A DNA stretch of 49,447 nt from a virus. Within the stretch, counting starts at the first letter, position 1; each line of letters begins with the position of its first letter. Below, one piece after another: positions 1 through 49,447 of this stretch. The stretch covers positions 1-49,447 of IMG/VR virus record IMGVR_UViG_3300042509_000461; one strand, written 5' to 3'. The notes below the pieces were generated by a model. The model searched no databases. It was not told where the DNA came from and saw only the letters and a list, made by a program, of their open reading frames with translations. The translations under genes were made by a program, and so were the position numbers.

Positions 1-1
1 G

Positions 2-256
2 ATGGCCAAGACGCCTGCTTGGACACGCAAAGAAGGCAAAGCGAAGTCTGGCGGGCTGAACGCCAAGGGTCGTGCGTCTTACAATAAGGCTAATCCGGGT
101 AAGCCCGGGTTGAAGGCTCCGCAGCCTGAAGGTGGTCCGCGCAAGAAGTCATTCTGCGCACGGATGTCGGGAATGAAGAAGAAACTCACATCGAAGAAGA
201 CCGCTAATGATCCTAACAGCCGTATCAACAAATCCCTCCGTGCTTGGAAGTGCTGA
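2..256 (+). CDS. Small basic DUF6321-like phage protein
   Basis: A Lys/Arg/Gly-rich 84-residue protein. It opens with KTPAWTRKEGKAKSGGLN and ends with the conserved-looking stretch RKKSFCARMSGMKKKLTS followed by NDPNSRINKSLRAWKC. From memory this matches the DUF6321 family, small proteins encoded beside phage structural genes; their function is unknown. The high positive charge suits nucleic acid or virion packing, but this is inference. The ATG is the second base of the window, so its ribosome site is outside and the N-terminus could be longer. It stops two bases before the next gene. Confidence 0.8.
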   Translation: MAKTPAWTRKEGKAKSGGLNAKGRASYNKANPGKPGLKAPQPEGGPRKKSFCARMSGMKKKLTSKKTANDPNSRINKSLRAWKC

Positions 257-257
257 C

Positions 258-500
258 ATGGAAATGATGATCTGGAACATCATACTGAGCGCAGTGGTGG
301 GCATCATGGGCTTCCTGTTTAAAGGTAAGTTCGACGACCTCACCCGTATAAGTATACTGCTTAACAAGACACGGGAAGAAATGGCTCGGGAACATGTGAC
401 CCGTGCGGAGATGAACACATTGGTTGATAAGCTAGGGGATCGGTTTGACCGGGCCTTCGAGCGCCTTGAGGCCAAGGTTGATGAGATGAGAAAGGTATAA
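258..500 (+). CDS. Small membrane protein with coiled coil (holin-like)
   Basis: 80 residues. Residues about 4-22 (IWNIILSAVVGIMGFLF) form a single membrane segment; the rest is a charged helix rich in heptads (LTRISILLNKTREEMAREH), likely a coiled coil. I start at ATG 258, just after the stop of the preceding gene; an upstream in-frame ATG at 207 would overlap that gene by 50 bases and is less likely. One membrane span plus a cytoplasmic coiled coil resembles class II/III holins and also small tail or scaffold membrane proteins. The lysis amidase lies 7.4 kb downstream, so a holin role is only a suggestion. Confidence 0.7.
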   Translation: MEMMIWNIILSAVVGIMGFLFKGKFDDLTRISILLNKTREEMAREHVTRAEMNTLVDKLGDRFDRAFERLEAKVDEMRKV

Positions 501-502
501 TT

Positions 503-1582
503 ATGGCACGTACGATGAAAAAGTTCTCAGCCGGTGGCGCACAAGGTCGTTACGACCGTCGTATGGCAGATATCGAAAAAGACTACGCAAATGCTATGAA
601 GCGTAAGACGGGTAAGGCTGCTGAAGTAGCTGATGCAAAGCGCCAGCAGCGCATTGCTGACGCCAAGGATGATCTTGCCAAGCGCACAGGTGCTGATCGT
701 ACAGCTACTCGCGCCGCAGAGCGTACCGCAGAAAGCAACCTCACAAAGACCCGCAAGTACGGCGCACCACAGTCGGTAACTAAAGATACCGCTGGGCCTA
801 CAGGGAAAGTCACAGACACCCTAGGTGCGTTAACTGCGCCTAAGTCGGACCTCGCTACCGCTGCTAAGAAGCCTGTACAGAAGCCCGTACAGAAGCCTGT
901 ACAGAAACCAAATATCGACAACCCGTCTATGTCTAGCACTCGGGCACGGCTGGAAGCAGGGCGCGCCGATTTCCGTAAGCAGCAGCAAAACCGTCGTAAA
1001 ATAGCAGCAGCAGCTGAAAAAGAGCCTGTTACTAGGATGGACAGGAAGGCTTTCGACGACTTGAAAACCGGTAAAAACAGCTATGGAGCTGCTAACCTCG
1101 GAAAGTCACGCGCACCTGCCGCTTCATCGGCGTTGATGGCACCAAAGGGTTCTACGTCACGTAGCGGCTCTTTAGGCGACATATTCAAAACATCTGACGC
1201 CTACAGAAAGTCACAGGAAGCTAAATACGGTAAAGCCAAAGGAGGCAAAATTATGAAATACGCTAAAGGTGGTTCGGCATCTTCGCAACCAATGCCGCCG
1301 AAGAAAAAACCAAAAGAGCCGATTACGGGTGGTGCAAACACCGTGCCGTTGACCCCAGAGCGTAAAGAGTTTCTTAAGGAACTGGCAAAGCGCAATGCTA
1401 AGCCGGGTATGGCGAAAGGCGGTAAGGCAACTAAGTTCGGCGCTGCTATGAAGAAGAAGTCAGCCGACACTAAGGGTCGTGCAATGATGAAGTTCGCCAA
1501 GGGCGGCTCCATCGACGGTTGTGCTGTCAAAGGCAAGACCAAGACTTCGATGGTCAAGATGAAAAACGGCGGCTCCTGCTAA
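503..1582 (+). CDS. Basic structural-region protein with AKGG motifs
   Basis: 359 residues, strongly basic, rich in Lys, Ala and Gly, no recognised enzyme domain. The N-terminal half is helical and charged. Around residues 128-142 there is a triple tandem KPVQ repeat encoded by 12-base DNA repeats. The C-terminal third carries three copies of a (Y/M/F)AKGG motif (near residues 253, 303 and 332). The same motif recurs in several other proteins of this block. A strong internal ribosome site (GGAGG) lies 7 bases before an in-frame ATG at 1253, so a shorter 109-residue product is possible. Function unknown; probably a virion component or assembly factor by position. Confidence 0.75.
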   Translation: MARTMKKFSAGGAQGRYDRRMADIEKDYANAMKRKTGKAAEVADAKRQQRIADAKDDLAKRTGADRTATRAAERTAESNLTKTRKYGAPQSVTKDTAGPTGKVTDTLGALTAPKSDLATAAKKPVQKPVQKPVQKPNIDNPSMSSTRARLEAGRADFRKQQQNRRKIAAAAEKEPVTRMDRKAFDDLKTGKNSYGAANLGKSRAPAASSALMAPKGSTSRSGSLGDIFKTSDAYRKSQEAKYGKAKGGKIMKYAKGGSASSQPMPPKKKPKEPITGGANTVPLTPERKEFLKELAKRNAKPGMAKGGKATKFGAAMKKKSADTKGRAMMKFAKGGSIDGCAVKGKTKTSMVKMKNGGSC

Positions 1583-1875
1583 TGCGCGCTTGTCGGGGTA
1601 TGGGGGCTATAAACCCTTCTAAAATGCCGGGGGCGAAGACAATTCGTCGTAAGGATAACCCCGACGAAGTGACTATGTATGCTAAAGGCGGCGAGGCGAA
1701 GCTCGATATTTCGAAGGCCATTAAGAAGCCCGGTGCATTGCGCTCGGCTTTAGGCACCAAGAAAGGGCAGAAAATCCCAGCCGGTAAGCTTGCTAAGGCC
1801 GCTAAGGCTCCCGGTAAGTTAGGCCAACGTGCACGGTTTGCGCAGTTGCTAAAGGGCTTCAATAAAGGTAAGTGA
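1582..1875 (+). CDS. Conserved small phage protein (MRACRGMGAINPSKMP family)
   Basis: 97 residues. I start at ATG 1582, which overlaps the preceding TAA by one base (TAATG), giving the N-terminus MRACRGMGAINPSKMP. I recognise this opening from many small proteins beside phage head/tail genes. It is followed by IRRKDNPDEV, another YAKGG motif and a Lys-rich tail ending in LLKGFNKGK. An upstream in-frame ATG at 1519 would overlap the previous gene by 64 bases and give a Cys-rich unrelated start, so I rejected it. Function unknown. Confidence 0.75.
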   Translation: MRACRGMGAINPSKMPGAKTIRRKDNPDEVTMYAKGGEAKLDISKAIKKPGALRSALGTKKGQKIPAGKLAKAAKAPGKLGQRARFAQLLKGFNKGK

Positions 1876-1876
1876 T

Positions 1877-2458
1877 ATGATTCCTGCAGGTAATTTTGGC
1901 AATCAACAGGGCGGCTTCGGTGGTCAGCAACAGCAGGGCTTCGGTGGTTTTGGCGGTGGCTTCGGTGGTCAGCAACAGCAGGGCTTCGGTGGTTTTGGCG
2001 GTGGCTTCGGTATGCCTCAGCAACAGCAGGGCTTCGGCGGTTTCGGTGGTTTCGGTATGCCTCAGCAACAGCAGGGCTTCGGCGGCTTCGGCGGATTTAA
2101 CGGCTTTGGTGGTGGGTTTGGTATGCCCCAGCAGCGTTTCGGCGGCTTCGATATGCTTCGGCAACGCATATTGTCAGCGCGGCAGCGACAACAACAACAA
2201 CCTATGACTTTCCCTCCGGCTCCGCAGCAGCCCCAACCCCAGCCCCAACCCCAGCCCCAACCGCAAGTCTCTGGTGGGCGCGGGTCCGACTTTGGTTTCG
2301 ACCCGACGCAACCTAGGATTTCAGGTGGCCCCGTCAGTGATCCAATGCAGCCGCAAATGATGACTCAACCCCCAGCGCCTAACCCCTATTCTCAGCAGGT
2401 CGGCCAAGAAGACCCACGTATGCAAGCCATGCGTAATATGAGCATGATGAGGTTTTAA
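1877..2458 (+). CDS. Gly/Gln/Phe low-complexity protein
   Basis: 193 residues of extreme composition. Residues 5-90 are tandem QQQQGFGGFGG-type units rich in FG dipeptides; residues about 108-135 are a Pro-Gln run (PQPQPQPQ); the tail ends in MRNMSMMRF. The DNA underneath is itself repetitive (units around CAGCAACAGCAGGGCTTCGG), so length probably varies between relatives by slippage or recombination. It sits between two conserved small structural-region genes with two- to three-base gaps, so it is almost certainly translated. No fold can be assigned. It may be a flexible or adhesive virion protein. Confidence 0.7.
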   Translation: MIPAGNFGNQQGGFGGQQQQGFGGFGGGFGGQQQQGFGGFGGGFGMPQQQQGFGGFGGFGMPQQQQGFGGFGGFNGFGGGFGMPQQRFGGFDMLRQRILSARQRQQQQPMTFPPAPQQPQPQPQPQPQPQVSGGRGSDFGFDPTQPRISGGPVSDPMQPQMMTQPPAPNPYSQQVGQEDPRMQAMRNMSMMRF

Positions 2459-2460
2459 TC

Positions 2461-2856
2461 ATGGCTCGGTCGGACGAACCTAAATGGAAACGCATTGTCG
2501 CTAGTGTAAAAGCTGGCGACAAAGGTGGAAACGCAGGTCAATGGTCCGCACGCAAAGCCCAGCTTGCTACGCAGCGGTACAAGAAGTCCGGCGGCAGCTA
2601 CAGCGGCCCGAAGACAGAAGCGCAGAAATCTTTGTCCAAATGGGGTAAGGAAGACTGGGGAACCAAGTCAGGCAAGCCGTCTACTCAAGGGCCGAAAGCT
2701 ACGGGTGAGCGCTACTTACCTAAGAAAGCACGTGAGGCTTTGAGTTCGCAGGAATACTCTGCTACAAGCAAGGCGAAACGCGCAGGCATTAAGGCGGGCA
2801 AACAGTTCGTTAAGCAGCCAAAGGCCATAGCAAAGAAGGCAGCTAAGTACCGATGA
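2461..2856 (+). CDS. DUF5872-like basic phage protein
   Basis: 131 residues, basic. The central stretch SGPKTEAQKSLSKWGKEDW followed by GTKSGKPS and ATGERYLPKKAREAL matches, from memory, the DUF5872 family of phage and giant-virus proteins of unknown function. The C-terminus is Lys-rich (KQFVKQPKAIAKKAAKYR). Its TGA overlaps the ATG of the next gene by four bases (ATGA), so the two are translationally coupled. Together with the neighbouring adaptor gene this suggests a virion-assembly role, but that is inference. Confidence 0.8.
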   Translation: MARSDEPKWKRIVASVKAGDKGGNAGQWSARKAQLATQRYKKSGGSYSGPKTEAQKSLSKWGKEDWGTKSGKPSTQGPKATGERYLPKKAREALSSQEYSATSKAKRAGIKAGKQFVKQPKAIAKKAAKYR

Positions 2857-3560
2857 CTACCTCTGGCACCACCACATTTAACCTCAACCTCAACGACCTA
2901 GTCGAAGAGGCTTTTGAGCGTTGTGGGGCTGAGCTTCGCACGGGTTATGACTTACGCACTGCACGCCGCAGTTTGAACCTGCTCACTATTGAGTGGGCTA
3001 ACCGTGGCATTAACTTGTGGACCATTGAGCAGGGTTCGATCCCCATGGTGCAGGGACAGATCGTCTATGACCTGCCGGTAGATACCATAGACCTACTTGA
3101 GCATGTCGTGCGCACCCAGACTGGGCAGCAGCAGACTGATATCACTATTAACCGTATCAGTATCGACACATACTCGACTATTCCAAATAAGAACGCGCAG
3201 GGTCGGCCTATCCAAGTGTGGATTAACCGCCAATCTGGTGCGCAAAACCCCTCCGGTATCCAGTACCCGAGCATCAACGTGTGGCCTGCGCCTGACCAGA
3301 ACAGCTATTATACATTTGTTTACTGGCGCTTGCGCCGCTTACAGGATGCTGGTGAAGGTGTTACTACGCAAGATATACCGTTTAGGTTCCTCCCTTGTCT
3401 GGTGGCTGGTCTCGCGTATCACCTATCCCTAAAGGTTCCCGGCGCGCTTGAGCGTTCTGCGGGGCTGAAGATGCAGTATGAAGAACTCTGGCAGCAGGCT
3501 GCTGATGAGGACCGTGAGAAAGCGCCTTTGCGCATCGCACCTCGTCAGTATTTCCGGTGA
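2853..3560 (+). CDS. Head-tail adaptor/tail accessory protein
   Basis: 235 residues. It begins TTSGTTTFNLNLNDLVEEAF and continues with YDLRTARRSLNLLTIEWANRGINLW, a helical module I recognise from podovirus head-tail connector proteins of the P22 gp4 or T7 gp11 type. The middle (QIVYDLPVDTIDLLEHVV, YPSINVWPAPDQ) is beta-rich and the C-terminus is helical (ALERSAGLKMQYEELWQQA), as expected of a ring-forming adaptor below the portal. A second adaptor-type gene follows at 4292. The assignment rests on pattern memory; the exact family is not certain. Confidence 0.65.
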   Translation: MTTSGTTTFNLNLNDLVEEAFERCGAELRTGYDLRTARRSLNLLTIEWANRGINLWTIEQGSIPMVQGQIVYDLPVDTIDLLEHVVRTQTGQQQTDITINRISIDTYSTIPNKNAQGRPIQVWINRQSGAQNPSGIQYPSINVWPAPDQNSYYTFVYWRLRRLQDAGEGVTTQDIPFRFLPCLVAGLAYHLSLKVPGALERSAGLKMQYEELWQQAADEDREKAPLRIAPRQYFR

Positions 3561-3563
3561 TAC

Positions 3564-3956
3564 GTGCCTAATCGGTTCGCCTCTGGTAAGTGGGCAATCG
3601 CCCAGTGTGACCGCTGTAACTTCCGCTACAAGCTTAAGGAGCTTAAGCGGCTTGTCATTAAGACCAAGAACATCAACATTCTCGTGTGCCCCACTTGCTG
3701 GGAACCAGATCAGCCCCAGCTTCAGTTGGGTATGTACCCCGTGGATGACCCACAAGCGCTGCGCGACCCACGCCCAGACAATAGCTATGGACAAGCGGGC
3801 CTGAACGTGGACAATAACCCAACCGATGGTAGCCGCATAATTCAGTGGGGTTGGGCCCCTGTAGGGTTAAATAATCCTTTGGGTTTATTTGGTCTTCCAA
3901 ATACGCTATTAGGTGTTGGTCAAATAGGGACCGTAACAGTCGAGACGGAGAATTAG
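3564..3956 (+). CDS. Zinc-ribbon phage structural-region protein
   Basis: 130 residues, GTG start three bases after the adaptor stop. A four-cysteine ribbon is visible: CDRC (residues 15-18) and CPTC (near 43-46), with the basic helix YKLKELKRLVIKTKNINI between them. Downstream is a conserved-looking YPVDDPQALRDPRPD stretch, then a Gly/Pro-rich hydrophobic C-terminus (WGWAPVGLNNPLGLFGLPN). Proteins of this layout are common next to phage adaptors and are usually listed as hypothetical or structural. The ribbon probably binds zinc; no catalytic residues are visible. Confidence 0.7.
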   Translation: MPNRFASGKWAIAQCDRCNFRYKLKELKRLVIKTKNINILVCPTCWEPDQPQLQLGMYPVDDPQALRDPRPDNSYGQAGLNVDNNPTDGSRIIQWGWAPVGLNNPLGLFGLPNTLLGVGQIGTVTVETEN

Positions 3957-3958
3957 TG

Positions 3959-4150
3959 ATGGATAAGAAAGACATGAAGCAGGATAAGGCTACCGCAGCG
4001 AAGGCCGTGCACAAGCACGAGCGCGCAATGCACAAGGGTAAGCCTCTGACTAAGATGGCCAAGGGCGGCAAGACCAACGCACAGATGGGTGCAATGGGCC
4101 GTAACCTAGCCAAGATCGCCAATCAGAAGTCATCTTCGCGGGGTAAATAA
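3959..4150 (+). CDS. Small basic protein with MAKGGK motif
   Basis: 63 residues, rich in Lys, His and Ala, ending KIANQKSSSRGK. It carries the MAKGGK motif seen in neighbouring proteins. ATG 3959 is preferred; a GTG at 3956 overlapping the previous TAG is the other option and adds one residue. No known domain. It probably binds nucleic acid or packs in the virion, judged only from charge and position. Confidence 0.65.
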   Translation: MDKKDMKQDKATAAKAVHKHERAMHKGKPLTKMAKGGKTNAQMGAMGRNLAKIANQKSSSRGK

Positions 4151-4151
4151 T

Positions 4152-4292
4152 ATGGACTATAAACCAAAAACGGTGCCTATTGTGAAGAACAACTCAGGCT
4201 ATCCTAACAACGTAGCTAACACTCAGACTGTGAAGACTCGCGGTACGGGTGCGGCTACCAAGGGTACACACAGCAGCAAGAAGCTTGGCTAA
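4152..4292 (+). CDS. 46-residue conserved phage micro-protein
   Basis: A 46-residue frame, MDYKPKTVPIVKNNSGYP... ending THSSKKLG, fills the space between two well-supported genes. Its TAA overlaps the ATG of the next gene by one base (TAATG). The pattern (MDYKPKTVP, N-V-A-N-x-Q-T-V-K-T-R-G-T-G-A-A-T-K-G) is one I recognise from small genes at the same spot in other environmental phages. It is hydrophilic and Thr/Lys/Gly-rich with no membrane segment. Function unknown. Confidence 0.7.
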   Translation: MDYKPKTVPIVKNNSGYPNNVANTQTVKTRGTGAATKGTHSSKKLG

Positions 4293-4954
4293 TGAATTAC
4301 GCTGAACTCGTCGAAGCAATTAAGGGTTACACCGAAAACGACTTTCCGGATACGGTAGGGTCGGGTGGACTCACTTCGACTGAGCAAATTGATATTTTCA
4401 TCGTTAACGCCGAAGAGCGCATCTTCAACTCAGTCCAACTTCTGGACTTACGGAAGAACGTCACCGGCAGCGTGACCGCCAACAACAAATATCTTTCTGT
4501 TCCTTCGGATTGGCTTGCTACGTTTTCAATCGCGTTGATTGACGCAAATACTGGGTCGTACGAGTTCCTGCTGAATAAAGATGTGAGCTTTATTCGTTCG
4601 TCCTTCCCTAATCCAAATGTGACGGGACCGCCAACTCACTACGCTTTCTTTGATGTGAACTCCTTCATCCTTGGACCTACCCCAGACCAAAATTACGGCG
4701 CAGAACTTCACTATTTCTACTACCCGCCGTCGATTACGGTTGCAGGTTCGACGTGGTTAGGTGATAACTTTGAGAGCGTTTTACTTTACGGCGCGCTATT
4801 AGAAGCGTATACGTTCATGAAAGGCGAAGCTGACGTTATTGCTGAATACCAAAAGCGCTACAACGAAGCGATGGGTATGCTGAAGCAACTGGGCGAAGGC
4901 AAGAACCGTCAAGATATGTATCGGACTCCGCAAGTACGGTACCCAGTGAGGTAG
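4292..4954 (+). CDS. SU10-adaptor-like head-tail connector protein
   Basis: 220 residues: MNYAELVEAIKGYTENDFPD, then IDIFIVNAEERIFNSVQLLD, a beta-rich centre (YLSVPSDWLATFSIALID, YYPPSITVAGSTWLG) and a helical end (YGALLEAYTFMKGEADVIAEY). This two-helix-plus-beta layout with the LLYGALLEAYTFMK segment is typical of adaptor proteins that sit under the portal, similar to the phage SU10 adaptor and T7 tail tubular A families. It is coupled to the preceding micro-gene by a one-base overlap. Fold class is fairly safe; the specific family is from memory. Confidence 0.7.
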   Translation: MNYAELVEAIKGYTENDFPDTVGSGGLTSTEQIDIFIVNAEERIFNSVQLLDLRKNVTGSVTANNKYLSVPSDWLATFSIALIDANTGSYEFLLNKDVSFIRSSFPNPNVTGPPTHYAFFDVNSFILGPTPDQNYGAELHYFYYPPSITVAGSTWLGDNFESVLLYGALLEAYTFMKGEADVIAEYQKRYNEAMGMLKQLGEGKNRQDMYRTPQVRYPVR

Positions 4955-4959
4955 TATAG

Positions 4960-5244
4960 ATGTTTGATTTAGCAGCAGGTAATATCGGAAACGTTATGGT
5001 AATGACCTCGGATAACCGTGGGTTTACGCCTGAAGAAATTGCTGACCGCGCATTAGACAAGATCATGTACGTAGGTAGTCAGACACACCCAGCTATCCGC
5101 GATCAGGCCGAAGCTTTCCGAGAAAATATACGGGAAGTAATTGTGTTTTATATGCACGAAGCAATTCGGTCTCATAATGTAACTCTGGTAAGTAAATTTA
5201 AACAGGCGGGGCATCCAGAGCTAACCGCCATACTCGATATATAA
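4960..5244 (+). CDS. Small conserved structural-region protein
   Basis: 94 residues. After a short hydrophobic start (FDLAAGNIGNVMVMTSDNRG) the protein is helical: FTPEEIADRALDKIMYVG, then HPAIRDQAEAFRENIREVI with a C-terminal helix ending ELTAILDI. It follows the adaptor gene by five bases. I recognise the F-T-P-E-E-I-A-D-R/RDQAEAF pattern as common in phage adaptor regions, without a known function. It may be an assembly partner of the tail or neck. Confidence 0.7.
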   Translation: MFDLAAGNIGNVMVMTSDNRGFTPEEIADRALDKIMYVGSQTHPAIRDQAEAFRENIREVIVFYMHEAIRSHNVTLVSKFKQAGHPELTAILDI

Positions 5245-5256
5245 GGAGGCCTTAAC

Positions 5257-5736
5257 ATGCCAATTACCCAAGCAATGTGCACTAGTTTCAAAGCTGAACT
5301 TATGCTCGCCGTACACGACTTTCGTGTAACAGGTGGCGACACTTTCAAGTTAGCCATGTACACTTCTTCAGCTACGATTGATGCAAACACGACGGCTTAT
5401 TCGGCTACCAACGAAGTGACCGGCACAAACTACACGGCTGGTGGCGGCACGCTGACGCGTACCGGTGTCGGTACAACTAACTCAACGACTACCAATGGTA
5501 CGGGTTTCACTGACTTTACCGACCTTACGTTCACCAATGCGACCGTTACGGCTCGCGGCGCTCTTATTTATAATACCACGCCGTCTGCTAACTCGAACGC
5601 GAACACCACGCTGACGAACGCTGCGGTATGTGTACTGGACTTTGGTTCGGATAAGACTTCGACGGCAGGCGATTTCACCATCGTTTTCCCAGCATTTGAT
5701 GCTGCGAACGCAATTATTCGTATTGGTCAAGCTTAA
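5257..5736 (+). CDS. Beta-rich virion protein (decoration or tail)
   Basis: 159 residues, preceded by a strong ribosome site (AAGGAGG, 5243-5249). It starts MPITQAMCTSFKAELM, then GGDTFKLAMYTSSATIDA, and continues as Thr/Gly/Asn-rich beta strands to the end (FPAFDAANAIIRIGQA). Proteins with the pattern CTSFKxE... DTFKxAxYTSSAT are frequent in environmental phages as predicted virion proteins. The composition suits a decoration protein or a tail/fibre adaptor. No enzymatic motif. Confidence 0.65.
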   Translation: MPITQAMCTSFKAELMLAVHDFRVTGGDTFKLAMYTSSATIDANTTAYSATNEVTGTNYTAGGGTLTRTGVGTTNSTTTNGTGFTDFTDLTFTNATVTARGALIYNTTPSANSNANTTLTNAAVCVLDFGSDKTSTAGDFTIVFPAFDAANAIIRIGQA

Positions 5737-5793
5737 TAACATTAGTAGCGTAGCCGATAGCCAGCCATAATATAAACTACGGAACCCTATGTA

Positions 5794-7638
5794 ATGCCAC
5801 TTATTCTCGCAGACCGTGTCAAGGACACAACTACGACAACTGGTACGGGCACGATCACGCTTAGTGGTACGGCCCCTATCGGGTATGTTTCGTTTGGCAC
5901 GGCTATCGGTAACGGCAATACTACGTATTATACTATTACGGCAGGTTCGGAGTGGGAAGTTGGTATCGGCACTTACACGGCTTCGGGTACAACACTATCC
6001 CGCGATACGGTGCTCGCATCAAGTGCAGGTGGTACGACCAAGGTTACCTTCTCCGCAGGTACCAAGGATGTCTTTGTAACCTATCCTGCTGGTAAGGCTA
6101 TTTCGGATGGCTACGGCACACTGCCTGCCGCTAATGGCGGCACTGGGTTAACTTCACCCGGCACAGCAGGTAACGTCCTTACTAGCAATGGCACGGCATG
6201 GACGAGTGCAGCAGGCGGCCCCGCGTTTCAAGCTGTCGCTTCTGGAACGCTGGCAGACGGCTCAACGGTTATCGTTAATACTGACGGAACAGTGAGCGTG
6301 GCAGGCATAGTCGTTTTTTCAAGCCCGACCTTCGGTACTGCGACTGTGTTTGAGAGCGCAAATACCACATACATTTCCGCCACTTACGACAGCGTTTCTC
6401 AAAAAGTAGTCATAGCTTATCGGGACGTAGCCAACTCCAACTACGGTACTGCTATCGTTGGTACGGTGAGCGGCACCAGCATCAGTTTTGGTACTGCGGT
6501 TGTGTTCGAAAGCGCGGCCACCATTGACATTTCCGCCACTTACGACAGCAACGCTCAGAGAGTAGTTATTGCTTATCAAGACTCCGGCAACTCCAACTAC
6601 GGTACTGCTATCGTCGGAACAGTCAGTGGCACCAGCATCAGTTTTGGTACTGCGGTTGTGTTTAGGAGCGCGGCCACTTTCTACAGTTCCGCCACATACC
6701 ACAGCGTTTCTCAAAAAGTAGTTATCGCTTATCGGGACAACGGCAACAGCGCCTTTGGTACTGCTATCGTCGGAACAGTCAGTGGCACCAGCATCAGTTT
6801 CGGTACTGCGACTGTGTTTGAGAGCGCGGCCACCCTTGACATTTCCGCTACCTACGACAGCGTTTCTCAAAAAGTAGTTATCGCTTATCAAGACGTTGGC
6901 AACTCCAGCTTTGGTACGGCTATCGTCGGAACAGTCAGTGGCACCAGCATCAGTTTCGGTACTGCTACTGTGTTTGAGAGCGCAAGTACCGCATACATTT
7001 CCGCTACCTACGACAGCAACGCTCAGAGAGTAGTCATCGCTTATCGGGACGTAGCCAACTCCAACTACGGTACTGCTATCGTCGGAACAGTCAGTGGCAC
7101 CAGCATCAGTTTTGGTACTGCGGTTGTGTTTGAGAGCGCAAGTACCGCATACATTTCCGCCACCTACGACAGCTTTAGTCAACGAGTAGTCATCGCTTAT
7201 CAAGACGTTGGCAATTCCAGCTTTGGTACTGCTATCGTCGGAACAGTCAGTGGCACCAGCATCAGTTTTGGTACTGTGGTTGTGTTTGAGAGCGCAACTA
7301 CCCCATACATTTCCGCCACTTACGACAGCGTTTCTCAAAAAGTAGTCATAGCTTATCAAGACGCCGGCAACTCCAGCTTTGGTACTGCTATCGTCGGAAC
7401 AGTCAAGGGCACCAACCTCACCGCTGAAAACTTTATCGGCTTCAGTAACGGTGCCTATACGAACGGCCAAACGGCTACTGTCCAAGTAGTGGGCGCTGTC
7501 GATGATGCGCAGACTGGCCTCACACCGGGACAGTCTTATTTCGTACAAACTACCGGAGCGCTAGGCTTGACGGCGGATAGCCCATCCGTGTTTGCTGGCA
7601 CAGCTGTTGCAGCAAGCAAGATTATTGTAAAAGGATAA
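5794..7638 (+). CDS. Tail fibre protein with seven 52-residue repeats
   Basis: 614 residues. Residues 1-105 are a Thr/Gly-rich N-terminal module (LILADRVKDTTTTTGTGTI) common to environmental phage fibre genes. Residues 110-145 hold a fibre signature (ANGGTGLT, GNVLTSNGTAWTSA). Residues 184-540 are seven near-identical repeats of 52 residues, each with FESA, SATYDS, VVIAYxD, GTAIVGTVSGT and SFGT elements. The C-terminus (GLTPGQSYFVQTTGALGLT, KIIVKG) is a conserved cap-like end. Seven four-stranded units predict a seven-bladed beta-propeller, a fold used for ligand binding. The likely role is receptor or polysaccharide recognition (inference). Confidence 0.75.
   Translation: MPLILADRVKDTTTTTGTGTITLSGTAPIGYVSFGTAIGNGNTTYYTITAGSEWEVGIGTYTASGTTLSRDTVLASSAGGTTKVTFSAGTKDVFVTYPAGKAISDGYGTLPAANGGTGLTSPGTAGNVLTSNGTAWTSAAGGPAFQAVASGTLADGSTVIVNTDGTVSVAGIVVFSSPTFGTATVFESANTTYISATYDSVSQKVVIAYRDVANSNYGTAIVGTVSGTSISFGTAVVFESAATIDISATYDSNAQRVVIAYQDSGNSNYGTAIVGTVSGTSISFGTAVVFRSAATFYSSATYHSVSQKVVIAYRDNGNSAFGTAIVGTVSGTSISFGTATVFESAATLDISATYDSVSQKVVIAYQDVGNSSFGTAIVGTVSGTSISFGTATVFESASTAYISATYDSNAQRVVIAYRDVANSNYGTAIVGTVSGTSISFGTAVVFESASTAYISATYDSFSQRVVIAYQDVGNSSFGTAIVGTVSGTSISFGTVVVFESATTPYISATYDSVSQKVVIAYQDAGNSSFGTAIVGTVKGTNLTAENFIGFSNGAYTNGQTATVQVVGAVDDAQTGLTPGQSYFVQTTGALGLTADSPSVFAGTAVAASKIIVKG
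6343..7434 (+). repeat. Seven tandem 156-bp coding repeats
   Basis: Seven in-frame units with an exact 156-base period begin at 6343, 6499, 6655, 6811, 6967, 7123 and 7279. The last unit degrades after about 7412. Identity between units is very high at DNA level, including silent positions, which points to recent duplication or gene conversion. The variable residues cluster after FESA and around the (D/N)xxNS position, as expected of exposed loops. Confidence 0.9.
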
Positions 7639-7642
7639 GCCC

Positions 7643-7897
7643 ATGCAAACCATCGTTGAAAATTCTACTAACCTCTCTAAGTATCTGCTCGATGATACAG
7701 AAGTCGTTGTATTGAATGAGGACACCATCGTCGTTGGCGATCCGGCTGAGTTCATAATCGCTGACCTTAACGCCAGCACTGCAACCATATACGAAGGTAT
7801 TACTGCCCCCGACGATTGGGTTGGTAACAAGTATACCTTCGACGGTACTGATTGGGCGCTGAACCCAGATTGGGTTGAGCCACAAGCTGCTGAGTGA
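7643..7897 (+). CDS. Small acidic fibre-associated protein
   Basis: 84 residues, acidic. It reads MQTIVENSTNLSKYLLDDTE, then VVGDPAEFIIADLNASTATI and WVGNKYTFDGTDWALNPDW. This pattern is common directly after fibre genes in environmental phages. The context and the W-x-x-x-K-Y-T-F-D-G-T-x-W segment suggest a fibre chaperone or accessory protein; this is inference. Its TGA overlaps the amidase ATG by one base (TGATG). Confidence 0.65.
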   Translation: MQTIVENSTNLSKYLLDDTEVVVLNEDTIVVGDPAEFIIADLNASTATIYEGITAPDDWVGNKYTFDGTDWALNPDWVEPQAAE

Positions 7898-8325
7898 TGG
7901 CAAAACTAGGTCCTGTCAAATATCTCACGATCCACTGCGCGGCTACGCCAGAAGGGCGTCATGTTACGCATGAGCAGGTTACAGAGTGGGACAAGGCTAA
8001 GTTCGGCCAGACTAGCTACCACTGGGTTATTGAGGTTGATGGCTCTATGCACCGTACGCTGCGCGATGACCAAAAAGGTGCGCATGTAGGCAACGCAAAC
8101 ACAGGCAACATTGGCATCTGCTACATTGGTGGTATGGATAAGGGTATGAAACAACCTAAAGATACCCGTACAGATGCACAAAAGAAGTCGCTCCTTACAC
8201 TCATTAGGACGTATAAGGGACGCTATCCGGGCATTATCATTCGCGGTCACCGCGACTGGCCCGGTACTAGAAAAGCCTGCCCATCATTTGATGTGGCGGC
8301 ATGGCTTAAAGAAACGGGAGAATGA
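7897..8325 (+). CDS. N-acetylmuramoyl-L-alanine amidase (T7 lysozyme type)
   Basis: 142 residues, the usual size of T7 gp3.5-type amidases (Amidase_2/PGRP fold). It cleaves the amide bond between N-acetylmuramate and L-alanine in peptidoglycan. The zinc ligands are visible as H13 (TIHCAAT), H118 (GHRDW) and C128 (KACPSFD). The catalytic Tyr and Lys of T7 lysozyme correspond to Y41 (SYHWVIEVDG) and K126. All key residues are present. ATG 7897 overlaps the previous TGA; a GTG at 7894 adds one residue. A small membrane protein follows directly, giving a lysis pair. There is no signal peptide, so release needs a holin. Confidence 0.93.
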   Translation: MAKLGPVKYLTIHCAATPEGRHVTHEQVTEWDKAKFGQTSYHWVIEVDGSMHRTLRDDQKGAHVGNANTGNIGICYIGGMDKGMKQPKDTRTDAQKKSLLTLIRTYKGRYPGIIIRGHRDWPGTRKACPSFDVAAWLKETGE

Positions 8326-8327
8326 TT

Positions 8328-8501
8328 ATGGGTAAGTTTAAAGGTAAAAAGACTTATATCGTCGGTGCCCTTGGCGTCATTGGCGCTATTGCCAGCTTTC
8401 TTGTTGGTGATGCCTCTGCTATAGAAGCAAGTCAGATAGCTATTACGGCTATCCTCGGCATGACGATGCGTAACGCAATCGGCAGCGCAACTAACGGGTA
8501 A
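8328..8501 (+). CDS. Small membrane protein next to amidase (holin candidate)
   Basis: 57 residues from ATG 8328 (GGGAG seven bases upstream); an ATG at 8322 overlapping the amidase stop is too close to that site. After a basic start (MGKFKGKKTY) there are two hydrophobic segments: residues 11-26 (IVGALGVIGAIASFLV) and about 36-50 (SQIAITAILGMTMRNAI). Two spans, a basic tip and position right after the amidase suit a holin. Similar proteins are common in phages and are rarely characterised, so the role stays inferred. Confidence 0.7.
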   Translation: MGKFKGKKTYIVGALGVIGAIASFLVGDASAIEASQIAITAILGMTMRNAIGSATNG

Positions 8502-8555
8502 TTTACCACCCTGTATGGTATTTACCTAACCGCAGCTTAGGGAGGGAGCTATAGT

Positions 8556-11444
8556 ATGTTTGGCTTTACTCCCCTCTCTACTACACCGTTTAGTACTCTA
8601 CCTAATGTATCTGTAAGCGTATCCGCCACAGGCGTAGCAGCCAATGGGTTTATTGGCACAGTTGCGTTTAGGTTCAGCTACCGAGTAACAGGCGTAGCAG
8701 CCAACGGGTTCGTCGGTACATCTACGGTATCGGCCAAAGCCAGAACTACTTTAACAGGCGTAGCAGCCGGTGGCTTCATTGGCGCAGTTACGATTAAGTT
8801 TGGTTACCTAGTCACAGGCGTAGCAGCCAATGGGTTCGTTGGTAATGAAGCAGTCTTAGCTAAAGCCCGAGTATCCGTCACAGGCATAGCAGCCAATGGG
8901 TTCATCGGTAACGAAACAGTTCTAGCCAAAGCCAACGTGCCTGTCACAGGCGTTTCAGCTACTGGGTTCATCGGTAACGAAACAGTTCTAGCCAAAGCCA
9001 ACGTGCCTGTCACAGGCGTTTCAGCTACTGGGTTCATCGGTAACGAAACAGTTCTAGCCAAAGCCAACGTGCCTGTCACAGGCGTAGCAGCCAACGGCTT
9101 CGTTGGCACAGTTGCGTTTAGGTTTAGCTACCGAGTAACAGGCGTTTCAGCCAACGGGTTTATCGGCACATCTACGGTCTCAGCTAAGGCCCGCACTGCC
9201 CTAACAGGCGTCTCAACCAACGGGTTCATCGGTAACGAAACAGTTCTAGCCAAAGCCAACGCCCTACCTACGGGTGTTTCAGCTAACGGCTTTATTGGTA
9301 CAACTGCGGTCTTAGCTAAAGCTAGCACTACCCTAACTGGCGTAGCAGCCAATGGTTTCATTGGCACCGCTACAATCTCGACTAAAGTAAGCACTACCCT
9401 AACTGGCGTAGCAGCTAATGGGTTTATCGGCACATCTACGGTCTCAGCTAAAGCCCGCACTACCCTAACTGGCGTAGCAGCCGGTGGCTTCATTGGCACG
9501 TCTGCGGTCTCAGCTAAAGCTAACGCACTGCCTACGGGTGTTTTAGCCAACGGCTTCATTGGCACATCTGCGGTCTCGGCTAAAGCTAACGCACTGCCTA
9601 CGGGTGTTTCAGCCGAAGGCTTCATTGGCACAGCCACGATCTCGGCCAAAGGCATCACTACCCTAACTGGCGTAGCAGCCAATGGCTTCATTGGCACATC
9701 TACGGTCTCAGCTAAAGCCAACGCACTACTCACAGGCATAACAACCAACGGCTTCATTGGCACATCTACGGTCTTTGCTAAAGCCAACGTACCACTCACA
9801 GGTGTTGTAGCCGAGGGCTTCATTGGGGATGTCAGCGAAACCTTAGGCAATATAGATAACACGGCCCTCTTAGGTTTCTCGGGCTTCTCAGTCGTGCCCT
9901 TCTCAGGGGTGGAAACCGACCAACGATTCAACACAAACGTAGATGTCACAGACGTTTCGGCTAATGGCTTTATTGGCACATCTACGGTCTTAGCTAAAGC
10001 CAACGTGCCTGTCACAGGCATAGCAGCCGATGGTTTCATTGGCACACCTGCATTTAAACTGGGAACTAGTTTCTCAGTCACAGGCGTAGCAACCGAAGGT
10101 TTCGTCGGTACATCTACGATCTCAATTAAAGCTAACGCACTACTCACAGGCGTAGTAGCCAACGGCTTCATTGGCACCGCTACGATCTCGGCTAAAGCCA
10201 ACTTGCCTATCACAGGCGTAGCAACCGATGGTTTCATTGGCACATCTGCGGTCTTAGCTAAAGCCAACGCACTACCCACAGGCGTAGCAGCCAATGGTTT
10301 CATCGGCACATCTACGGTCTCAGCTAAAGCCAGCACTACCCTAACTGGCGTAGCAGCCGAAGGCTTCGTTGGCACACCTACATTTAAACTAGGAATTAGT
10401 TTCTCAGTTACAGGCGTAGCATCCAACGGCTTTGTTGGCACCGCTACGATCTCGGCTAAAGGCCGCACTACCATAACAGGCATAGCAGCCAACGGCTTCG
10501 TCGGCACGGTTGCGTTTAGGTTCAGCTACCAAGTAACAGGCGTAACAGCCGACGGCTTCATTGGCACATCTGCGGTCTTGGCTAAAGCCAACGTGCCTGT
10601 CACAGGCGTAGCAGCCGACGGCTTCGTCGGTACATCTGCGGTCTTAGCTAAAGCTAACGTACCGGTAACAGGCGTAGCAGCCAATGGGTTAATCGGTACA
10701 TCTGCGGTCTCAGCTAAAGCTAACGCCCTGCCTACGGGTGTTTCAGCCAATGAGTTTATCGGCATATCTACGGTTTCGGGTAAAGCCAGCACTACCCTAA
10801 CAGGCGTAGCAACCGACGGCTTCATTGGTGATGTTAGTGAGGCCGTAGGCAACGTAGACAACACGGCCCTCTTAGGTTTCTCAGGCTTCTCAGTCGTGCC
10901 CTTCTCAGGGGTGGAAACCGACCAGCGGTTCAATACAAACGTAGATGTTACAGACGTCTTAGCCGAAGGCTTCGTTGGCACATCTGAGGTCTTAGCTAAA
11001 GCCGACGTGCCTGTCACAGGCATAGCAGCCGACGGCTTCGTCGGCACAATTGAGATTAAACTAGGAACTGGTTTCTCAGTCACAGGCATAGCAGCCGACG
11101 GCTTCGTCGGTACAACTACGGTTTCAGGTAAAGCCAACGCACTGCCTACGGGTGTTTCAGCCGACGGCTTCATCGGCACAACTACAACCCGTTCTAGCTA
11201 CTCAGTAACTGGTGTTTCAGCCAATGGCTCTATCGGTACTGTAGAAGTACCTAGCTGGAACCCAATCGTTCCAGTACAAGACCCAGACTGGGTGCCTATA
11301 GATGACTCTCAGGCGGGTGTTTGGGTTACGATTGATGACACACAGGACCCAAGTTGGCAGGTTGTTATTAGCTCGCAAAGTACAGATTGGTCTGCTATAC
11401 CCGATACGCAAATACCAAACTGGCAGGTGGTTGATGACACCTAA
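8556..11444 (+). CDS. Giant 22-residue-repeat virion/adhesin protein
   Basis: 962 residues, strong ribosome site (GGGAGGGAGC). After a short head (MFGFTPLSTTPFSTLP), 38 tandem units follow, most of 22 residues: TG(V/I)(A/S)AxGF(I/V)G, then a beta strand such as TSTVSAKA and a linker such as NVPV or TTL. Units 19 and 33 contain an identical-looking inserted block (ALLGFSGFSVVPFSGVETDQ). The end switches to short Trp units (DPDWVPIDDSQ, DPSWQVV, IPNWQVVDDT). Repeats of this TGVSAxGxxG type are frequent in phage fibre-region genes and predict an elongated beta structure. The reading frame stops at TAA 11442, but the Trp-type pattern continues in frame to 11506. No enzymatic motif. Confidence 0.75.
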   Translation: MFGFTPLSTTPFSTLPNVSVSVSATGVAANGFIGTVAFRFSYRVTGVAANGFVGTSTVSAKARTTLTGVAAGGFIGAVTIKFGYLVTGVAANGFVGNEAVLAKARVSVTGIAANGFIGNETVLAKANVPVTGVSATGFIGNETVLAKANVPVTGVSATGFIGNETVLAKANVPVTGVAANGFVGTVAFRFSYRVTGVSANGFIGTSTVSAKARTALTGVSTNGFIGNETVLAKANALPTGVSANGFIGTTAVLAKASTTLTGVAANGFIGTATISTKVSTTLTGVAANGFIGTSTVSAKARTTLTGVAAGGFIGTSAVSAKANALPTGVLANGFIGTSAVSAKANALPTGVSAEGFIGTATISAKGITTLTGVAANGFIGTSTVSAKANALLTGITTNGFIGTSTVFAKANVPLTGVVAEGFIGDVSETLGNIDNTALLGFSGFSVVPFSGVETDQRFNTNVDVTDVSANGFIGTSTVLAKANVPVTGIAADGFIGTPAFKLGTSFSVTGVATEGFVGTSTISIKANALLTGVVANGFIGTATISAKANLPITGVATDGFIGTSAVLAKANALPTGVAANGFIGTSTVSAKASTTLTGVAAEGFVGTPTFKLGISFSVTGVASNGFVGTATISAKGRTTITGIAANGFVGTVAFRFSYQVTGVTADGFIGTSAVLAKANVPVTGVAADGFVGTSAVLAKANVPVTGVAANGLIGTSAVSAKANALPTGVSANEFIGISTVSGKASTTLTGVATDGFIGDVSEAVGNVDNTALLGFSGFSVVPFSGVETDQRFNTNVDVTDVLAEGFVGTSEVLAKADVPVTGIAADGFVGTIEIKLGTGFSVTGIAADGFVGTTTVSGKANALPTGVSADGFIGTTTTRSSYSVTGVSANGSIGTVEVPSWNPIVPVQDPDWVPIDDSQAGVWVTIDDTQDPSWQVVISSQSTDWSAIPDTQIPNWQVVDDT
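8628..11249 (+). repeat. Array of 38 tandem 60-66-bp coding repeats
   Basis: I count 38 units beginning with ACAGGCGTAGCAGCC-like DNA; most are 66 bases, a few 60. Adjacent units are often nearly identical (the two from about 8947 and 9013 look identical), while distant ones share cassettes such as the GCGTTTAGGTTCAGCTAC variant (near 8665, 9113 and 10510). Two about 150-base units carry the same inserted block (near 9826 and 10825). This mosaic indicates repeated duplication and recombination. Confidence 0.9.
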
Positions 11445-11506
11445 GCAGGTACACAGATGCAGGTCAGTGGTGGTAACACAGTAATCTGGACTCAGATACC
11501 GACGTA
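11445..11506 (+). other. In-frame continuation of repeat protein after TAA
   Basis: Reading on in the frame of the 962-residue gene after its TAA gives 20 further residues (AGTQMQVSGGNTVIWTQIPT) and then a second TAA. The segment keeps the Trp/Gln style of the C-terminal units. The codon order Asp-Asp-Thr-stop-Ala-Gly parallels Asp-Asp-Ser-Gln-Ala-Gly earlier in the same tail (near 11298), so the stop sits where a Gln is expected. This looks like a recent nonsense change (CAA to TAA) or a readthrough site. Confidence 0.6.
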
Positions 11507-11516
11507 AGGAAAGAAG

Positions 11517-12440
11517 ATGTCAAGCACATATAGCAATCTCAAAATCCAGTTAATGACCACTGGCGAGAACCTCGCCACGTGGGGTAACGTCACAAATGTC
11601 AACCTTGGGACTGCGCTTGAAGAAGCTATTGTCGGTTCAGCGGATGTTACCTTTGCTAGTGGCAACGTCACACTTACTCTTTCCAATGCAAACACGACGC
11701 AGACCGCACGTAACCTGCGCTTGAACTTGATCGGCACCACTGGCGGCTCGACACGCAATCTGGTCGTACCCAGCATTGAGAAGGTCTACATCGTCAACAA
11801 CACCTGTGCAGACAGCGTGGTGGTTAAGACGACTGCGGGCACTGGCATCACGGTGCCTACTGGCAAGACTATGTGGGTTTACAATGACGGCGTGAATGTG
11901 GTGGACGCTACGACGCACCTGACATCGCTTACACTTGGAACGCCTCTTGCCCTTACCTCTGGCGGCGTAGGATCAAACACGGCTGCGGGTGCACGGTCTA
12001 ACCTGAGCGCAGCTAAGTCTGGGACTAACACGGACATTACGTCGCTCCAGCCGCTGGCTTATGCTATTGAAACCGCCACAGTTGTAGGTTCGGGTCTGAG
12101 TGGCACTTTGACTATCGACGCGATTACGCAGTCGGTACTATACTATACCGGTAACGCATCGGCTAACTGGACGGTTAATGTACGTGGTAATAGCGGTACG
12201 ACCATCAACTCACTGCTTTCTACGGGGCAGGCGATCACTATTGCGGTCTTTGCTACCATCAGCACCGTAGGGTATTACAATAATGTCTTTCAAGTTGACG
12301 GTGTGACCGTCACCCCCAAATGGCAGAATAGTGCGCCTGTCGTAGGCAACACCTCGAGTGTTGACGCTTATACATATACCATTGTGAAGACGGGTAGCGC
12401 AGCCTATACGGTCTTTGCATCGCTGACTAAGTTCGTCTAA
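11517..12440 (+). CDS. Fibre/virion protein
   Basis: 307 residues, ribosome site AAGGAAAG. The N-terminus STYSNLKIQLMTTGENLATW, followed by GNVTNVNLGTALEEAIVG, is a module I recognise from many environmental phage fibre-type virion proteins. The middle has beta strands (NLVVPSIEKVYIVNN, TGITVPTGKTMWVYNDG) and a fibre-like TSGGVGSNTAAGARSNL segment. The last third is a separate Gly/Thr-rich beta domain ending FASLTKFV, probably the receptor-facing tip. Function inferred from family resemblance and location. Confidence 0.7.
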   Translation: MSSTYSNLKIQLMTTGENLATWGNVTNVNLGTALEEAIVGSADVTFASGNVTLTLSNANTTQTARNLRLNLIGTTGGSTRNLVVPSIEKVYIVNNTCADSVVVKTTAGTGITVPTGKTMWVYNDGVNVVDATTHLTSLTLGTPLALTSGGVGSNTAAGARSNLSAAKSGTNTDITSLQPLAYAIETATVVGSGLSGTLTIDAITQSVLYYTGNASANWTVNVRGNSGTTINSLLSTGQAITIAVFATISTVGYYNNVFQVDGVTVTPKWQNSAPVVGNTSSVDAYTYTIVKTGSAAYTVFASLTKFV

Positions 12441-12450
12441 GGAGCGCACA

Positions 12451-13218
12451 GTGCCGACAATCGTCACACGTGGAGTAGCAAGCGCACGAGGGGCTGGTAC
12501 CTTTTCGGCTGCTCCTCCGCCTCCTCCGCCGACCCCGACTCCACCACCTCCGGGACCGCCTCCTGTTTTTCAAACGGTTACGTTTGGCGCTGGTACCAGT
12601 AGCATATGGACTGCGCCTACTGGCGTGTCTACGATTCTTAACCTTCAGGTTGCTGGTGGTCTGTATTCCGAGGTCCCCGGAGATTATGTGTACAATACTG
12701 TTTACGGAGCTGCCTACGTACCCAGCTCCGATCAACCGGGCTCACCCGGTGCGTTCTACACTTATGCGCAGGCAGGGGCGTATGCAGACGGCGTCCTAGC
12801 GGCAGCTAACTCAGGGGGTACCGGAGACCGGTACATAACTCTTGACCCGCTATTGCTAAGTTGGAATTCTTCTACGGGTGGTTATTTTACGCAGCCGAGT
12901 AACCCCCAAACTTACCTCGCTAATGGTGTAGCTGAACGCGTTCTCGGCCCGTGGGATAATCGTAGCAGTAGCCCAGTAGGTGGCCCGGGCCAACCTCCCG
13001 TTGAATGGGGTATCGGCTTTTTCGTTTATACCCCCGGCGGCGAGTTTCCCGGCACCCCATCCTCCGCCTTTGGGCGCACCGCAGCAGGCACGACGTCGGC
13101 AGGGCAACCGCAAATTATAACTAGTGCTTCTTCTGTTTCGGTTACGCCGGGACAAGCGTACCAGATAATCGCTGGTGGTGCGAGCGGCTACGTCACTTTC
13201 CAGTTTAGTCAGCAGTAG
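12451..13218 (+). CDS. Proline-hinged glycine-rich tail protein
   Basis: 255 residues, GTG start nine bases after AAGGAGCG. Residues 1-20 are followed by a striking Pro run (PPPPPPTPTPPPPGPPP, about 22-38), a rigid hinge. Then comes a glycine-rich beta domain opening FQTVTFGAGTSSIWTAPTGV and closing VTPGQAYQIIAGG...FQFSQQ. The W-T-A-P-x-G-V and V-T-P-G-Q-x-Y patterns are typical of glycine-rich phage tail domains. It sits between a fibre gene and the tail hub, so a displayed tail tip or fibre component is likely. Confidence 0.65.
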   Translation: MPTIVTRGVASARGAGTFSAAPPPPPPTPTPPPPGPPPVFQTVTFGAGTSSIWTAPTGVSTILNLQVAGGLYSEVPGDYVYNTVYGAAYVPSSDQPGSPGAFYTYAQAGAYADGVLAAANSGGTGDRYITLDPLLLSWNSSTGGYFTQPSNPQTYLANGVAERVLGPWDNRSSSPVGGPGQPPVEWGIGFFVYTPGGEFPGTPSSAFGRTAAGTTSAGQPQIITSASSVSVTPGQAYQIIAGGASGYVTFQFSQQ

Positions 13219-13228
13219 GAGCTAATAG

Positions 13229-15181
13229 ATGCCATTCATCAAGCTCCAGTTTAAGCCCGGTGTAAACCGCGACCAGACCGACTACTCGAACGAGGGCGGT
13301 TGGCGCGAGTGCGACAAAATACGTTTCCGCTCTGGATATCCAGAGAAGATTGGTGGCTGGCAGAAAGCTACGTCTGCTCAATTCCAAGGCGTGTGCCGTC
13401 AGATGTGGAACTGGGTCACGACCTATTCCGATAACCTCATGGCGCTTGGTACGCATCAGAAGGTTTTCATCGAGAATGGTGGCTACTACAATAACATCAC
13501 CCCACTGCGTCTGGTTGACCCTACGCTTGACACACCGGACACTGACAACTGCGTCTACACAGATACCACTGCGCCTAATGTGGTAACCATCCAGTTACCG
13601 GTGGCACACCTTGCCGAAACAGGTGACTTCGTAGAAATCTCAGGTGTAACCGGCACTATTGGTGGTGTGCCTGCGGACGAGATTAACGGCAACCACGAGA
13701 TTACTGTGGTTACTGGCCTGACTTTCACGATCCCTGTTACAAGTCCGGTCACCTCAAACGTCTCTGGTGGAGGCGGTACTGTTATTATCATCGACTTCGA
13801 AATCCGCCCCGGATATCCAATTACCACAGAAGGTTATGGTTGGGGTACAGGCACGTGGTCGCGTGGGGCTTGGGGTCTTGGTTCGACTGAGCCGGTCTTC
13901 TTCCCGCAGCGCGACTGGTGGTTCGATAACTTCGATAACGACCTCGTCATGAATATCCGCAATGGGGCTGGTTACTGGTGGGTTCGCGGTGCTACTCCCG
14001 ATCCGGGCACGGCGCTTGCCACGCGGGCTATTACGCTACAGAAGTATGCGTTTGACTGGGCTACGGCGACCAGCGCGCCTGTCTATACCCCTACGGAATA
14101 TGCAGAAGCAGTACCAGTTAAGATTATGCAGTTGCTCGTGTCTCAGCAAGACCGGCATCTTATTGCCTTTGGCGCTGTGCCGTTTGGCTCAACGAACCCT
14201 GACGATTTCGACCCGATGCTTATCCGTTGGGCTGACCAAGACACTCCTGAAGACTGGATTCCGCAGCCGACCAATACCGCAGGGGACATCCGGGTATCGC
14301 GTGGCTCGCGCATCGTACGCGCTATGCCATCACGTCAGGAAATCTTGGTCTGGACGGATAGCCACCTGTTCACGCTCCAATTCCTCGGCACGACAGACGT
14401 GTTCGGCTTGCAGGAATATGCTGACAATATCTCCATCATCTCATCACGTGCGGTGACAACGGCAGCTAACATTACCTACTGGATGGGCCAAGATAAGTTC
14501 TATGCCTATACCGGGCGCGTCGAAACGCTACCATGCACACTGCGCAATCACGTGTTCCAGAACATTAACATCTCTCAGTCCGATCAGGTTATCTGCGGCA
14601 CCAACGAGCAATGGAACGAAGTCTGGTGGTTCTACCCAGCAGGTGATAGCGACTATAACAATGCCTATGTGGTCTATAACCACCTTGAGCGCATCTGGTA
14701 CTATGGAACAATAGAGCGCACCGCTTGGTTAGATACAGCACTGCGCCGCTACCCACAGGCCGCAAACACACCACTCTCTGATTTCTCAGCGGGGCAGACT
14801 TACAACCACGAGGACGGCATCGACGATGATGCTGATCCAATGCTATCCTATATCCAGTCGTCGGACTTCGACTTGGCTGATGGCGACCAGTTTATGCTTT
14901 GCAGACGCATTATTCCTGACGTTGGGTTTAGCGGGTCCATAGCTAATGATGCTAGTGTCACCATGCAAATCCGCTCGCGTAACTTCCCCGGTTCTGCGCT
15001 TTCTAACAACGTGGCGGACTCAAAGCCTGTCATCGAGACTTCGGTAGACCAGTACACCGATCAGGTCTTCCTGCGTGCCCGTGCGCGCCAGATGGCGCTT
15101 AAAATCCAGTCTGAAAATCTTGGTGTGCAGTGGCAGTTGGGTGCCCCGCGCTTGGATGCCCGTGAAGATGGTAAACGCTAA
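13229..15181 (+). CDS. Tail hub/tube protein (gp10-like DNA stabilisation)
   Basis: 650 residues, ribosome site AGGAGC. It begins MPFIKLQFKPGVNRDQTDYS then GGWRECDKIRFRSGYPEKIGG, a signature of podovirus tail hub or packaged-DNA stabilisation proteins (P22 gp10 or T7 gp12-type roles). Further conserved-looking parts are WNWVTTYSDNLMALGTHQKV, RDWWFDNFDNDLVMNIRNG, LIRWADQDTPEDWIP, REILVWTDSHLFTLQFLG-like text and the C-terminal LGVQWQLGAPRLDAREDGKR. Beta-propeller-like composition. It stops with TAATG overlap into the next gene. Confidence 0.7.
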   Translation: MPFIKLQFKPGVNRDQTDYSNEGGWRECDKIRFRSGYPEKIGGWQKATSAQFQGVCRQMWNWVTTYSDNLMALGTHQKVFIENGGYYNNITPLRLVDPTLDTPDTDNCVYTDTTAPNVVTIQLPVAHLAETGDFVEISGVTGTIGGVPADEINGNHEITVVTGLTFTIPVTSPVTSNVSGGGGTVIIIDFEIRPGYPITTEGYGWGTGTWSRGAWGLGSTEPVFFPQRDWWFDNFDNDLVMNIRNGAGYWWVRGATPDPGTALATRAITLQKYAFDWATATSAPVYTPTEYAEAVPVKIMQLLVSQQDRHLIAFGAVPFGSTNPDDFDPMLIRWADQDTPEDWIPQPTNTAGDIRVSRGSRIVRAMPSRQEILVWTDSHLFTLQFLGTTDVFGLQEYADNISIISSRAVTTAANITYWMGQDKFYAYTGRVETLPCTLRNHVFQNINISQSDQVICGTNEQWNEVWWFYPAGDSDYNNAYVVYNHLERIWYYGTIERTAWLDTALRRYPQAANTPLSDFSAGQTYNHEDGIDDDADPMLSYIQSSDFDLADGDQFMLCRRIIPDVGFSGSIANDASVTMQIRSRNFPGSALSNNVADSKPVIETSVDQYTDQVFLRARARQMALKIQSENLGVQWQLGAPRLDAREDGKR

Positions 15182-15873
15182 TGGCACTAGATAGATTCAA
15201 AGCCGCTCCACTACCTAACCCACCGTCACATTACGACCCGCAGTATATACGGCAGGTTATTCGCGTTATAGAAAACTACTTCTCGCAGTTAGACTCGCGC
15301 ACCCCAAACAATGCGCAGAAATACACAGCGGACTTCTTCTACGGAAGCGGCATCGGTCTGACGTTCCCACATAATCAGTTTACTAGTTTAGTTGACCAGT
15401 CAGCAGCAGCCGTTGATGTGGCTTACCCAGTTAAGTTAGAAGTGACGTCGTTTACCGATGATATATCTATAACAGGCGTTAATAACACGCGGATCACCTT
15501 TGCCGCCCCCGGCATCTATATGCTGATATATAGCTTGGCGTTTAAGAACACGACGAATGACACCCAAGAAGTAGACGTATGGTTCCGGTACAACAACGGC
15601 ACCACCACAACGGATGTCGCTAACTCAAACAGCCGGTTTACAATACCGCCCCGCAAATCTTCAGGCACACCCTCTTACCTTATCGCGGTTACACCATTTA
15701 GTGGTTATGCAGAGGCAGCGGGCGTATGGGTCGAAGTTATGTGGCACACAACCAGCACAAGCGTAGTTATGGAGCATCTTCCAGCAGTTGCGTACTCAGC
15801 AGGTGTAACACCTGCACATCCGGGTACACCTTCGGCTATTGTCGAAGCGTTCTTTGTATCGAAGGCCACGTAA
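15181..15873 (+). CDS. Jelly-roll-like virion protein
   Basis: 230 residues, coupled to the hub gene by a one-base overlap. The N-terminus MALDRFKAAPLPNPPSHYDP and YIRQVIRVIENYFSQLDSRT forms a docking helix. The remainder (FAAPGIYMLIYSLAFKNTTN, VDVWFRYNNGTTTTDVANS) resembles the TNF/C1q-like jelly-roll domains of phage head or tail fibres. Function inferred: a trimeric decoration or fibre knob attached near the tail hub. Confidence 0.65.
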   Translation: MALDRFKAAPLPNPPSHYDPQYIRQVIRVIENYFSQLDSRTPNNAQKYTADFFYGSGIGLTFPHNQFTSLVDQSAAAVDVAYPVKLEVTSFTDDISITGVNNTRITFAAPGIYMLIYSLAFKNTTNDTQEVDVWFRYNNGTTTTDVANSNSRFTIPPRKSSGTPSYLIAVTPFSGYAEAAGVWVEVMWHTTSTSVVMEHLPAVAYSAGVTPAHPGTPSAIVEAFFVSKAT

Positions 15874-15938
15874 GAATGGTGTTTAGTTTTGAACAGATTG
15901 CCGCTATAAGCGTAGTGATAAGGTAGGGATAAGGGATA

Positions 15939-17546
15939 ATGGACTACAACGCAGCTTCACCTATGGGCAACCCCCCACAGCTAGGCACACCCATACCCGG
16001 CACTACGGGTGGTCTTCCTACGCAGGGTGGGCTGAATGTGGCTCAAAACCCTATGGCGCAGCAGTTGCAGTCGCAAGGTCGCGGCGAAGACTCTATGCTT
16101 ATCCACATGACACCAGACGAGGTTAACAGCCTTCAAGGTCTGGCTATGGCACATGGCGGCTCACTTACTATTAACCCGCAAACAGGTCTGCCTGAAGCTG
16201 GCTGGCTTGGCAAACTTCTCCCAACTATTCTTGGCGCAGCCCTAGCGGCTACTGGCGTCGGTGCTCCCCTTGCTGCTGGTATCGTAGGCGCAGGTCAGTT
16301 CGCACGTACTGGTAGCTTGAAGAAGGGCTTGATGGCTGGCCTCGGTGCCTTTGGTGGTGCTGGTATGGCTGGTATGGCTGGTGTTGGTGGTTCTATCTCA
16401 CACAACGCAGCTGGGTTACTTGGCGACAAAGCTGGTTTCTTTGGTGCTAATATGGGTCTTGGTGCTGCTGTACCGGCAGCGCAGCTTGCGCCAGTCGCCG
16501 TCACTCCTGATACTCTTGGTAATCTTGCTAATACACCAGTAACACCAACAGTAAACATCCCAGCATCCGGCATTGCTGGTGGTCCGGGGGCTACTACATT
16601 AACTGCACCGACCGTAGCGCCTACGGCGGTTAACCCTATGCAGGCAGCTATAAACAGCCCAGAGTTTGCTCGGCAGTTCGCTAACTCTGTAGGCAATATG
16701 CCACCTCCGGTAATGAAAGGCGCAGAGTTCACAGGCGGCTTAGGTTCGCGCTTCGCTCAAGCTACACGTGCAGGTCTACCTGCTGGTACTCCGGGCATTA
16801 TCTCTAAAGCTGCTCCTATGTTGGGTGTTTCAGGCATTACGAGTGGTATCTCCGGTGCAATGGCCCCAAAACAAGGCACTATGGGTGATGACGGCGTCAT
16901 AGATAATTCCTATGCTGGTCCGTACACTGCGCAGAAGCGCAATGCTACTTTCGCAGACAACACCGAAGACCTTCTTAAGTCGTCCAAGGAGCGTCGCTAC
17001 TTCGACGTAGGTATGCCTGAAGTTTATAACATGCAGGGCCAAGTCGTACAGCCGGGTTCCAGCACTGCGCGGGGCACACCCATACTACAAAATGTCCTGA
17101 ACCCTAACGCTAAGAAGGGCCAGAACCGCTACAACCAGATACTCACTCCGTATATGGTAGACCCCCAACAAGACATGGGCTACGCCGATGGCGGTGAAGT
17201 AGATATGAAGAACGGCTCTTTTGTCGTTGATGCTCGCACTGTATCAGAGCTTGGTAACGGCAGCAGCAATGCAGGTATGGAGCTTCTGTCTCGTATGGGC
17301 GGACGCCCCCTGCAAGGGCCCGGTGACGGGGTAAGCGACTCCATTAAAGCACGTATCGGTGGTAAGCAGGAAGCACGTGTCGCCCGCGACGAAGTGTTAT
17401 TCCCGCCAGAGGCAGTTAAGCGCTTAGGCGGCGGCAACCCGAAGAAGGGCACTGCCAAGCTGTACTCACTTATGAACAAGGCGCACAAAGCCCGCAAGAA
17501 AGCGGACCGTGGAGAAGATACTAAAGTGCGGCGTGGGCTTGCATAA
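15939..17546 (+). CDS. Internal virion protein with GPGDG motif
   Basis: 535 residues. Residues 85-165 are Gly/Ala-rich and hydrophobic (TILGAALAATGVGAPLAAGI, LMAGLGAFGGAGMAGMAG), likely membrane-active. The C-terminal third has GYADGGEVDMKNGSFVVDAR, then GGRPLQGPGDGVSDSI and ARDEVLFPPEAVKRLGGGNP, a block I recognise from phage virion proteins next to ejection modules. It ends in a basic tail (NKAHKARKKADRGEDTKVRR). It opens a run of four large genes of internal-core type. A role in DNA ejection is inferred. Confidence 0.65.
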   Translation: MDYNAASPMGNPPQLGTPIPGTTGGLPTQGGLNVAQNPMAQQLQSQGRGEDSMLIHMTPDEVNSLQGLAMAHGGSLTINPQTGLPEAGWLGKLLPTILGAALAATGVGAPLAAGIVGAGQFARTGSLKKGLMAGLGAFGGAGMAGMAGVGGSISHNAAGLLGDKAGFFGANMGLGAAVPAAQLAPVAVTPDTLGNLANTPVTPTVNIPASGIAGGPGATTLTAPTVAPTAVNPMQAAINSPEFARQFANSVGNMPPPVMKGAEFTGGLGSRFAQATRAGLPAGTPGIISKAAPMLGVSGITSGISGAMAPKQGTMGDDGVIDNSYAGPYTAQKRNATFADNTEDLLKSSKERRYFDVGMPEVYNMQGQVVQPGSSTARGTPILQNVLNPNAKKGQNRYNQILTPYMVDPQQDMGYADGGEVDMKNGSFVVDARTVSELGNGSSNAGMELLSRMGGRPLQGPGDGVSDSIKARIGGKQEARVARDEVLFPPEAVKRLGGGNPKKGTAKLYSLMNKAHKARKKADRGEDTKVRRGLA

Positions 17547-17977
17547 TGCAAGTTACTTTAATTCCTACCGAACATGTGAGTGAGTTATGGCCTCGCATCT
17601 TCCCACACTTGAGTAAAGCTGCGGAGTATACGTTTGGTCGGTATGAGCCTGAAGATATCCTCGACTCGGTTACGCAGTATGACCATCATCTCTGGGTTGC
17701 ATTTACAGGCGAAGAGATAAAAGGTATTACAATAACCTGCTTTAAGCAGTACCCACGTATGTTATGCCTTGATATGGTATTTTGCGCAGGTGATGAAGGT
17801 ATGGAATGGAAAACTCCTATGCTTAAAATGTTGCAGCACTGGGCGCACGATAATGACTGTGAACGGATCGAATCTTCTGGTAGGATCGGTTGGTCAAAGA
17901 TTTTTAAAGACGATGGATATAAAGCACTTTGGCAGGTATATGAATTGCCGGTCGCAGATGCAGGACTAGGAGCGTAA
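17546..17977 (+). CDS. GNAT-fold protein (T7 gp13-like)
   Basis: 143 residues, ATG overlapping the previous TAA by one base. The order of elements (LIPTEHVSELWPRIFPHLSK; HHLWVAFTGEEIKGITITCF; LCLDMVFCAGDEGMEWKTPM; MLQHWAHDNDCERIESSGR; WSKIFKDDGYKALWQVYEL) follows a GNAT acyltransferase fold. The acetyl-CoA loop (Q/RxxGxG/A) is not evident, so catalysis is doubtful. Phage T7 gp13 and relatives encode such GNAT-like proteins beside the internal virion genes, which is exactly the position here. Likely an assembly protein. Confidence 0.65.
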   Translation: MQVTLIPTEHVSELWPRIFPHLSKAAEYTFGRYEPEDILDSVTQYDHHLWVAFTGEEIKGITITCFKQYPRMLCLDMVFCAGDEGMEWKTPMLKMLQHWAHDNDCERIESSGRIGWSKIFKDDGYKALWQVYELPVADAGLGA

Positions 17978-17978
17978 T

Positions 17979-19262
17979 ATGGGCGGTGGTGGCGGTAGCA
18001 ATCAAGTACAAAAGTCGGAGGTTACTCAGTCAACCCTCCCCGAATACGCACGCCCCTATTTCGAAGGGCTGATGCAGCGGGCAGGCACGACGCTAACAAC
18101 TGACTACCAACCCTACGGTCAAGAGCGCATAGCTGATTTCACGCAGCAGCAGCGTGGAGTCCAACAGAATATCCTAGGTATGCAGACACCGGGACAGTTC
18201 GGCAATGCTAGCACGCTTGCTACCGCTGCGGGTCTTGGTTCTTTGGAGGCGGGGAAGTATACTCCCGGCCAATTTGGTTTCCAACAGGTGAATGCACAGC
18301 AGGTTAATGCGCCCAGTATGCAAGCGGCGCAGACTAACTACAACCCCAATCTGACGACGTTCCAGATGCAAGCTCCCGACCAGTTCGGACAGCAGCAAAC
18401 CAACCAGTACATGTCGCCGTACATGCAGAACGTAGTAGATACCCAGAAGCGCGAAGCCGTCCGCGATGCGCGGCAGGGGCAGATTGTGCAAGACCTCGGC
18501 GCTGCTCGTCAGGGCACATATGGTGGTAGCCGCCAGCTTCTTGCTGGTCTCGAGCGTGAGCGTAATCTAGGTACGCAGTTAGGTGACATCCAAGCACGTG
18601 GTTCGCAATCGGCGTTTGAAAACGCACAGGCTCAGTTTGAGCGTGATCGTGGCGCGACTATGACAGCGCAGCAGCAGAACTTGGCGGCTCAACTTGGCGT
18701 CCAGCAACTTGGCACTGACGTCGGTTTGAAAACCGCTCTTGCTAACCTTGATGCTAAGTCACAGGCTAACGTGCAAAACCTCGCAGCCCAACTTCAGACG
18801 CAAGGACTTAACTCAGAGCAAGCGATGCGCGCTGCACTGGCTAACCAGCAGGCAGGGCTTGATACTCAACGTATGGGTGAGCAGTCTCGTCAGTTTGGTT
18901 CGCAGCAGGGGCTTGCAGGGCTGGCGCAAGCCGGTCAGATGGGTCAGACACTTGCTAATATTGGTTCGGCGCAGTCGCAAGCCGACCAAGCCCGCTTGGG
19001 TATGCAGCAGGGTACAGCTGCGCAGCAGCAAGCGATGAACCAGCAGTACCTAGACACGGCGTATCAAGACTTCCTGCGCCAGCGTGATTATCCGATGGAG
19101 CAGATGCAGCAGTACAGCAGCTTGCTACGCGGTGTGCCAGTAACACCGAATACAACTAGCACAACTTACGCTCCCAATGCTTCGCTAGGCTCGCAGCTAG
19201 TTAGTGGCGGTCTCGGCGCAGCTGCTCTCTACAATACTGCTAACAGGGCGGGAGTAATTTAA
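17979..19262 (+). CDS. Gln/Ala-rich internal virion protein
   Basis: 427 residues. It opens MGGGGGSNQVQKSEVTQSTL and PEYARPYFEGLMQRA, then becomes a long Gln/Ala helix: Y-MSPYMQNVVDTQKREAVRDA, GAARQGTYGGSRQLLAGLER, with QQ-rich heptads through residue 360 and DFLRQRDYPMEQMQQYSSLL near 370. The pattern (PEYA-PY, SPYxQNVVD, GSRxALL, RDYPxxQL) is widely shared by environmental phage virion proteins. The coiled coil suits an internal core or ejection protein. A short Gly/Ala C-terminus ends the gene one base before the next GTG. Confidence 0.65.
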   Translation: MGGGGGSNQVQKSEVTQSTLPEYARPYFEGLMQRAGTTLTTDYQPYGQERIADFTQQQRGVQQNILGMQTPGQFGNASTLATAAGLGSLEAGKYTPGQFGFQQVNAQQVNAPSMQAAQTNYNPNLTTFQMQAPDQFGQQQTNQYMSPYMQNVVDTQKREAVRDARQGQIVQDLGAARQGTYGGSRQLLAGLERERNLGTQLGDIQARGSQSAFENAQAQFERDRGATMTAQQQNLAAQLGVQQLGTDVGLKTALANLDAKSQANVQNLAAQLQTQGLNSEQAMRAALANQQAGLDTQRMGEQSRQFGSQQGLAGLAQAGQMGQTLANIGSAQSQADQARLGMQQGTAAQQQAMNQQYLDTAYQDFLRQRDYPMEQMQQYSSLLRGVPVTPNTTSTTYAPNASLGSQLVSGGLGAAALYNTANRAGVI

Positions 19263-19263
19263 A

Positions 19264-20955
19264 GTGGAAACTAAACCGTTTACCATACAGTCTCCTGAAG
19301 CGATAGCCAAGGACTACGGCGGCAACAAACAGAAGATAGCTGAAGCTATGCAGATGGGTATTCTTGACCCTACTGCGGGCACGCTAGCAGGTATGTTTAT
19401 TGACCGTATGCGGTCGGCTGCGCAGACTGAAGCTACACCCCAGCAGACTGTGGCCCAACAGGTCTTTGCTCCCCCTGCTCCCCCTGCGCCACCTATGGGT
19501 GCCCCTATGGGTGCCCCTGCAGGTCTTGGTGCTACTCCAGAAGCTGCGGCTATGCCGCCTCAAGAAATGGGTCCCCCGCCACAGGAAATGCCGCCTCAAG
19601 AAATGGCTGCGCCTCAAGAAATGGGTATGCCGCAAGAGATGCCTAGTATGGCTGAAGGTGGCATGGTGCCTCCATATATGGCTGGCGGTGGTCTTTCTGA
19701 ACTACCTGTACCTGACACTATGTTTGATGAGCCCAGTAGCGGTGGCTTTGACGAGGGCTATGCAGGTGGCGGTATGGTTGCATTTGGCCGAGGTGGCGGT
19801 ATCGACCTTGAACGCTTCCGCAAAGCCATCATAGCCCAAGAAAGCGGTGGCGACTACGGTGTAGCTAATGCTGAAGGTAGTGGCGCACTAGGTGCGTATC
19901 AGTTCATGCCACCAACTGCTCGCGCTTTAGCCGAACGACTCGGTCTCCCCTATCGCCCCGACCTACTGCAAGGTAATAAGGGTCGAAGCAAAGAAGGCCG
20001 TGCCTACCAAGACGCGCTAGGAACAGCGCAGCTACAAGACGCAATTGAATTTGGTGGTGGTGATATCGGCAAAGCCGGAGCATTCCACTTTGCTGGGCCT
20101 AACACAAAGGGGCATGGAGCTAAGACACGCAAGTATGAGCAGGATATCTTACGCCGGTACTCAGGGTCGAAAGACGCTGGGGGCGAAGAACTTGTAGATG
20201 CTGCGCAGGGAGACGACACCGTCTACGGCCTACCTACGAACCTACGTGGTAATATCGACCTAATTAAAAGCTTGATGCCAGCAGAGTCTGAAGAGGACAT
20301 TGAACTTCGTAAGGAACTTGCGGAAAAATTGTCTCCTGAGAGCCGTGCACAGGGCAAAAAAGATGCGTTCTTCGCAGGTCTAGGTGATCTTTCAGAGCGT
20401 ATTGCTAATGCAAAGGACAAGAGCACTTTTGGTAGTATATTTGGAAGTCTTGGTGGTGGTGCCGGAGACATTTCAAAGAGACTAGATGCAGAGGAAAAGA
20501 GTATACGCGAAATGCAGCGTGAACGCTCTGCACTAGCAAACCTTAGCCGTAAAGAGCAAATAGAAGCCATGCAGATGGGCGTGGACGTTAACAAGTCCGC
20601 CGCTGTTCTTAATGAAGGTATCGCAGCCCGTCAGGAAGACGTTGCATATAAGAGAGCTATGCTCGACATCGAAAGGTCAAAGATAGGTGCCGACCTAGCC
20701 AAGATAATGGCTGACAGCAAAGATAAGGAAAATACCAAAGACCGGTTTATAGAAACGTTCTATAACGTGCTAATAAGAAAAGGGTATTCAGAAAACCAAG
20801 CTAGGCAGTTTGCATATATAGCTGCAGAAAAGCAGCTTGCTAAGGTTAAAGAAGAGTTTGGGGGCACTGGCGATATGGGAACCCTATTCCCACAGGGCGC
20901 TACCGGTGCTACAGGAGGCACAGCAGATACTCTGGACTACGGTTCACTAAAGTAA
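19264..20955 (+). CDS. Virion lytic transglycosylase/ejection protein
   Basis: 563 residues, GTG start. Residues 60-130 are Pro/Met/Gln-rich with PPQEM repeats; 130-180 are Gly-rich (GYAGGGMVAFGRGGG). Residues 180-290 form an SLT/lysozyme-like domain: FRKAIIAQESGGDYGV with catalytic Glu at about 193 (QESGG), then GALGAYQFMPPTARALAERL. Family members cut peptidoglycan locally so phage DNA can enter. The rest is charged helix (ELRKELAEKL, EIEAMQMGVDV-type). Its place between the core-type protein and the 2260-residue protein supports an ejected virion murein hydrolase. Confidence 0.8.
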   Translation: METKPFTIQSPEAIAKDYGGNKQKIAEAMQMGILDPTAGTLAGMFIDRMRSAAQTEATPQQTVAQQVFAPPAPPAPPMGAPMGAPAGLGATPEAAAMPPQEMGPPPQEMPPQEMAAPQEMGMPQEMPSMAEGGMVPPYMAGGGLSELPVPDTMFDEPSSGGFDEGYAGGGMVAFGRGGGIDLERFRKAIIAQESGGDYGVANAEGSGALGAYQFMPPTARALAERLGLPYRPDLLQGNKGRSKEGRAYQDALGTAQLQDAIEFGGGDIGKAGAFHFAGPNTKGHGAKTRKYEQDILRRYSGSKDAGGEELVDAAQGDDTVYGLPTNLRGNIDLIKSLMPAESEEDIELRKELAEKLSPESRAQGKKDAFFAGLGDLSERIANAKDKSTFGSIFGSLGGGAGDISKRLDAEEKSIREMQRERSALANLSRKEQIEAMQMGVDVNKSAAVLNEGIAARQEDVAYKRAMLDIERSKIGADLAKIMADSKDKENTKDRFIETFYNVLIRKGYSENQARQFAYIAAEKQLAKVKEEFGGTGDMGTLFPQGATGATGGTADTLDYGSLK

Positions 20956-20964
20956 GGTTGATAT

Positions 20965-23900
20965 ATGCCTGATGTACGCATGCCCGACGGTACAGTTATA
21001 AGAAACGTACCAGCAGGAATTACTAAGGCACAGCTTAATGCTAAGCTAACGAAGAACGGGTTTGACCTCAACAGGCTGACCACGCCTAAGCAGAAGCCAA
21101 GCGCAATTGAAAATATCCCGCTAGTAGGCGGATTGCTTGCGCCTATTGCAGACATACCCTTGAGTGCGGTCGAAGGTTTAAGCGGCACTACCAAGTCAAT
21201 CGCAGATGTGTTTGGTGCCGACAATGTTGTATCCGATGCGGCTGACTATGTAGCTAAAGCAGCGGCTGCTTTGAAATCTGCTGGGTCTCGTGAAGATGCT
21301 GAAATCGCCAGTAAAATCCAGAAAGACGCTGAAGGCAAAGGTGTCTGGGAAGAAGTAAAGGCTGCAGCTAGGGCGTTCACTTACTCTCCACTAGAGAGCA
21401 TTGCCAGCGTGGCAGGTTCGGCGGCACCGTTTATCGCAGCGGGTGTTGCCACCGGAGGTACAGGAGCCGTACCCCTAGCTACTATGGCTGGGCTTGGCGC
21501 AGCGTCAGGCGCAGGTACTATAAAAGGTTCCGTGTACGATGCGGTATACAGCGAGTTCGTAAAGAACGGTGCATCTGAAGAAGACGCCGCTGCCGCCGCC
21601 GAGAAGGCGCAGGAGTATAGCGGCAAGAATATAGACCAGATTGCACTTGGTGGTGCCATAGGCGCACTTGCTTCGGCTACTGGCTTTGGCCCGCAGTTCG
21701 CTCGCAGCATAGGTAATAACGTAGTCAAGAAGGTTGCCGCCGAGGTAGCCGAGCGTGAAGCTGTAGAGGCCGTAAAGGTCGGTGCCAGAAAGAGCGTGCT
21801 GGGTGGTGTTGCCAAAAGTGCAGTTGTAGAAGCTGTACCAGAATCTGTACAAGGTGGGCAGGAAAAACTGTCCCAGAACCTAGCACTGCAGCGCGAGGGC
21901 TTCGATGTAGATACGTTTAGGGGTGTAGCTGGACAGGCTGCGTCCGAAGGCATCGCGTCCCTGTTTCTGGGTGGTTATGGTGGTGCACGTGCAGCAAAGG
22001 CGGAAAACCGTCAGATACTCACAGAAGAGATTGCCCAAGAACTTGACGCCCTGCCTGCAGATGCAGACGAGCAAACTATATCTGAAGCAGAAGCTAGATT
22101 CGTCAAGCGCGGGTTTCCCTTGGAGAAGGCAACGCAAGTTGTCGAGAACTTAAAATCCGCCAAAGAAGCTATTGACAAGCAAGCTGCAGAACTAGAGCGG
22201 GCACGTGCCGAACGGATGGCACAAGGAGAAGCTGAAGCAGCAGCCGAAGAAGGCACAGGCTCTAACTTTACTGGCCCGCCTCCGGTTGATACCGAAGAAG
22301 AAGCTGCCATGCAGCGCATGCGTGAGGCCGAGTTTGCAGGTGCAGGTGCACCACAGCAACGTAAACCATCTACTATAGAGCAAGCAGCTATTGATCTTGT
22401 TTCTGCCGTTGACGCTGGCGGTGTGCCGTTCAACACACCTAGAATAAATGCGATTGGACGCGGACTAGGGCTTGATATCGGTAAAAATGATAAACCCGAA
22501 GCCACTATCGACCGCATCCGTGCAGCGGTTGGTCGGTTTGATTTTACTCCCCCAATCTCTGAAACACAGGATACTAACGCTCCCCCTACTGGTGGCGTCA
22601 ACGCCCAGTACCGCCGTAACACAACCCAACCCACTATTACGCCAGCATTTGCTGCGACTGCAAACGAAGATGAAGTTCGTGCATTTGCTGACCAATACGG
22701 TATCGACGAAGCAGAAGCCGTTGAGCGCCTAAGTGCGGCGGCTTCGTCACCTTCAGGCATTGTATACTCACGTAGAGGACGTCCACCCAGTGCGAGCACG
22801 GTAGAAGCTGCGGGCCAAGAAGGTCTATTCGGCGCACTGCCTACACAGGAAGAAAACCGCCTCGACAAGTTTGAGGAAATCCAGCAGCGCAAACTGGAGC
22901 AAGGTGCGCTTGCACCTGAAGACCGCGAAGCGGAAAATCAGGCACGTGCCGATGAGTTTGATAGGCTGCAGCAAGAACGCGCAGCGAAAGACGAGCAGTA
23001 CACGGCTGACTTTGTAAAAAACATCGAAGATGCCATTCGTCGCGCTAACCCTGCTAACGAAGCCTATAGTGTGCAGGTTGATGCAACCAGCCCGAAGCCT
23101 TACAGGGTTGTAGGTCCAGACGGAGAGTTGTTTGCAGCCGCAGATAACCTGCAGGACTTTGAAGCACAGGCGATGGACCTTCTTCCATACGTTGCTCCCC
23201 CTACATCTATTCAAGAGACGGACTCCGCGAACCCCACCGTGGCTACATCCATGGTGCAGGAACTTACCCGTGATATTGATGCTGCGCGTGAGCGTGGCGA
23301 GATAGACAACAACCAGCGCACCGAGCTTATTCGTCAGATAGAACGCCCCGACGCATACGATAAGTATGGTCGTCCGCAGGACAACATTGCCAAGGCTGAA
23401 GAAGAAGCCCGTGCAGCAATGTCCAAGTTCCGCAACACCACAGGTGTTGAAGCCAAGGCAGCGGAAGCAGAGCTAGCCGTCGCCAACGAGAAGCTGACTA
23501 AGCTAGTAAACAACCGCATGCTGAACCCGATCAGGTCTAAGCTGCGCTCCATGGCAGAGAACCGTCAGCTTGAGCGCGAAGGCGCTACATCCCGTGTGGG
23601 CAGCGCTAAGGTGCAGCAGAAGCTAGGCGAGATGGAAGGTGCAGACACCAGTGCCGAGCAGCGCGAACAACGCGAAGCCAAAATCGACATAGCCGAAGGC
23701 CGTGTATCTAAGTACCGTAGGGGTGAAGCGCAACCGGGCCAAGTTAAGACAGACGTATCTAAGGTACGTGCAGCGGTAGATGCCATCGTGTCAGTATGGA
23801 AGGGGCCACCTGTAGTTACGGTAGTCCAGTCTGTTAACGACATAGCTGACGCTAAGGTACGTCGGGCTGTGATGCAAGATAACGCTACCAATGCAGAAGG

Positions 23901-26900
23901 CTTCGTGGCCCCTGATGGTACAGTGTATCTAATTGCCGACAACCTTGAGTCCGTAGAGCGTGCTAAGGCGGTGCTGTTCCATGAAGCTCTTGGCCACGTT
24001 GGCCTTGAGAAGCTGTTCCGTGGCGAGCTAGATAGCGCTCTGACTGCACTGTATAAAAGCAACGGTAACATACGGGCCAATACCGATGCGTGGCTAGCTG
24101 CTAACCCAGATGCCTATGCGCAGGATACCAACCGTACCGCCCGCGCAGTAGAAGAAATCCTAGCCGAGATGTCCGAGAATGGGCAGCTTAGGCCGACAAT
24201 GCTAAAGCGCATTGCAGCTATTATCCGTAACTTTGCACGTAGGCTGGGTATCAATCTGGCAATCAGCGATGCGGACGTAGAAGCTATACTGGCTGCAGGC
24301 CACGAGCGTGTCGTAAACGGTGCGCAGGAAAGCACACTCGTCAAGGGCATGCGGTATATTAACGGCTGGCGTGGTGGTGCTGCACCTACCACAAAATACT
24401 CACGGCCCAAGACCACTAAGCAGAACAAAGAGAAAATAGGAACTGCTGAAGCTAGTATAAGTCCCGGTATGCGCCGTACCCAGAAGTCTACCTCCACTAA
24501 CGGCATAGCTGAAGGTGTAGAGCAGGTTGTTAAGGGGCATAGCTGGAAAGACTGGGGCGGTGGGCTAAAGGATAACCTAGAGGCCATGGCACCACCTACC
24601 TTGGTGGCCACGCTAAAGACTATACCGACGTCTGGCATCTTAAACTGGTTCGGCCCAGATATACCCACCATACGTGAGATTGACACGTTGGTGCAGAAGA
24701 TGGTTGCCATGAAGGCCAACATACTCAAAGCTGCAGAGCAAATTGGTATGGAGTTAGACGAGTTCCTTCTGTCTGATAAAGACCAACTACTGGCCCAGAC
24801 GCAGAGCACTGCCCGTATAAATGAAATGGCACCCGACGATTTCAAGTCTGCTGACGATGCACTGGCTAATCACCCTGCCATGAAGGAGGTCGAAGCTCGC
24901 ATACTGAAGAACGCCAACGATAAGGTGTTAGCTGCCCGTATAATAGCCGAGGTAAAAGCCTTGGTTATGCAGAGCAAAGACGCAATCACCGTAAAGGGTG
25001 ACAAGGTAGCTATGTCTACCGCTATGAAGAAGTTGGTAGCGAACCTATCTAAGACAGCCATAGATAGCAAAAATACCAGTGACCAGATGAAGCAGATAGC
25101 GGAACTTACCCGTCGTATCCGCGATACACATGCTTTGTGGGACAAGCTAGGTGAGCTTAAGAACGGGCACAAGCTATACAAGGAAATACGTTCCTACTAC
25201 AAAGATATGTTCGAAGCCGAGCTTGCACTACTAGACGGTCGGATTGCGTCTATCGCCGGTACTAAAGAAGCCAAGCGTTTGCGTGACCTACGTGCAGATA
25301 TGATGCGGGAAGTTATGAACCCCGATGAATCCAAGAAGGGCGGCGACATATTCTACAATCTTGACTCAAGCTTGTTCACCAAAGACTACTTTCCGTTTAT
25401 GCGGGCAGGTAAATACTACATACGTGTATCCGCTGCCAAGGACGGCTCGCGGGAGCGTGAGTTCTACCAGTTCGAAACTGCCAAGCAGCAAATAGCTGCG
25501 AAGAAAGCGATAGCTAAGCGCTTAGGTATAGACCCTGAGAAGAACGATGGGGTACTTACTATAGGGTACGACGTCGCACAGTTGCAGGAAGAATTAAAAA
25601 CTGACGACCAGATGATGAAGAAGATATTTGACCTAGTGGGTAAAGCCAAGGCCGAGTTTGCTTCAAGTGGTGTACTAGGTGCCAGCGACTTCAAAGACCT
25701 GACGGACAGCATCTACCAGACATGGTTGCTATCTACCCCCGAACGGTCAGTACGCCGCCGGTTCATGCATGCTCAAGAGGTAGTCGGGTTCCAGCAGGAT
25801 ATCCTACAGAACTTTGCATCGCAAGCGAGCAGCTATGCTAACCAACTAAGCAAGCTGGCATACGCCGGGGACATACGCTTAAAAACCGAGGAGGCACGTG
25901 ACAACGTGTCGGACCGCCCAACTACAGAGCAGGCTAGACTTAAAGCCGCTATATATGAATTAGAACAGCGTGCCGAAGACGAGATAAACCCAAGCCCGCA
26001 GAGTTCGTTTATTAACGCCCTTAACCGTGCGTCTTACTTCTACTACCTGACAGCGCCAGCGACAGCGATGCTGCAGCTTACTTCCATACCGATACGTGTG
26101 GTGCCACGCCTGTGGCGGGATTACGGGTATGCGGAAGGCACCCGCATGTGGCTGAAGTATATGAAGATATGGAACACTCTAGGTAAAGCTAAGGTGCAGA
26201 GCACTCGCACAGGGATAGCCGGTGTGGGTGACTCGCTTGATGTCCTGATGCCCAACATACTAAGCTCTAAATTGGTTAGTGCTGACACCAAAGAAGGTAA
26301 ACTTCTACGTAGGGCACTGGCGGCAGGTATGGAGCGCAACGTGCTTGAGACCGTGCAGGATACACTAATCCAGAACGAGCGGGAAACAGGACAGAAGCAC
26401 CGTACGGGTGCAGCGCGCACCGTTGCCGAAACTGCTGCGGTAACAGGTAAAGCCATGGGCGTCATGTTCCAAGGGTTGGAAAACATCTCACGCCAAGCAG
26501 CCTACTTCATGGCGTTTGAGTTAGCGTACAAGGCAGAGACTGCTAAAAACCCCGGCGCACCTGAGAAGGTAGTGTTTGATAAGGCAGTCACCACTGCCCT
26601 AGATACTGTGCGCGATACTCTTGGTGACTACTCCAACTGGGAACGTTCACGCATAATGAAGAACGATGTGTCTCGTGCACTGTTCCTCTTCAAGATGCAT
26701 CCCATTCTGCAGACTAAGTTCCTAGTAGGCGCGATGCGAGATATCGGGCGTGGGTTGTACCCCGGAGCTTCACCAGAAGCAAAGGCCGCACGTGCGGGCG
26801 CTATGAAGGAACTAGGCGGCGTCTTGATGATGGCTGGCGTATTTGGTGGCCTTCTAGGTATGCCCCTGTACTCGGTCATGGCACTGGCGCTATCTGAAAG

Positions 26901-27747
26901 CTTTGACGAAGAAGATGATGAGGATGTGCGCAAGCTTATGGGTCTTGACCCACGTGTCGCCTACGACTCCGACATTATGTTCCGTGCATGGTTGATGGAT
27001 AAGTTCGGAGAGCCGATGGTTGGCGACGTGTCGTTGGCAGACATTCTTATACACGGCCCGCTTGGCGCTTTATCGAACACTGAACTGTCTAGCCGTACAT
27101 CACTCGACCTCAAGAATATGTGGTTCCGCGAAGCAGTTGCAGGTGACTCCACTGGTGACAGCATAATAAAAACACTGCTGGCTAACGTAGCAGGTGGGCA
27201 GATGCTTATTCAGGCGTTCAATGCAAAGGATAACTTTGCTGAAGGCGATATGTATGGTGGTATCAAGAAGATGGCACCTGCGTTTGTTCGGTCATGGGTA
27301 GCAGCGGAGCAAGGGGAAGCCGAAGGTGTGGTTACCCGCAAGGGTGATGTCATTATAGATAAGAACGATATCACTGGGTTGGATACGTTCCGCACGATAT
27401 CTGGCTTCCGACCACTGCGTCTTGCTAGATGGCAGGACTACTACATCACTCGTAGTAAGAACGACAAAAAGATAAAGGCGGAGAAGACCCAGCTGCTATC
27501 CACCTTGGATAGGAAGCTACGTGAGGGTGATATTACTTCTAAGGAGCAACTACAGGAGTTCATCACCGACGAGGTTATTCCGTTCAACCGCACGTACCCA
27601 GACCCAAGCTTCATAATTACCGAAGAGACCATCATGCGGTCACTCAAGGGTCGTGCGGATGTACGGGGCCGCACAGTGCAGGGCATGCGGCTTGAGAAGA
27701 AGACTGCAGAGAAAGATATCGGTATGGCAGATAAGTTCCGCCCATAA
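20965..27747 (+). CDS. 2260-residue polyvalent ejection protein with HEALGH motif
   Basis: The largest gene of the window. The N-terminus (MPDVRMPDGTVIRNVPAGIT) is a short docking domain. Residues about 145-250 are Gly/Ala-rich hydrophobic segments (APFIAAGVATGG, IALGGAIGALASATGFGP). Residues 380-900 are charged and low in complexity. At residues 1006-1011 is HEALGH in the context KAVLFHEALGHVGLEKLF, a zinc metallopeptidase-like motif described for phage 'polyvalent' proteins. A helical part follows (YQTWLLSTPERSVRRRFMHA near 1590) and a C-terminal hydrophobic segment near 1950-1970 (LMMAGVFGGLLGMPLYSVMA). Size, order and domains suit a protein injected with the DNA that acts in the host early. 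The exact domain families need a profile search. Confidence 0.75.
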   Translation: MPDVRMPDGTVIRNVPAGITKAQLNAKLTKNGFDLNRLTTPKQKPSAIENIPLVGGLLAPIADIPLSAVEGLSGTTKSIADVFGADNVVSDAADYVAKAAAALKSAGSREDAEIASKIQKDAEGKGVWEEVKAAARAFTYSPLESIASVAGSAAPFIAAGVATGGTGAVPLATMAGLGAASGAGTIKGSVYDAVYSEFVKNGASEEDAAAAAEKAQEYSGKNIDQIALGGAIGALASATGFGPQFARSIGNNVVKKVAAEVAEREAVEAVKVGARKSVLGGVAKSAVVEAVPESVQGGQEKLSQNLALQREGFDVDTFRGVAGQAASEGIASLFLGGYGGARAAKAENRQILTEEIAQELDALPADADEQTISEAEARFVKRGFPLEKATQVVENLKSAKEAIDKQAAELERARAERMAQGEAEAAAEEGTGSNFTGPPPVDTEEEAAMQRMREAEFAGAGAPQQRKPSTIEQAAIDLVSAVDAGGVPFNTPRINAIGRGLGLDIGKNDKPEATIDRIRAAVGRFDFTPPISETQDTNAPPTGGVNAQYRRNTTQPTITPAFAATANEDEVRAFADQYGIDEAEAVERLSAAASSPSGIVYSRRGRPPSASTVEAAGQEGLFGALPTQEENRLDKFEEIQQRKLEQGALAPEDREAENQARADEFDRLQQERAAKDEQYTADFVKNIEDAIRRANPANEAYSVQVDATSPKPYRVVGPDGELFAAADNLQDFEAQAMDLLPYVAPPTSIQETDSANPTVATSMVQELTRDIDAARERGEIDNNQRTELIRQIERPDAYDKYGRPQDNIAKAEEEARAAMSKFRNTTGVEAKAAEAELAVANEKLTKLVNNRMLNPIRSKLRSMAENRQLEREGATSRVGSAKVQQKLGEMEGADTSAEQREQREAKIDIAEGRVSKYRRGEAQPGQVKTDVSKVRAAVDAIVSVWKGPPVVTVVQSVNDIADAKVRRAVMQDNATNAEGFVAPDGTVYLIADNLESVERAKAVLFHEALGHVGLEKLFRGELDSALTALYKSNGNIRANTDAWLAANPDAYAQDTNRTARAVEEILAEMSENGQLRPTMLKRIAAIIRNFARRLGINLAISDADVEAILAAGHERVVNGAQESTLVKGMRYINGWRGGAAPTTKYSRPKTTKQNKEKIGTAEASISPGMRRTQKSTSTNGIAEGVEQVVKGHSWKDWGGGLKDNLEAMAPPTLVATLKTIPTSGILNWFGPDIPTIREIDTLVQKMVAMKANILKAAEQIGMELDEFLLSDKDQLLAQTQSTARINEMAPDDFKSADDALANHPAMKEVEARILKNANDKVLAARIIAEVKALVMQSKDAITVKGDKVAMSTAMKKLVANLSKTAIDSKNTSDQMKQIAELTRRIRDTHALWDKLGELKNGHKLYKEIRSYYKDMFEAELALLDGRIASIAGTKEAKRLRDLRADMMREVMNPDESKKGGDIFYNLDSSLFTKDYFPFMRAGKYYIRVSAAKDGSREREFYQFETAKQQIAAKKAIAKRLGIDPEKNDGVLTIGYDVAQLQEELKTDDQMMKKIFDLVGKAKAEFASSGVLGASDFKDLTDSIYQTWLLSTPERSVRRRFMHAQEVVGFQQDILQNFASQASSYANQLSKLAYAGDIRLKTEEARDNVSDRPTTEQARLKAAIYELEQRAEDEINPSPQSSFINALNRASYFYYLTAPATAMLQLTSIPIRVVPRLWRDYGYAEGTRMWLKYMKIWNTLGKAKVQSTRTGIAGVGDSLDVLMPNILSSKLVSADTKEGKLLRRALAAGMERNVLETVQDTLIQNERETGQKHRTGAARTVAETAAVTGKAMGVMFQGLENISRQAAYFMAFELAYKAETAKNPGAPEKVVFDKAVTTALDTVRDTLGDYSNWERSRIMKNDVSRALFLFKMHPILQTKFLVGAMRDIGRGLYPGASPEAKAARAGAMKELGGVLMMAGVFGGLLGMPLYSVMALALSESFDEEDDEDVRKLMGLDPRVAYDSDIMFRAWLMDKFGEPMVGDVSLADILIHGPLGALSNTELSSRTSLDLKNMWFREAVAGDSTGDSIIKTLLANVAGGQMLIQAFNAKDNFAEGDMYGGIKKMAPAFVRSWVAAEQGEAEGVVTRKGDVIIDKNDITGLDTFRTISGFRPLRLARWQDYYITRSKNDKKIKAEKTQLLSTLDRKLREGDITSKEQLQEFITDEVIPFNRTYPDPSFIITEETIMRSLKGRADVRGRTVQGMRLEKKTAEKDIGMADKFRP

Positions 27748-27780
27748 AAAACCCCCGCTGGGGAGTAGGCCAGCGGGGGT
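27746..27780 (-). terminator. Rho-independent terminator of leftward operon
   Basis: An 11-bp perfect stem (ACCCCCGCTGG at 27751-27761, CCAGCGGGGGT at 27770-27780) with an 8-base loop. On the leftward strand it is followed directly by six T residues (27751-27746). On the rightward strand there is no T-run after the hairpin, so it mainly ends leftward transcripts. It lies between the convergent blocks and overlaps the stop codon of the 2260-residue gene. Confidence 0.9.
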
Positions 27781-27823
27781 AGTATCAACCAACGGAAGGA
27801 GCATCTTCCGAGGACGTTTATAA

Positions 27824-28024
27824 TCACATCCTCCAGATACGTAAACCCCTAATACCAGATTTGGTATCCACCACGCTCCGGTACACTACCTTTAGCTTCA
27901 GTCTGCGTAGCACGGGGCGTATTTCCTTCTTAGCGGCTTTTGGGTCTAGGCACGGGAAGAACAGTGACGCGCCCTTGGTGAAGGCGCGCCAGTTTATATC
28001 GTAGCTGACCCCAGCTACCTTCAC
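27824..28024 (-). CDS. Small basic protein downstream of primase-helicase
   Basis: 66 residues, GTG start overlapping the primase-helicase stop (GTGA). Text: MKVAGVSYDINWRAFTKGAS, LKLKVVYRSVVDTKSGIRGL, ending RIWRM. Basic, mixed alpha/beta, no cysteine ribbon. The tight coupling to the replication gene and the terminator just beyond make it the last gene of the leftward operon. Similar short 'VYRxVxxxGxxGLRxW' proteins occur next to phage replication genes; function unknown. Confidence 0.65.
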   Translation of the reverse strand: MKVAGVSYDINWRAFTKGASLFFPCLDPKAAKKEIRPVLRRLKLKVVYRSVVDTKSGIRGLRIWRM

Positions 28025-30855
28025 TCTTCGTCGGCGTCCGGCTTCACAGCCGTGATTGCGTTATTGAACAGGTCCGTAATGCCACTAAAGTCAGGGTGGT
28101 TAGCGTCGAAGATTAGCGACTGCACCGGCACCGTGTTGACCTTCATGCCCTTTGACATGCGCTTGTTCTCTGCGTCAAGGTACAGGCCCTTGGCTTTCAT
28201 AGCGTTAATGGTCGAGCGGTAAGCAATGTTACGTGCCCCACAATACTCACGGAACGAGCTAGCAGTTATGTATACCTTAGCAGTATCCGGTTCGTAGCGT
28301 ATCATAAGCTCTCGCAACGGCTCTAACTGCGGTACTTCCACCATCTTGCTGCGACGGTCTACCCCGTCATTAACTATGAGAATGTTACCCAGACGGGCGT
28401 TCATAAACTCACCAAGTATCTGCTGGTCACCTTCGGGTGGCGGTGTCATCGTGTTGCGTAGGTTGAGTATCATCTTGCACGTCCACTTAAAGATGGCAGC
28501 AATGTCCCAGTTACACAGGCCAAGATGCAGGGCGATGTAGATACCCGTTATGTTAGCTGCTGCTGTTGCCGACCAGAACCGCTCACGCTGTGTTAGCTTA
28601 AGCTTGGAGTCGATGCGCTGTTGAACCGTAGCATAAAGCGCCTTCACCTCGTCATAGTGCGTAATCAGGTACCGTGCGTAGATGTCACCTGCATGCCCGT
28701 AGTTTTCAAGCAACTGGTGGTCGAACATCTTCTTGCCATACTCGATGTCAATCGCGTCAGAATAGTCGATGCTGTATTCGATGATGCGCATGGTTTCACC
28801 ATCAGGCGACCCCTTGGCAATCTCAAGCTTCTCGTAGAACGAGTGGTTAGACGAGCACAGTGCTATGGTCTGCCATGACGTCAGGTTTGCCCGAAGCTCG
28901 TTTGAAGACGCCTTCATGCGATCCTTGCCTGTACCCTGTGTAATCAAGTAGGCGAGTTCACTTAGTTGCTTGGGCTCTGTGTTCGACATTTCGTCGAAGC
29001 TGATATGCAGGTTACAGAAAACCCCTATCTTAAATACCTTCGAGTTGAACGTGTCGTCCTTCTTGGCACATAGCGCCGCTGGGTCGCCGTATACACTGTT
29101 AGCCATAAGCAGGGCTGTAGTCTTACCTGTACCTGACTTGGGGTGCACCACGTTAATGATTGCCCCACGTTGACCGGAGAAACGCAAGAGAGGCGCACCG
29201 AAGGCGGTGGCTGCTGCGAACGCATGCCCTTCAAGGCCCGGACGTCCGTACAGGTTAAACACCTCTGTCCACTTCTCCAACGTACCCTTAGCTGTCATGT
29301 GTTCGGCTAGTGCCTTGGTGACTGACGACGGGGGGCTATGGTATGTCCCCTCGGCACTTATCTCACGGTCGCCTATAATAAACTTACTGTCGTTATCGAC
29401 CCATCCAAATTGATTGCGCATTTGTTCTACCTTTGTGTTGTGAAAATATTGAGCTACTGATTTTACTATGAAGTCCACCAAGTACGCATAATCGACCTTG
29501 GAGCTAAGCATCACGTGCTTAGAGGCGAGGAACTTGCGTAGCTCGTTACCGTCCATCACCTTTGAATTGTGCACCGTGAACTCTTTGACGCCATCCTGTG
29601 GGCTGTGCAGACGAATAAGTGCTACACCCCCCTCGACTGGGTCATCCATACGCTTGGCTACATATATGTCGTACGGATACACCAATACAACGTCCTCGAC
29701 GCCTTCTTCCTCGTCTTTGGGTGTAACCTTGCGCCATACGCCACCGTGCTTGCCCCGTACGTAGGGGAAGGGAAACTCGGGTATATGGTACTTCACTGCC
29801 CCAAGCTGGGTTTCCTCTATAACTACGTTGTCCTCTGGAGTTGCCTCCTTCAGTTCTTTACCTAGTGTAATAGGGGAGCGTATCTTGCCAATGTGCGGGC
29901 ACCCTGCACATCCGCCGGGATTGTGTTTCTCGAACTCCGCACATGTGTGCGGCCCGACTATGTGTGTTACCTTCTGCTCAACCTTGTCAGGGTCATAGTC
30001 AGGATGGTCTGCGGATAACTTGTGTATAGCCTTATCACGGTCCTTACAGAACTTGGCGATTGACAACGCAGCAAACCATCGTGGCTCAGATATTTCCCTG
30101 CGGTCTGCGTAACTAGCGTTAAGCTGCTTGCACCCGTTCTGACCACGGTTCATAATCTTGGTGAAGCTCGACTCCATGTTGGCACGTATAAGCTTAGCTA
30201 ACGGGCTAGGTGCGAATGTAGGCATGTCACCAAACAGTGTCGCCTTCGTCTCCTTTACCCCCAACAGGTCACGTATGTCCTGCATGGGTGTCGGCTTACC
30301 AATCGTTATGACTTCTACACGTAGGGGGTCCGTACCCTTAAAGTTAAACGTGCCGGGAATACGCAGGATACGCGCTGCTTCGAAGCAGCTGTTATCGACA
30401 CGTAGCTCCTTAGTGGTGCAGACTTCCTTCAGCCTTAGACACACAGGCTCCCATTCTTCACGTGTAACTTCTTCAGTCAACGTCCAGTATACGTGCAGAC
30501 CGCGCCCAGAATTAACTATGGTGGGCTTAGGCATACCGACTGTCTTGCAGAACTTACGAAGGGCATCTAACCCTTCTTCCTGTGTATCGTAGTCCTTCTC
30601 TGGCCCACAATCTATGTCGAGCCAAAGTGACTTAAGTGACTTGACGTTTTCTTTCTTCCTGCTCTTACCGTCTGTATACTTAGCTACACCAAAAAATACA
30701 TTCTTCCCTTGGTTGAGGAACGTCTTGGCCCATGCGTCGGCCTCTTCACGGGTCTCTACTAGCTCCTGTTGCTTGCTGTCGGGGCTTAGCCCGACGATAG
30801 CGTACCAACCCTCTTGGGGCTGCACCGCTGATAAAAGGTCAAAATCCTCTGCCAC
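28021..30855 (-). CDS. Primase-helicase fusion (AEP primase + DUF927-like helicase)
   Basis: 944 residues, GTG start with GGAG ten bases upstream. N-terminal archaeo-eukaryotic primase: metal-binding WLDIDCGPEKDY (D80, D82), SGRGLHVYW with H121, and FEAARILRIPGTFNFK. A zinc knuckle follows: C305, C316, C319, H321 (PGGCAGCPH). The C-terminal helicase resembles DUF927: Walker A PKSGTGKTT (572-580), Walker B HISFDE (D621, E622), and LITQGTGKDRM downstream. It likely makes primers and unwinds DNA at the fork, replacing a DnaG/DnaB pair. It is the penultimate gene before the operon terminator. Family labels are from motif reading. Confidence 0.85.
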   Translation of the reverse strand: MAEDFDLLSAVQPQEGWYAIVGLSPDSKQQELVETREEADAWAKTFLNQGKNVFFGVAKYTDGKSRKKENVKSLKSLWLDIDCGPEKDYDTQEEGLDALRKFCKTVGMPKPTIVNSGRGLHVYWTLTEEVTREEWEPVCLRLKEVCTTKELRVDNSCFEAARILRIPGTFNFKGTDPLRVEVITIGKPTPMQDIRDLLGVKETKATLFGDMPTFAPSPLAKLIRANMESSFTKIMNRGQNGCKQLNASYADRREISEPRWFAALSIAKFCKDRDKAIHKLSADHPDYDPDKVEQKVTHIVGPHTCAEFEKHNPGGCAGCPHIGKIRSPITLGKELKEATPEDNVVIEETQLGAVKYHIPEFPFPYVRGKHGGVWRKVTPKDEEEGVEDVVLVYPYDIYVAKRMDDPVEGGVALIRLHSPQDGVKEFTVHNSKVMDGNELRKFLASKHVMLSSKVDYAYLVDFIVKSVAQYFHNTKVEQMRNQFGWVDNDSKFIIGDREISAEGTYHSPPSSVTKALAEHMTAKGTLEKWTEVFNLYGRPGLEGHAFAAATAFGAPLLRFSGQRGAIINVVHPKSGTGKTTALLMANSVYGDPAALCAKKDDTFNSKVFKIGVFCNLHISFDEMSNTEPKQLSELAYLITQGTGKDRMKASSNELRANLTSWQTIALCSSNHSFYEKLEIAKGSPDGETMRIIEYSIDYSDAIDIEYGKKMFDHQLLENYGHAGDIYARYLITHYDEVKALYATVQQRIDSKLKLTQRERFWSATAAANITGIYIALHLGLCNWDIAAIFKWTCKMILNLRNTMTPPPEGDQQILGEFMNARLGNILIVNDGVDRRSKMVEVPQLEPLRELMIRYEPDTAKVYITASSFREYCGARNIAYRSTINAMKAKGLYLDAENKRMSKGMKVNTVPVQSLIFDANHPDFSGITDLFNNAITAVKPDADEE

Positions 30856-30900
30856 GCAGACACCACTCCATAGGGCAAGTCACAAGCCCACTCCTAAAAG

Positions 30901-30931
30901 AAAAAACTCTCTACCCCGTTAGGAAGTAGAG
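30901..30931 (-). terminator. Weak internal terminator or attenuator
   Basis: On the leftward strand CTCTAC (30931-30926) and GTAGAG (30914-30909) can form a 6-bp stem with an 11-base loop, followed after two bases by six T residues (30906-30901). The left arm lies in the end of the small HTH gene. It may reduce readthrough from the SSB/HTH genes into the primase-helicase gene. The stem is short, so strength is uncertain. Confidence 0.45.
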
Positions 30932-31161
30932 CTCTCCAGACTAGCCATGTATGAAGCTATAAGCGCCGTGGCACTGCCCTGCGGGACCGAAGTCCCGCAG
31001 AACCAGTTGTATACTGTTTGCCTCGTTACACCTGTACACTTGGCTACCACAGCTACGGGTATGTCCTGCGCGATACAGAGCCTACCCAGACGAACACCCA
31101 ACTTGTGTTTGCTCGCCTTGGCATTTGCTTCCTGTATACGTAGACTATAACCGCCGCTCAT
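30919..31161 (-). CDS. Small helix-turn-helix protein
   Basis: 80 residues. The middle is a classic HTH: LGVRLGRLCIAQDIPVAVVA followed by KCTGVTRQTVYNWFCGTSVP, with recognition helix RQTVYNWF. The layout resembles phage Cro/XRE-like or homeodomain-like regulators. It is coupled to the SSB-like gene by an ATGA overlap and followed by a possible attenuator. A regulator of middle genes or an accessory replication-initiation protein are both possible. Confidence 0.75.
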   Translation of the reverse strand: MSGGYSLRIQEANAKASKHKLGVRLGRLCIAQDIPVAVVAKCTGVTRQTVYNWFCGTSVPQGSATALIASYMASLESSTS

Positions 31162-32108
31162 CAGTCGTCTTCTTCTTCGTCGTCGGCCCAGTCACTAACC
31201 ACAGCGGCAAGTGTGCCGGTAGGTGCATCAACAGCGGCAGCGGTAGTAGCCTTTTTAGAAGGGCGCTTCACTGGTTCGGCCAATGCTTCTTCTTCATCGT
31301 CCTCACCATCGTCGTCATCCAAGAAGGATGGCTTCTTAGCCTTTGGTTCTGGCTCCGGCTGTGCTGTAAGCTTGACAGGTTCTTCCGTAGTTGTGGCCTT
31401 CGCCATGTCGAAGCTAATCAAGCGCATAGTGGCAGGGTTGTTCTGCGCCTCGTTGACACGCGCTAACTCATCTAGGTCAATAAACCGGTCAGCAGTGAAG
31501 TTAAGCTCCATAGTTTCTGCGTCAAGGTTGTACGCAACCGTAGTAACCACGCGGTCAGGCGCTGCATTGTTTGACACCAGATGGCGGCAGTACTGCTCAA
31601 ACGGAAGGACGTTACCAGTAGCCTTACCGAATAGCGACTTAGCTGGGATGTTGAACTGATATACATCACCGGACTCATCGCCGTCCAAGAACAGTGCTAC
31701 CTTGCGGCTGAAGCGACAGGCTTTACCCTTACCGTTCTTACCCGAACCATCTATGTTCTTAGGGCAGCTAGCGCAATTAGCGGACTGACGGTTGGCGGCG
31801 GATGCTTCTGGCTTGTCACCTAGGTTAGAGAAGCAGTCAGGTGCACTGCCCTTGGCGTCGGGGTCATAGTCGTTAGCGTAGAAGCTACGGCTAGGCTTAT
31901 CCAGCATAGCAAGGATGATGGCGTTAAACTCACCACGGATGGCCTTGCCAACCTGCTCACCGTTTACGATGCGCTTGAACGTGCCGTTGGTGTTGGTGGC
32001 GATGCGGTTGTAGCCGCCCATGCCCGAAGCAATCTGCGTACCCATCTTGGATGGTGGCAACGCCACTGCGACAGCATTGGGGTTTTTGAAGATAGTCAAA
32101 TTGGTCAT
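31161..32108 (-). CDS. SSB-like protein with acidic tail and Cys cluster
   Basis: About 315 residues from ATG 32108; a GTG at 32120 overlapping the previous stop adds four. The N-terminal region (TIFKNPNAVAVALPPSK, YDPDAKGSAPDCFSNLGDKP) leads to a Cys cluster: ANCASCPKN and KGKACRFSRKVALFLDG, four Cys with a likely metal site. A conserved C-terminal domain part is FEQYCRHLVSNNAAPDRVVT. The last 70 residues are highly acidic and end SDWADDEEEDD, like the acidic tails of T7 gp2.5 and SSB proteins. Its position next to primase-helicase fits single-strand DNA binding; the role is inferred. Confidence 0.65.
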   Translation of the reverse strand: MTNLTIFKNPNAVAVALPPSKMGTQIASGMGGYNRIATNTNGTFKRIVNGEQVGKAIRGEFNAIILAMLDKPSRSFYANDYDPDAKGSAPDCFSNLGDKPEASAANRQSANCASCPKNIDGSGKNGKGKACRFSRKVALFLDGDESGDVYQFNIPAKSLFGKATGNVLPFEQYCRHLVSNNAAPDRVVTTVAYNLDAETMELNFTADRFIDLDELARVNEAQNNPATMRLISFDMAKATTTEEPVKLTAQPEPEPKAKKPSFLDDDDGEDDEEEALAEPVKRPSKKATTAAAVDAPTGTLAAVVSDWADDEEEDD

Positions 32109-32116
32109 TGTTTCTC

Positions 32117-32518
32117 TCACTTGGTTGTTGGTTTACGAACCGAAAGCACATACTTAGTATCTGCATTGAGGCCGATAGGTAGGCTATCGGGGTTCTCCTC
32201 TAGGTAATTACGCATGTTGCCATTGTGGATGCGCTGTTCGAGAAGATGCATAACATCATTCTCCTTAAGAAACTTGTACATGGACTCCCAATCGCTCGTC
32301 CAGTATCGGGTAGCAGCGCGTCTCGTTATCGTACCTTCTTTGGTACGTAGGCTATCGACGTTCTGTGCGTTGCAGACTTCTAGAAGCTTGGCGCTAATCA
32401 TGTCCATCTGCCCCCTAAGCTCCGCTATCTCGGCTTTGTGGGCGTCTTCCTTTTCTTGCACGGCATCGCGTATCTTGCGGTAGACACGTACAAGCTTGTC
32501 TACGGGTAAGTCTTCCAT
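32117..32518 (-). CDS. Conserved early phage protein with coiled coil
   Basis: 133 residues. Residues 1-50 form a charged coiled coil (AVQEKEDAHKAEIAELRGQ). The rest has the pattern LRTKEGTITRRAATRYWTSD, WESMYKFLKENDVMHLLEQR and NYLEENPDSLPIGLNADTKY, ending VLSVRKPTTK. I recognise this from many phage genomes next to SSB-like genes, always without function. Ribosome site GAAGGAGCACAAAT. A hairpin and a dyad (32538-32585) lie directly upstream. Confidence 0.75.
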   Translation of the reverse strand: MEDLPVDKLVRVYRKIRDAVQEKEDAHKAEIAELRGQMDMISAKLLEVCNAQNVDSLRTKEGTITRRAATRYWTSDWESMYKFLKENDVMHLLEQRIHNGNMRNYLEENPDSLPIGLNADTKYVLSVRKPTTK

Positions 32519-32537
32519 ATTTGTGCTCCTTCGTTGT

Positions 32538-32566
32538 AGTGGTACGTTATATTGTTAGTTACCACT
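32538..32566 (-). repeat. Inverted repeat in the 5' leader
   Basis: Arms AGTGGTA (32538-32544) and TACCACT (32560-32566) with a 15-base AT-rich loop. It lies 19 bases upstream of the 133-residue gene and just before its Shine-Dalgarno block. It could form an RNA stem in the leader or be a protein-binding dyad. Confidence 0.5.
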
Positions 32567-32570
32567 TAGC

Positions 32571-32585
32571 TTTGACAATGTCAAA
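32571..32585 (-). promoter_or_regulatory. Operator-like dyad TTTGACAnTGTCAAA
   Basis: Perfect arms TTTGACA (32571-32577) and TGTCAAA (32579-32585) around one base. It lies in the 69-base gap between the SNF2-type helicase and the next leftward gene. The leftward strand contains a perfect -35 hexamer TTGACA inside the dyad, but I see no good -10 at 16-18 bases. So it may be a repressor site over a weak internal promoter. Confidence 0.4.
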
Positions 32586-32587
32586 TA

Positions 32588-34132
32588 CTATATTTCCATA
32601 ACTTCCTTGTACAAGTCAATAAGTTTCTGGTGGTTGGTGATATTATTTTTTAGCATGCTGTACAGCCGCTCCTCCACCGGACTGCCTTTGATGTGCACCA
32701 CGGTCATGGCGTTCTTCTGGCCGGGACGGTCGATACGTGCGTTAGCTTGCAGGTAGGTTTCCACGCTGGTTACCGGCGCATACCAGATGATAGTATCTGC
32801 CTCTGTTAGCGTAAGACCATGGCTGGCAGCTTGTGGCTGGATTATTAGCACATGCGGGTCTTTCTGCGTCTGGAACCGCTCGATTATGTCGCTGCGCTTA
32901 TTCAGTGACACCTTGCCGTTGATGACGCCGCACGGTATGCCTTCCTTCTCCAGCTTGGCCCGTAGTATCTCTATGGTGTGCGTGAACGGCACGAAGACCA
33001 GCACCTTGTGGCTGGCTTCTTCTATGACTTCGAGCACCACGTTGATGCGGTTAGACACATCGAACTCTAGCACCTCGCCAGTATCCGTGTAGACCGCGCC
33101 TCCGCTTATCTGCAGTAGCTTGTTTATCTGCGTAGCTGCGTTGACTGCGCTGACTTCTTCGCCCGCTGTCTCAATCAGCAACTGCTCTTTTAGCATCTTG
33201 TAGTACTTGTTCTGCTGCGTCGTTAGCGGAGCGTCCCGCGACACGTGCGTCACTTCGGGCAAGTCAAGGCAGTCTTTCTTCTCAAACCGTATGGCTGGCT
33301 GAAGTATGTTATGTACATACTCGGACGCATGGGGCTTCGGGGCCCACTTAAAGTGCGTAACCTTGTGCATGATTGCTGCGCGGAACTCGGTAAAGTATTT
33401 AGGGCAACCCTGTGGGTTAACCAGCTTAGCTAGCCCGTAAGCATCTATGGGAGACTGGGCAGCAGGTGTACCCGTCATCATCCAAAGCCGTGGGTCTGTA
33501 GCGTGGACAATCTTATCAAACATCTTCCAGCGGTTAGTCTGCACGTTCTTATATGCGTTTGCCTCGTCCACTACGATAAGGTCAAAGCCCCCTGCAATTA
33601 TCTCGTCCTTGACGATAGCCAGCCCGTCGAAGTTGATAATGACGAACTCTGCCCCTGCTTCGATAATCTTCTTGCGTTGGGGGGCTGCGCCATGTGCTAC
33701 GCTACACGAGCGGTGCATAGCAAAGGTAAACAAGTCTCGTTGCCAAGCCGACTTCATGATCGACAATGGGCATAGCACCAGTACGCGCTTAATCAGGCCC
33801 TTCTTCATCAAGTAGTCAGCAGTCCATATAACGCTGGCGGTCTTGCCTGTACCCTGCTCGTTGAAGCAGAATGCGCGTTTGCGGATTGACAAGAATGAAG
33901 CTGTCTCTTTCTGGTGGTCGAACGGCGCGTACTTACCTGTCCACTTATAGTCGCGTAACATCGGGGACGGCACGCCGTCGAACCCAAGCTTAGCTAGCTG
34001 CGTAGCCTCGGGTAGCCCCCAGTGTACGGCTACGGCTCCGCCTTCAACTATAGCGCTCTTTGTTATGTGGTTAGGTATAGTATGTGCGTTCGGCGCTGTG
34101 ATTAGCAGCGCCTTGTTATCAATTATCTGCAC
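32588..34132 (-). CDS. SNF2-type superfamily 2 helicase
   Basis: 514 residues from GTG 34132, chosen because GAAGGAG lies five bases upstream in the gap after the previous stop; an upstream in-frame ATG at 34204 would overlap that gene. Motifs: FDHQKETASF (Q-like), NEQGTGKTA (Walker A, 91-99), VVDEANAYKN (motif II, DEAN at 189-192), MMTGTPAAQSP (motif III, 218-228), KVLVFVPFTHTIEIL, IQPQAASHGLTLTEAD and QANARIDRPGQ (motif VI). Such phage SNF2-like ATPases remodel or unwind DNA in replication and recombination. It is followed upstream by a RecB-type nuclease gene. Confidence 0.88.
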   Translation of the reverse strand: MQIIDNKALLITAPNAHTIPNHITKSAIVEGGAVAVHWGLPEATQLAKLGFDGVPSPMLRDYKWTGKYAPFDHQKETASFLSIRKRAFCFNEQGTGKTASVIWTADYLMKKGLIKRVLVLCPLSIMKSAWQRDLFTFAMHRSCSVAHGAAPQRKKIIEAGAEFVIINFDGLAIVKDEIIAGGFDLIVVDEANAYKNVQTNRWKMFDKIVHATDPRLWMMTGTPAAQSPIDAYGLAKLVNPQGCPKYFTEFRAAIMHKVTHFKWAPKPHASEYVHNILQPAIRFEKKDCLDLPEVTHVSRDAPLTTQQNKYYKMLKEQLLIETAGEEVSAVNAATQINKLLQISGGAVYTDTGEVLEFDVSNRINVVLEVIEEASHKVLVFVPFTHTIEILRAKLEKEGIPCGVINGKVSLNKRSDIIERFQTQKDPHVLIIQPQAASHGLTLTEADTIIWYAPVTSVETYLQANARIDRPGQKNAMTVVHIKGSPVEERLYSMLKNNITNHQKLIDLYKEVMEI

Positions 34133-34148
34133 GACTGCTCCTTCGTGG

Positions 34149-34427
34149 TTACTTCTTACGTTCCCGTTTGCTGCGCTCCGACACGAGGTTACCCTTCTTA
34201 TCACGGAGGAAAGACCGGTTAGTGGTCTTGCTTTCTACACGCAGCCCTGTCTTGTTAGTGCCGCCTTTGTCAAATGCTTTTGTGTGGGCAACGTCCTTGC
34301 CATCACCTTTGTGTACCTTACCAGCCTTCGTCATCTTAGCACGGGCAGCGTTGCGCGCAGCGCGGTTCTTCTTCTGCACCGCTGTGCCTTGGTACTTATC
34401 GTACTCCGCCCTGTAATCCCGTGCCAT
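34149..34427 (-). CDS. Small basic protein, degenerate HNH-like
   Basis: 92 residues, ATG 34427 with AGGAG at a good distance and TGATG overlap with the upstream stop. Text: ARDYRAEYDKYQGTAVQKKN, KDVAHTKAFDKGGTNKTGLR, VESKTTNRSFLRDKKGNLVS. The order D-x-x-H ... GG-T-N ... L-R ... T-N-R-S resembles an HNH endonuclease core (DHxxPLxxGGxxxxxNL) with one His visible. It may be a small HNH-like DNA-binding protein or nuclease remnant; catalysis is doubtful. Confidence 0.65.
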   Translation of the reverse strand: MARDYRAEYDKYQGTAVQKKNRAARNAARAKMTKAGKVHKGDGKDVAHTKAFDKGGTNKTGLRVESKTTNRSFLRDKKGNLVSERSKRERKK

Positions 34428-35098
34428 CAATATCTCCTAGGCTTCCAATGTTCGCAGCTTTTAACTGGACACCATCCACATAGTGGGCTGGTCTTTGCGT
34501 TCCATACACCATTTCGCATGCTGTCCTCAAGCTGTTCTAGCTGATTATTAAACACGGTTAGGTACGTATCCAAGTGCTCACGGGTGTGCGTCTTCTTAGG
34601 AAACTCGTTCGATACCACAAACGCCAGCCCTGACTTAACCTTAGTTATCTCTGGGTAGTGCACAAACACCGCGCCAGCCATAAGGTCTAGCTGCTTCATG
34701 TCCGCATACTTGGCGTTCTTGCCTGTCTTGTAATCTACCATGTGGGCAGTCTTGCCGTTCACTATAAGCAAATCGACTATGCCGCGCCACCATACGTCCT
34801 TATCAAAGAAGCCGCATGGCTCGTAGCCAGTATCCGTCTTCCTGACGCCTAGCTTTAACTCGGTGTGCTTCTCGCCCTTAAACTGAGCCAGCACTTCCAC
34901 CACGGGACGCATGACTGCAAACTTCTCTGGTATCGGTGTGCCATTCTTAATGTAATGTTCGGCTGCTTCGTGCGCGTTGGTCCCATAGATAGCTGCTTCG
35001 CCGGGGTCGTCCTTTACGTCCTTAACCACCTTGAGGTGGAAGTACTTCTTCGGACACTGGTCGAAGGTCTTGATGCTACTATAGGACCACGCTGTCAT
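34427..35098 (-). CDS. RecB/Cas4-like PD-(D/E)xK exonuclease
   Basis: 223 residues. Nuclease motifs: H43/E44 (TNAHEAAEHY), D109 (WRGIVDLLIV), D122 and K124 (VDYKTGK), Q136 (QLDLMA). Four cysteines, C15 (FDQCPKKY), C207, C210 and C215 (PLCGWCPVKSC), sit as in the iron-sulphur clusters of Cas4 and AddB. All active-site and cluster residues are present. No CRISPR array is nearby, so a recombination or DNA end-processing role with the adjacent helicase is likely. The start codon follows the preceding gene by one base. Confidence 0.88.
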   Translation of the reverse strand: MTAWSYSSIKTFDQCPKKYFHLKVVKDVKDDPGEAAIYGTNAHEAAEHYIKNGTPIPEKFAVMRPVVEVLAQFKGEKHTELKLGVRKTDTGYEPCGFFDKDVWWRGIVDLLIVNGKTAHMVDYKTGKNAKYADMKQLDLMAGAVFVHYPEITKVKSGLAFVVSNEFPKKTHTREHLDTYLTVFNNQLEQLEDSMRNGVWNAKTSPLCGWCPVKSCEHWKPRRY

Positions 35099-35099
35099 G

Positions 35100-35687
35100 T
35101 TATCTGGATTTCCCTTGGATACGGTCAGCCACTAACGTAGCATACCCCGCTATATCAAGCCAGCTATCTGTGTGGTGTGGGTCACCAATGATGATACGCG
35201 CAATCTTACTCGCTATCATATCAAGGGCTTCTTGATGGTCTGCTTGTAGTCCTGCATTTTGTTCGTCTAGGGCGCTACGGATGAGTTCTTTCATTTCCTG
35301 TGCAAAAAGCGCTACGCTAATGAAGCTACCGTAAGTGGTTGCACGTTCGTCGAGGATTGTGTCTACGTCATCGACTTCCGGCTCAGACAAGCACTCTCTG
35401 GTGCAGGGTATACCAAGCACTGCTTCCGCCTCTGCCTCTGCCCTCCAGCCTTCGACCATCTCTTTGACCTTGTTGTTGTGCTCTGCGGCGGTCTGCCGCA
35501 CCGTTTCCACCACTTCACCTGCCGCTTCCCTAAGCTTCTTCTTGGCTAAGTAGATGTAGCTGTCACTAACTAACATGCGCTCTTTAATCTGCTTCACAGT
35601 CTCACCGCCTTTGAGCATGTCTGCGACTGCATCAAACTTAGTTTTGTACTGGGATGGTTGGTATTTGGGTACGTTAATCTTTCTCAT
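35100..35687 (-). CDS. DUF6378-like protein with N-terminal HTH
   Basis: 195 residues. Residues 12-55 form an HTH (DAVADMLKGGETVKQIKERM, LVSDSYIYLAKKKLRE). The C-terminal 85 residues carry ATTYGSFISVALFAQEMKEL, ALDMIASKIARIIIGDP, then HHTDSWLDIAGYATLV, which from memory matches DUF6378, a helical phage domain similar to MazG-type nucleotide hydrolases. It may act on nucleotides, with the HTH giving DNA contact; this is inference. Ribosome site GAAGGAGCAAG. Confidence 0.75.
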   Translation of the reverse strand: MRKINVPKYQPSQYKTKFDAVADMLKGGETVKQIKERMLVSDSYIYLAKKKLREAAGEVVETVRQTAAEHNNKVKEMVEGWRAEAEAEAVLGIPCTRECLSEPEVDDVDTILDERATTYGSFISVALFAQEMKELIRSALDEQNAGLQADHQEALDMIASKIARIIIGDPHHTDSWLDIAGYATLVADRIQGKSR

Positions 35688-35700
35688 TTAACTTGCTCCT

Positions 35701-36462
35701 TCACTTGAGGTTGCCGCCGCTCTTCAGGATGTCACCACCAAACACATACGTGCCTACATGATGTAACTGGATGAACGGGTGGGCGTGTATTTTGCCACCG
35801 TGTTTACGCCACAGTTCGCAAAAATGGTAATCTTCGCTTAGCAGTGCACCGGTCTCGTCGATGCTGGTAGCGAAAAACTCATGGGTCAAAGGCTTGACGT
35901 ACTCGCCTGTCTCTGGGTCTTTGAACGAGGATACGCGGTAGGTTGGCACATGAGGTATCAACTCTTCGAATACCCCCCGCTTGATTAACATGAAGCCTGT
36001 GCCGCCATGCCGCACTTCGATGCAGCCTGTCTCATCGGACTCTGCATGGCCTTCCCCTATCATATTAAATACAAAGGCTCCGGCATGGTCCGCAAGGTCC
36101 GTTTTGCCTTCAAGGGCAGCGCGGTTGACGCTGTCCCAGTTCACTTCCTTCTTAGGGTAGATACCGCATGCGATGTCCTTGTCGGTCAGCAGAAGGTGCG
36201 CGATAGCCTCTTGGTCAAAGCCAATGTCAGCGTCGATGAACATTAGGTAGTCGTGGTCACTCTCAAGGAATACCCGTGCTAAGTCGTTACGTGCCCGTGT
36301 GATAAGGCTCTCGTTCATAATCTGGCACCATGCTATGTTGACACCAATCTCACGCATCTTAGCCATGGTCATGAGTAGACCTTGCACATAGTGTCCTGTG
36401 CACATGCCACCGTACATCGGGGTGGCAATCATAATGCTTGGGCGTTTAGTTTCTTCAGTCAT
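35701..36462 (-). CDS. GT-A type glycosyltransferase
   Basis: 253 residues. A GT-A fold is visible: SIMIATPMYGGMCTGHYVQG at the N-terminus, CQIMNESLITRARNDLARVF, then the metal-binding DxD in YLMFIDADIGFD (D77, D79), ACGIYPKKEV, HGGTGFMLIKRGVFEELIPH, and LLSEDYHFCELWRKHGGKIH as acceptor-site region. Phages carry related ANP1-like glycosyltransferases. The substrate (DNA base, virion protein or host surface) cannot be told. Its ATG lies inside the stop region of the SANT-like micro-gene (8-base overlap). Confidence 0.8.
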   Translation of the reverse strand: MTEETKRPSIMIATPMYGGMCTGHYVQGLLMTMAKMREIGVNIAWCQIMNESLITRARNDLARVFLESDHDYLMFIDADIGFDQEAIAHLLLTDKDIACGIYPKKEVNWDSVNRAALEGKTDLADHAGAFVFNMIGEGHAESDETGCIEVRHGGTGFMLIKRGVFEELIPHVPTYRVSSFKDPETGEYVKPLTHEFFATSIDETGALLSEDYHFCELWRKHGGKIHAHPFIQLHHVGTYVFGGDILKSGGNLK

Positions 36463-36631
36463 TTGCTTTCGCTTTCTTTTTAAGTTTTCTGTAGCGGCCC
36501 TCTACGGAGGCAATCGTAAGCCCCATTCGTTCCGCCATATATGCTGGTCTTAGGCCGTGCTGATAATGAGCCAGCAATTCGGCGTCCTTCTCAGGCGTCC
36601 ATACCATCGTAGACCGTCTTACTATTGGCAC
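36455..36631 (-). CDS. 58-residue Myb/SANT-like DNA-binding protein
   Basis: GTG 36631 overlaps the TAG of the upstream gene by one base (TAGTG) and has GGGAG six bases upstream; an ATG at 36607 gives a 50-residue form. Text: MVWTPEKDAELLAHYQHGLR, PAYMAERMGLTIASVEGRYR, KLKKKAKAND. The W-T-P-x-x-x-x-x-L-L ... A-x-x-x-G-L-T-x-x-S-V-x-x-R-x-x-K-L pattern is a GcrA or SANT/Myb-type three-helix DNA-binding unit. It likely regulates transcription; the target is unknown. Confidence 0.7.
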   Translation of the reverse strand: MPIVRRSTMVWTPEKDAELLAHYQHGLRPAYMAERMGLTIASVEGRYRKLKKKAKAND

Positions 36632-37161
36632 TACTTACTCCCTAGTACTTTAACCAAAGCCTGAACTGCTATGGTGTGGTCCCTATTGCCGTTAATATAA
36701 TTATGTGAAGCCGGTGTGCAATTTTGTCTTTCTGCTTCCGCAGCTAGCAATGCCCGTGCTTCAAGTAGCAGTGGGTCTACGCCGAGGTCTGGATAGCGAA
36801 GTAGTGCAGCCTCTTTCCACTGCTGCAGTGCAGTAACCTCCGCTTCGAGTGTATTGACAAGCTCACCAAACAAATCAGACTGCGTCGGTAGTTTCTGTGG
36901 TGCATCTTTGCTCTTTTCGTATTTTACGGAGTACGCACGGTGGGTAGTAGTGCGGCCAGATGGGCCCGACTCAGGCTTTTTACCTGTAACAAAAACTATA
37001 TCCTTAGCTGCCATCGAACTGACAGCATGTGATATGTCGTCTATTTCCAAGTGTGGCATGAGGGTGGAAAGTTCTTTAGTCGTACTGTTGGGGTTGCGTT
37101 TCAACACATTTAAAACTTCTTCCTTCCGACTGTTCGGGCGTACTTTAACTGCATAATTCAT
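36631..37161 (-). CDS. Winged-helix and coiled-coil protein
   Basis: 176 residues. Residues 10-60 look like a winged helix (KEEVLNVLKRNPNSTTKELS, LEIDDISHAVSSMAAKDIVF) with a beta wing (RTTTHRAYSVKY). Residues 95-145 are a coiled coil and helical part (LVNTLEAEVTALQQWKEAAL, EARALLAAEAERQ). The end is conserved-looking (NGNRDHTIAVQALVKVLGSK). Likely a DNA-binding regulator; no catalytic motif. Confidence 0.7.
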   Translation of the reverse strand: MNYAVKVRPNSRKEEVLNVLKRNPNSTTKELSTLMPHLEIDDISHAVSSMAAKDIVFVTGKKPESGPSGRTTTHRAYSVKYEKSKDAPQKLPTQSDLFGELVNTLEAEVTALQQWKEAALLRYPDLGVDPLLLEARALLAAEAERQNCTPASHNYINGNRDHTIAVQALVKVLGSK

Positions 37162-37184
37162 GGTACTTACTCCTTCTCTGGTTG

Positions 37185-37367
37185 TTACTTGGTTTTATTA
37201 CCTACAAAACGACCACGCTCGTCGCGGTCAGTAAGGGCCTTTAGTTCCTTGTTCAGCTGCTCGTTCTCGCGTTTGAGGGTGAGAACATTTCCATTTGCGC
37301 TCCCCTTACCCAGCATGTAGCTAAAGAAGACCAACACAAATATTGCTATTGCTGTTACATAATCCAT
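37185..37367 (-). CDS. Small single-span membrane protein
   Basis: 60 residues with an AAGGAGAG site six bases upstream. Residues 3-20 (YVTAIAIFVLVFFSYMLG) form one membrane span. Residues 28-50 are a coiled coil (LTLKRENEQLNKELKALTD). The start lies two bases beyond the stop of the methyltransferase gene. It may anchor a partner at the membrane; nothing specific is visible. Confidence 0.7.
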   Translation of the reverse strand: MDYVTAIAIFVLVFFSYMLGKGSANGNVLTLKRENEQLNKELKALTDRDERGRFVGNKTK

Positions 37368-37369
37368 CT

Positions 37370-38056
37370 CTACTCTCCTTTCTTACGTACAATTAACTGA
37401 TAGCCGACGTGCACAATATCCACTTCCTCTGCGAACAGGTTAGTGAAGGCGTCGATGGCTGCTTTGGGGCGGTGCAGGATATCCCGTGCGTTCGGTGTCC
37501 ATAGGTAATCATCGAATACCATCAGCCCCTTGGGGTTGAGCAGAGGCCACGCCATACACGCATCGGTCATAACGTCCTTGGCTATGTGGCTACCGTCGAT
37601 GTAAATAAAGTCGTATAGGTTCTTGCTATCGATACAACTAGCCAGCTTTGAACCTAAGTGCTCGGTGGAGGGGTGCTTATATTTATATACCCGCTTGCAC
37701 TCGCGCTCTGTTGGGGCAGGGGAAGCGTAGCGAGTATGCACTGGGTATGGGAACTTATACTCTCCATAAGGCTCTTCCACCACCGCGCCGCCCAGTGCTA
37801 GGTTTATATTATAATTGAACCGTTCTTCGACGGAGTCCATGTCCTCTTCGCTATGTTCTTCGCCGCCTTTCCACGTATCAACACAGTCAATCCAGTCACC
37901 GGGGTTCATCATGTTCTCAATGATCCAGACAGTGCTGCGGCCCTCAAAGGAACCAATCTCAAGGAAAGCCTTACGCTCTGGCAGCATAGGGGTAAGCTGG
38001 TTCCAAACCTCTGGTGCCCAGTTGAACCAGTCTTTTGTAAATTTATATTCAGTCAT
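37370..38056 (-). CDS. Class I SAM-dependent methyltransferase
   Basis: 228 residues. SAM-binding motif I is AFLEIGSFEGRSTVW (residues 30-44), motif II region WIDCVDTWKGG (D60), and the conserved YDFIYIDGSH (D154) followed by VMTDACMAWPLLNPKGLMVF and DDYLW. This is the Methyltransf_24-like pattern used for sugars, lipids or small molecules, not a DNA-type NPPY/DPPY enzyme. It carries an extra insert rich in Tyr/Pro at about 95-130. A glycosyltransferase lies three genes downstream, so a joint modification role is possible. Confidence 0.82.
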   Translation of the reverse strand: MTEYKFTKDWFNWAPEVWNQLTPMLPERKAFLEIGSFEGRSTVWIIENMMNPGDWIDCVDTWKGGEEHSEEDMDSVEERFNYNINLALGGAVVEEPYGEYKFPYPVHTRYASPAPTERECKRVYKYKHPSTEHLGSKLASCIDSKNLYDFIYIDGSHIAKDVMTDACMAWPLLNPKGLMVFDDYLWTPNARDILHRPKAAIDAFTNLFAEEVDIVHVGYQLIVRKKGE

Positions 38057-38067
38057 TATTTTGCTCC

Positions 38068-38418
38068 TTAGTTTGTATCAATGTGCTGCATGGCGGTCTG
38101 GCTATTCTGTAGTATCTTCTTCTTCCTTGCTAGTTCCTCCAGCTTACGCTCGTACTCCTGCTCTTCCAGCTCCTTGCGGCGGTTTTCGGGGCCGTTGCAG
38201 AGTTCATCCATCACCTGTTCGTGGACTTCAGCCATACGAATATCGCGTATCTTTGCAGCGAGTGCAGCTTTGTCAGCCTCATTTCCGTGGGCGTGTATCG
38301 CGCTCAGGTGGTTATACCACCGGTCATGGTACGCCCCTTCCTTAAACCTAAACTCTTCGGGGTGGCTCTCCATCCGTGCGAGTAATAGCTTCACTGCGTC
38401 ATGCGGTTCATCCGCCAT
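38068..38418 (-). CDS. Conserved helical phage protein
   Basis: 116 residues, highly helical and charged: HDAVKLLLARMESHPEEFRF, WYNHLSAIHAHGNEADKAAL, and a Glu/Lys/Arg coiled coil (RRKELEEQEYERKLEELARK). The HDAVKLLLxRMxSxPEEF opening is familiar from phage replication regions, with no known function. Ribosome site AAGGAGCAAG six bases before the ATG. Confidence 0.7.
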   Translation of the reverse strand: MADEPHDAVKLLLARMESHPEEFRFKEGAYHDRWYNHLSAIHAHGNEADKAALAAKIRDIRMAEVHEQVMDELCNGPENRRKELEEQEYERKLEELARKKKILQNSQTAMQHIDTN

Positions 38419-38431
38419 AGCTTGCTCCTTC

Positions 38432-38722
38432 TTATGGTCTTAAATGTTCTGGCATAAACTCGCAGTAGTATTTGATTTGTCCACCACTACTACCGCGAAA
38501 GCCAATTGCACGGGCGCAATCTGCCCAAGTCTCCCCCTGCTTCCGCATTATAACGACCCTACGTAGCTTAGTACCCGATATCCCTGCATCGGGGTCGTGC
38601 ATGTTCCCCCTACGCGCTCGGTTCGACGGTCGGTTCAACCACGCTTCGTACTCTTCGGCTGGTGGTGTCGCCGTAGGCATCATGTGGACATCACGGTATC
38701 CTCTTATACCTTTAACCTCCAT
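38432..38722 (-). CDS. Small HTH-like protein next to DNA polymerase
   Basis: 96 residues, GGAGCAAG site, overlapping the end of the polymerase gene by 11 bases. The N-terminal half is basic with Pro (MMPTATPPAEEYEAWLNRPS). The C-terminal half looks like an HTH: KLRRVVIMRKQGETWADCAR, AIGFRGSSGGQIKYYCEFMP. The E-T-W-A-D-C-A-R-A-I-G ... G-Q-I-K-Y-Y pattern suits DNA binding. Role unknown. Confidence 0.65.
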   Translation of the reverse strand: MEVKGIRGYRDVHMMPTATPPAEEYEAWLNRPSNRARRGNMHDPDAGISGTKLRRVVIMRKQGETWADCARAIGFRGSSGGQIKYYCEFMPEHLRP

Positions 38723-40580
38723 AGCTTGCTCCTATCTTGCTTTCACAATTCAATGGTAACGTTGGTGCCCACTTGGGGCGCATGCGCATGCATGCTTCGA
38801 CAAACGCACGGGCCTTGTCGGCCTCTTCTACGGGGGCAATCACCCCCACGGCATCGTGCACGGTCATCACTACACGGTACTTACGTGCGACCATCAGCAT
38901 CTGCTCACCTATAATAATACGGGCAAGTGCCTGACACACGTTCTCTATAAGCTTACCGCCGTATATATACGTAGGTAGCGTAGCCCGACCCCTCTTGACG
39001 TCGTAGACAAACTGGTCACGGCCCGACTTCTGGTCCCGCTGCTTGCGTAGGTTATCGTACCTCAAGTACATGCCGTTAGGCAGACGCACACCAAACATAT
39101 CAATAAGCACGGCTTCATGCTTGCCTAGAGGTGCGGTCCGAGCGGACATAAGCGCGTCGAGAGCCTTGTCACCCTCCGCCCACAAGAGCGGTATGCGTTC
39201 GAACTGGTCCCTATACTTATACACGATGCTGGCGCACTCTGACGACGACAGCGATACGCCCATGGTCTCCAGCTGTACCTTAAACTTAGCCGCACCCATG
39301 CCATACCCAGCCCCAAGGATGGTCATCTTACCTATGAAGCGCTCGGGGTGCTCGTTTATCTCGTTTACCGGCTTGTTATATATCTCCGACGCCATGATTT
39401 TGTACGGGTCGTACTGCATGTCCATCTTCTCTACACCCGCTGCGACTTCCGCATTGTTCTTATCAAAGAACTCCACAAGGTCTTCCTGCCCAGCTAGCCA
39501 CGCCAAGGTGCGCGCTTCAATCTGCGACGAGTCACAGTCGATAAACACATAGCCTTTTGGTGCTAGCATGGACTTCTTGAGTGGTGACTTGCGTGGTAGG
39601 TTCTGGAGGTTCACCTTGTCGTCGCCACCCCACCTACCTGTGTGGGCTGCATAGTAACGTAGTGGGACTGGTAATGTCCCCCGGTCGGCAATAGCTATAA
39701 ACCTCTCGGTGCGCGTTTCCTCAAGTGTAGACTTCACACCTAGTCGCGCAGCTACTACCGCCTGCACTGTCGGGTTGGGGTGCTCAAGCAGTGCCTTGAA
39801 CCCCTCGTCACTCTTGGCGAAGGCAAATGCTTCCTTGCCTGTCTTCGGACTTACCTTCGTAGGTGGGACTACACCCATGTCACGTAGCAGCAAAGCTAGC
39901 TTCGGGTTGGACATCAGTGCGTCTTTGTCCGCCTCGACTGCTTCCATAAGCTCGGCTTTTTTGCTCCTCACATTAGACACGTGTTTTGTGAGGACTTGTT
40001 TGTCTAAGACCAGCACCGGCTCCGTAAACATTCTGATAGTAAGGTCGATAAGCCGCAGTTCAGACACAGGCATGAGTGGTGCCGTGACCTCAAACAACTT
40101 GTGCGTTAGCTCTACGTCATTGATGCAGTACTCACCGTACCGCTCTAGGTCCTCGTCAGTAAAGTCCAGCCGCCGCTTACCCAGCGCGTTGATAACCTCT
40201 GTGCCCTTCTCGCCCAGACCATAGCGCTCGACTGCTTTAGCTAGGCTGTTACCAGCATGCGGCCCGTCGATAGCACGAAGCATAGACAGGGTATCTGCAA
40301 TTCGCTTGGGTCGAATGTCATAACACCAGTTAAGGATTGCCATGTCGAACATAGCGTTGTGAGCCACAGCTACGCTGTTAGCCCAGTCCCACTTATCTAG
40401 CCACCGCTTGGTTTGCGCCTTGGTCCCGCTGAACCATTCAGTTGGTTCATTGTTACGCTTGACTGCAACACCGATGGTCTCGAACTGTGAGTCGCGGACA
40501 TACTCCTCCGTTGTCAGCTTAGATAAGCTAAACTTCTGGCTGTAGTAGGTTTCGAAGTCGATGTTCAGAATGTCCATCAT
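38712..40580 (-). CDS. Family A DNA polymerase with 3'-5' exonuclease
   Basis: 622 residues, usual size for phage PolA. Exonuclease motifs: NIDFETYY (D8, E10), AHNAMFDMAI (D79), YCINDVELT (D155). Polymerase: AHTGRWGG and NLQNLPR, motif A DSSQIEART (D350, E355), motif B FIGKMTILGAGYGMG (K418, Y426), motif C MTVHDAVG (H575, D576, A577). Motif C normally reads HDE; here the Glu is Ala. It copies the genome with proofreading. ATGATG start: 40580 overlaps the previous stop (ATGA); 40577 has better spacing from AGGA. Confidence 0.93.
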   Translation of the reverse strand: MMDILNIDFETYYSQKFSLSKLTTEEYVRDSQFETIGVAVKRNNEPTEWFSGTKAQTKRWLDKWDWANSVAVAHNAMFDMAILNWCYDIRPKRIADTLSMLRAIDGPHAGNSLAKAVERYGLGEKGTEVINALGKRRLDFTDEDLERYGEYCINDVELTHKLFEVTAPLMPVSELRLIDLTIRMFTEPVLVLDKQVLTKHVSNVRSKKAELMEAVEADKDALMSNPKLALLLRDMGVVPPTKVSPKTGKEAFAFAKSDEGFKALLEHPNPTVQAVVAARLGVKSTLEETRTERFIAIADRGTLPVPLRYYAAHTGRWGGDDKVNLQNLPRKSPLKKSMLAPKGYVFIDCDSSQIEARTLAWLAGQEDLVEFFDKNNAEVAAGVEKMDMQYDPYKIMASEIYNKPVNEINEHPERFIGKMTILGAGYGMGAAKFKVQLETMGVSLSSSECASIVYKYRDQFERIPLLWAEGDKALDALMSARTAPLGKHEAVLIDMFGVRLPNGMYLRYDNLRKQRDQKSGRDQFVYDVKRGRATLPTYIYGGKLIENVCQALARIIIGEQMLMVARKYRVVMTVHDAVGVIAPVEEADKARAFVEACMRMRPKWAPTLPLNCESKIGASYGG

Positions 40581-40777
40581 CTTATCCTAGTTACGTGAAT
40601 AGTGGTGCCTATGGCGCGGGTTATGTAGTAGCGCTCTGACCGTTCGTTCTGGTTGTGTGCAGCGCGGCGGATTAACCTCTTGGAATGGTCGGTAGGCGTG
40701 TCGAATATGCGTACCTCACCTACCCCCATCGCGTTAATGCCGTACTTAGACTTCCTTATGTCCGTACCAAACGTCAT
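40577..40777 (-). CDS. Small basic protein coupled to DNA polymerase
   Basis: 66 residues: MTFGTDIRKSKYGINAMGVG, EVRIFDTPTDHSKRLIRRAA, HNQNERSERYYITRAIGTTI. Arg-rich, beta-alpha-beta looking, no ribbon. It is linked by ATGA overlaps on both sides (to the 118-residue gene upstream and PolA downstream). The GxGEVRIF...SKRLIRRAAH pattern recalls the Arc/Omega or small HTH style of phage proteins but is not decisive. Function unknown. Confidence 0.65.
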   Translation of the reverse strand: MTFGTDIRKSKYGINAMGVGEVRIFDTPTDHSKRLIRRAAHNQNERSERYYITRAIGTTIHVTRIR

Positions 40778-41130
40778 GCGTTTTGTTCCCGCTCCGCTAT
40801 GTGCATATCCAGCAGTCGCTTCTCAAAGAATTTGTTTAGTGCCTTAAGTAATGCAGCCGAGCCTTCCTTGGCGTTCTTATTCCACTTGCGTTCCGAGTCG
40901 CTGTTCAAGCCGGTTGAGTTAGCGTTGGGTTTTGCGGTTGTTGCATGCTCTACCTTTGGTCGCACCACTTCTACCTTCTTCTCTGTGCCCTTCTTCATCT
41001 TGTCGCGCAGTTGAAGAACGCGCCTCACATCCACACCGTAATATGATGCAATGTATTTCATGTCAGTTATGTACCCAATCGCACGGATGATATCTTGGTC
41101 GGTCTGGCCTAACCCTTTATACTTTGTCAT
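40774..41130 (-). CDS. HTH-containing small protein
   Basis: 118 residues. The first 45 residues form an HTH-like unit (QTDQDIIRAIGYITDMKYIA, SYYGVDVRRVLQLRDKM). The middle is Lys/Pro/Ala linker; the end (GSAALLKALNKFFEKRLLDM) is helical, possibly for dimerisation. The pattern I-A-x-Y-Y-G-V-x-x-R-x-V resembles short phage regulators. It overlaps the VRR-NUC gene by 14 bases. Confidence 0.65.
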   Translation of the reverse strand: MTKYKGLGQTDQDIIRAIGYITDMKYIASYYGVDVRRVLQLRDKMKKGTEKKVEVVRPKVEHATTAKPNANSTGLNSDSERKWNKNAKEGSAALLKALNKFFEKRLLDMHIAEREQNA

Positions 41131-41431
41131 TGGTTCGTTCTTTCATATTGTGCACAAGGCCGCGCACCATGTCCCAGTTCTCATCATTGGCTACCACAGC
41201 TACGCCGTTACACCGACGTATGGCCTCAAGCTCACGCACCTGTAGGGCTGTTGGCTTGTTGGTTCCTGCCTTGACTTCGATGGCTAAGAAGTGTCCATTA
41301 ACGCAGCATATAATGTCAGGGACGCCACTACGACCAAAGCCATGGGTGGCGGGGAAGAAGTAATATACTCCTTCCTCCTTCAACACCTTGACTATTTTTT
41401 CTTTGACTCTTTTCTCCGGCGTTGACGCCAT
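41117..41431 (-). CDS. VRR-NUC nuclease
   Basis: 104 residues, the usual size of a stand-alone VRR-NUC. Active-site pattern: RSGVPDIICCVNGHFLAIEV with D39, then E52 and K54 (IEVKAG), and Q64 (TALQVRELEA). These match the PD-(D/E)xK core. Such phage enzymes act as structure-specific nucleases, in some cases as Holliday junction resolvases. It sits upstream of DNA polymerase and fits recombination or branch resolution before packaging. Ribosome site GAAGGAGCAAA. Confidence 0.88.
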   Translation of the reverse strand: MASTPEKRVKEKIVKVLKEEGVYYFFPATHGFGRSGVPDIICCVNGHFLAIEVKAGTNKPTALQVRELEAIRRCNGVAVVANDENWDMVRGLVHNMKERTNDKV

Positions 41432-41464
41432 GTCGTTTGCTCCTTCTTATGAGTGTTTATCCCT

Positions 41465-42325
41465 CTAGGTATTGCTAGTCAATATATAAAACGTATCGTC
41501 TGCGGTGCGGATACCGACACCATCAATTATAGTATCCATCTCGGTCATCTTGAGTAGGGCAAGTGACGTCTTTATGTGGTCCGACAGTGCATCTAGGTTG
41601 GTTGACTGCGCCGCTCCACCAAAAGGCATGGCGACAATGTCCCGTGGACGCTCAATCAACAGTATGTGGTGTGCACTAGCAATGTCCTTAGCTACACGGT
41701 CACTCTCGGCTAGACTCTGATACGCTTCCTTGGCTCGCATAACCTCGGGCTTATCTTGAACAGCTAAGAACTCCGCCCACCTGTCACCTGATGTCAGGTA
41801 TGCCAGCATCGGTTCATGCAACAGCTCAACATTGCGCGTGTGCGCTCGCCTATCTTTGTAGGTGGCTTGCTGCATGGCAGTGAAAGCCTTCTTGTGCTTC
41901 TCGTTGGCAAGCTCGTCCAACGTGAGCGGGTAGCACTCCTTCAAGACTTCAGCGGCAATGACCTTGAAGTGCTTACTCTTCTTGCGCATGCCTACCAGAC
42001 GCTTTGCGTTTATGCGGTGGCTACTAGCTGCGTATACAGTTGTGCCCCCGTGGTAGTCTTTCTCTATGTTGCCAATCTTCTCACCGTTATCATATATGTC
42101 GAAGTTGTCATGCAGCACATGGTTGACCTCATCACCAATCCCCCTAGTGCCAAAGCCCCTACCATGAAACTCCCAGTGTGGACGCTTGTGCTGAATGGCC
42201 TCGATTAGCGGGACCATGAACGGATGCACTATGGAGTCCTTCGCACGTTCTGTGGCGGCGTTATCTACACCCGCAACGGTGTAGTAGGTGTTGTGCAGGT
42301 TTAGTTTGTATATGGTTTTAGTCAT
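41465..42325 (-). CDS. Unknown protein in MoxR-VWA group
   Basis: 286 residues, starting at ATG 42325 with AAGGAG seven bases upstream; an in-frame ATG at 42346 would overlap the upstream gene. Text: MTKTIYKLNLHNTYYTVAGV, then GIGDEVNHVLHDNFDIYDNG, AASSHRINAKRLVGMRKKSK, DRRAHTRNVELLHEPMLAYL, and ending DGVGIRTADDTFYILTSNT. Mixed alpha/beta, no recognised domain. Sequence features and place make it the fifth gene of the MoxR-VWA set. Its function is unknown. Confidence 0.7.
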   Translation of the reverse strand: MTKTIYKLNLHNTYYTVAGVDNAATERAKDSIVHPFMVPLIEAIQHKRPHWEFHGRGFGTRGIGDEVNHVLHDNFDIYDNGEKIGNIEKDYHGGTTVYAASSHRINAKRLVGMRKKSKHFKVIAAEVLKECYPLTLDELANEKHKKAFTAMQQATYKDRRAHTRNVELLHEPMLAYLTSGDRWAEFLAVQDKPEVMRAKEAYQSLAESDRVAKDIASAHHILLIERPRDIVAMPFGGAAQSTNLDALSDHIKTSLALLKMTEMDTIIDGVGIRTADDTFYILTSNT

Positions 42326-42339
42326 CGTCTTGCTCCTTC

Positions 42340-43191
42340 TTACCAATCAAATTGTCCTAGTACCGAGTCCACATGCGCCTTGAGGTCACTGCGTGTTATC
42401 TCGTCCTTACGAATGTCCTCGACGTCTACACCGCTGATAGCCTTCTCCAGTGCTAGCCTAGCTGTCTCAAGCGTCGGGTCCTTAGTGATGTTTAGATGTG
42501 ACAGGAGTTGGCACATCTCTTGTGCGTTGGTTACGAACGTAGACCGGAACTGCTTGGTCTCTTCGCCTTGTGGCTCGGTCAGCTTCTCGCTCATGGTCAG
42601 CAGTGTCGTATGTAGTTTATCCCATGTAGTTTTCATAGCATCGCCCACACGGTCGGTGTATGCTGTCTCGTACTGGTTGCGTAGGTGAGCTAGCTCGTCG
42701 TTGTTGATGTCAAGACGGAAGTCACCCACCTCTGGCACAGGGCTGAACACCATGCGGAACCCGAACTTAGACGCCACTTCCTCTGCGCTTGGGTAGTTGG
42801 CACCATCGAACAGGTCACCAAGGCAGGTCTGTGCGGTCACTATTAGGTCGGGGTACTCTGCTACGAACTTAGACACCTTAGAGTTGAAGTATGCTGCACG
42901 TGCGTCCGCCTCTCGCTTATACTCTAGGAACATAGACGTAGGCAGCAGCCTCACACCCTTGTCGGACCAAGGCAGTGTGCGTCCGTTGTGCCACGTGCGA
43001 CAGAGCGCAGCGTAGTCAGCTATGTCCTTACGCAAGCTAGTGCCAGCCATAAGGTTCTTTCGAAACTTACCAGCGTCAGCCACAGCATGTGCGTCTAGTG
43101 TTACCTTGTCAGTTGTCTTGCGGTCTACGATAGCTGCTGTCCATACAGAGATGTTCATCTCCACCAGCATTGCTGAACTTGATATACTCAT
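42340..43191 (-). CDS. DUF3150-like protein
   Basis: 283 residues from ATG 43191 (AAGGAGCAAGCAC leader); upstream ATG 43266 is rejected because it overlaps the VWA gene. N-terminus MLVEMNISVWTAAIVDRKTT, then KFRKNLMAGTSLRKDIADYA, TWHNGRTLPWSDKGVRLLPT. The helical rest ends in a coiled segment (LETARLALEKAISGVDVEDI). Proteins of this style (DUF3150, from memory) are found beside CobS/MoxR-like ATPases and VWA proteins, exactly as here. Probably an adaptor or substrate-binding partner of the ATPase. Family label moderate. Confidence 0.65.
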   Translation of the reverse strand: MSISSSAMLVEMNISVWTAAIVDRKTTDKVTLDAHAVADAGKFRKNLMAGTSLRKDIADYAALCRTWHNGRTLPWSDKGVRLLPTSMFLEYKREADARAAYFNSKVSKFVAEYPDLIVTAQTCLGDLFDGANYPSAEEVASKFGFRMVFSPVPEVGDFRLDINNDELAHLRNQYETAYTDRVGDAMKTTWDKLHTTLLTMSEKLTEPQGEETKQFRSTFVTNAQEMCQLLSHLNITKDPTLETARLALEKAISGVDVEDIRKDEITRSDLKAHVDSVLGQFDW

Positions 43192-43202
43192 GTGCTTGCT
43201 CC

Positions 43203-44390
43203 TTAGTTGATATGTATTGTCTTGCCTGTTGATGCGACCATCTTGCCACCGCCTGTGATTACCCACAGTATCGGTGCGCCATTCCAGTCCGAACCCCAGT
43301 TAGGCACGAACCCGTCTGTGAACATGATGATGCAGTCGGCCTTGATATCCTGCTCCTTGAGGTATTGCTCCATAGCGCCGGGGTTCGTACCACCCCCACC
43401 TACTGGCTTAGTGGAGTTACGGAATGACCCGCGTGTCGAGTCATCATACACTTCATGCCCTGCCATGGTGTGGTCCCAGTAGATGATGTGTAGCTTGTCA
43501 GGCGTAACCACAGATAAGATAGCGTCAGTCTCCGACAGGTTCCGTGTGTGGTCCTCGTTTGTGATGGACCCAGACGTATCACAGCCAATCACGATGTTTT
43601 TCACGCGCTCACCGACGAGGCTGGGCATGATAGTATCTGATGATAGAAACCTACGGTTTGGTTTGCGCCACGATGAGTAGTCACGGCCAGCACAGGTAGT
43701 GTTGACGAACTCCTGTAACAGCGTACGCCAGTCTACCTTGGGCTCGAGGATGTCCGACAACTCACGCGACATACCACCAGCACCTTTGCCGTGCATCTTC
43801 TGTGCAGCAATCATACCCTGACGGATAGCTTGGTCTACTTGCTTAGACAGCTCTTCCTTCTCTTCCTTGGTCAGTTCGCTAGCACCTTCCCAGTCATGCT
43901 CGTCGAAGCCACCGCTGCCGCCACCGTCACCGCCTTCTTGCTTCTCCTTCTTGAGAATGTCGAACACCTGCTTGGTATTCATACCTGCGAACCTGCGGTC
44001 TATAAGACCTGCTGGCTTACCATCCTTCTGCGGCATAGCTACCACCGTGCCACTCGGGTCACGGGTGATAATCTCTAGGTTGATGACGTAGTCACAGGCC
44101 ATGTTAGTTAGCTGTGCGTCCTCCTGCCATAGCTTCTGCCATGTAGTTAGGTGGCGATACATCTTGTGGAATGACTCATGCACCACGACGAAAGCTACCT
44201 CTGGTATGGATAGCGCGTCGATGAAGGCGCGTCCGTATATCTCGTCACGCCCGTTAGTAGCTGCGGTTGGTGTGGTCTCACACACCTCCTTCGTGCCCAT
44301 CATGAAGATGCCGGACATGTCTGCGAACAACGGGTTACGCATGAGGTCGATTACCACACGTGTTAGTTTACGCTCGGCTGTTAGTGCCAT
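43203..44390 (-). CDS. VWA protein with HExxH metallopeptidase-like domain
   Basis: 395 residues, DUF2201-like. The N-terminal part has a zinc motif HESFH (H71, E72, H75) in AFVVVHESFHKMYRHL and the helix DAQLTNMACDYVINLEI. A Gly/Glu/Lys linker follows (150-205). The C-terminal VWA-like domain has the metal-ion site DTSGS (271-275), GGGGTNPGAM with T335, and IIMFTDGF with D359. All five key positions are intact. Such proteins work with MoxR AAA+ ATPases, which here are one gene upstream. Protease or chaperone activity on an unknown target is inferred. Confidence 0.85.
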   Translation of the reverse strand: MALTAERKLTRVVIDLMRNPLFADMSGIFMMGTKEVCETTPTAATNGRDEIYGRAFIDALSIPEVAFVVVHESFHKMYRHLTTWQKLWQEDAQLTNMACDYVINLEIITRDPSGTVVAMPQKDGKPAGLIDRRFAGMNTKQVFDILKKEKQEGGDGGGSGGFDEHDWEGASELTKEEKEELSKQVDQAIRQGMIAAQKMHGKGAGGMSRELSDILEPKVDWRTLLQEFVNTTCAGRDYSSWRKPNRRFLSSDTIMPSLVGERVKNIVIGCDTSGSITNEDHTRNLSETDAILSVVTPDKLHIIYWDHTMAGHEVYDDSTRGSFRNSTKPVGGGGTNPGAMEQYLKEQDIKADCIIMFTDGFVPNWGSDWNGAPILWVITGGGKMVASTGKTIHIN

Positions 44391-44550
44391 TAGCTTGCTC
44401 CTTTAGTCTGTTAGTTGCGTATACGTATGCGCTTAGCTCGTCGGGGTGGTCGAAGAATGAAACGTGCATGACTTTGCGATTGGATAGATTAACCTGCCAT
44501 ATCGACCAAATCTCACTACGCTTCACATCCACCACGTGAAGCCCATCCAC
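44368..44550 (-). CDS. 60-residue protein between MoxR and VWA genes
   Basis: GTG start overlapping the TAG of the ATPase gene by one base; the end overlaps the VWA start by 23 bases. Text: MDGLHVVDVKRSEIWSIWQV, NLSNRKVMHVSFFDHPDELS, AYVYATNRLKEQ. Mixed, Trp and aromatic rich, looks like a small beta domain with a final helix. Function unknown. The overlaps make it part of the MoxR-VWA operon. Confidence 0.6.
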   Translation of the reverse strand: MDGLHVVDVKRSEIWSIWQVNLSNRKVMHVSFFDHPDELSAYVYATNRLKEQANGTNSRA

Positions 44551-45623
44551 TAGAGGATGTCCACGTTAGCCAATGCCCAGTCGCGGAACTTAGTAGACGT
44601 AAAGCCAATCTGCTTCTTGTCTGGGTTCTTACACAGGTTGACTGCGAACACAGCTTGCCACTCTGGTGCCATGCGCTCGACATACTCCATGAACGGCGTG
44701 ATTGTATTGCGGTCAATCTTGGCAATCGCACCGAACACCATGACTGCGCATGCGCCGGGACTCTCGGGCAGCTTGGCCTTGGCTGGGTCCTTAGTGATGT
44801 CGTCCCACGTAGGTAGCTGGTCTTGATACTCTACGAAGGCATGCATGTCCCGCGCAGCGGACTCACCGATTGTACCCACCATGGCTGCGAGTAGCGCGTT
44901 GGCTGTCAGCTTCTCACGCTGCTTGAGTACGTCGTTAGACGCAAGCTGCAACGACCGACCTGATACGAAGCTACCCTGCTGCCGCTTGGGGTTGAAGATA
45001 TACGGATTACTCTCTTGGTCACCGTCCATGTATGATGCCATGGCATGCGGGAACTGATTAACCCAAGCCATGACAACGGGGTCGATGTCGTTAGTAACTG
45101 CCCATGCCAACCACTCGTCTGCGTCTGGCTTGCGCACCGTAACCGTAGTTACGCGGTTGCGTGTATGTGGCTTGACTGTATCGCCAAGACCTTCGCCTGC
45201 CATGTTGCCAGTCATAAGCACGATGGAACCATCGCGCAGCACGTTGTTACCTAGCCGTGGCTTGCGCGACTCCAGCAGAGGGTGAAGCATATTCTGCACA
45301 GGCTGCGGTGCCTTGGTGAACTCGTCTAGCATGATAACCACAGGCTTGCCGGACTGTATCTGGAAGATAGCGTTAGCGAAGTACTCGGTTATCTGCTTGT
45401 CACGGTTGATACTCGGCATGGCGATGTCGCCAAGGTCGGCTTGTGCGCAGTCAAAGTATGCGTAGGCGTATGCGTCACCGAAGTGCCGCTCCAGTGCGCC
45501 CATGATGGATGACTTGCCAATCCCAGGCTCACCTTGAAGGAAGAACCGATTGTTAGGGCAGTTGATGATAAGGCTTGCAGCTTCTGCAAGTGACACAGTT
45601 GTGCCGAAGTTTAATGCACTCAT
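44550..45623 (-). CDS. MoxR/CobS-type AAA+ ATPase
   Basis: 357 residues. Walker A GEPGIGKSS (31-39), Walker B VVIMLDEFTKA (D100, E101), sensor 1 VLMTGN (N140), and an Arg-rich segment after it (RNRVTTVTVRKPDADEWL). C-terminal part has FVSGRSLQLASNDVL and WDDITKDPAKAKLPESPGAC. MoxR ATPases pair with VWA proteins to remodel or insert metals into target proteins; the partner here is the VWA-HExxH gene. Ribosome site AAGGAGCA, with a dyad (45643-45658) just before it. Confidence 0.88.
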   Translation of the reverse strand: MSALNFGTTVSLAEAASLIINCPNNRFFLQGEPGIGKSSIMGALERHFGDAYAYAYFDCAQADLGDIAMPSINRDKQITEYFANAIFQIQSGKPVVIMLDEFTKAPQPVQNMLHPLLESRKPRLGNNVLRDGSIVLMTGNMAGEGLGDTVKPHTRNRVTTVTVRKPDADEWLAWAVTNDIDPVVMAWVNQFPHAMASYMDGDQESNPYIFNPKRQQGSFVSGRSLQLASNDVLKQREKLTANALLAAMVGTIGESAARDMHAFVEYQDQLPTWDDITKDPAKAKLPESPGACAVMVFGAIAKIDRNTITPFMEYVERMAPEWQAVFAVNLCKNPDKKQIGFTSTKFRDWALANVDIL

Positions 45624-45642
45624 GATATGCTCCTTGTTATTG

Positions 45643-45658
45643 CTTAACTACAGTTAAG
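45643..45658 (-). promoter_or_regulatory. Operator-like dyad CTTAACT-N2-AGTTAAG
   Basis: Perfect 7+7 inverted arms with two centre bases, about 20 bases upstream of the MoxR gene start. Two further copies stand at 48105 and 48745, each just before a leftward start codon. A stem with a two-base loop is not a good RNA hairpin, so a protein-binding DNA site is more likely. Confidence 0.55.
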
Positions 45659-45745
45659 ACTTTGCTTGGTTGTTGTGGTTGTCGTCCGCTTGTGCGGCTC
45701 TTTATTGTCCTATGGTTATACCACAGGTATTTGCTTAGACCAAAC

Positions 45746-46663
45746 TCACCTGAAGTATCGGCCATAGCGGTCGTGTACGCACTTACCTGCTTCCACCCGT
45801 TCTTTGGTAAACAACTCGTCACGGTAGTGTTTATGCATAGTGTGCGTCAATTCTAGTCTGGCCTCGTTCAACAGCATGCGCCAGCGACCAGCGGTTAGCC
45901 ATGCCATAGCTTTGTACCAGCTCTCGGTATCACCGCTCTCTACTAAGCTAATCAACTGTGGCGGACCCTCGGGTGACCAGCTCAAGCCACCATGTGCTGG
46001 CAGACCCATCTCCCTACGCTCTTCGGGGGGAATAGACGGTAACCGTGGGTTATCTCTGCTCTCCTTGTCCCACGGACTATACTGCTTATCGTCCGCGCTT
46101 AGTTTAGCCATGACCTCGACATACTGCATGAACGGTTTGTATTGCTTGGTTAGCTTGGCCTTCTCTTGCTTGTTCATGATGTGCTTATACGTAGGTGTCG
46201 GGTTGAGGTAGATGGGTGTATCGTGTTCGCGCAGTATGAACACTGCTTTGCGTGGGTTATTGTATCGTAGCTGTAGCGGATACTGCCCGATAACTTCTTC
46301 ACCATCGACATGCGATACCGCATGCACCCAGTCCTCGTTATACTTACGCTGGATGTTAAGCACTGCTATGCGCTGTATACGCTCACGACACGCCGCACTT
46401 AAGTTCTGCTCAATAGTCACGCGCCCGTCAGGGTGGTAGGCCAGCAGTGCTTTGTTCTGGTCCTTCTGCCACGTGTTACCTATGCACACCGCTTTGTCCG
46501 TGTCGCGTATGTAGATAGCCAACCACTTCTGGTCGCGCCTACCCGCTGGCTTGGTTCCGTCCTTGTCACCTCTGATTGGTTCGACCTTGTTGAAGTGTGC
46601 GAGTGCAGCTGTGTAGCTGCGTAGTACGGGTAGTGCCCCGTATGTGTTCCAATTCAATGCCAT
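45746..46663 (-). CDS. Unknown early protein upstream of MoxR
   Basis: 305 residues, AAGGAGAAGTGAG leader. Text includes ALNWNTYGALPVLRSYTAAL, RDQKWLAIYIRDTDKAVCIG, YHPDGRVTIEQNLSAACRER, NPRKAVFILREHDTPIYLNP and LPAHGGLSWSPEGPPQLISL. The first half looks like a beta-rich domain repeating a strand-turn-strand pattern (W-L-A-I-x-x-R-D; V-T-I-x-Q); the rest is helical. No known family recognised. It ends 123 bases upstream of the MoxR start, separated by the dyad. Confidence 0.7.
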   Translation of the reverse strand: MALNWNTYGALPVLRSYTAALAHFNKVEPIRGDKDGTKPAGRRDQKWLAIYIRDTDKAVCIGNTWQKDQNKALLAYHPDGRVTIEQNLSAACRERIQRIAVLNIQRKYNEDWVHAVSHVDGEEVIGQYPLQLRYNNPRKAVFILREHDTPIYLNPTPTYKHIMNKQEKAKLTKQYKPFMQYVEVMAKLSADDKQYSPWDKESRDNPRLPSIPPEERREMGLPAHGGLSWSPEGPPQLISLVESGDTESWYKAMAWLTAGRWRMLLNEARLELTHTMHKHYRDELFTKERVEAGKCVHDRYGRYFR

Positions 46664-46664
46664 C

Positions 46665-46943
46665 TCACTTCTCCTTGTATGCTTGAGCGTTCAGCTCGTT
46701 GCGTAGGTAGAACTCGCGGTAACCGCTCTGTCCACGGCGTAAGCCAAAGTCTGTTATCATCTTGCTAAGCTGCGGTTCGAGTGCGCGTAGTTGGTTACGT
46801 ATTTCGATAACGTCAGTTAGGAGCTTGATAGTAGCTATATCCGCTGCGTCATCTTCACGCCCGGGCAGCACTGTGCCTATGCCTACGCTGTTAGTGGAGT
46901 TTGTGTTTGTTGGTGTTATGTGGCGTATTGCTATTTGTGTCAT
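46665..46943 (-). CDS. Small helical early protein
   Basis: 92 residues from ATG 46943 (AAAGAGAAACC leader). An Asn/Thr-rich N-terminus (MTQIAIRHITPTNTNSTNSV) and a helix pair (DAADIATIKLLTDVIEIRNQ, LRALEPQLSKMITDFGLRR) with a tail GYREFYLRNELNAQAYKEK. It overlaps the preceding gene by 53 bases in another frame. Function unknown. Confidence 0.65.
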   Translation of the reverse strand: MTQIAIRHITPTNTNSTNSVGIGTVLPGREDDAADIATIKLLTDVIEIRNQLRALEPQLSKMITDFGLRRGQSGYREFYLRNELNAQAYKEK

Positions 46944-47136
46944 TGGTTTCTCTTTCGTTATTATAGTCGTAGTCATGCTCTTGCTCGAGCCGCATGGCGT
47001 CACGTAGTGCTTCTTCGAAGCTGTCCCTATATTTAGCCAGCACAGCCACCTCACATAGACGCATGAATAACTCGCCGTGCAGCCTGTTTGCTATCTGGAC
47101 TAGCTTGAACGCAAGCCAACGTCTGACGGACTCCAT
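46891..47136 (-). CDS. Small amphipathic early protein
   Basis: 81 residues, ATG 47136 overlapping the previous TGA (TGATG). The N-terminus MESVRRWLAFKLVQIANRLH is an amphipathic helix of a type common in small phage proteins; then MRLCEVAVLAKYRDSFEEAL. The last 25 residues are Asn/Thr/His low complexity and lie in the part overlapping the next gene. Function unknown; maybe membrane-associated. Confidence 0.65.
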   Translation of the reverse strand: MESVRRWLAFKLVQIANRLHGELFMRLCEVAVLAKYRDSFEEALRDAMRLEQEHDYDYNNERETNDTNSNTPHNTNKHKLH

Positions 47137-47315
47137 CACTCGTCCCCTTTGGTCTTGGACTCGGCGTCGATGGCCTTTGCAAACACCCGTATCGCTGCCA
47201 GCTTGCGCTCGACGTCGTAGATATAGTTGAGTGCTTTCTTAAGCAGGCTCTTGTCGTGCTCGTCTACCATGTCGTCGCGCATCTCGCGCAGTGCTTGTTT
47301 CTCTTCGAATGTCAT
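47136..47315 (-). CDS. 59-residue helical early protein
   Basis: Reads MTFEEKQALREMRDDMVDEH, DKSLLKKALNYIYDVERKLA, AIRVFAKAIDAESKTKGDE. Entirely helical, charged, with heptads in LKKALNYIYDVERKLAAI. ATGA overlap with the gene before and TGATG with the gene after, which strongly supports translation. Likely a small coiled-coil interaction protein; no family recognised. Confidence 0.7.
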   Translation of the reverse strand: MTFEEKQALREMRDDMVDEHDKSLLKKALNYIYDVERKLAAIRVFAKAIDAESKTKGDE

Positions 47316-47770
47316 GTTGTTACTTTCTTGGTTGGTAGTGTGAATGTTATGTCTAGTGCACGGTTTACCGTCGTTACGCAGTCTGCGTTGGTGCTCATGT
47401 TTATATCTATGTCTTGATACTCCTCTCCTATACGCACGTACTCATATGCTATCTCGAACGGTGTGACGTTCGGGTCTTGGCTGACGCCATCCTTAACTGT
47501 GGTTACGGGCTCGGCATCTAGCAGTGCATCAATCTCAGCGAACGCCTTGTCCACTTCTCTCGGATGCTCGTAGGCTTCGTACCACTTGACGTCCTCGTAT
47601 GAGACGACGATTGCTCGGTTCTCCTCTTCGTAGTCGATGGTGGCGCACCATTCGCCCTTCGCTTCAGTATGCGGATAGTTTGCATCAAACCACAGCTTGA
47701 GCAGCGGATACGCCGTGTCGCTGTCACTAGGCACGTAGATAACTACAGTTACTTCTGAACGATAACCCAT
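47312..47770 (-). CDS. Conserved MGYRSEV-type phage protein
   Basis: 152 residues, GGGGGAGTGAG leader. It starts MGYRSEVTVVIYVPSDSDTA, a beginning shared by many phage and plasmid proteins of unknown role, then ATIDYEEENRAIVVSYEDVK, WYEAYEHPREVDKAFAEID, TPFEIAYEYVRIGEEYQDID. Acidic, alternating beta and helix, ferredoxin-like composition. Perhaps a host-takeover or inhibitor protein; unproven. Confidence 0.7.
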   Translation of the reverse strand: MGYRSEVTVVIYVPSDSDTAYPLLKLWFDANYPHTEAKGEWCATIDYEEENRAIVVSYEDVKWYEAYEHPREVDKAFAEIDALLDAEPVTTVKDGVSQDPNVTPFEIAYEYVRIGEEYQDIDINMSTNADCVTTVNRALDITFTLPTKKVTT

Positions 47771-47771
47771 C

Positions 47772-47867
47772 TCACTCCCCCTTCAATGTTGCGTGGATAG
47801 CCCAGACTGCGAAGATGCCTGCGCTTATAAAGAATATCTCGGCTGCTACGTGTAGTAGGGTGTTCAT
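47772..47867 (-). CDS. 31-residue membrane micro-protein
   Basis: AAGGAGCAAGACCA leader, ATGA overlap with the preceding stop. Sequence in parts: MNTLLHVAAEIFFISAGIFA, VWAIHATLKGE. Residues 8-25 form one membrane span. It ends one base before the next gene's GAG-ATG region. The ideal ribosome site and perfect packing between neighbours argue for a real gene despite its size. Confidence 0.6.
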   Translation of the reverse strand: MNTLLHVAAEIFFISAGIFAVWAIHATLKGE

Positions 47868-48094
47868 TGGTCTTGCTCCTTATCATTCCATTCTTCGCAG
47901 CTGCTGCACTGCCATTGCTTTGGCATAGCTGCCATTGGGTCACAGCCTTCACCGCAGTAGCTGCATGGTGCGTAGCTACAGTCGTATTCTATAAAGGCGG
48001 GGCTTAGTGGTATGTCGTAGAACTGATACCCTTCGGCTTCCAGCTGCGCACGTAGTGCGGTGCCCTTGGCGAATAGTGCTGACTTGCTATACAT
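47864..48094 (-). CDS. Small zinc-ribbon protein
   Basis: 76 residues, AAGGAGCAAGCAG leader. The second half has CSYAPCSYCGEGC and WQCSSCEEW, five to six cysteines in CxxC pairs, so one zinc ribbon is likely. The first half is ALFAKGTALRAQLEAEGYQF and YDIPLSPAFIEYD. Small zinc-ribbon proteins are frequent in phage early regions. Role unknown, possibly nucleic-acid or RNA polymerase binding. Confidence 0.7.
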   Translation of the reverse strand: MYSKSALFAKGTALRAQLEAEGYQFYDIPLSPAFIEYDCSYAPCSYCGEGCDPMAAMPKQWQCSSCEEWNDKEQDQ

Positions 48095-48320
48095 CTGCTT
48101 GCTCCTTAACTGTGGTTAAGCTTGGGAACTTGTAGCCAAAGTCCTTGATTAATATGTCGCGTACATTTTCGCGGTCCACGCTGTCACCTTCGAACTCTAT
48201 GTTTGTCCGGTGCTTGTGTATCTTAGTAGCTGACTTAACGTCGGTTAGCGTTACGCCCATCGGATACAGACCGCCCTTGCCATAGAAGCTAAGCACGTAG
48301 GTATAGAACTCATCCATCAT
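48087..48320 (-). CDS. Small early protein
   Basis: 77 residues from ATG 48320 (GAAGGAGCAAGACCA leader; a second ATG follows at 48317). Text: MMDEFYTYVLSFYGKGGLYP, MGVTLTDVKSATKIHKHRTN, IEFEGDSVDRENVRDILIKD, ending FPSLTTVKEQADV. A longer in-frame start at 48428 would lie in the upstream gene. Mixed alpha/beta, unknown function. It overlaps the next gene by eight bases and contains the dyad of 48105. Confidence 0.65.
   Translation of the reverse strand: MMDEFYTYVLSFYGKGGLYPMGVTLTDVKSATKIHKHRTNIEFEGDSVDRENVRDILIKDFGYKFPSLTTVKEQADV
48105..48120 (-). promoter_or_regulatory. Operator-like dyad, second copy
   Basis: CTTAACT (48105-48111), two bases, GGTTAAG (48114-48120): one mismatch against the 45643 copy. 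On the leftward strand it ends in the AAG that starts the Shine-Dalgarno block of the zinc-ribbon gene, so a bound protein would sit on the ribosome-site DNA. Confidence 0.5.
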
Positions 48321-48544
48321 TGGTCTTGCTCCTTCAGTTTCTCGTATATCTGCGCCATGCTCATGCCTTTGAGTTCTTCTGGCACTTCGACGTATTCGTC
48401 GATGGTTTCGTTGTTTTGACGCGCCCATTCTAAGATAGCTGCTAGCTTCTCCTCTGGTGTACGCTTGGCGTAGTTAGCCCATGCGTAGTGCTGCTTGCGT
48501 GACGCCATGAACGCATCAAACTTTTTCTTCCAATCACTCATCAT
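48317..48544 (-). CDS. Small helical early protein
   Basis: 75 residues (ATG 48544, or 48541 seven bases after GAGGA). Text: MSDWKKKFDAFMASRKQHYA, WANYAKRTPEEKLAAILEWA, RQNNETIDEYVEVPEELKGM, ending MAQIYEKLKEQDQ. Charged, all helical. ATGA overlap with both neighbours. Function unknown. Confidence 0.65.
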   Translation of the reverse strand: MMSDWKKKFDAFMASRKQHYAWANYAKRTPEEKLAAILEWARQNNETIDEYVEVPEELKGMSMAQIYEKLKEQDQ

Positions 48545-48741
48545 GATGTCCTCTTCGGGTTGAGTTGAGCGAGCTCGGTTACGTTAGTAATCAGCATGTA
48601 GTTGCTCTTGTTGATTGGGGCGCTGCAGTATGTGACTGCGTGGGCTTGCTTGTCGCCGCATGCTAAGCATGTATGGTAGCCCAGTCGGAACCGTTCGACA
48701 GAGAACGGCGTGTAGCAGTCTTTGCATAAGACCTGTGTCAT
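48541..48741 (-). CDS. First leftward gene: small zinc-finger protein
   Basis: 66 residues from ATG 48741, with GGAG eight bases upstream inside the dyad at 48745. It has MTQVLCKDCYTPFSVERFRL, GYHTCLACGDKQAHAVTYCS: two CxxC pairs forming a probable zinc finger, then APINKSNYMLITNVTELAQL. An in-frame ATG at 48786 would give 81 residues but no ribosome site is visible there. It is the gene nearest the leftward promoter at 48812, so it is likely transcribed first. Confidence 0.65.
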   Translation of the reverse strand: MTQVLCKDCYTPFSVERFRLGYHTCLACGDKQAHAVTYCSAPINKSNYMLITNVTELAQLNPKRTS

Positions 48742-48744
48742 TTC

Positions 48745-48760
48745 CTTAACTCCAGTTAAG
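48745..48760 (-). promoter_or_regulatory. Operator-like dyad, third copy, in early leader
   Basis: CTTAACT, two bases, AGTTAAG: perfect arms. It lies about 45-60 bases downstream of the predicted start of the leftward transcript and covers the GGAG of the first gene. A repressor bound here could control the whole leftward operon. Confidence 0.55.
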
Positions 48761-48811
48761 CGTTTTGTGTGCGCTTGGTTTTTCATTGTATCGACGTTCT
48801 GCCGATTATTT

Positions 48812-48840
48812 AAAGTAGCACAAAGTCCCTCTTATGTCAA
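48812..48840 (-). promoter_or_regulatory. Sigma70-like promoter of leftward operon
   Basis: On the leftward strand: -35 TTGACA (48840-48835, consensus), 17-base spacer, extended -10 TGC-TACTTT (TACTTT at 48817-48812). The predicted start is near 48805, about 65 bases before ATG 48741. It has the right direction and place to start the whole leftward block with host RNA polymerase. Confidence 0.65.
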
Positions 48841-49208
48841 ATGGGGCTCGGAATTGGTAATGTAGGGTTTTGTGGAATGTTTAAATACCCTCATTTGTTT
48901 TCTAACTTTATTGGGCGGCTGGAGAGGCCCAGAAATGTGGGGTTTTTTGGGGGTAGTAGTATAGTATAGTTTTAAAGTTAATAAGTTATAAGGAAAATAG
49001 TGAACGCTGCCCTTTTCGCCTTTTGCATAGCGTGAAGGGGCGACCCGAACAGCGACTGCTCAGAAATCAAAATCCCCGCTCATTACCCAATAACTTTCCT
49101 ACTTCCTACAATAGGGGGTTAAAGCGTTGAAATATAAGGGAAACTAAAGTTATCGTTTTAAACCCGCCAAATAACTTTGCACTATTTAGCCTACTTTGCA
49201 TTTTCTTG

Positions 49209-49237
49209 TTGACTTACCTGTTTTTGGACGTTAGGTT
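49209..49237 (+). promoter_or_regulatory. Candidate rightward promoter
   Basis: TTGACT (49209-49214), 17-base spacer, TAGGTT (49232-49237, a weak -10). The -10 region lies inside the palindrome 49229-49252. It points away from the leftward operon, towards genes beyond the right edge. Confidence 0.35.
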
Positions 49238-49252
49238 GAGCTCAACCTAACG
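49229..49252. repeat. Perfect 24-bp palindrome
   Basis: CGTTAGGTTGAG (49229-49240) is directly followed by its exact reverse complement CTCAACCTAACG (49241-49252). No loop, so a dimeric protein site or origin element is more likely than an RNA hairpin. Confidence 0.9.
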
Positions 49253-49260
49253 GTCGAGGC

Positions 49261-49305
49261 GCTCACCCAACCAGTTAGCTCAGACGCTCACCCAACCAGT
49301 TAGCT
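49261..49305. repeat. Two 20-bp direct repeats
   Basis: GCTCACCCAACCAGTTAGCT occurs at 49261-49280 and again at 49286-49305, separated by CAGAC, giving a 25-base period. They directly follow the palindrome and precede the iterons. Confidence 0.95.
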
Positions 49306-49308
49306 TCT

Positions 49309-49420
49309 ACTATCACCGCAAACTATCATGACTACTATCAAGGGTAGACAACTATCACTGGTAAAAGGACTATCATGGTTAAGTGACTATCATTGGTAAT
49401 GACTATCATCTCTTCTATCA
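49309..49420. repeat. Iteron array (ACTATCA)
   Basis: ACTATCA at 49309, 49322, 49334, 49351, 49369, 49386 and 49402, and a variant TCTATCA at 49414. Spacings are 12-18 bases. From 49351 on, a longer unit of 16-18 bases shows (ACTATCAyTGGTAA-like). Such arrays are typical of replication origins that bind an initiator, or of multi-site operators. Confidence 0.85.
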
Positions 49421-49447
49421 TAGATTAATTATGACAATCTTCGATTG

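Follow-up and report, generated by a model that had tools for sequence, protein, structure and literature searches.

Why does a phage keep the gene for a MoxR-like AAA+ ATPase in one leftward cluster with genes for a metallopeptidase-VWA protein and a DUF3150 family protein, and at which stage of infection would such a machine act? We addressed this question in a 49,447-bp IMG/VR virus record that was analyzed over its full length (the window); its structural genes run rightward, its replication genes and genes of unknown function run leftward, and its genome gave no nucleotide similarity to known phages. Six linked leftward genes had been proposed in the initial annotation, and all of them were found in place on the minus strand: p305 (45746-46663), the MoxR-like ATPase (357 aa; 44550-45623), a 60-aa ORF with a GTG start (44368-44550), a metallopeptidase-VWA protein (395 aa; 43203-44390), a DUF3150 family protein (283 aa; 42340-43191, with the ATG start at 43191), and p286 (286 aa; 41465-42325, with the ATG start at 42325). 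An AAGGAG ribosome-binding site lies just 5' of five of the six genes, while the same check revealed no clear site upstream of the 60-aa ORF. The intergenic spacing is a 122-nt gap between p305 and the ATPase gene, a 1-nt overlap between the latter and the 60-aa ORF, a 23-nt overlap of this ORF with the VWA gene, and then gaps of 11 nt (VWA-DUF3150) and 14 nt (DUF3150-p286), so that only one pair, and not several as initially described, is joined by a one-base stop/start overlap. Since dN was lower than dS in comparisons with close relatives for all module genes tested, which indicates purifying selection, chance ORF content was ruled out.

The metallopeptidase-VWA protein, the second core subunit, was matched by the DUF2201 metallopeptidase family PF13203 (E-value of 1.3e-26; 94.2 bits versus a curated cut-off of 23.2) and, on the same chain, by the VWA-like family PF09967 (5.6e-10; 39.9 bits versus a cut-off of 26.4), as well as by phrog_1314 (1e-81). 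An alignment of its homologues showed that the zincin motif HESFH (residues 71-75; 44166-44180, minus strand) retains H71 and H75 in 157/157 and E72 in 156/157 ungapped sequences. Further downstream, D100 (44091-44093, minus strand), which is part of an NxAxDxxxN motif, is present in all 157 ungapped sequences and is, on this basis, a candidate for the third zinc ligand. The protein thus contains HExxH followed by a conserved potential ligand, and its peptidase activity is putative. The MIDAS of the VWA domain (DxSxS...T...D) is made up of DTSGS (residues 271-275; 43566-43580, minus strand), with D271, S273, and S275 found in 159/159 sequences, T335 (43386-43388, minus strand; T in 158 and S in one of 159), and D359 (43314-43316, minus strand; 159/159), and is therefore complete in all 159 VWA sequences, with a single T replaced by S. 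HESFH, DTSGS, T335, and D359 were located exactly where the initial annotation had put them. Exceptions occur at the zinc site: the VWA protein of one metagenome-assembled genome (MAG; L094) has HAxxH, and those of two Paraburkholderia plasmids (L180 and L197) lack the whole zinc motif and keep the MIDAS. Proteolysis would therefore be dispensable in some lineages and, since the zinc-motif losses leave the MIDAS in place, docking seems to be the more basic function of this protein. Relatives of the VWA-metallopeptidase are present in 748 of 50,697 phage records, and in N4-like phages it is a core protein, yet it is filed as an "HNH endonuclease," which is the label of both phrog_1314 and N4 gp25 in RefSeq. 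As N4 gp25 is matched by PF13203 (3.1e-87) and PF09967 (1.4e-46), and as a Pfam search revealed no HNH match in either N4 gp25 or the protein of the phage studied here, this label appears to be wrong.

The first core subunit, the MoxR-like ATPase, was matched by Pfam AAA_5 (3.4e-8; 34 bits versus a cut-off of 22) and by phrog_1297, "ATPase" (5.6e-47). In a comparison of 63 sequences, G31, G34, G36, and K37 of the Walker A motif GEPGIGKS (residues 31-38; 45510-45533, minus strand) were conserved at 94%, and the Walker B acidic pair D100-E101 (45321-45326, minus strand) was conserved at 95% or more, which bears out the intact Walker motifs ascribed to this protein; N140, R157, and R223 were conserved too. 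All the AAA+ hallmarks, i.e., Walker A, Walker B, and sensor and arginine residues, are thus present. A place in the MoxR clade, which is marked by a helix-2 insert and a VWA partner, is putative: the VWA partner is there, and the best Pfam match is AAA_5. A PDB sequence search found no relative of the ATPase, and searches with the VWA protein, p286, and p305 yielded nothing beyond chance-level matches.

The third core protein gave no Pfam match by itself. However, 14 of its 49 close homologues match PF11348 (best E-value of 5.5e-8), and we therefore assigned it to DUF3150, the name under which its homologue in cyanophage MinM2 was deposited; the label "DUF3150-like" given at first was hence right. 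An AlphaFold2 (AF2) model built from a 49-sequence alignment (pLDDT of 81) combines long helices with a small N-terminal portion that includes beta structure. The protein is probably a helical adaptor or scaffold. A fold search of the PDB with this model gave no significant match; vinculin and PA28, which came up through their long helices, were rejected as relatives (TM < 0.3). A PxPExGDFR motif, which falls into a loop of lower confidence (pLDDT of 64 for block 151-160), is strongly conserved in phages and was considered as a MIDAS-docking loop. Because GDFR becomes SQFG in the proteins from Burkholderiales plasmids, a universal acidic docking residue is unsupported there, and this assignment was dropped.

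Linkage of the three genes was assessed in two samples. Of 80 viral contigs gathered by the VWA protein, 75 carried MoxR and 77 carried DUF3150, without exception in the same orientation; in six contigs DUF3150 preceded MoxR rather than following VWA. To remove the selection bias of this sample, contigs were also picked by DUF3150 alone and counted only if both flanks were 3 kb or longer: MoxR, the VWA gene, and p286 were found in 42/42 such loci and p305 in 32/42. The counts of both samples are not phylogenetically independent, as the contigs are related and L002-L004 and L013 derive from near-identical viruses. The gene order varies by lineage (MoxR-VWA-DUF3150, DUF3150-MoxR-VWA, or MoxR-DUF3150-VWA, the last one also in cyanophages MinM2 and Pag-Yong1), while linkage is kept. 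The triad also occurs in three gene orders on MAG contigs of several bacterial groups, in one case next to a phage integrase and in another (L100) close to genes for a TOTE primase and a Rad52 homologue. These findings strongly support the linked MoxR-VWA-DUF3150 module initially proposed, of which the three genes are the core, and its relatives show shuffled but not scattered genes. On the other hand, a search with the family profile failed to detect DUF3150 in phages N4, G, SCTP-2, SBP1, nACB1, CRP-7, KS_7, and RHph_TM3_14A, and most of these were also negative with the Pfam profile or in hhalign comparisons, the latter made for two adjacent proteins. The MoxR/VWA pair of pSYSA, phage G, SCTP-2, CRP-7, and N4-like phages comes with no detected DUF3150, so this protein is not universally needed.

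The remaining genes do not stand on an equal footing with this core, contrary to the initial annotation. Neither p286, p305, nor the 60-aa ORF belongs to any convincing Pfam or PHROG family, and the 60-aa ORF was detected only in close relatives. p286 and p305 are phage-specific additions, and among close relatives they evolve far faster (dN of 0.22-0.47 and 0.16-0.27, respectively) than MoxR, the slowest-evolving gene of the module (0.01-0.06). Profile comparison revealed no counterpart of either in cyanophage Pag-Yong1. The AF2 model of p286, based on 91 sequences, has a confident fold (pLDDT of 94.9), for which no PDB match was obtained at E ≤ 0.001, whereas a viral library gave three significant fold matches, all of them nameless proteins of uncultured phages. 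PARIS AriA was discarded as a relative, the match being noise (TM of about 0.15, E > 0.1).

The triad is not confined to viruses. DUF3150 queries matched 44 plasmids when a MAG protein was used and 41 when a plasmid protein was used. In 41/41 of the plasmid records, a VWA gene was on the same strand, and in 39 it lay within 95 nt, the two exceptions being due to a partial VWA match and to a DUF3150 copy split by an IS21 element; MoxR was upstream in 10/10 such plasmids inspected. The hosts are mostly Burkholderiales, the cluster being found on plasmids of Burkholderiales, Variovorax, Simplicispira, and Rhodovastum. Profiles built from the phage families matched the plasmid VWA, MoxR, and intact DUF3150 proteins (1e-44 to 1e-65 for the latter) but did not detect p286 or p305 on plasmids. 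In several plasmids, type IV secretion (T4SS) genes (VirB11/TrbC/VirB3/VirB4-type) are located directly or closely downstream of the triad, and on one plasmid PRTRC genes lie upstream of it. These neighbours are transfer and PRTRC genes and not replication genes, which counts against a role in replication. Many copies reside on non-mobilizable megaplasmids, and the two-gene version of pSYSA is near toxin-antitoxin-type genes. Both observations would fit a benefit that is directed to the host and has nothing to do with replication or entry, for instance tolerance of stress or an advantage in competition among mobile elements. We consider this quite improbable, because phage genomes keep the module with intact active-site residues and under strong purifying selection.

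In the phage studied here, the module lies among replication genes. A VRR-NUC/Hjc-like nuclease (41117-41431, minus strand; PF01870, 1.1e-5) and a family-A DNA polymerase with a 3'-5' exonuclease (PolA; 38712-40580, minus strand; PF00476, 1e-23) are its neighbours, which we regard as context and not as part of the core. Of the 55 loci with sufficiently long flanks, 47 had PolA downstream in the same orientation, at a distance of 2.6-6.5 kb, and 48 had the nuclease downstream. PolA also comes after the MoxR/VWA pair in Rhizobium phage RHph_TM3_14A, a helicase and a polymerase follow the VWA gene in Schitoviridae nACB1 and SBP1, and the primase and Rad52 homologues of L100 belong to the same kind of context. 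Proximity to a polymerase may also simply mirror the modular architecture of phage genomes. Of the roles suggested in the initial annotation, "replication-associated remodelling" thus gained support from synteny, while takeover and anti-defence are possible but less likely. The same location bears on virion assembly or maturation, in which the MoxR-VWA pair would assemble structural proteins and the peptidase would process them. This was proposed for jumbo phages with reference to the MoxR-vWA pair of Acidianus two-tailed virus (PMC7824862), and a second structural module is located close to the N4 gp24/gp25 homologues of roseophage RPP1 (PMC4193335). However, the triad is on the opposite strand to the structural genes, no VWA match was obtained in DSL-LC04, HTVC023P, HTVC027P, and CRP-901, four phages linked to the one studied here by a common structural protein, and conjugative plasmids, which make no virion, carry the triad. 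The reproducible third subunit and the plasmid triad weaken the sole published proposal that we found, and we hold a role in the virion to be rather improbable.

Since plasmids are virion-less, structural relatives are devoid of VWA, and the module lies beside a DNA polymerase, we favour, at a probability of about 45%, a role of the triad in ATP-driven remodelling or processing of nucleoprotein at genome establishment or replication, and not on the virion. In such a role, we infer a physical complex in which the MoxR-like AAA+ ring would supply ATP-driven force, the metallopeptidase-VWA protein would be its cofactor, and DUF3150 its dedicated third subunit. If the machine works like Rea1/midasin and other MoxR-VWA pairs, a partner may be docked on the Mg2+-MIDAS via an acidic residue; the ring may then pull on or reposition this partner, and the zincin domain would cut or hold it. 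The targets would be nucleoprotein complexes, either the element's own or those of the host, reflecting a need common to phages and conjugative plasmids, and the phage machine would have gained p286, and often p305, which evolve fast and may determine what is targeted. The main rival to this reading is counter-defence or host takeover, in which the machine, guided to its targets by p286 and p305 as adaptors, would take apart or cleave defence or regulatory complexes of the host shortly after entry. Host defences confront phages as well as conjugative plasmids on entry, and a survey of polyvalent proteins argues that the two have such challenges in common (PMC5512222); the faster evolution of p286 and p305 relative to the core points in the same direction. 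Nevertheless, the high conservation of the core triad does not resemble an arms race, its N4 counterparts gp24/gp25 are middle genes and part of the group core (PMC7650795, PMC4193335), which is more housekeeping-like, and no defence-linked partner was found. Thus, we regard counter-defence as a less likely explanation, though one to be taken seriously, than a function in genome establishment or replication.

Several known systems share parts of this architecture. A MoxR AAA+ ATPase plus a VWA-MIDAS protein is common to chelatase-type systems, although CobT is not known to contain a zincin domain. A chelatase of the CobST or MoxR-CoxE kind, which inserts a metal or cofactor and in which the pair would activate a metalloenzyme, has to be weighed for this reason, and several systems of the same architecture are listed in PMC7159879. 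Yet neither a CobN-like nor a metalloenzyme client gene adjoins the triad in the phages and plasmids inspected, and the VWA protein carries the PF13203 domain, which sets it apart from CobNST; a chelatase is the least probable of the explanations considered. RavA-ViaA of E. coli likewise combines a MoxR ATPase with a VWA cofactor, but ViaA is not known to carry a DUF2201 metallopeptidase domain, nor RavA-ViaA to have a DUF3150 partner. The VMAP/FtsH ternary conflict systems place VMAP beside MoxR and vWA (PMC7159879), the third component here matching DUF3150 instead. The pair of Acidianus two-tailed virus is also virus-encoded but has no peptidase domain (PMC7824862) and was assigned to tail assembly. 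The MoxR/zincin-VWA pair as such is already published for jumbo phages, where the metallopeptidase is likewise N-terminal to vWA and beside the MoxR ATPase (PMC7824862), and as N4 core genes 24 and 25. In the passages on jumbo phages that were consulted no DUF3150 partner is described (PMC7824862), whereas the lineage studied here has genomes of about 50-65 kb and conserved DUF3150 and p286. In N4-like phages, gp24 (AAA+ ATPase) and gp25 (vWFA) are core genes (PMC7650795, PMC4193335) and their homologues middle genes (PMC4193335), whereas the initial annotation had placed the module in a putative early region; gp25 has the same domains as the VWA protein and is matched by the profile of its family at 3.1e-38, whereas no relative of DUF3150 or p286 was detected in the N4 record. 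The open-licence PMC literature searched contained no report of the DUF3150 third subunit, p286/p305, or the sharing with plasmids, nor any paper on DUF3150 together with phages or MoxR. The three core proteins of the plasmid cluster, near each other and on the same strand, are all matched by the phage-built profiles; the cluster differs by the absence of p286/p305, by its T4SS or PRTRC neighbours, and by the zinc motif lost in the two Paraburkholderia plasmids inspected. Phage N4 gp24/gp25, as a tractable viral model, can be set directly against plasmids as a non-viral one, which makes the question testable. Finally, the module is not an FtsH-type AAA+ protease, since ATPase and zinc protease are encoded by separate genes, but it may work similarly. 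We raise, tentatively and as an unlikely rather than a favoured proposal, a split AAA+ zinc protease of mobile elements, in which a separate ring and zincin would be coupled through the MIDAS. DUF3150 would serve as its adaptor, and p286 would be the substrate receptor of the phage version. If true, this would add a mechanistically new class to the energy-dependent proteases, one that phages and conjugative plasmids would deploy against a common obstacle.

The C-terminal part of a 2260-residue protein of the window (20965-27747, plus strand) gave a DarB-like antirestriction match (phrog_10089, 1.3e-36) and also matched phrog_11358. Judged from its sequence, it is probably a polyvalent protein, and it might conceivably be a substrate of the VWA-zincin. 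On the minus strand, a 118-aa protein (40774-41130) encoded between the nuclease and polymerase genes evolves fast (dN 0.19-0.42), and the C-terminal part of an ORF at 35100-35687 matched PHROGs named phosphofructokinase (phrog_474, 2.8e-17).

The name 'HNH endonuclease' is given in RefSeq to N4 gp25 (positions 165-1307 of the N4 record) and in PHROGs to phrog_1314, whereas the only domains that gp25 matched were metallopeptidase and VWA. In cyanophage Pag-Yong1, the second gene past that of the VWA protein (19051-20091) is deposited as 'anti-CRISPR protein AcrVA2'; since a Pfam search of its product returned no match, 'AcrVA2' stands as a deposited name only. Furthermore, OQ594354, OL906435, and PP438419 are phage records whose names each point to a different cyanobacterial host, yet they share identical DUF3150 proteins and an equal length of 65,014 bp, and are likely one single phage.

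Plasmid versions of the module vary. In Burkholderia cenocepacia pBcp895-1, an IS21-family insertion interrupts the DUF3150 gene (1670-4993), and Synechocystis pSYSA carries a two-gene MoxR-VWA pair without DUF3150 (5295-7573), with toxin-antitoxin-type genes nearby. The VWA proteins of two Paraburkholderia plasmids (L180, 10914-12191; L197, 3501-4790) have ALKVMQV in place of HExxH but an intact MIDAS, and thus appear, by sequence, to be natural pseudo-peptidases.
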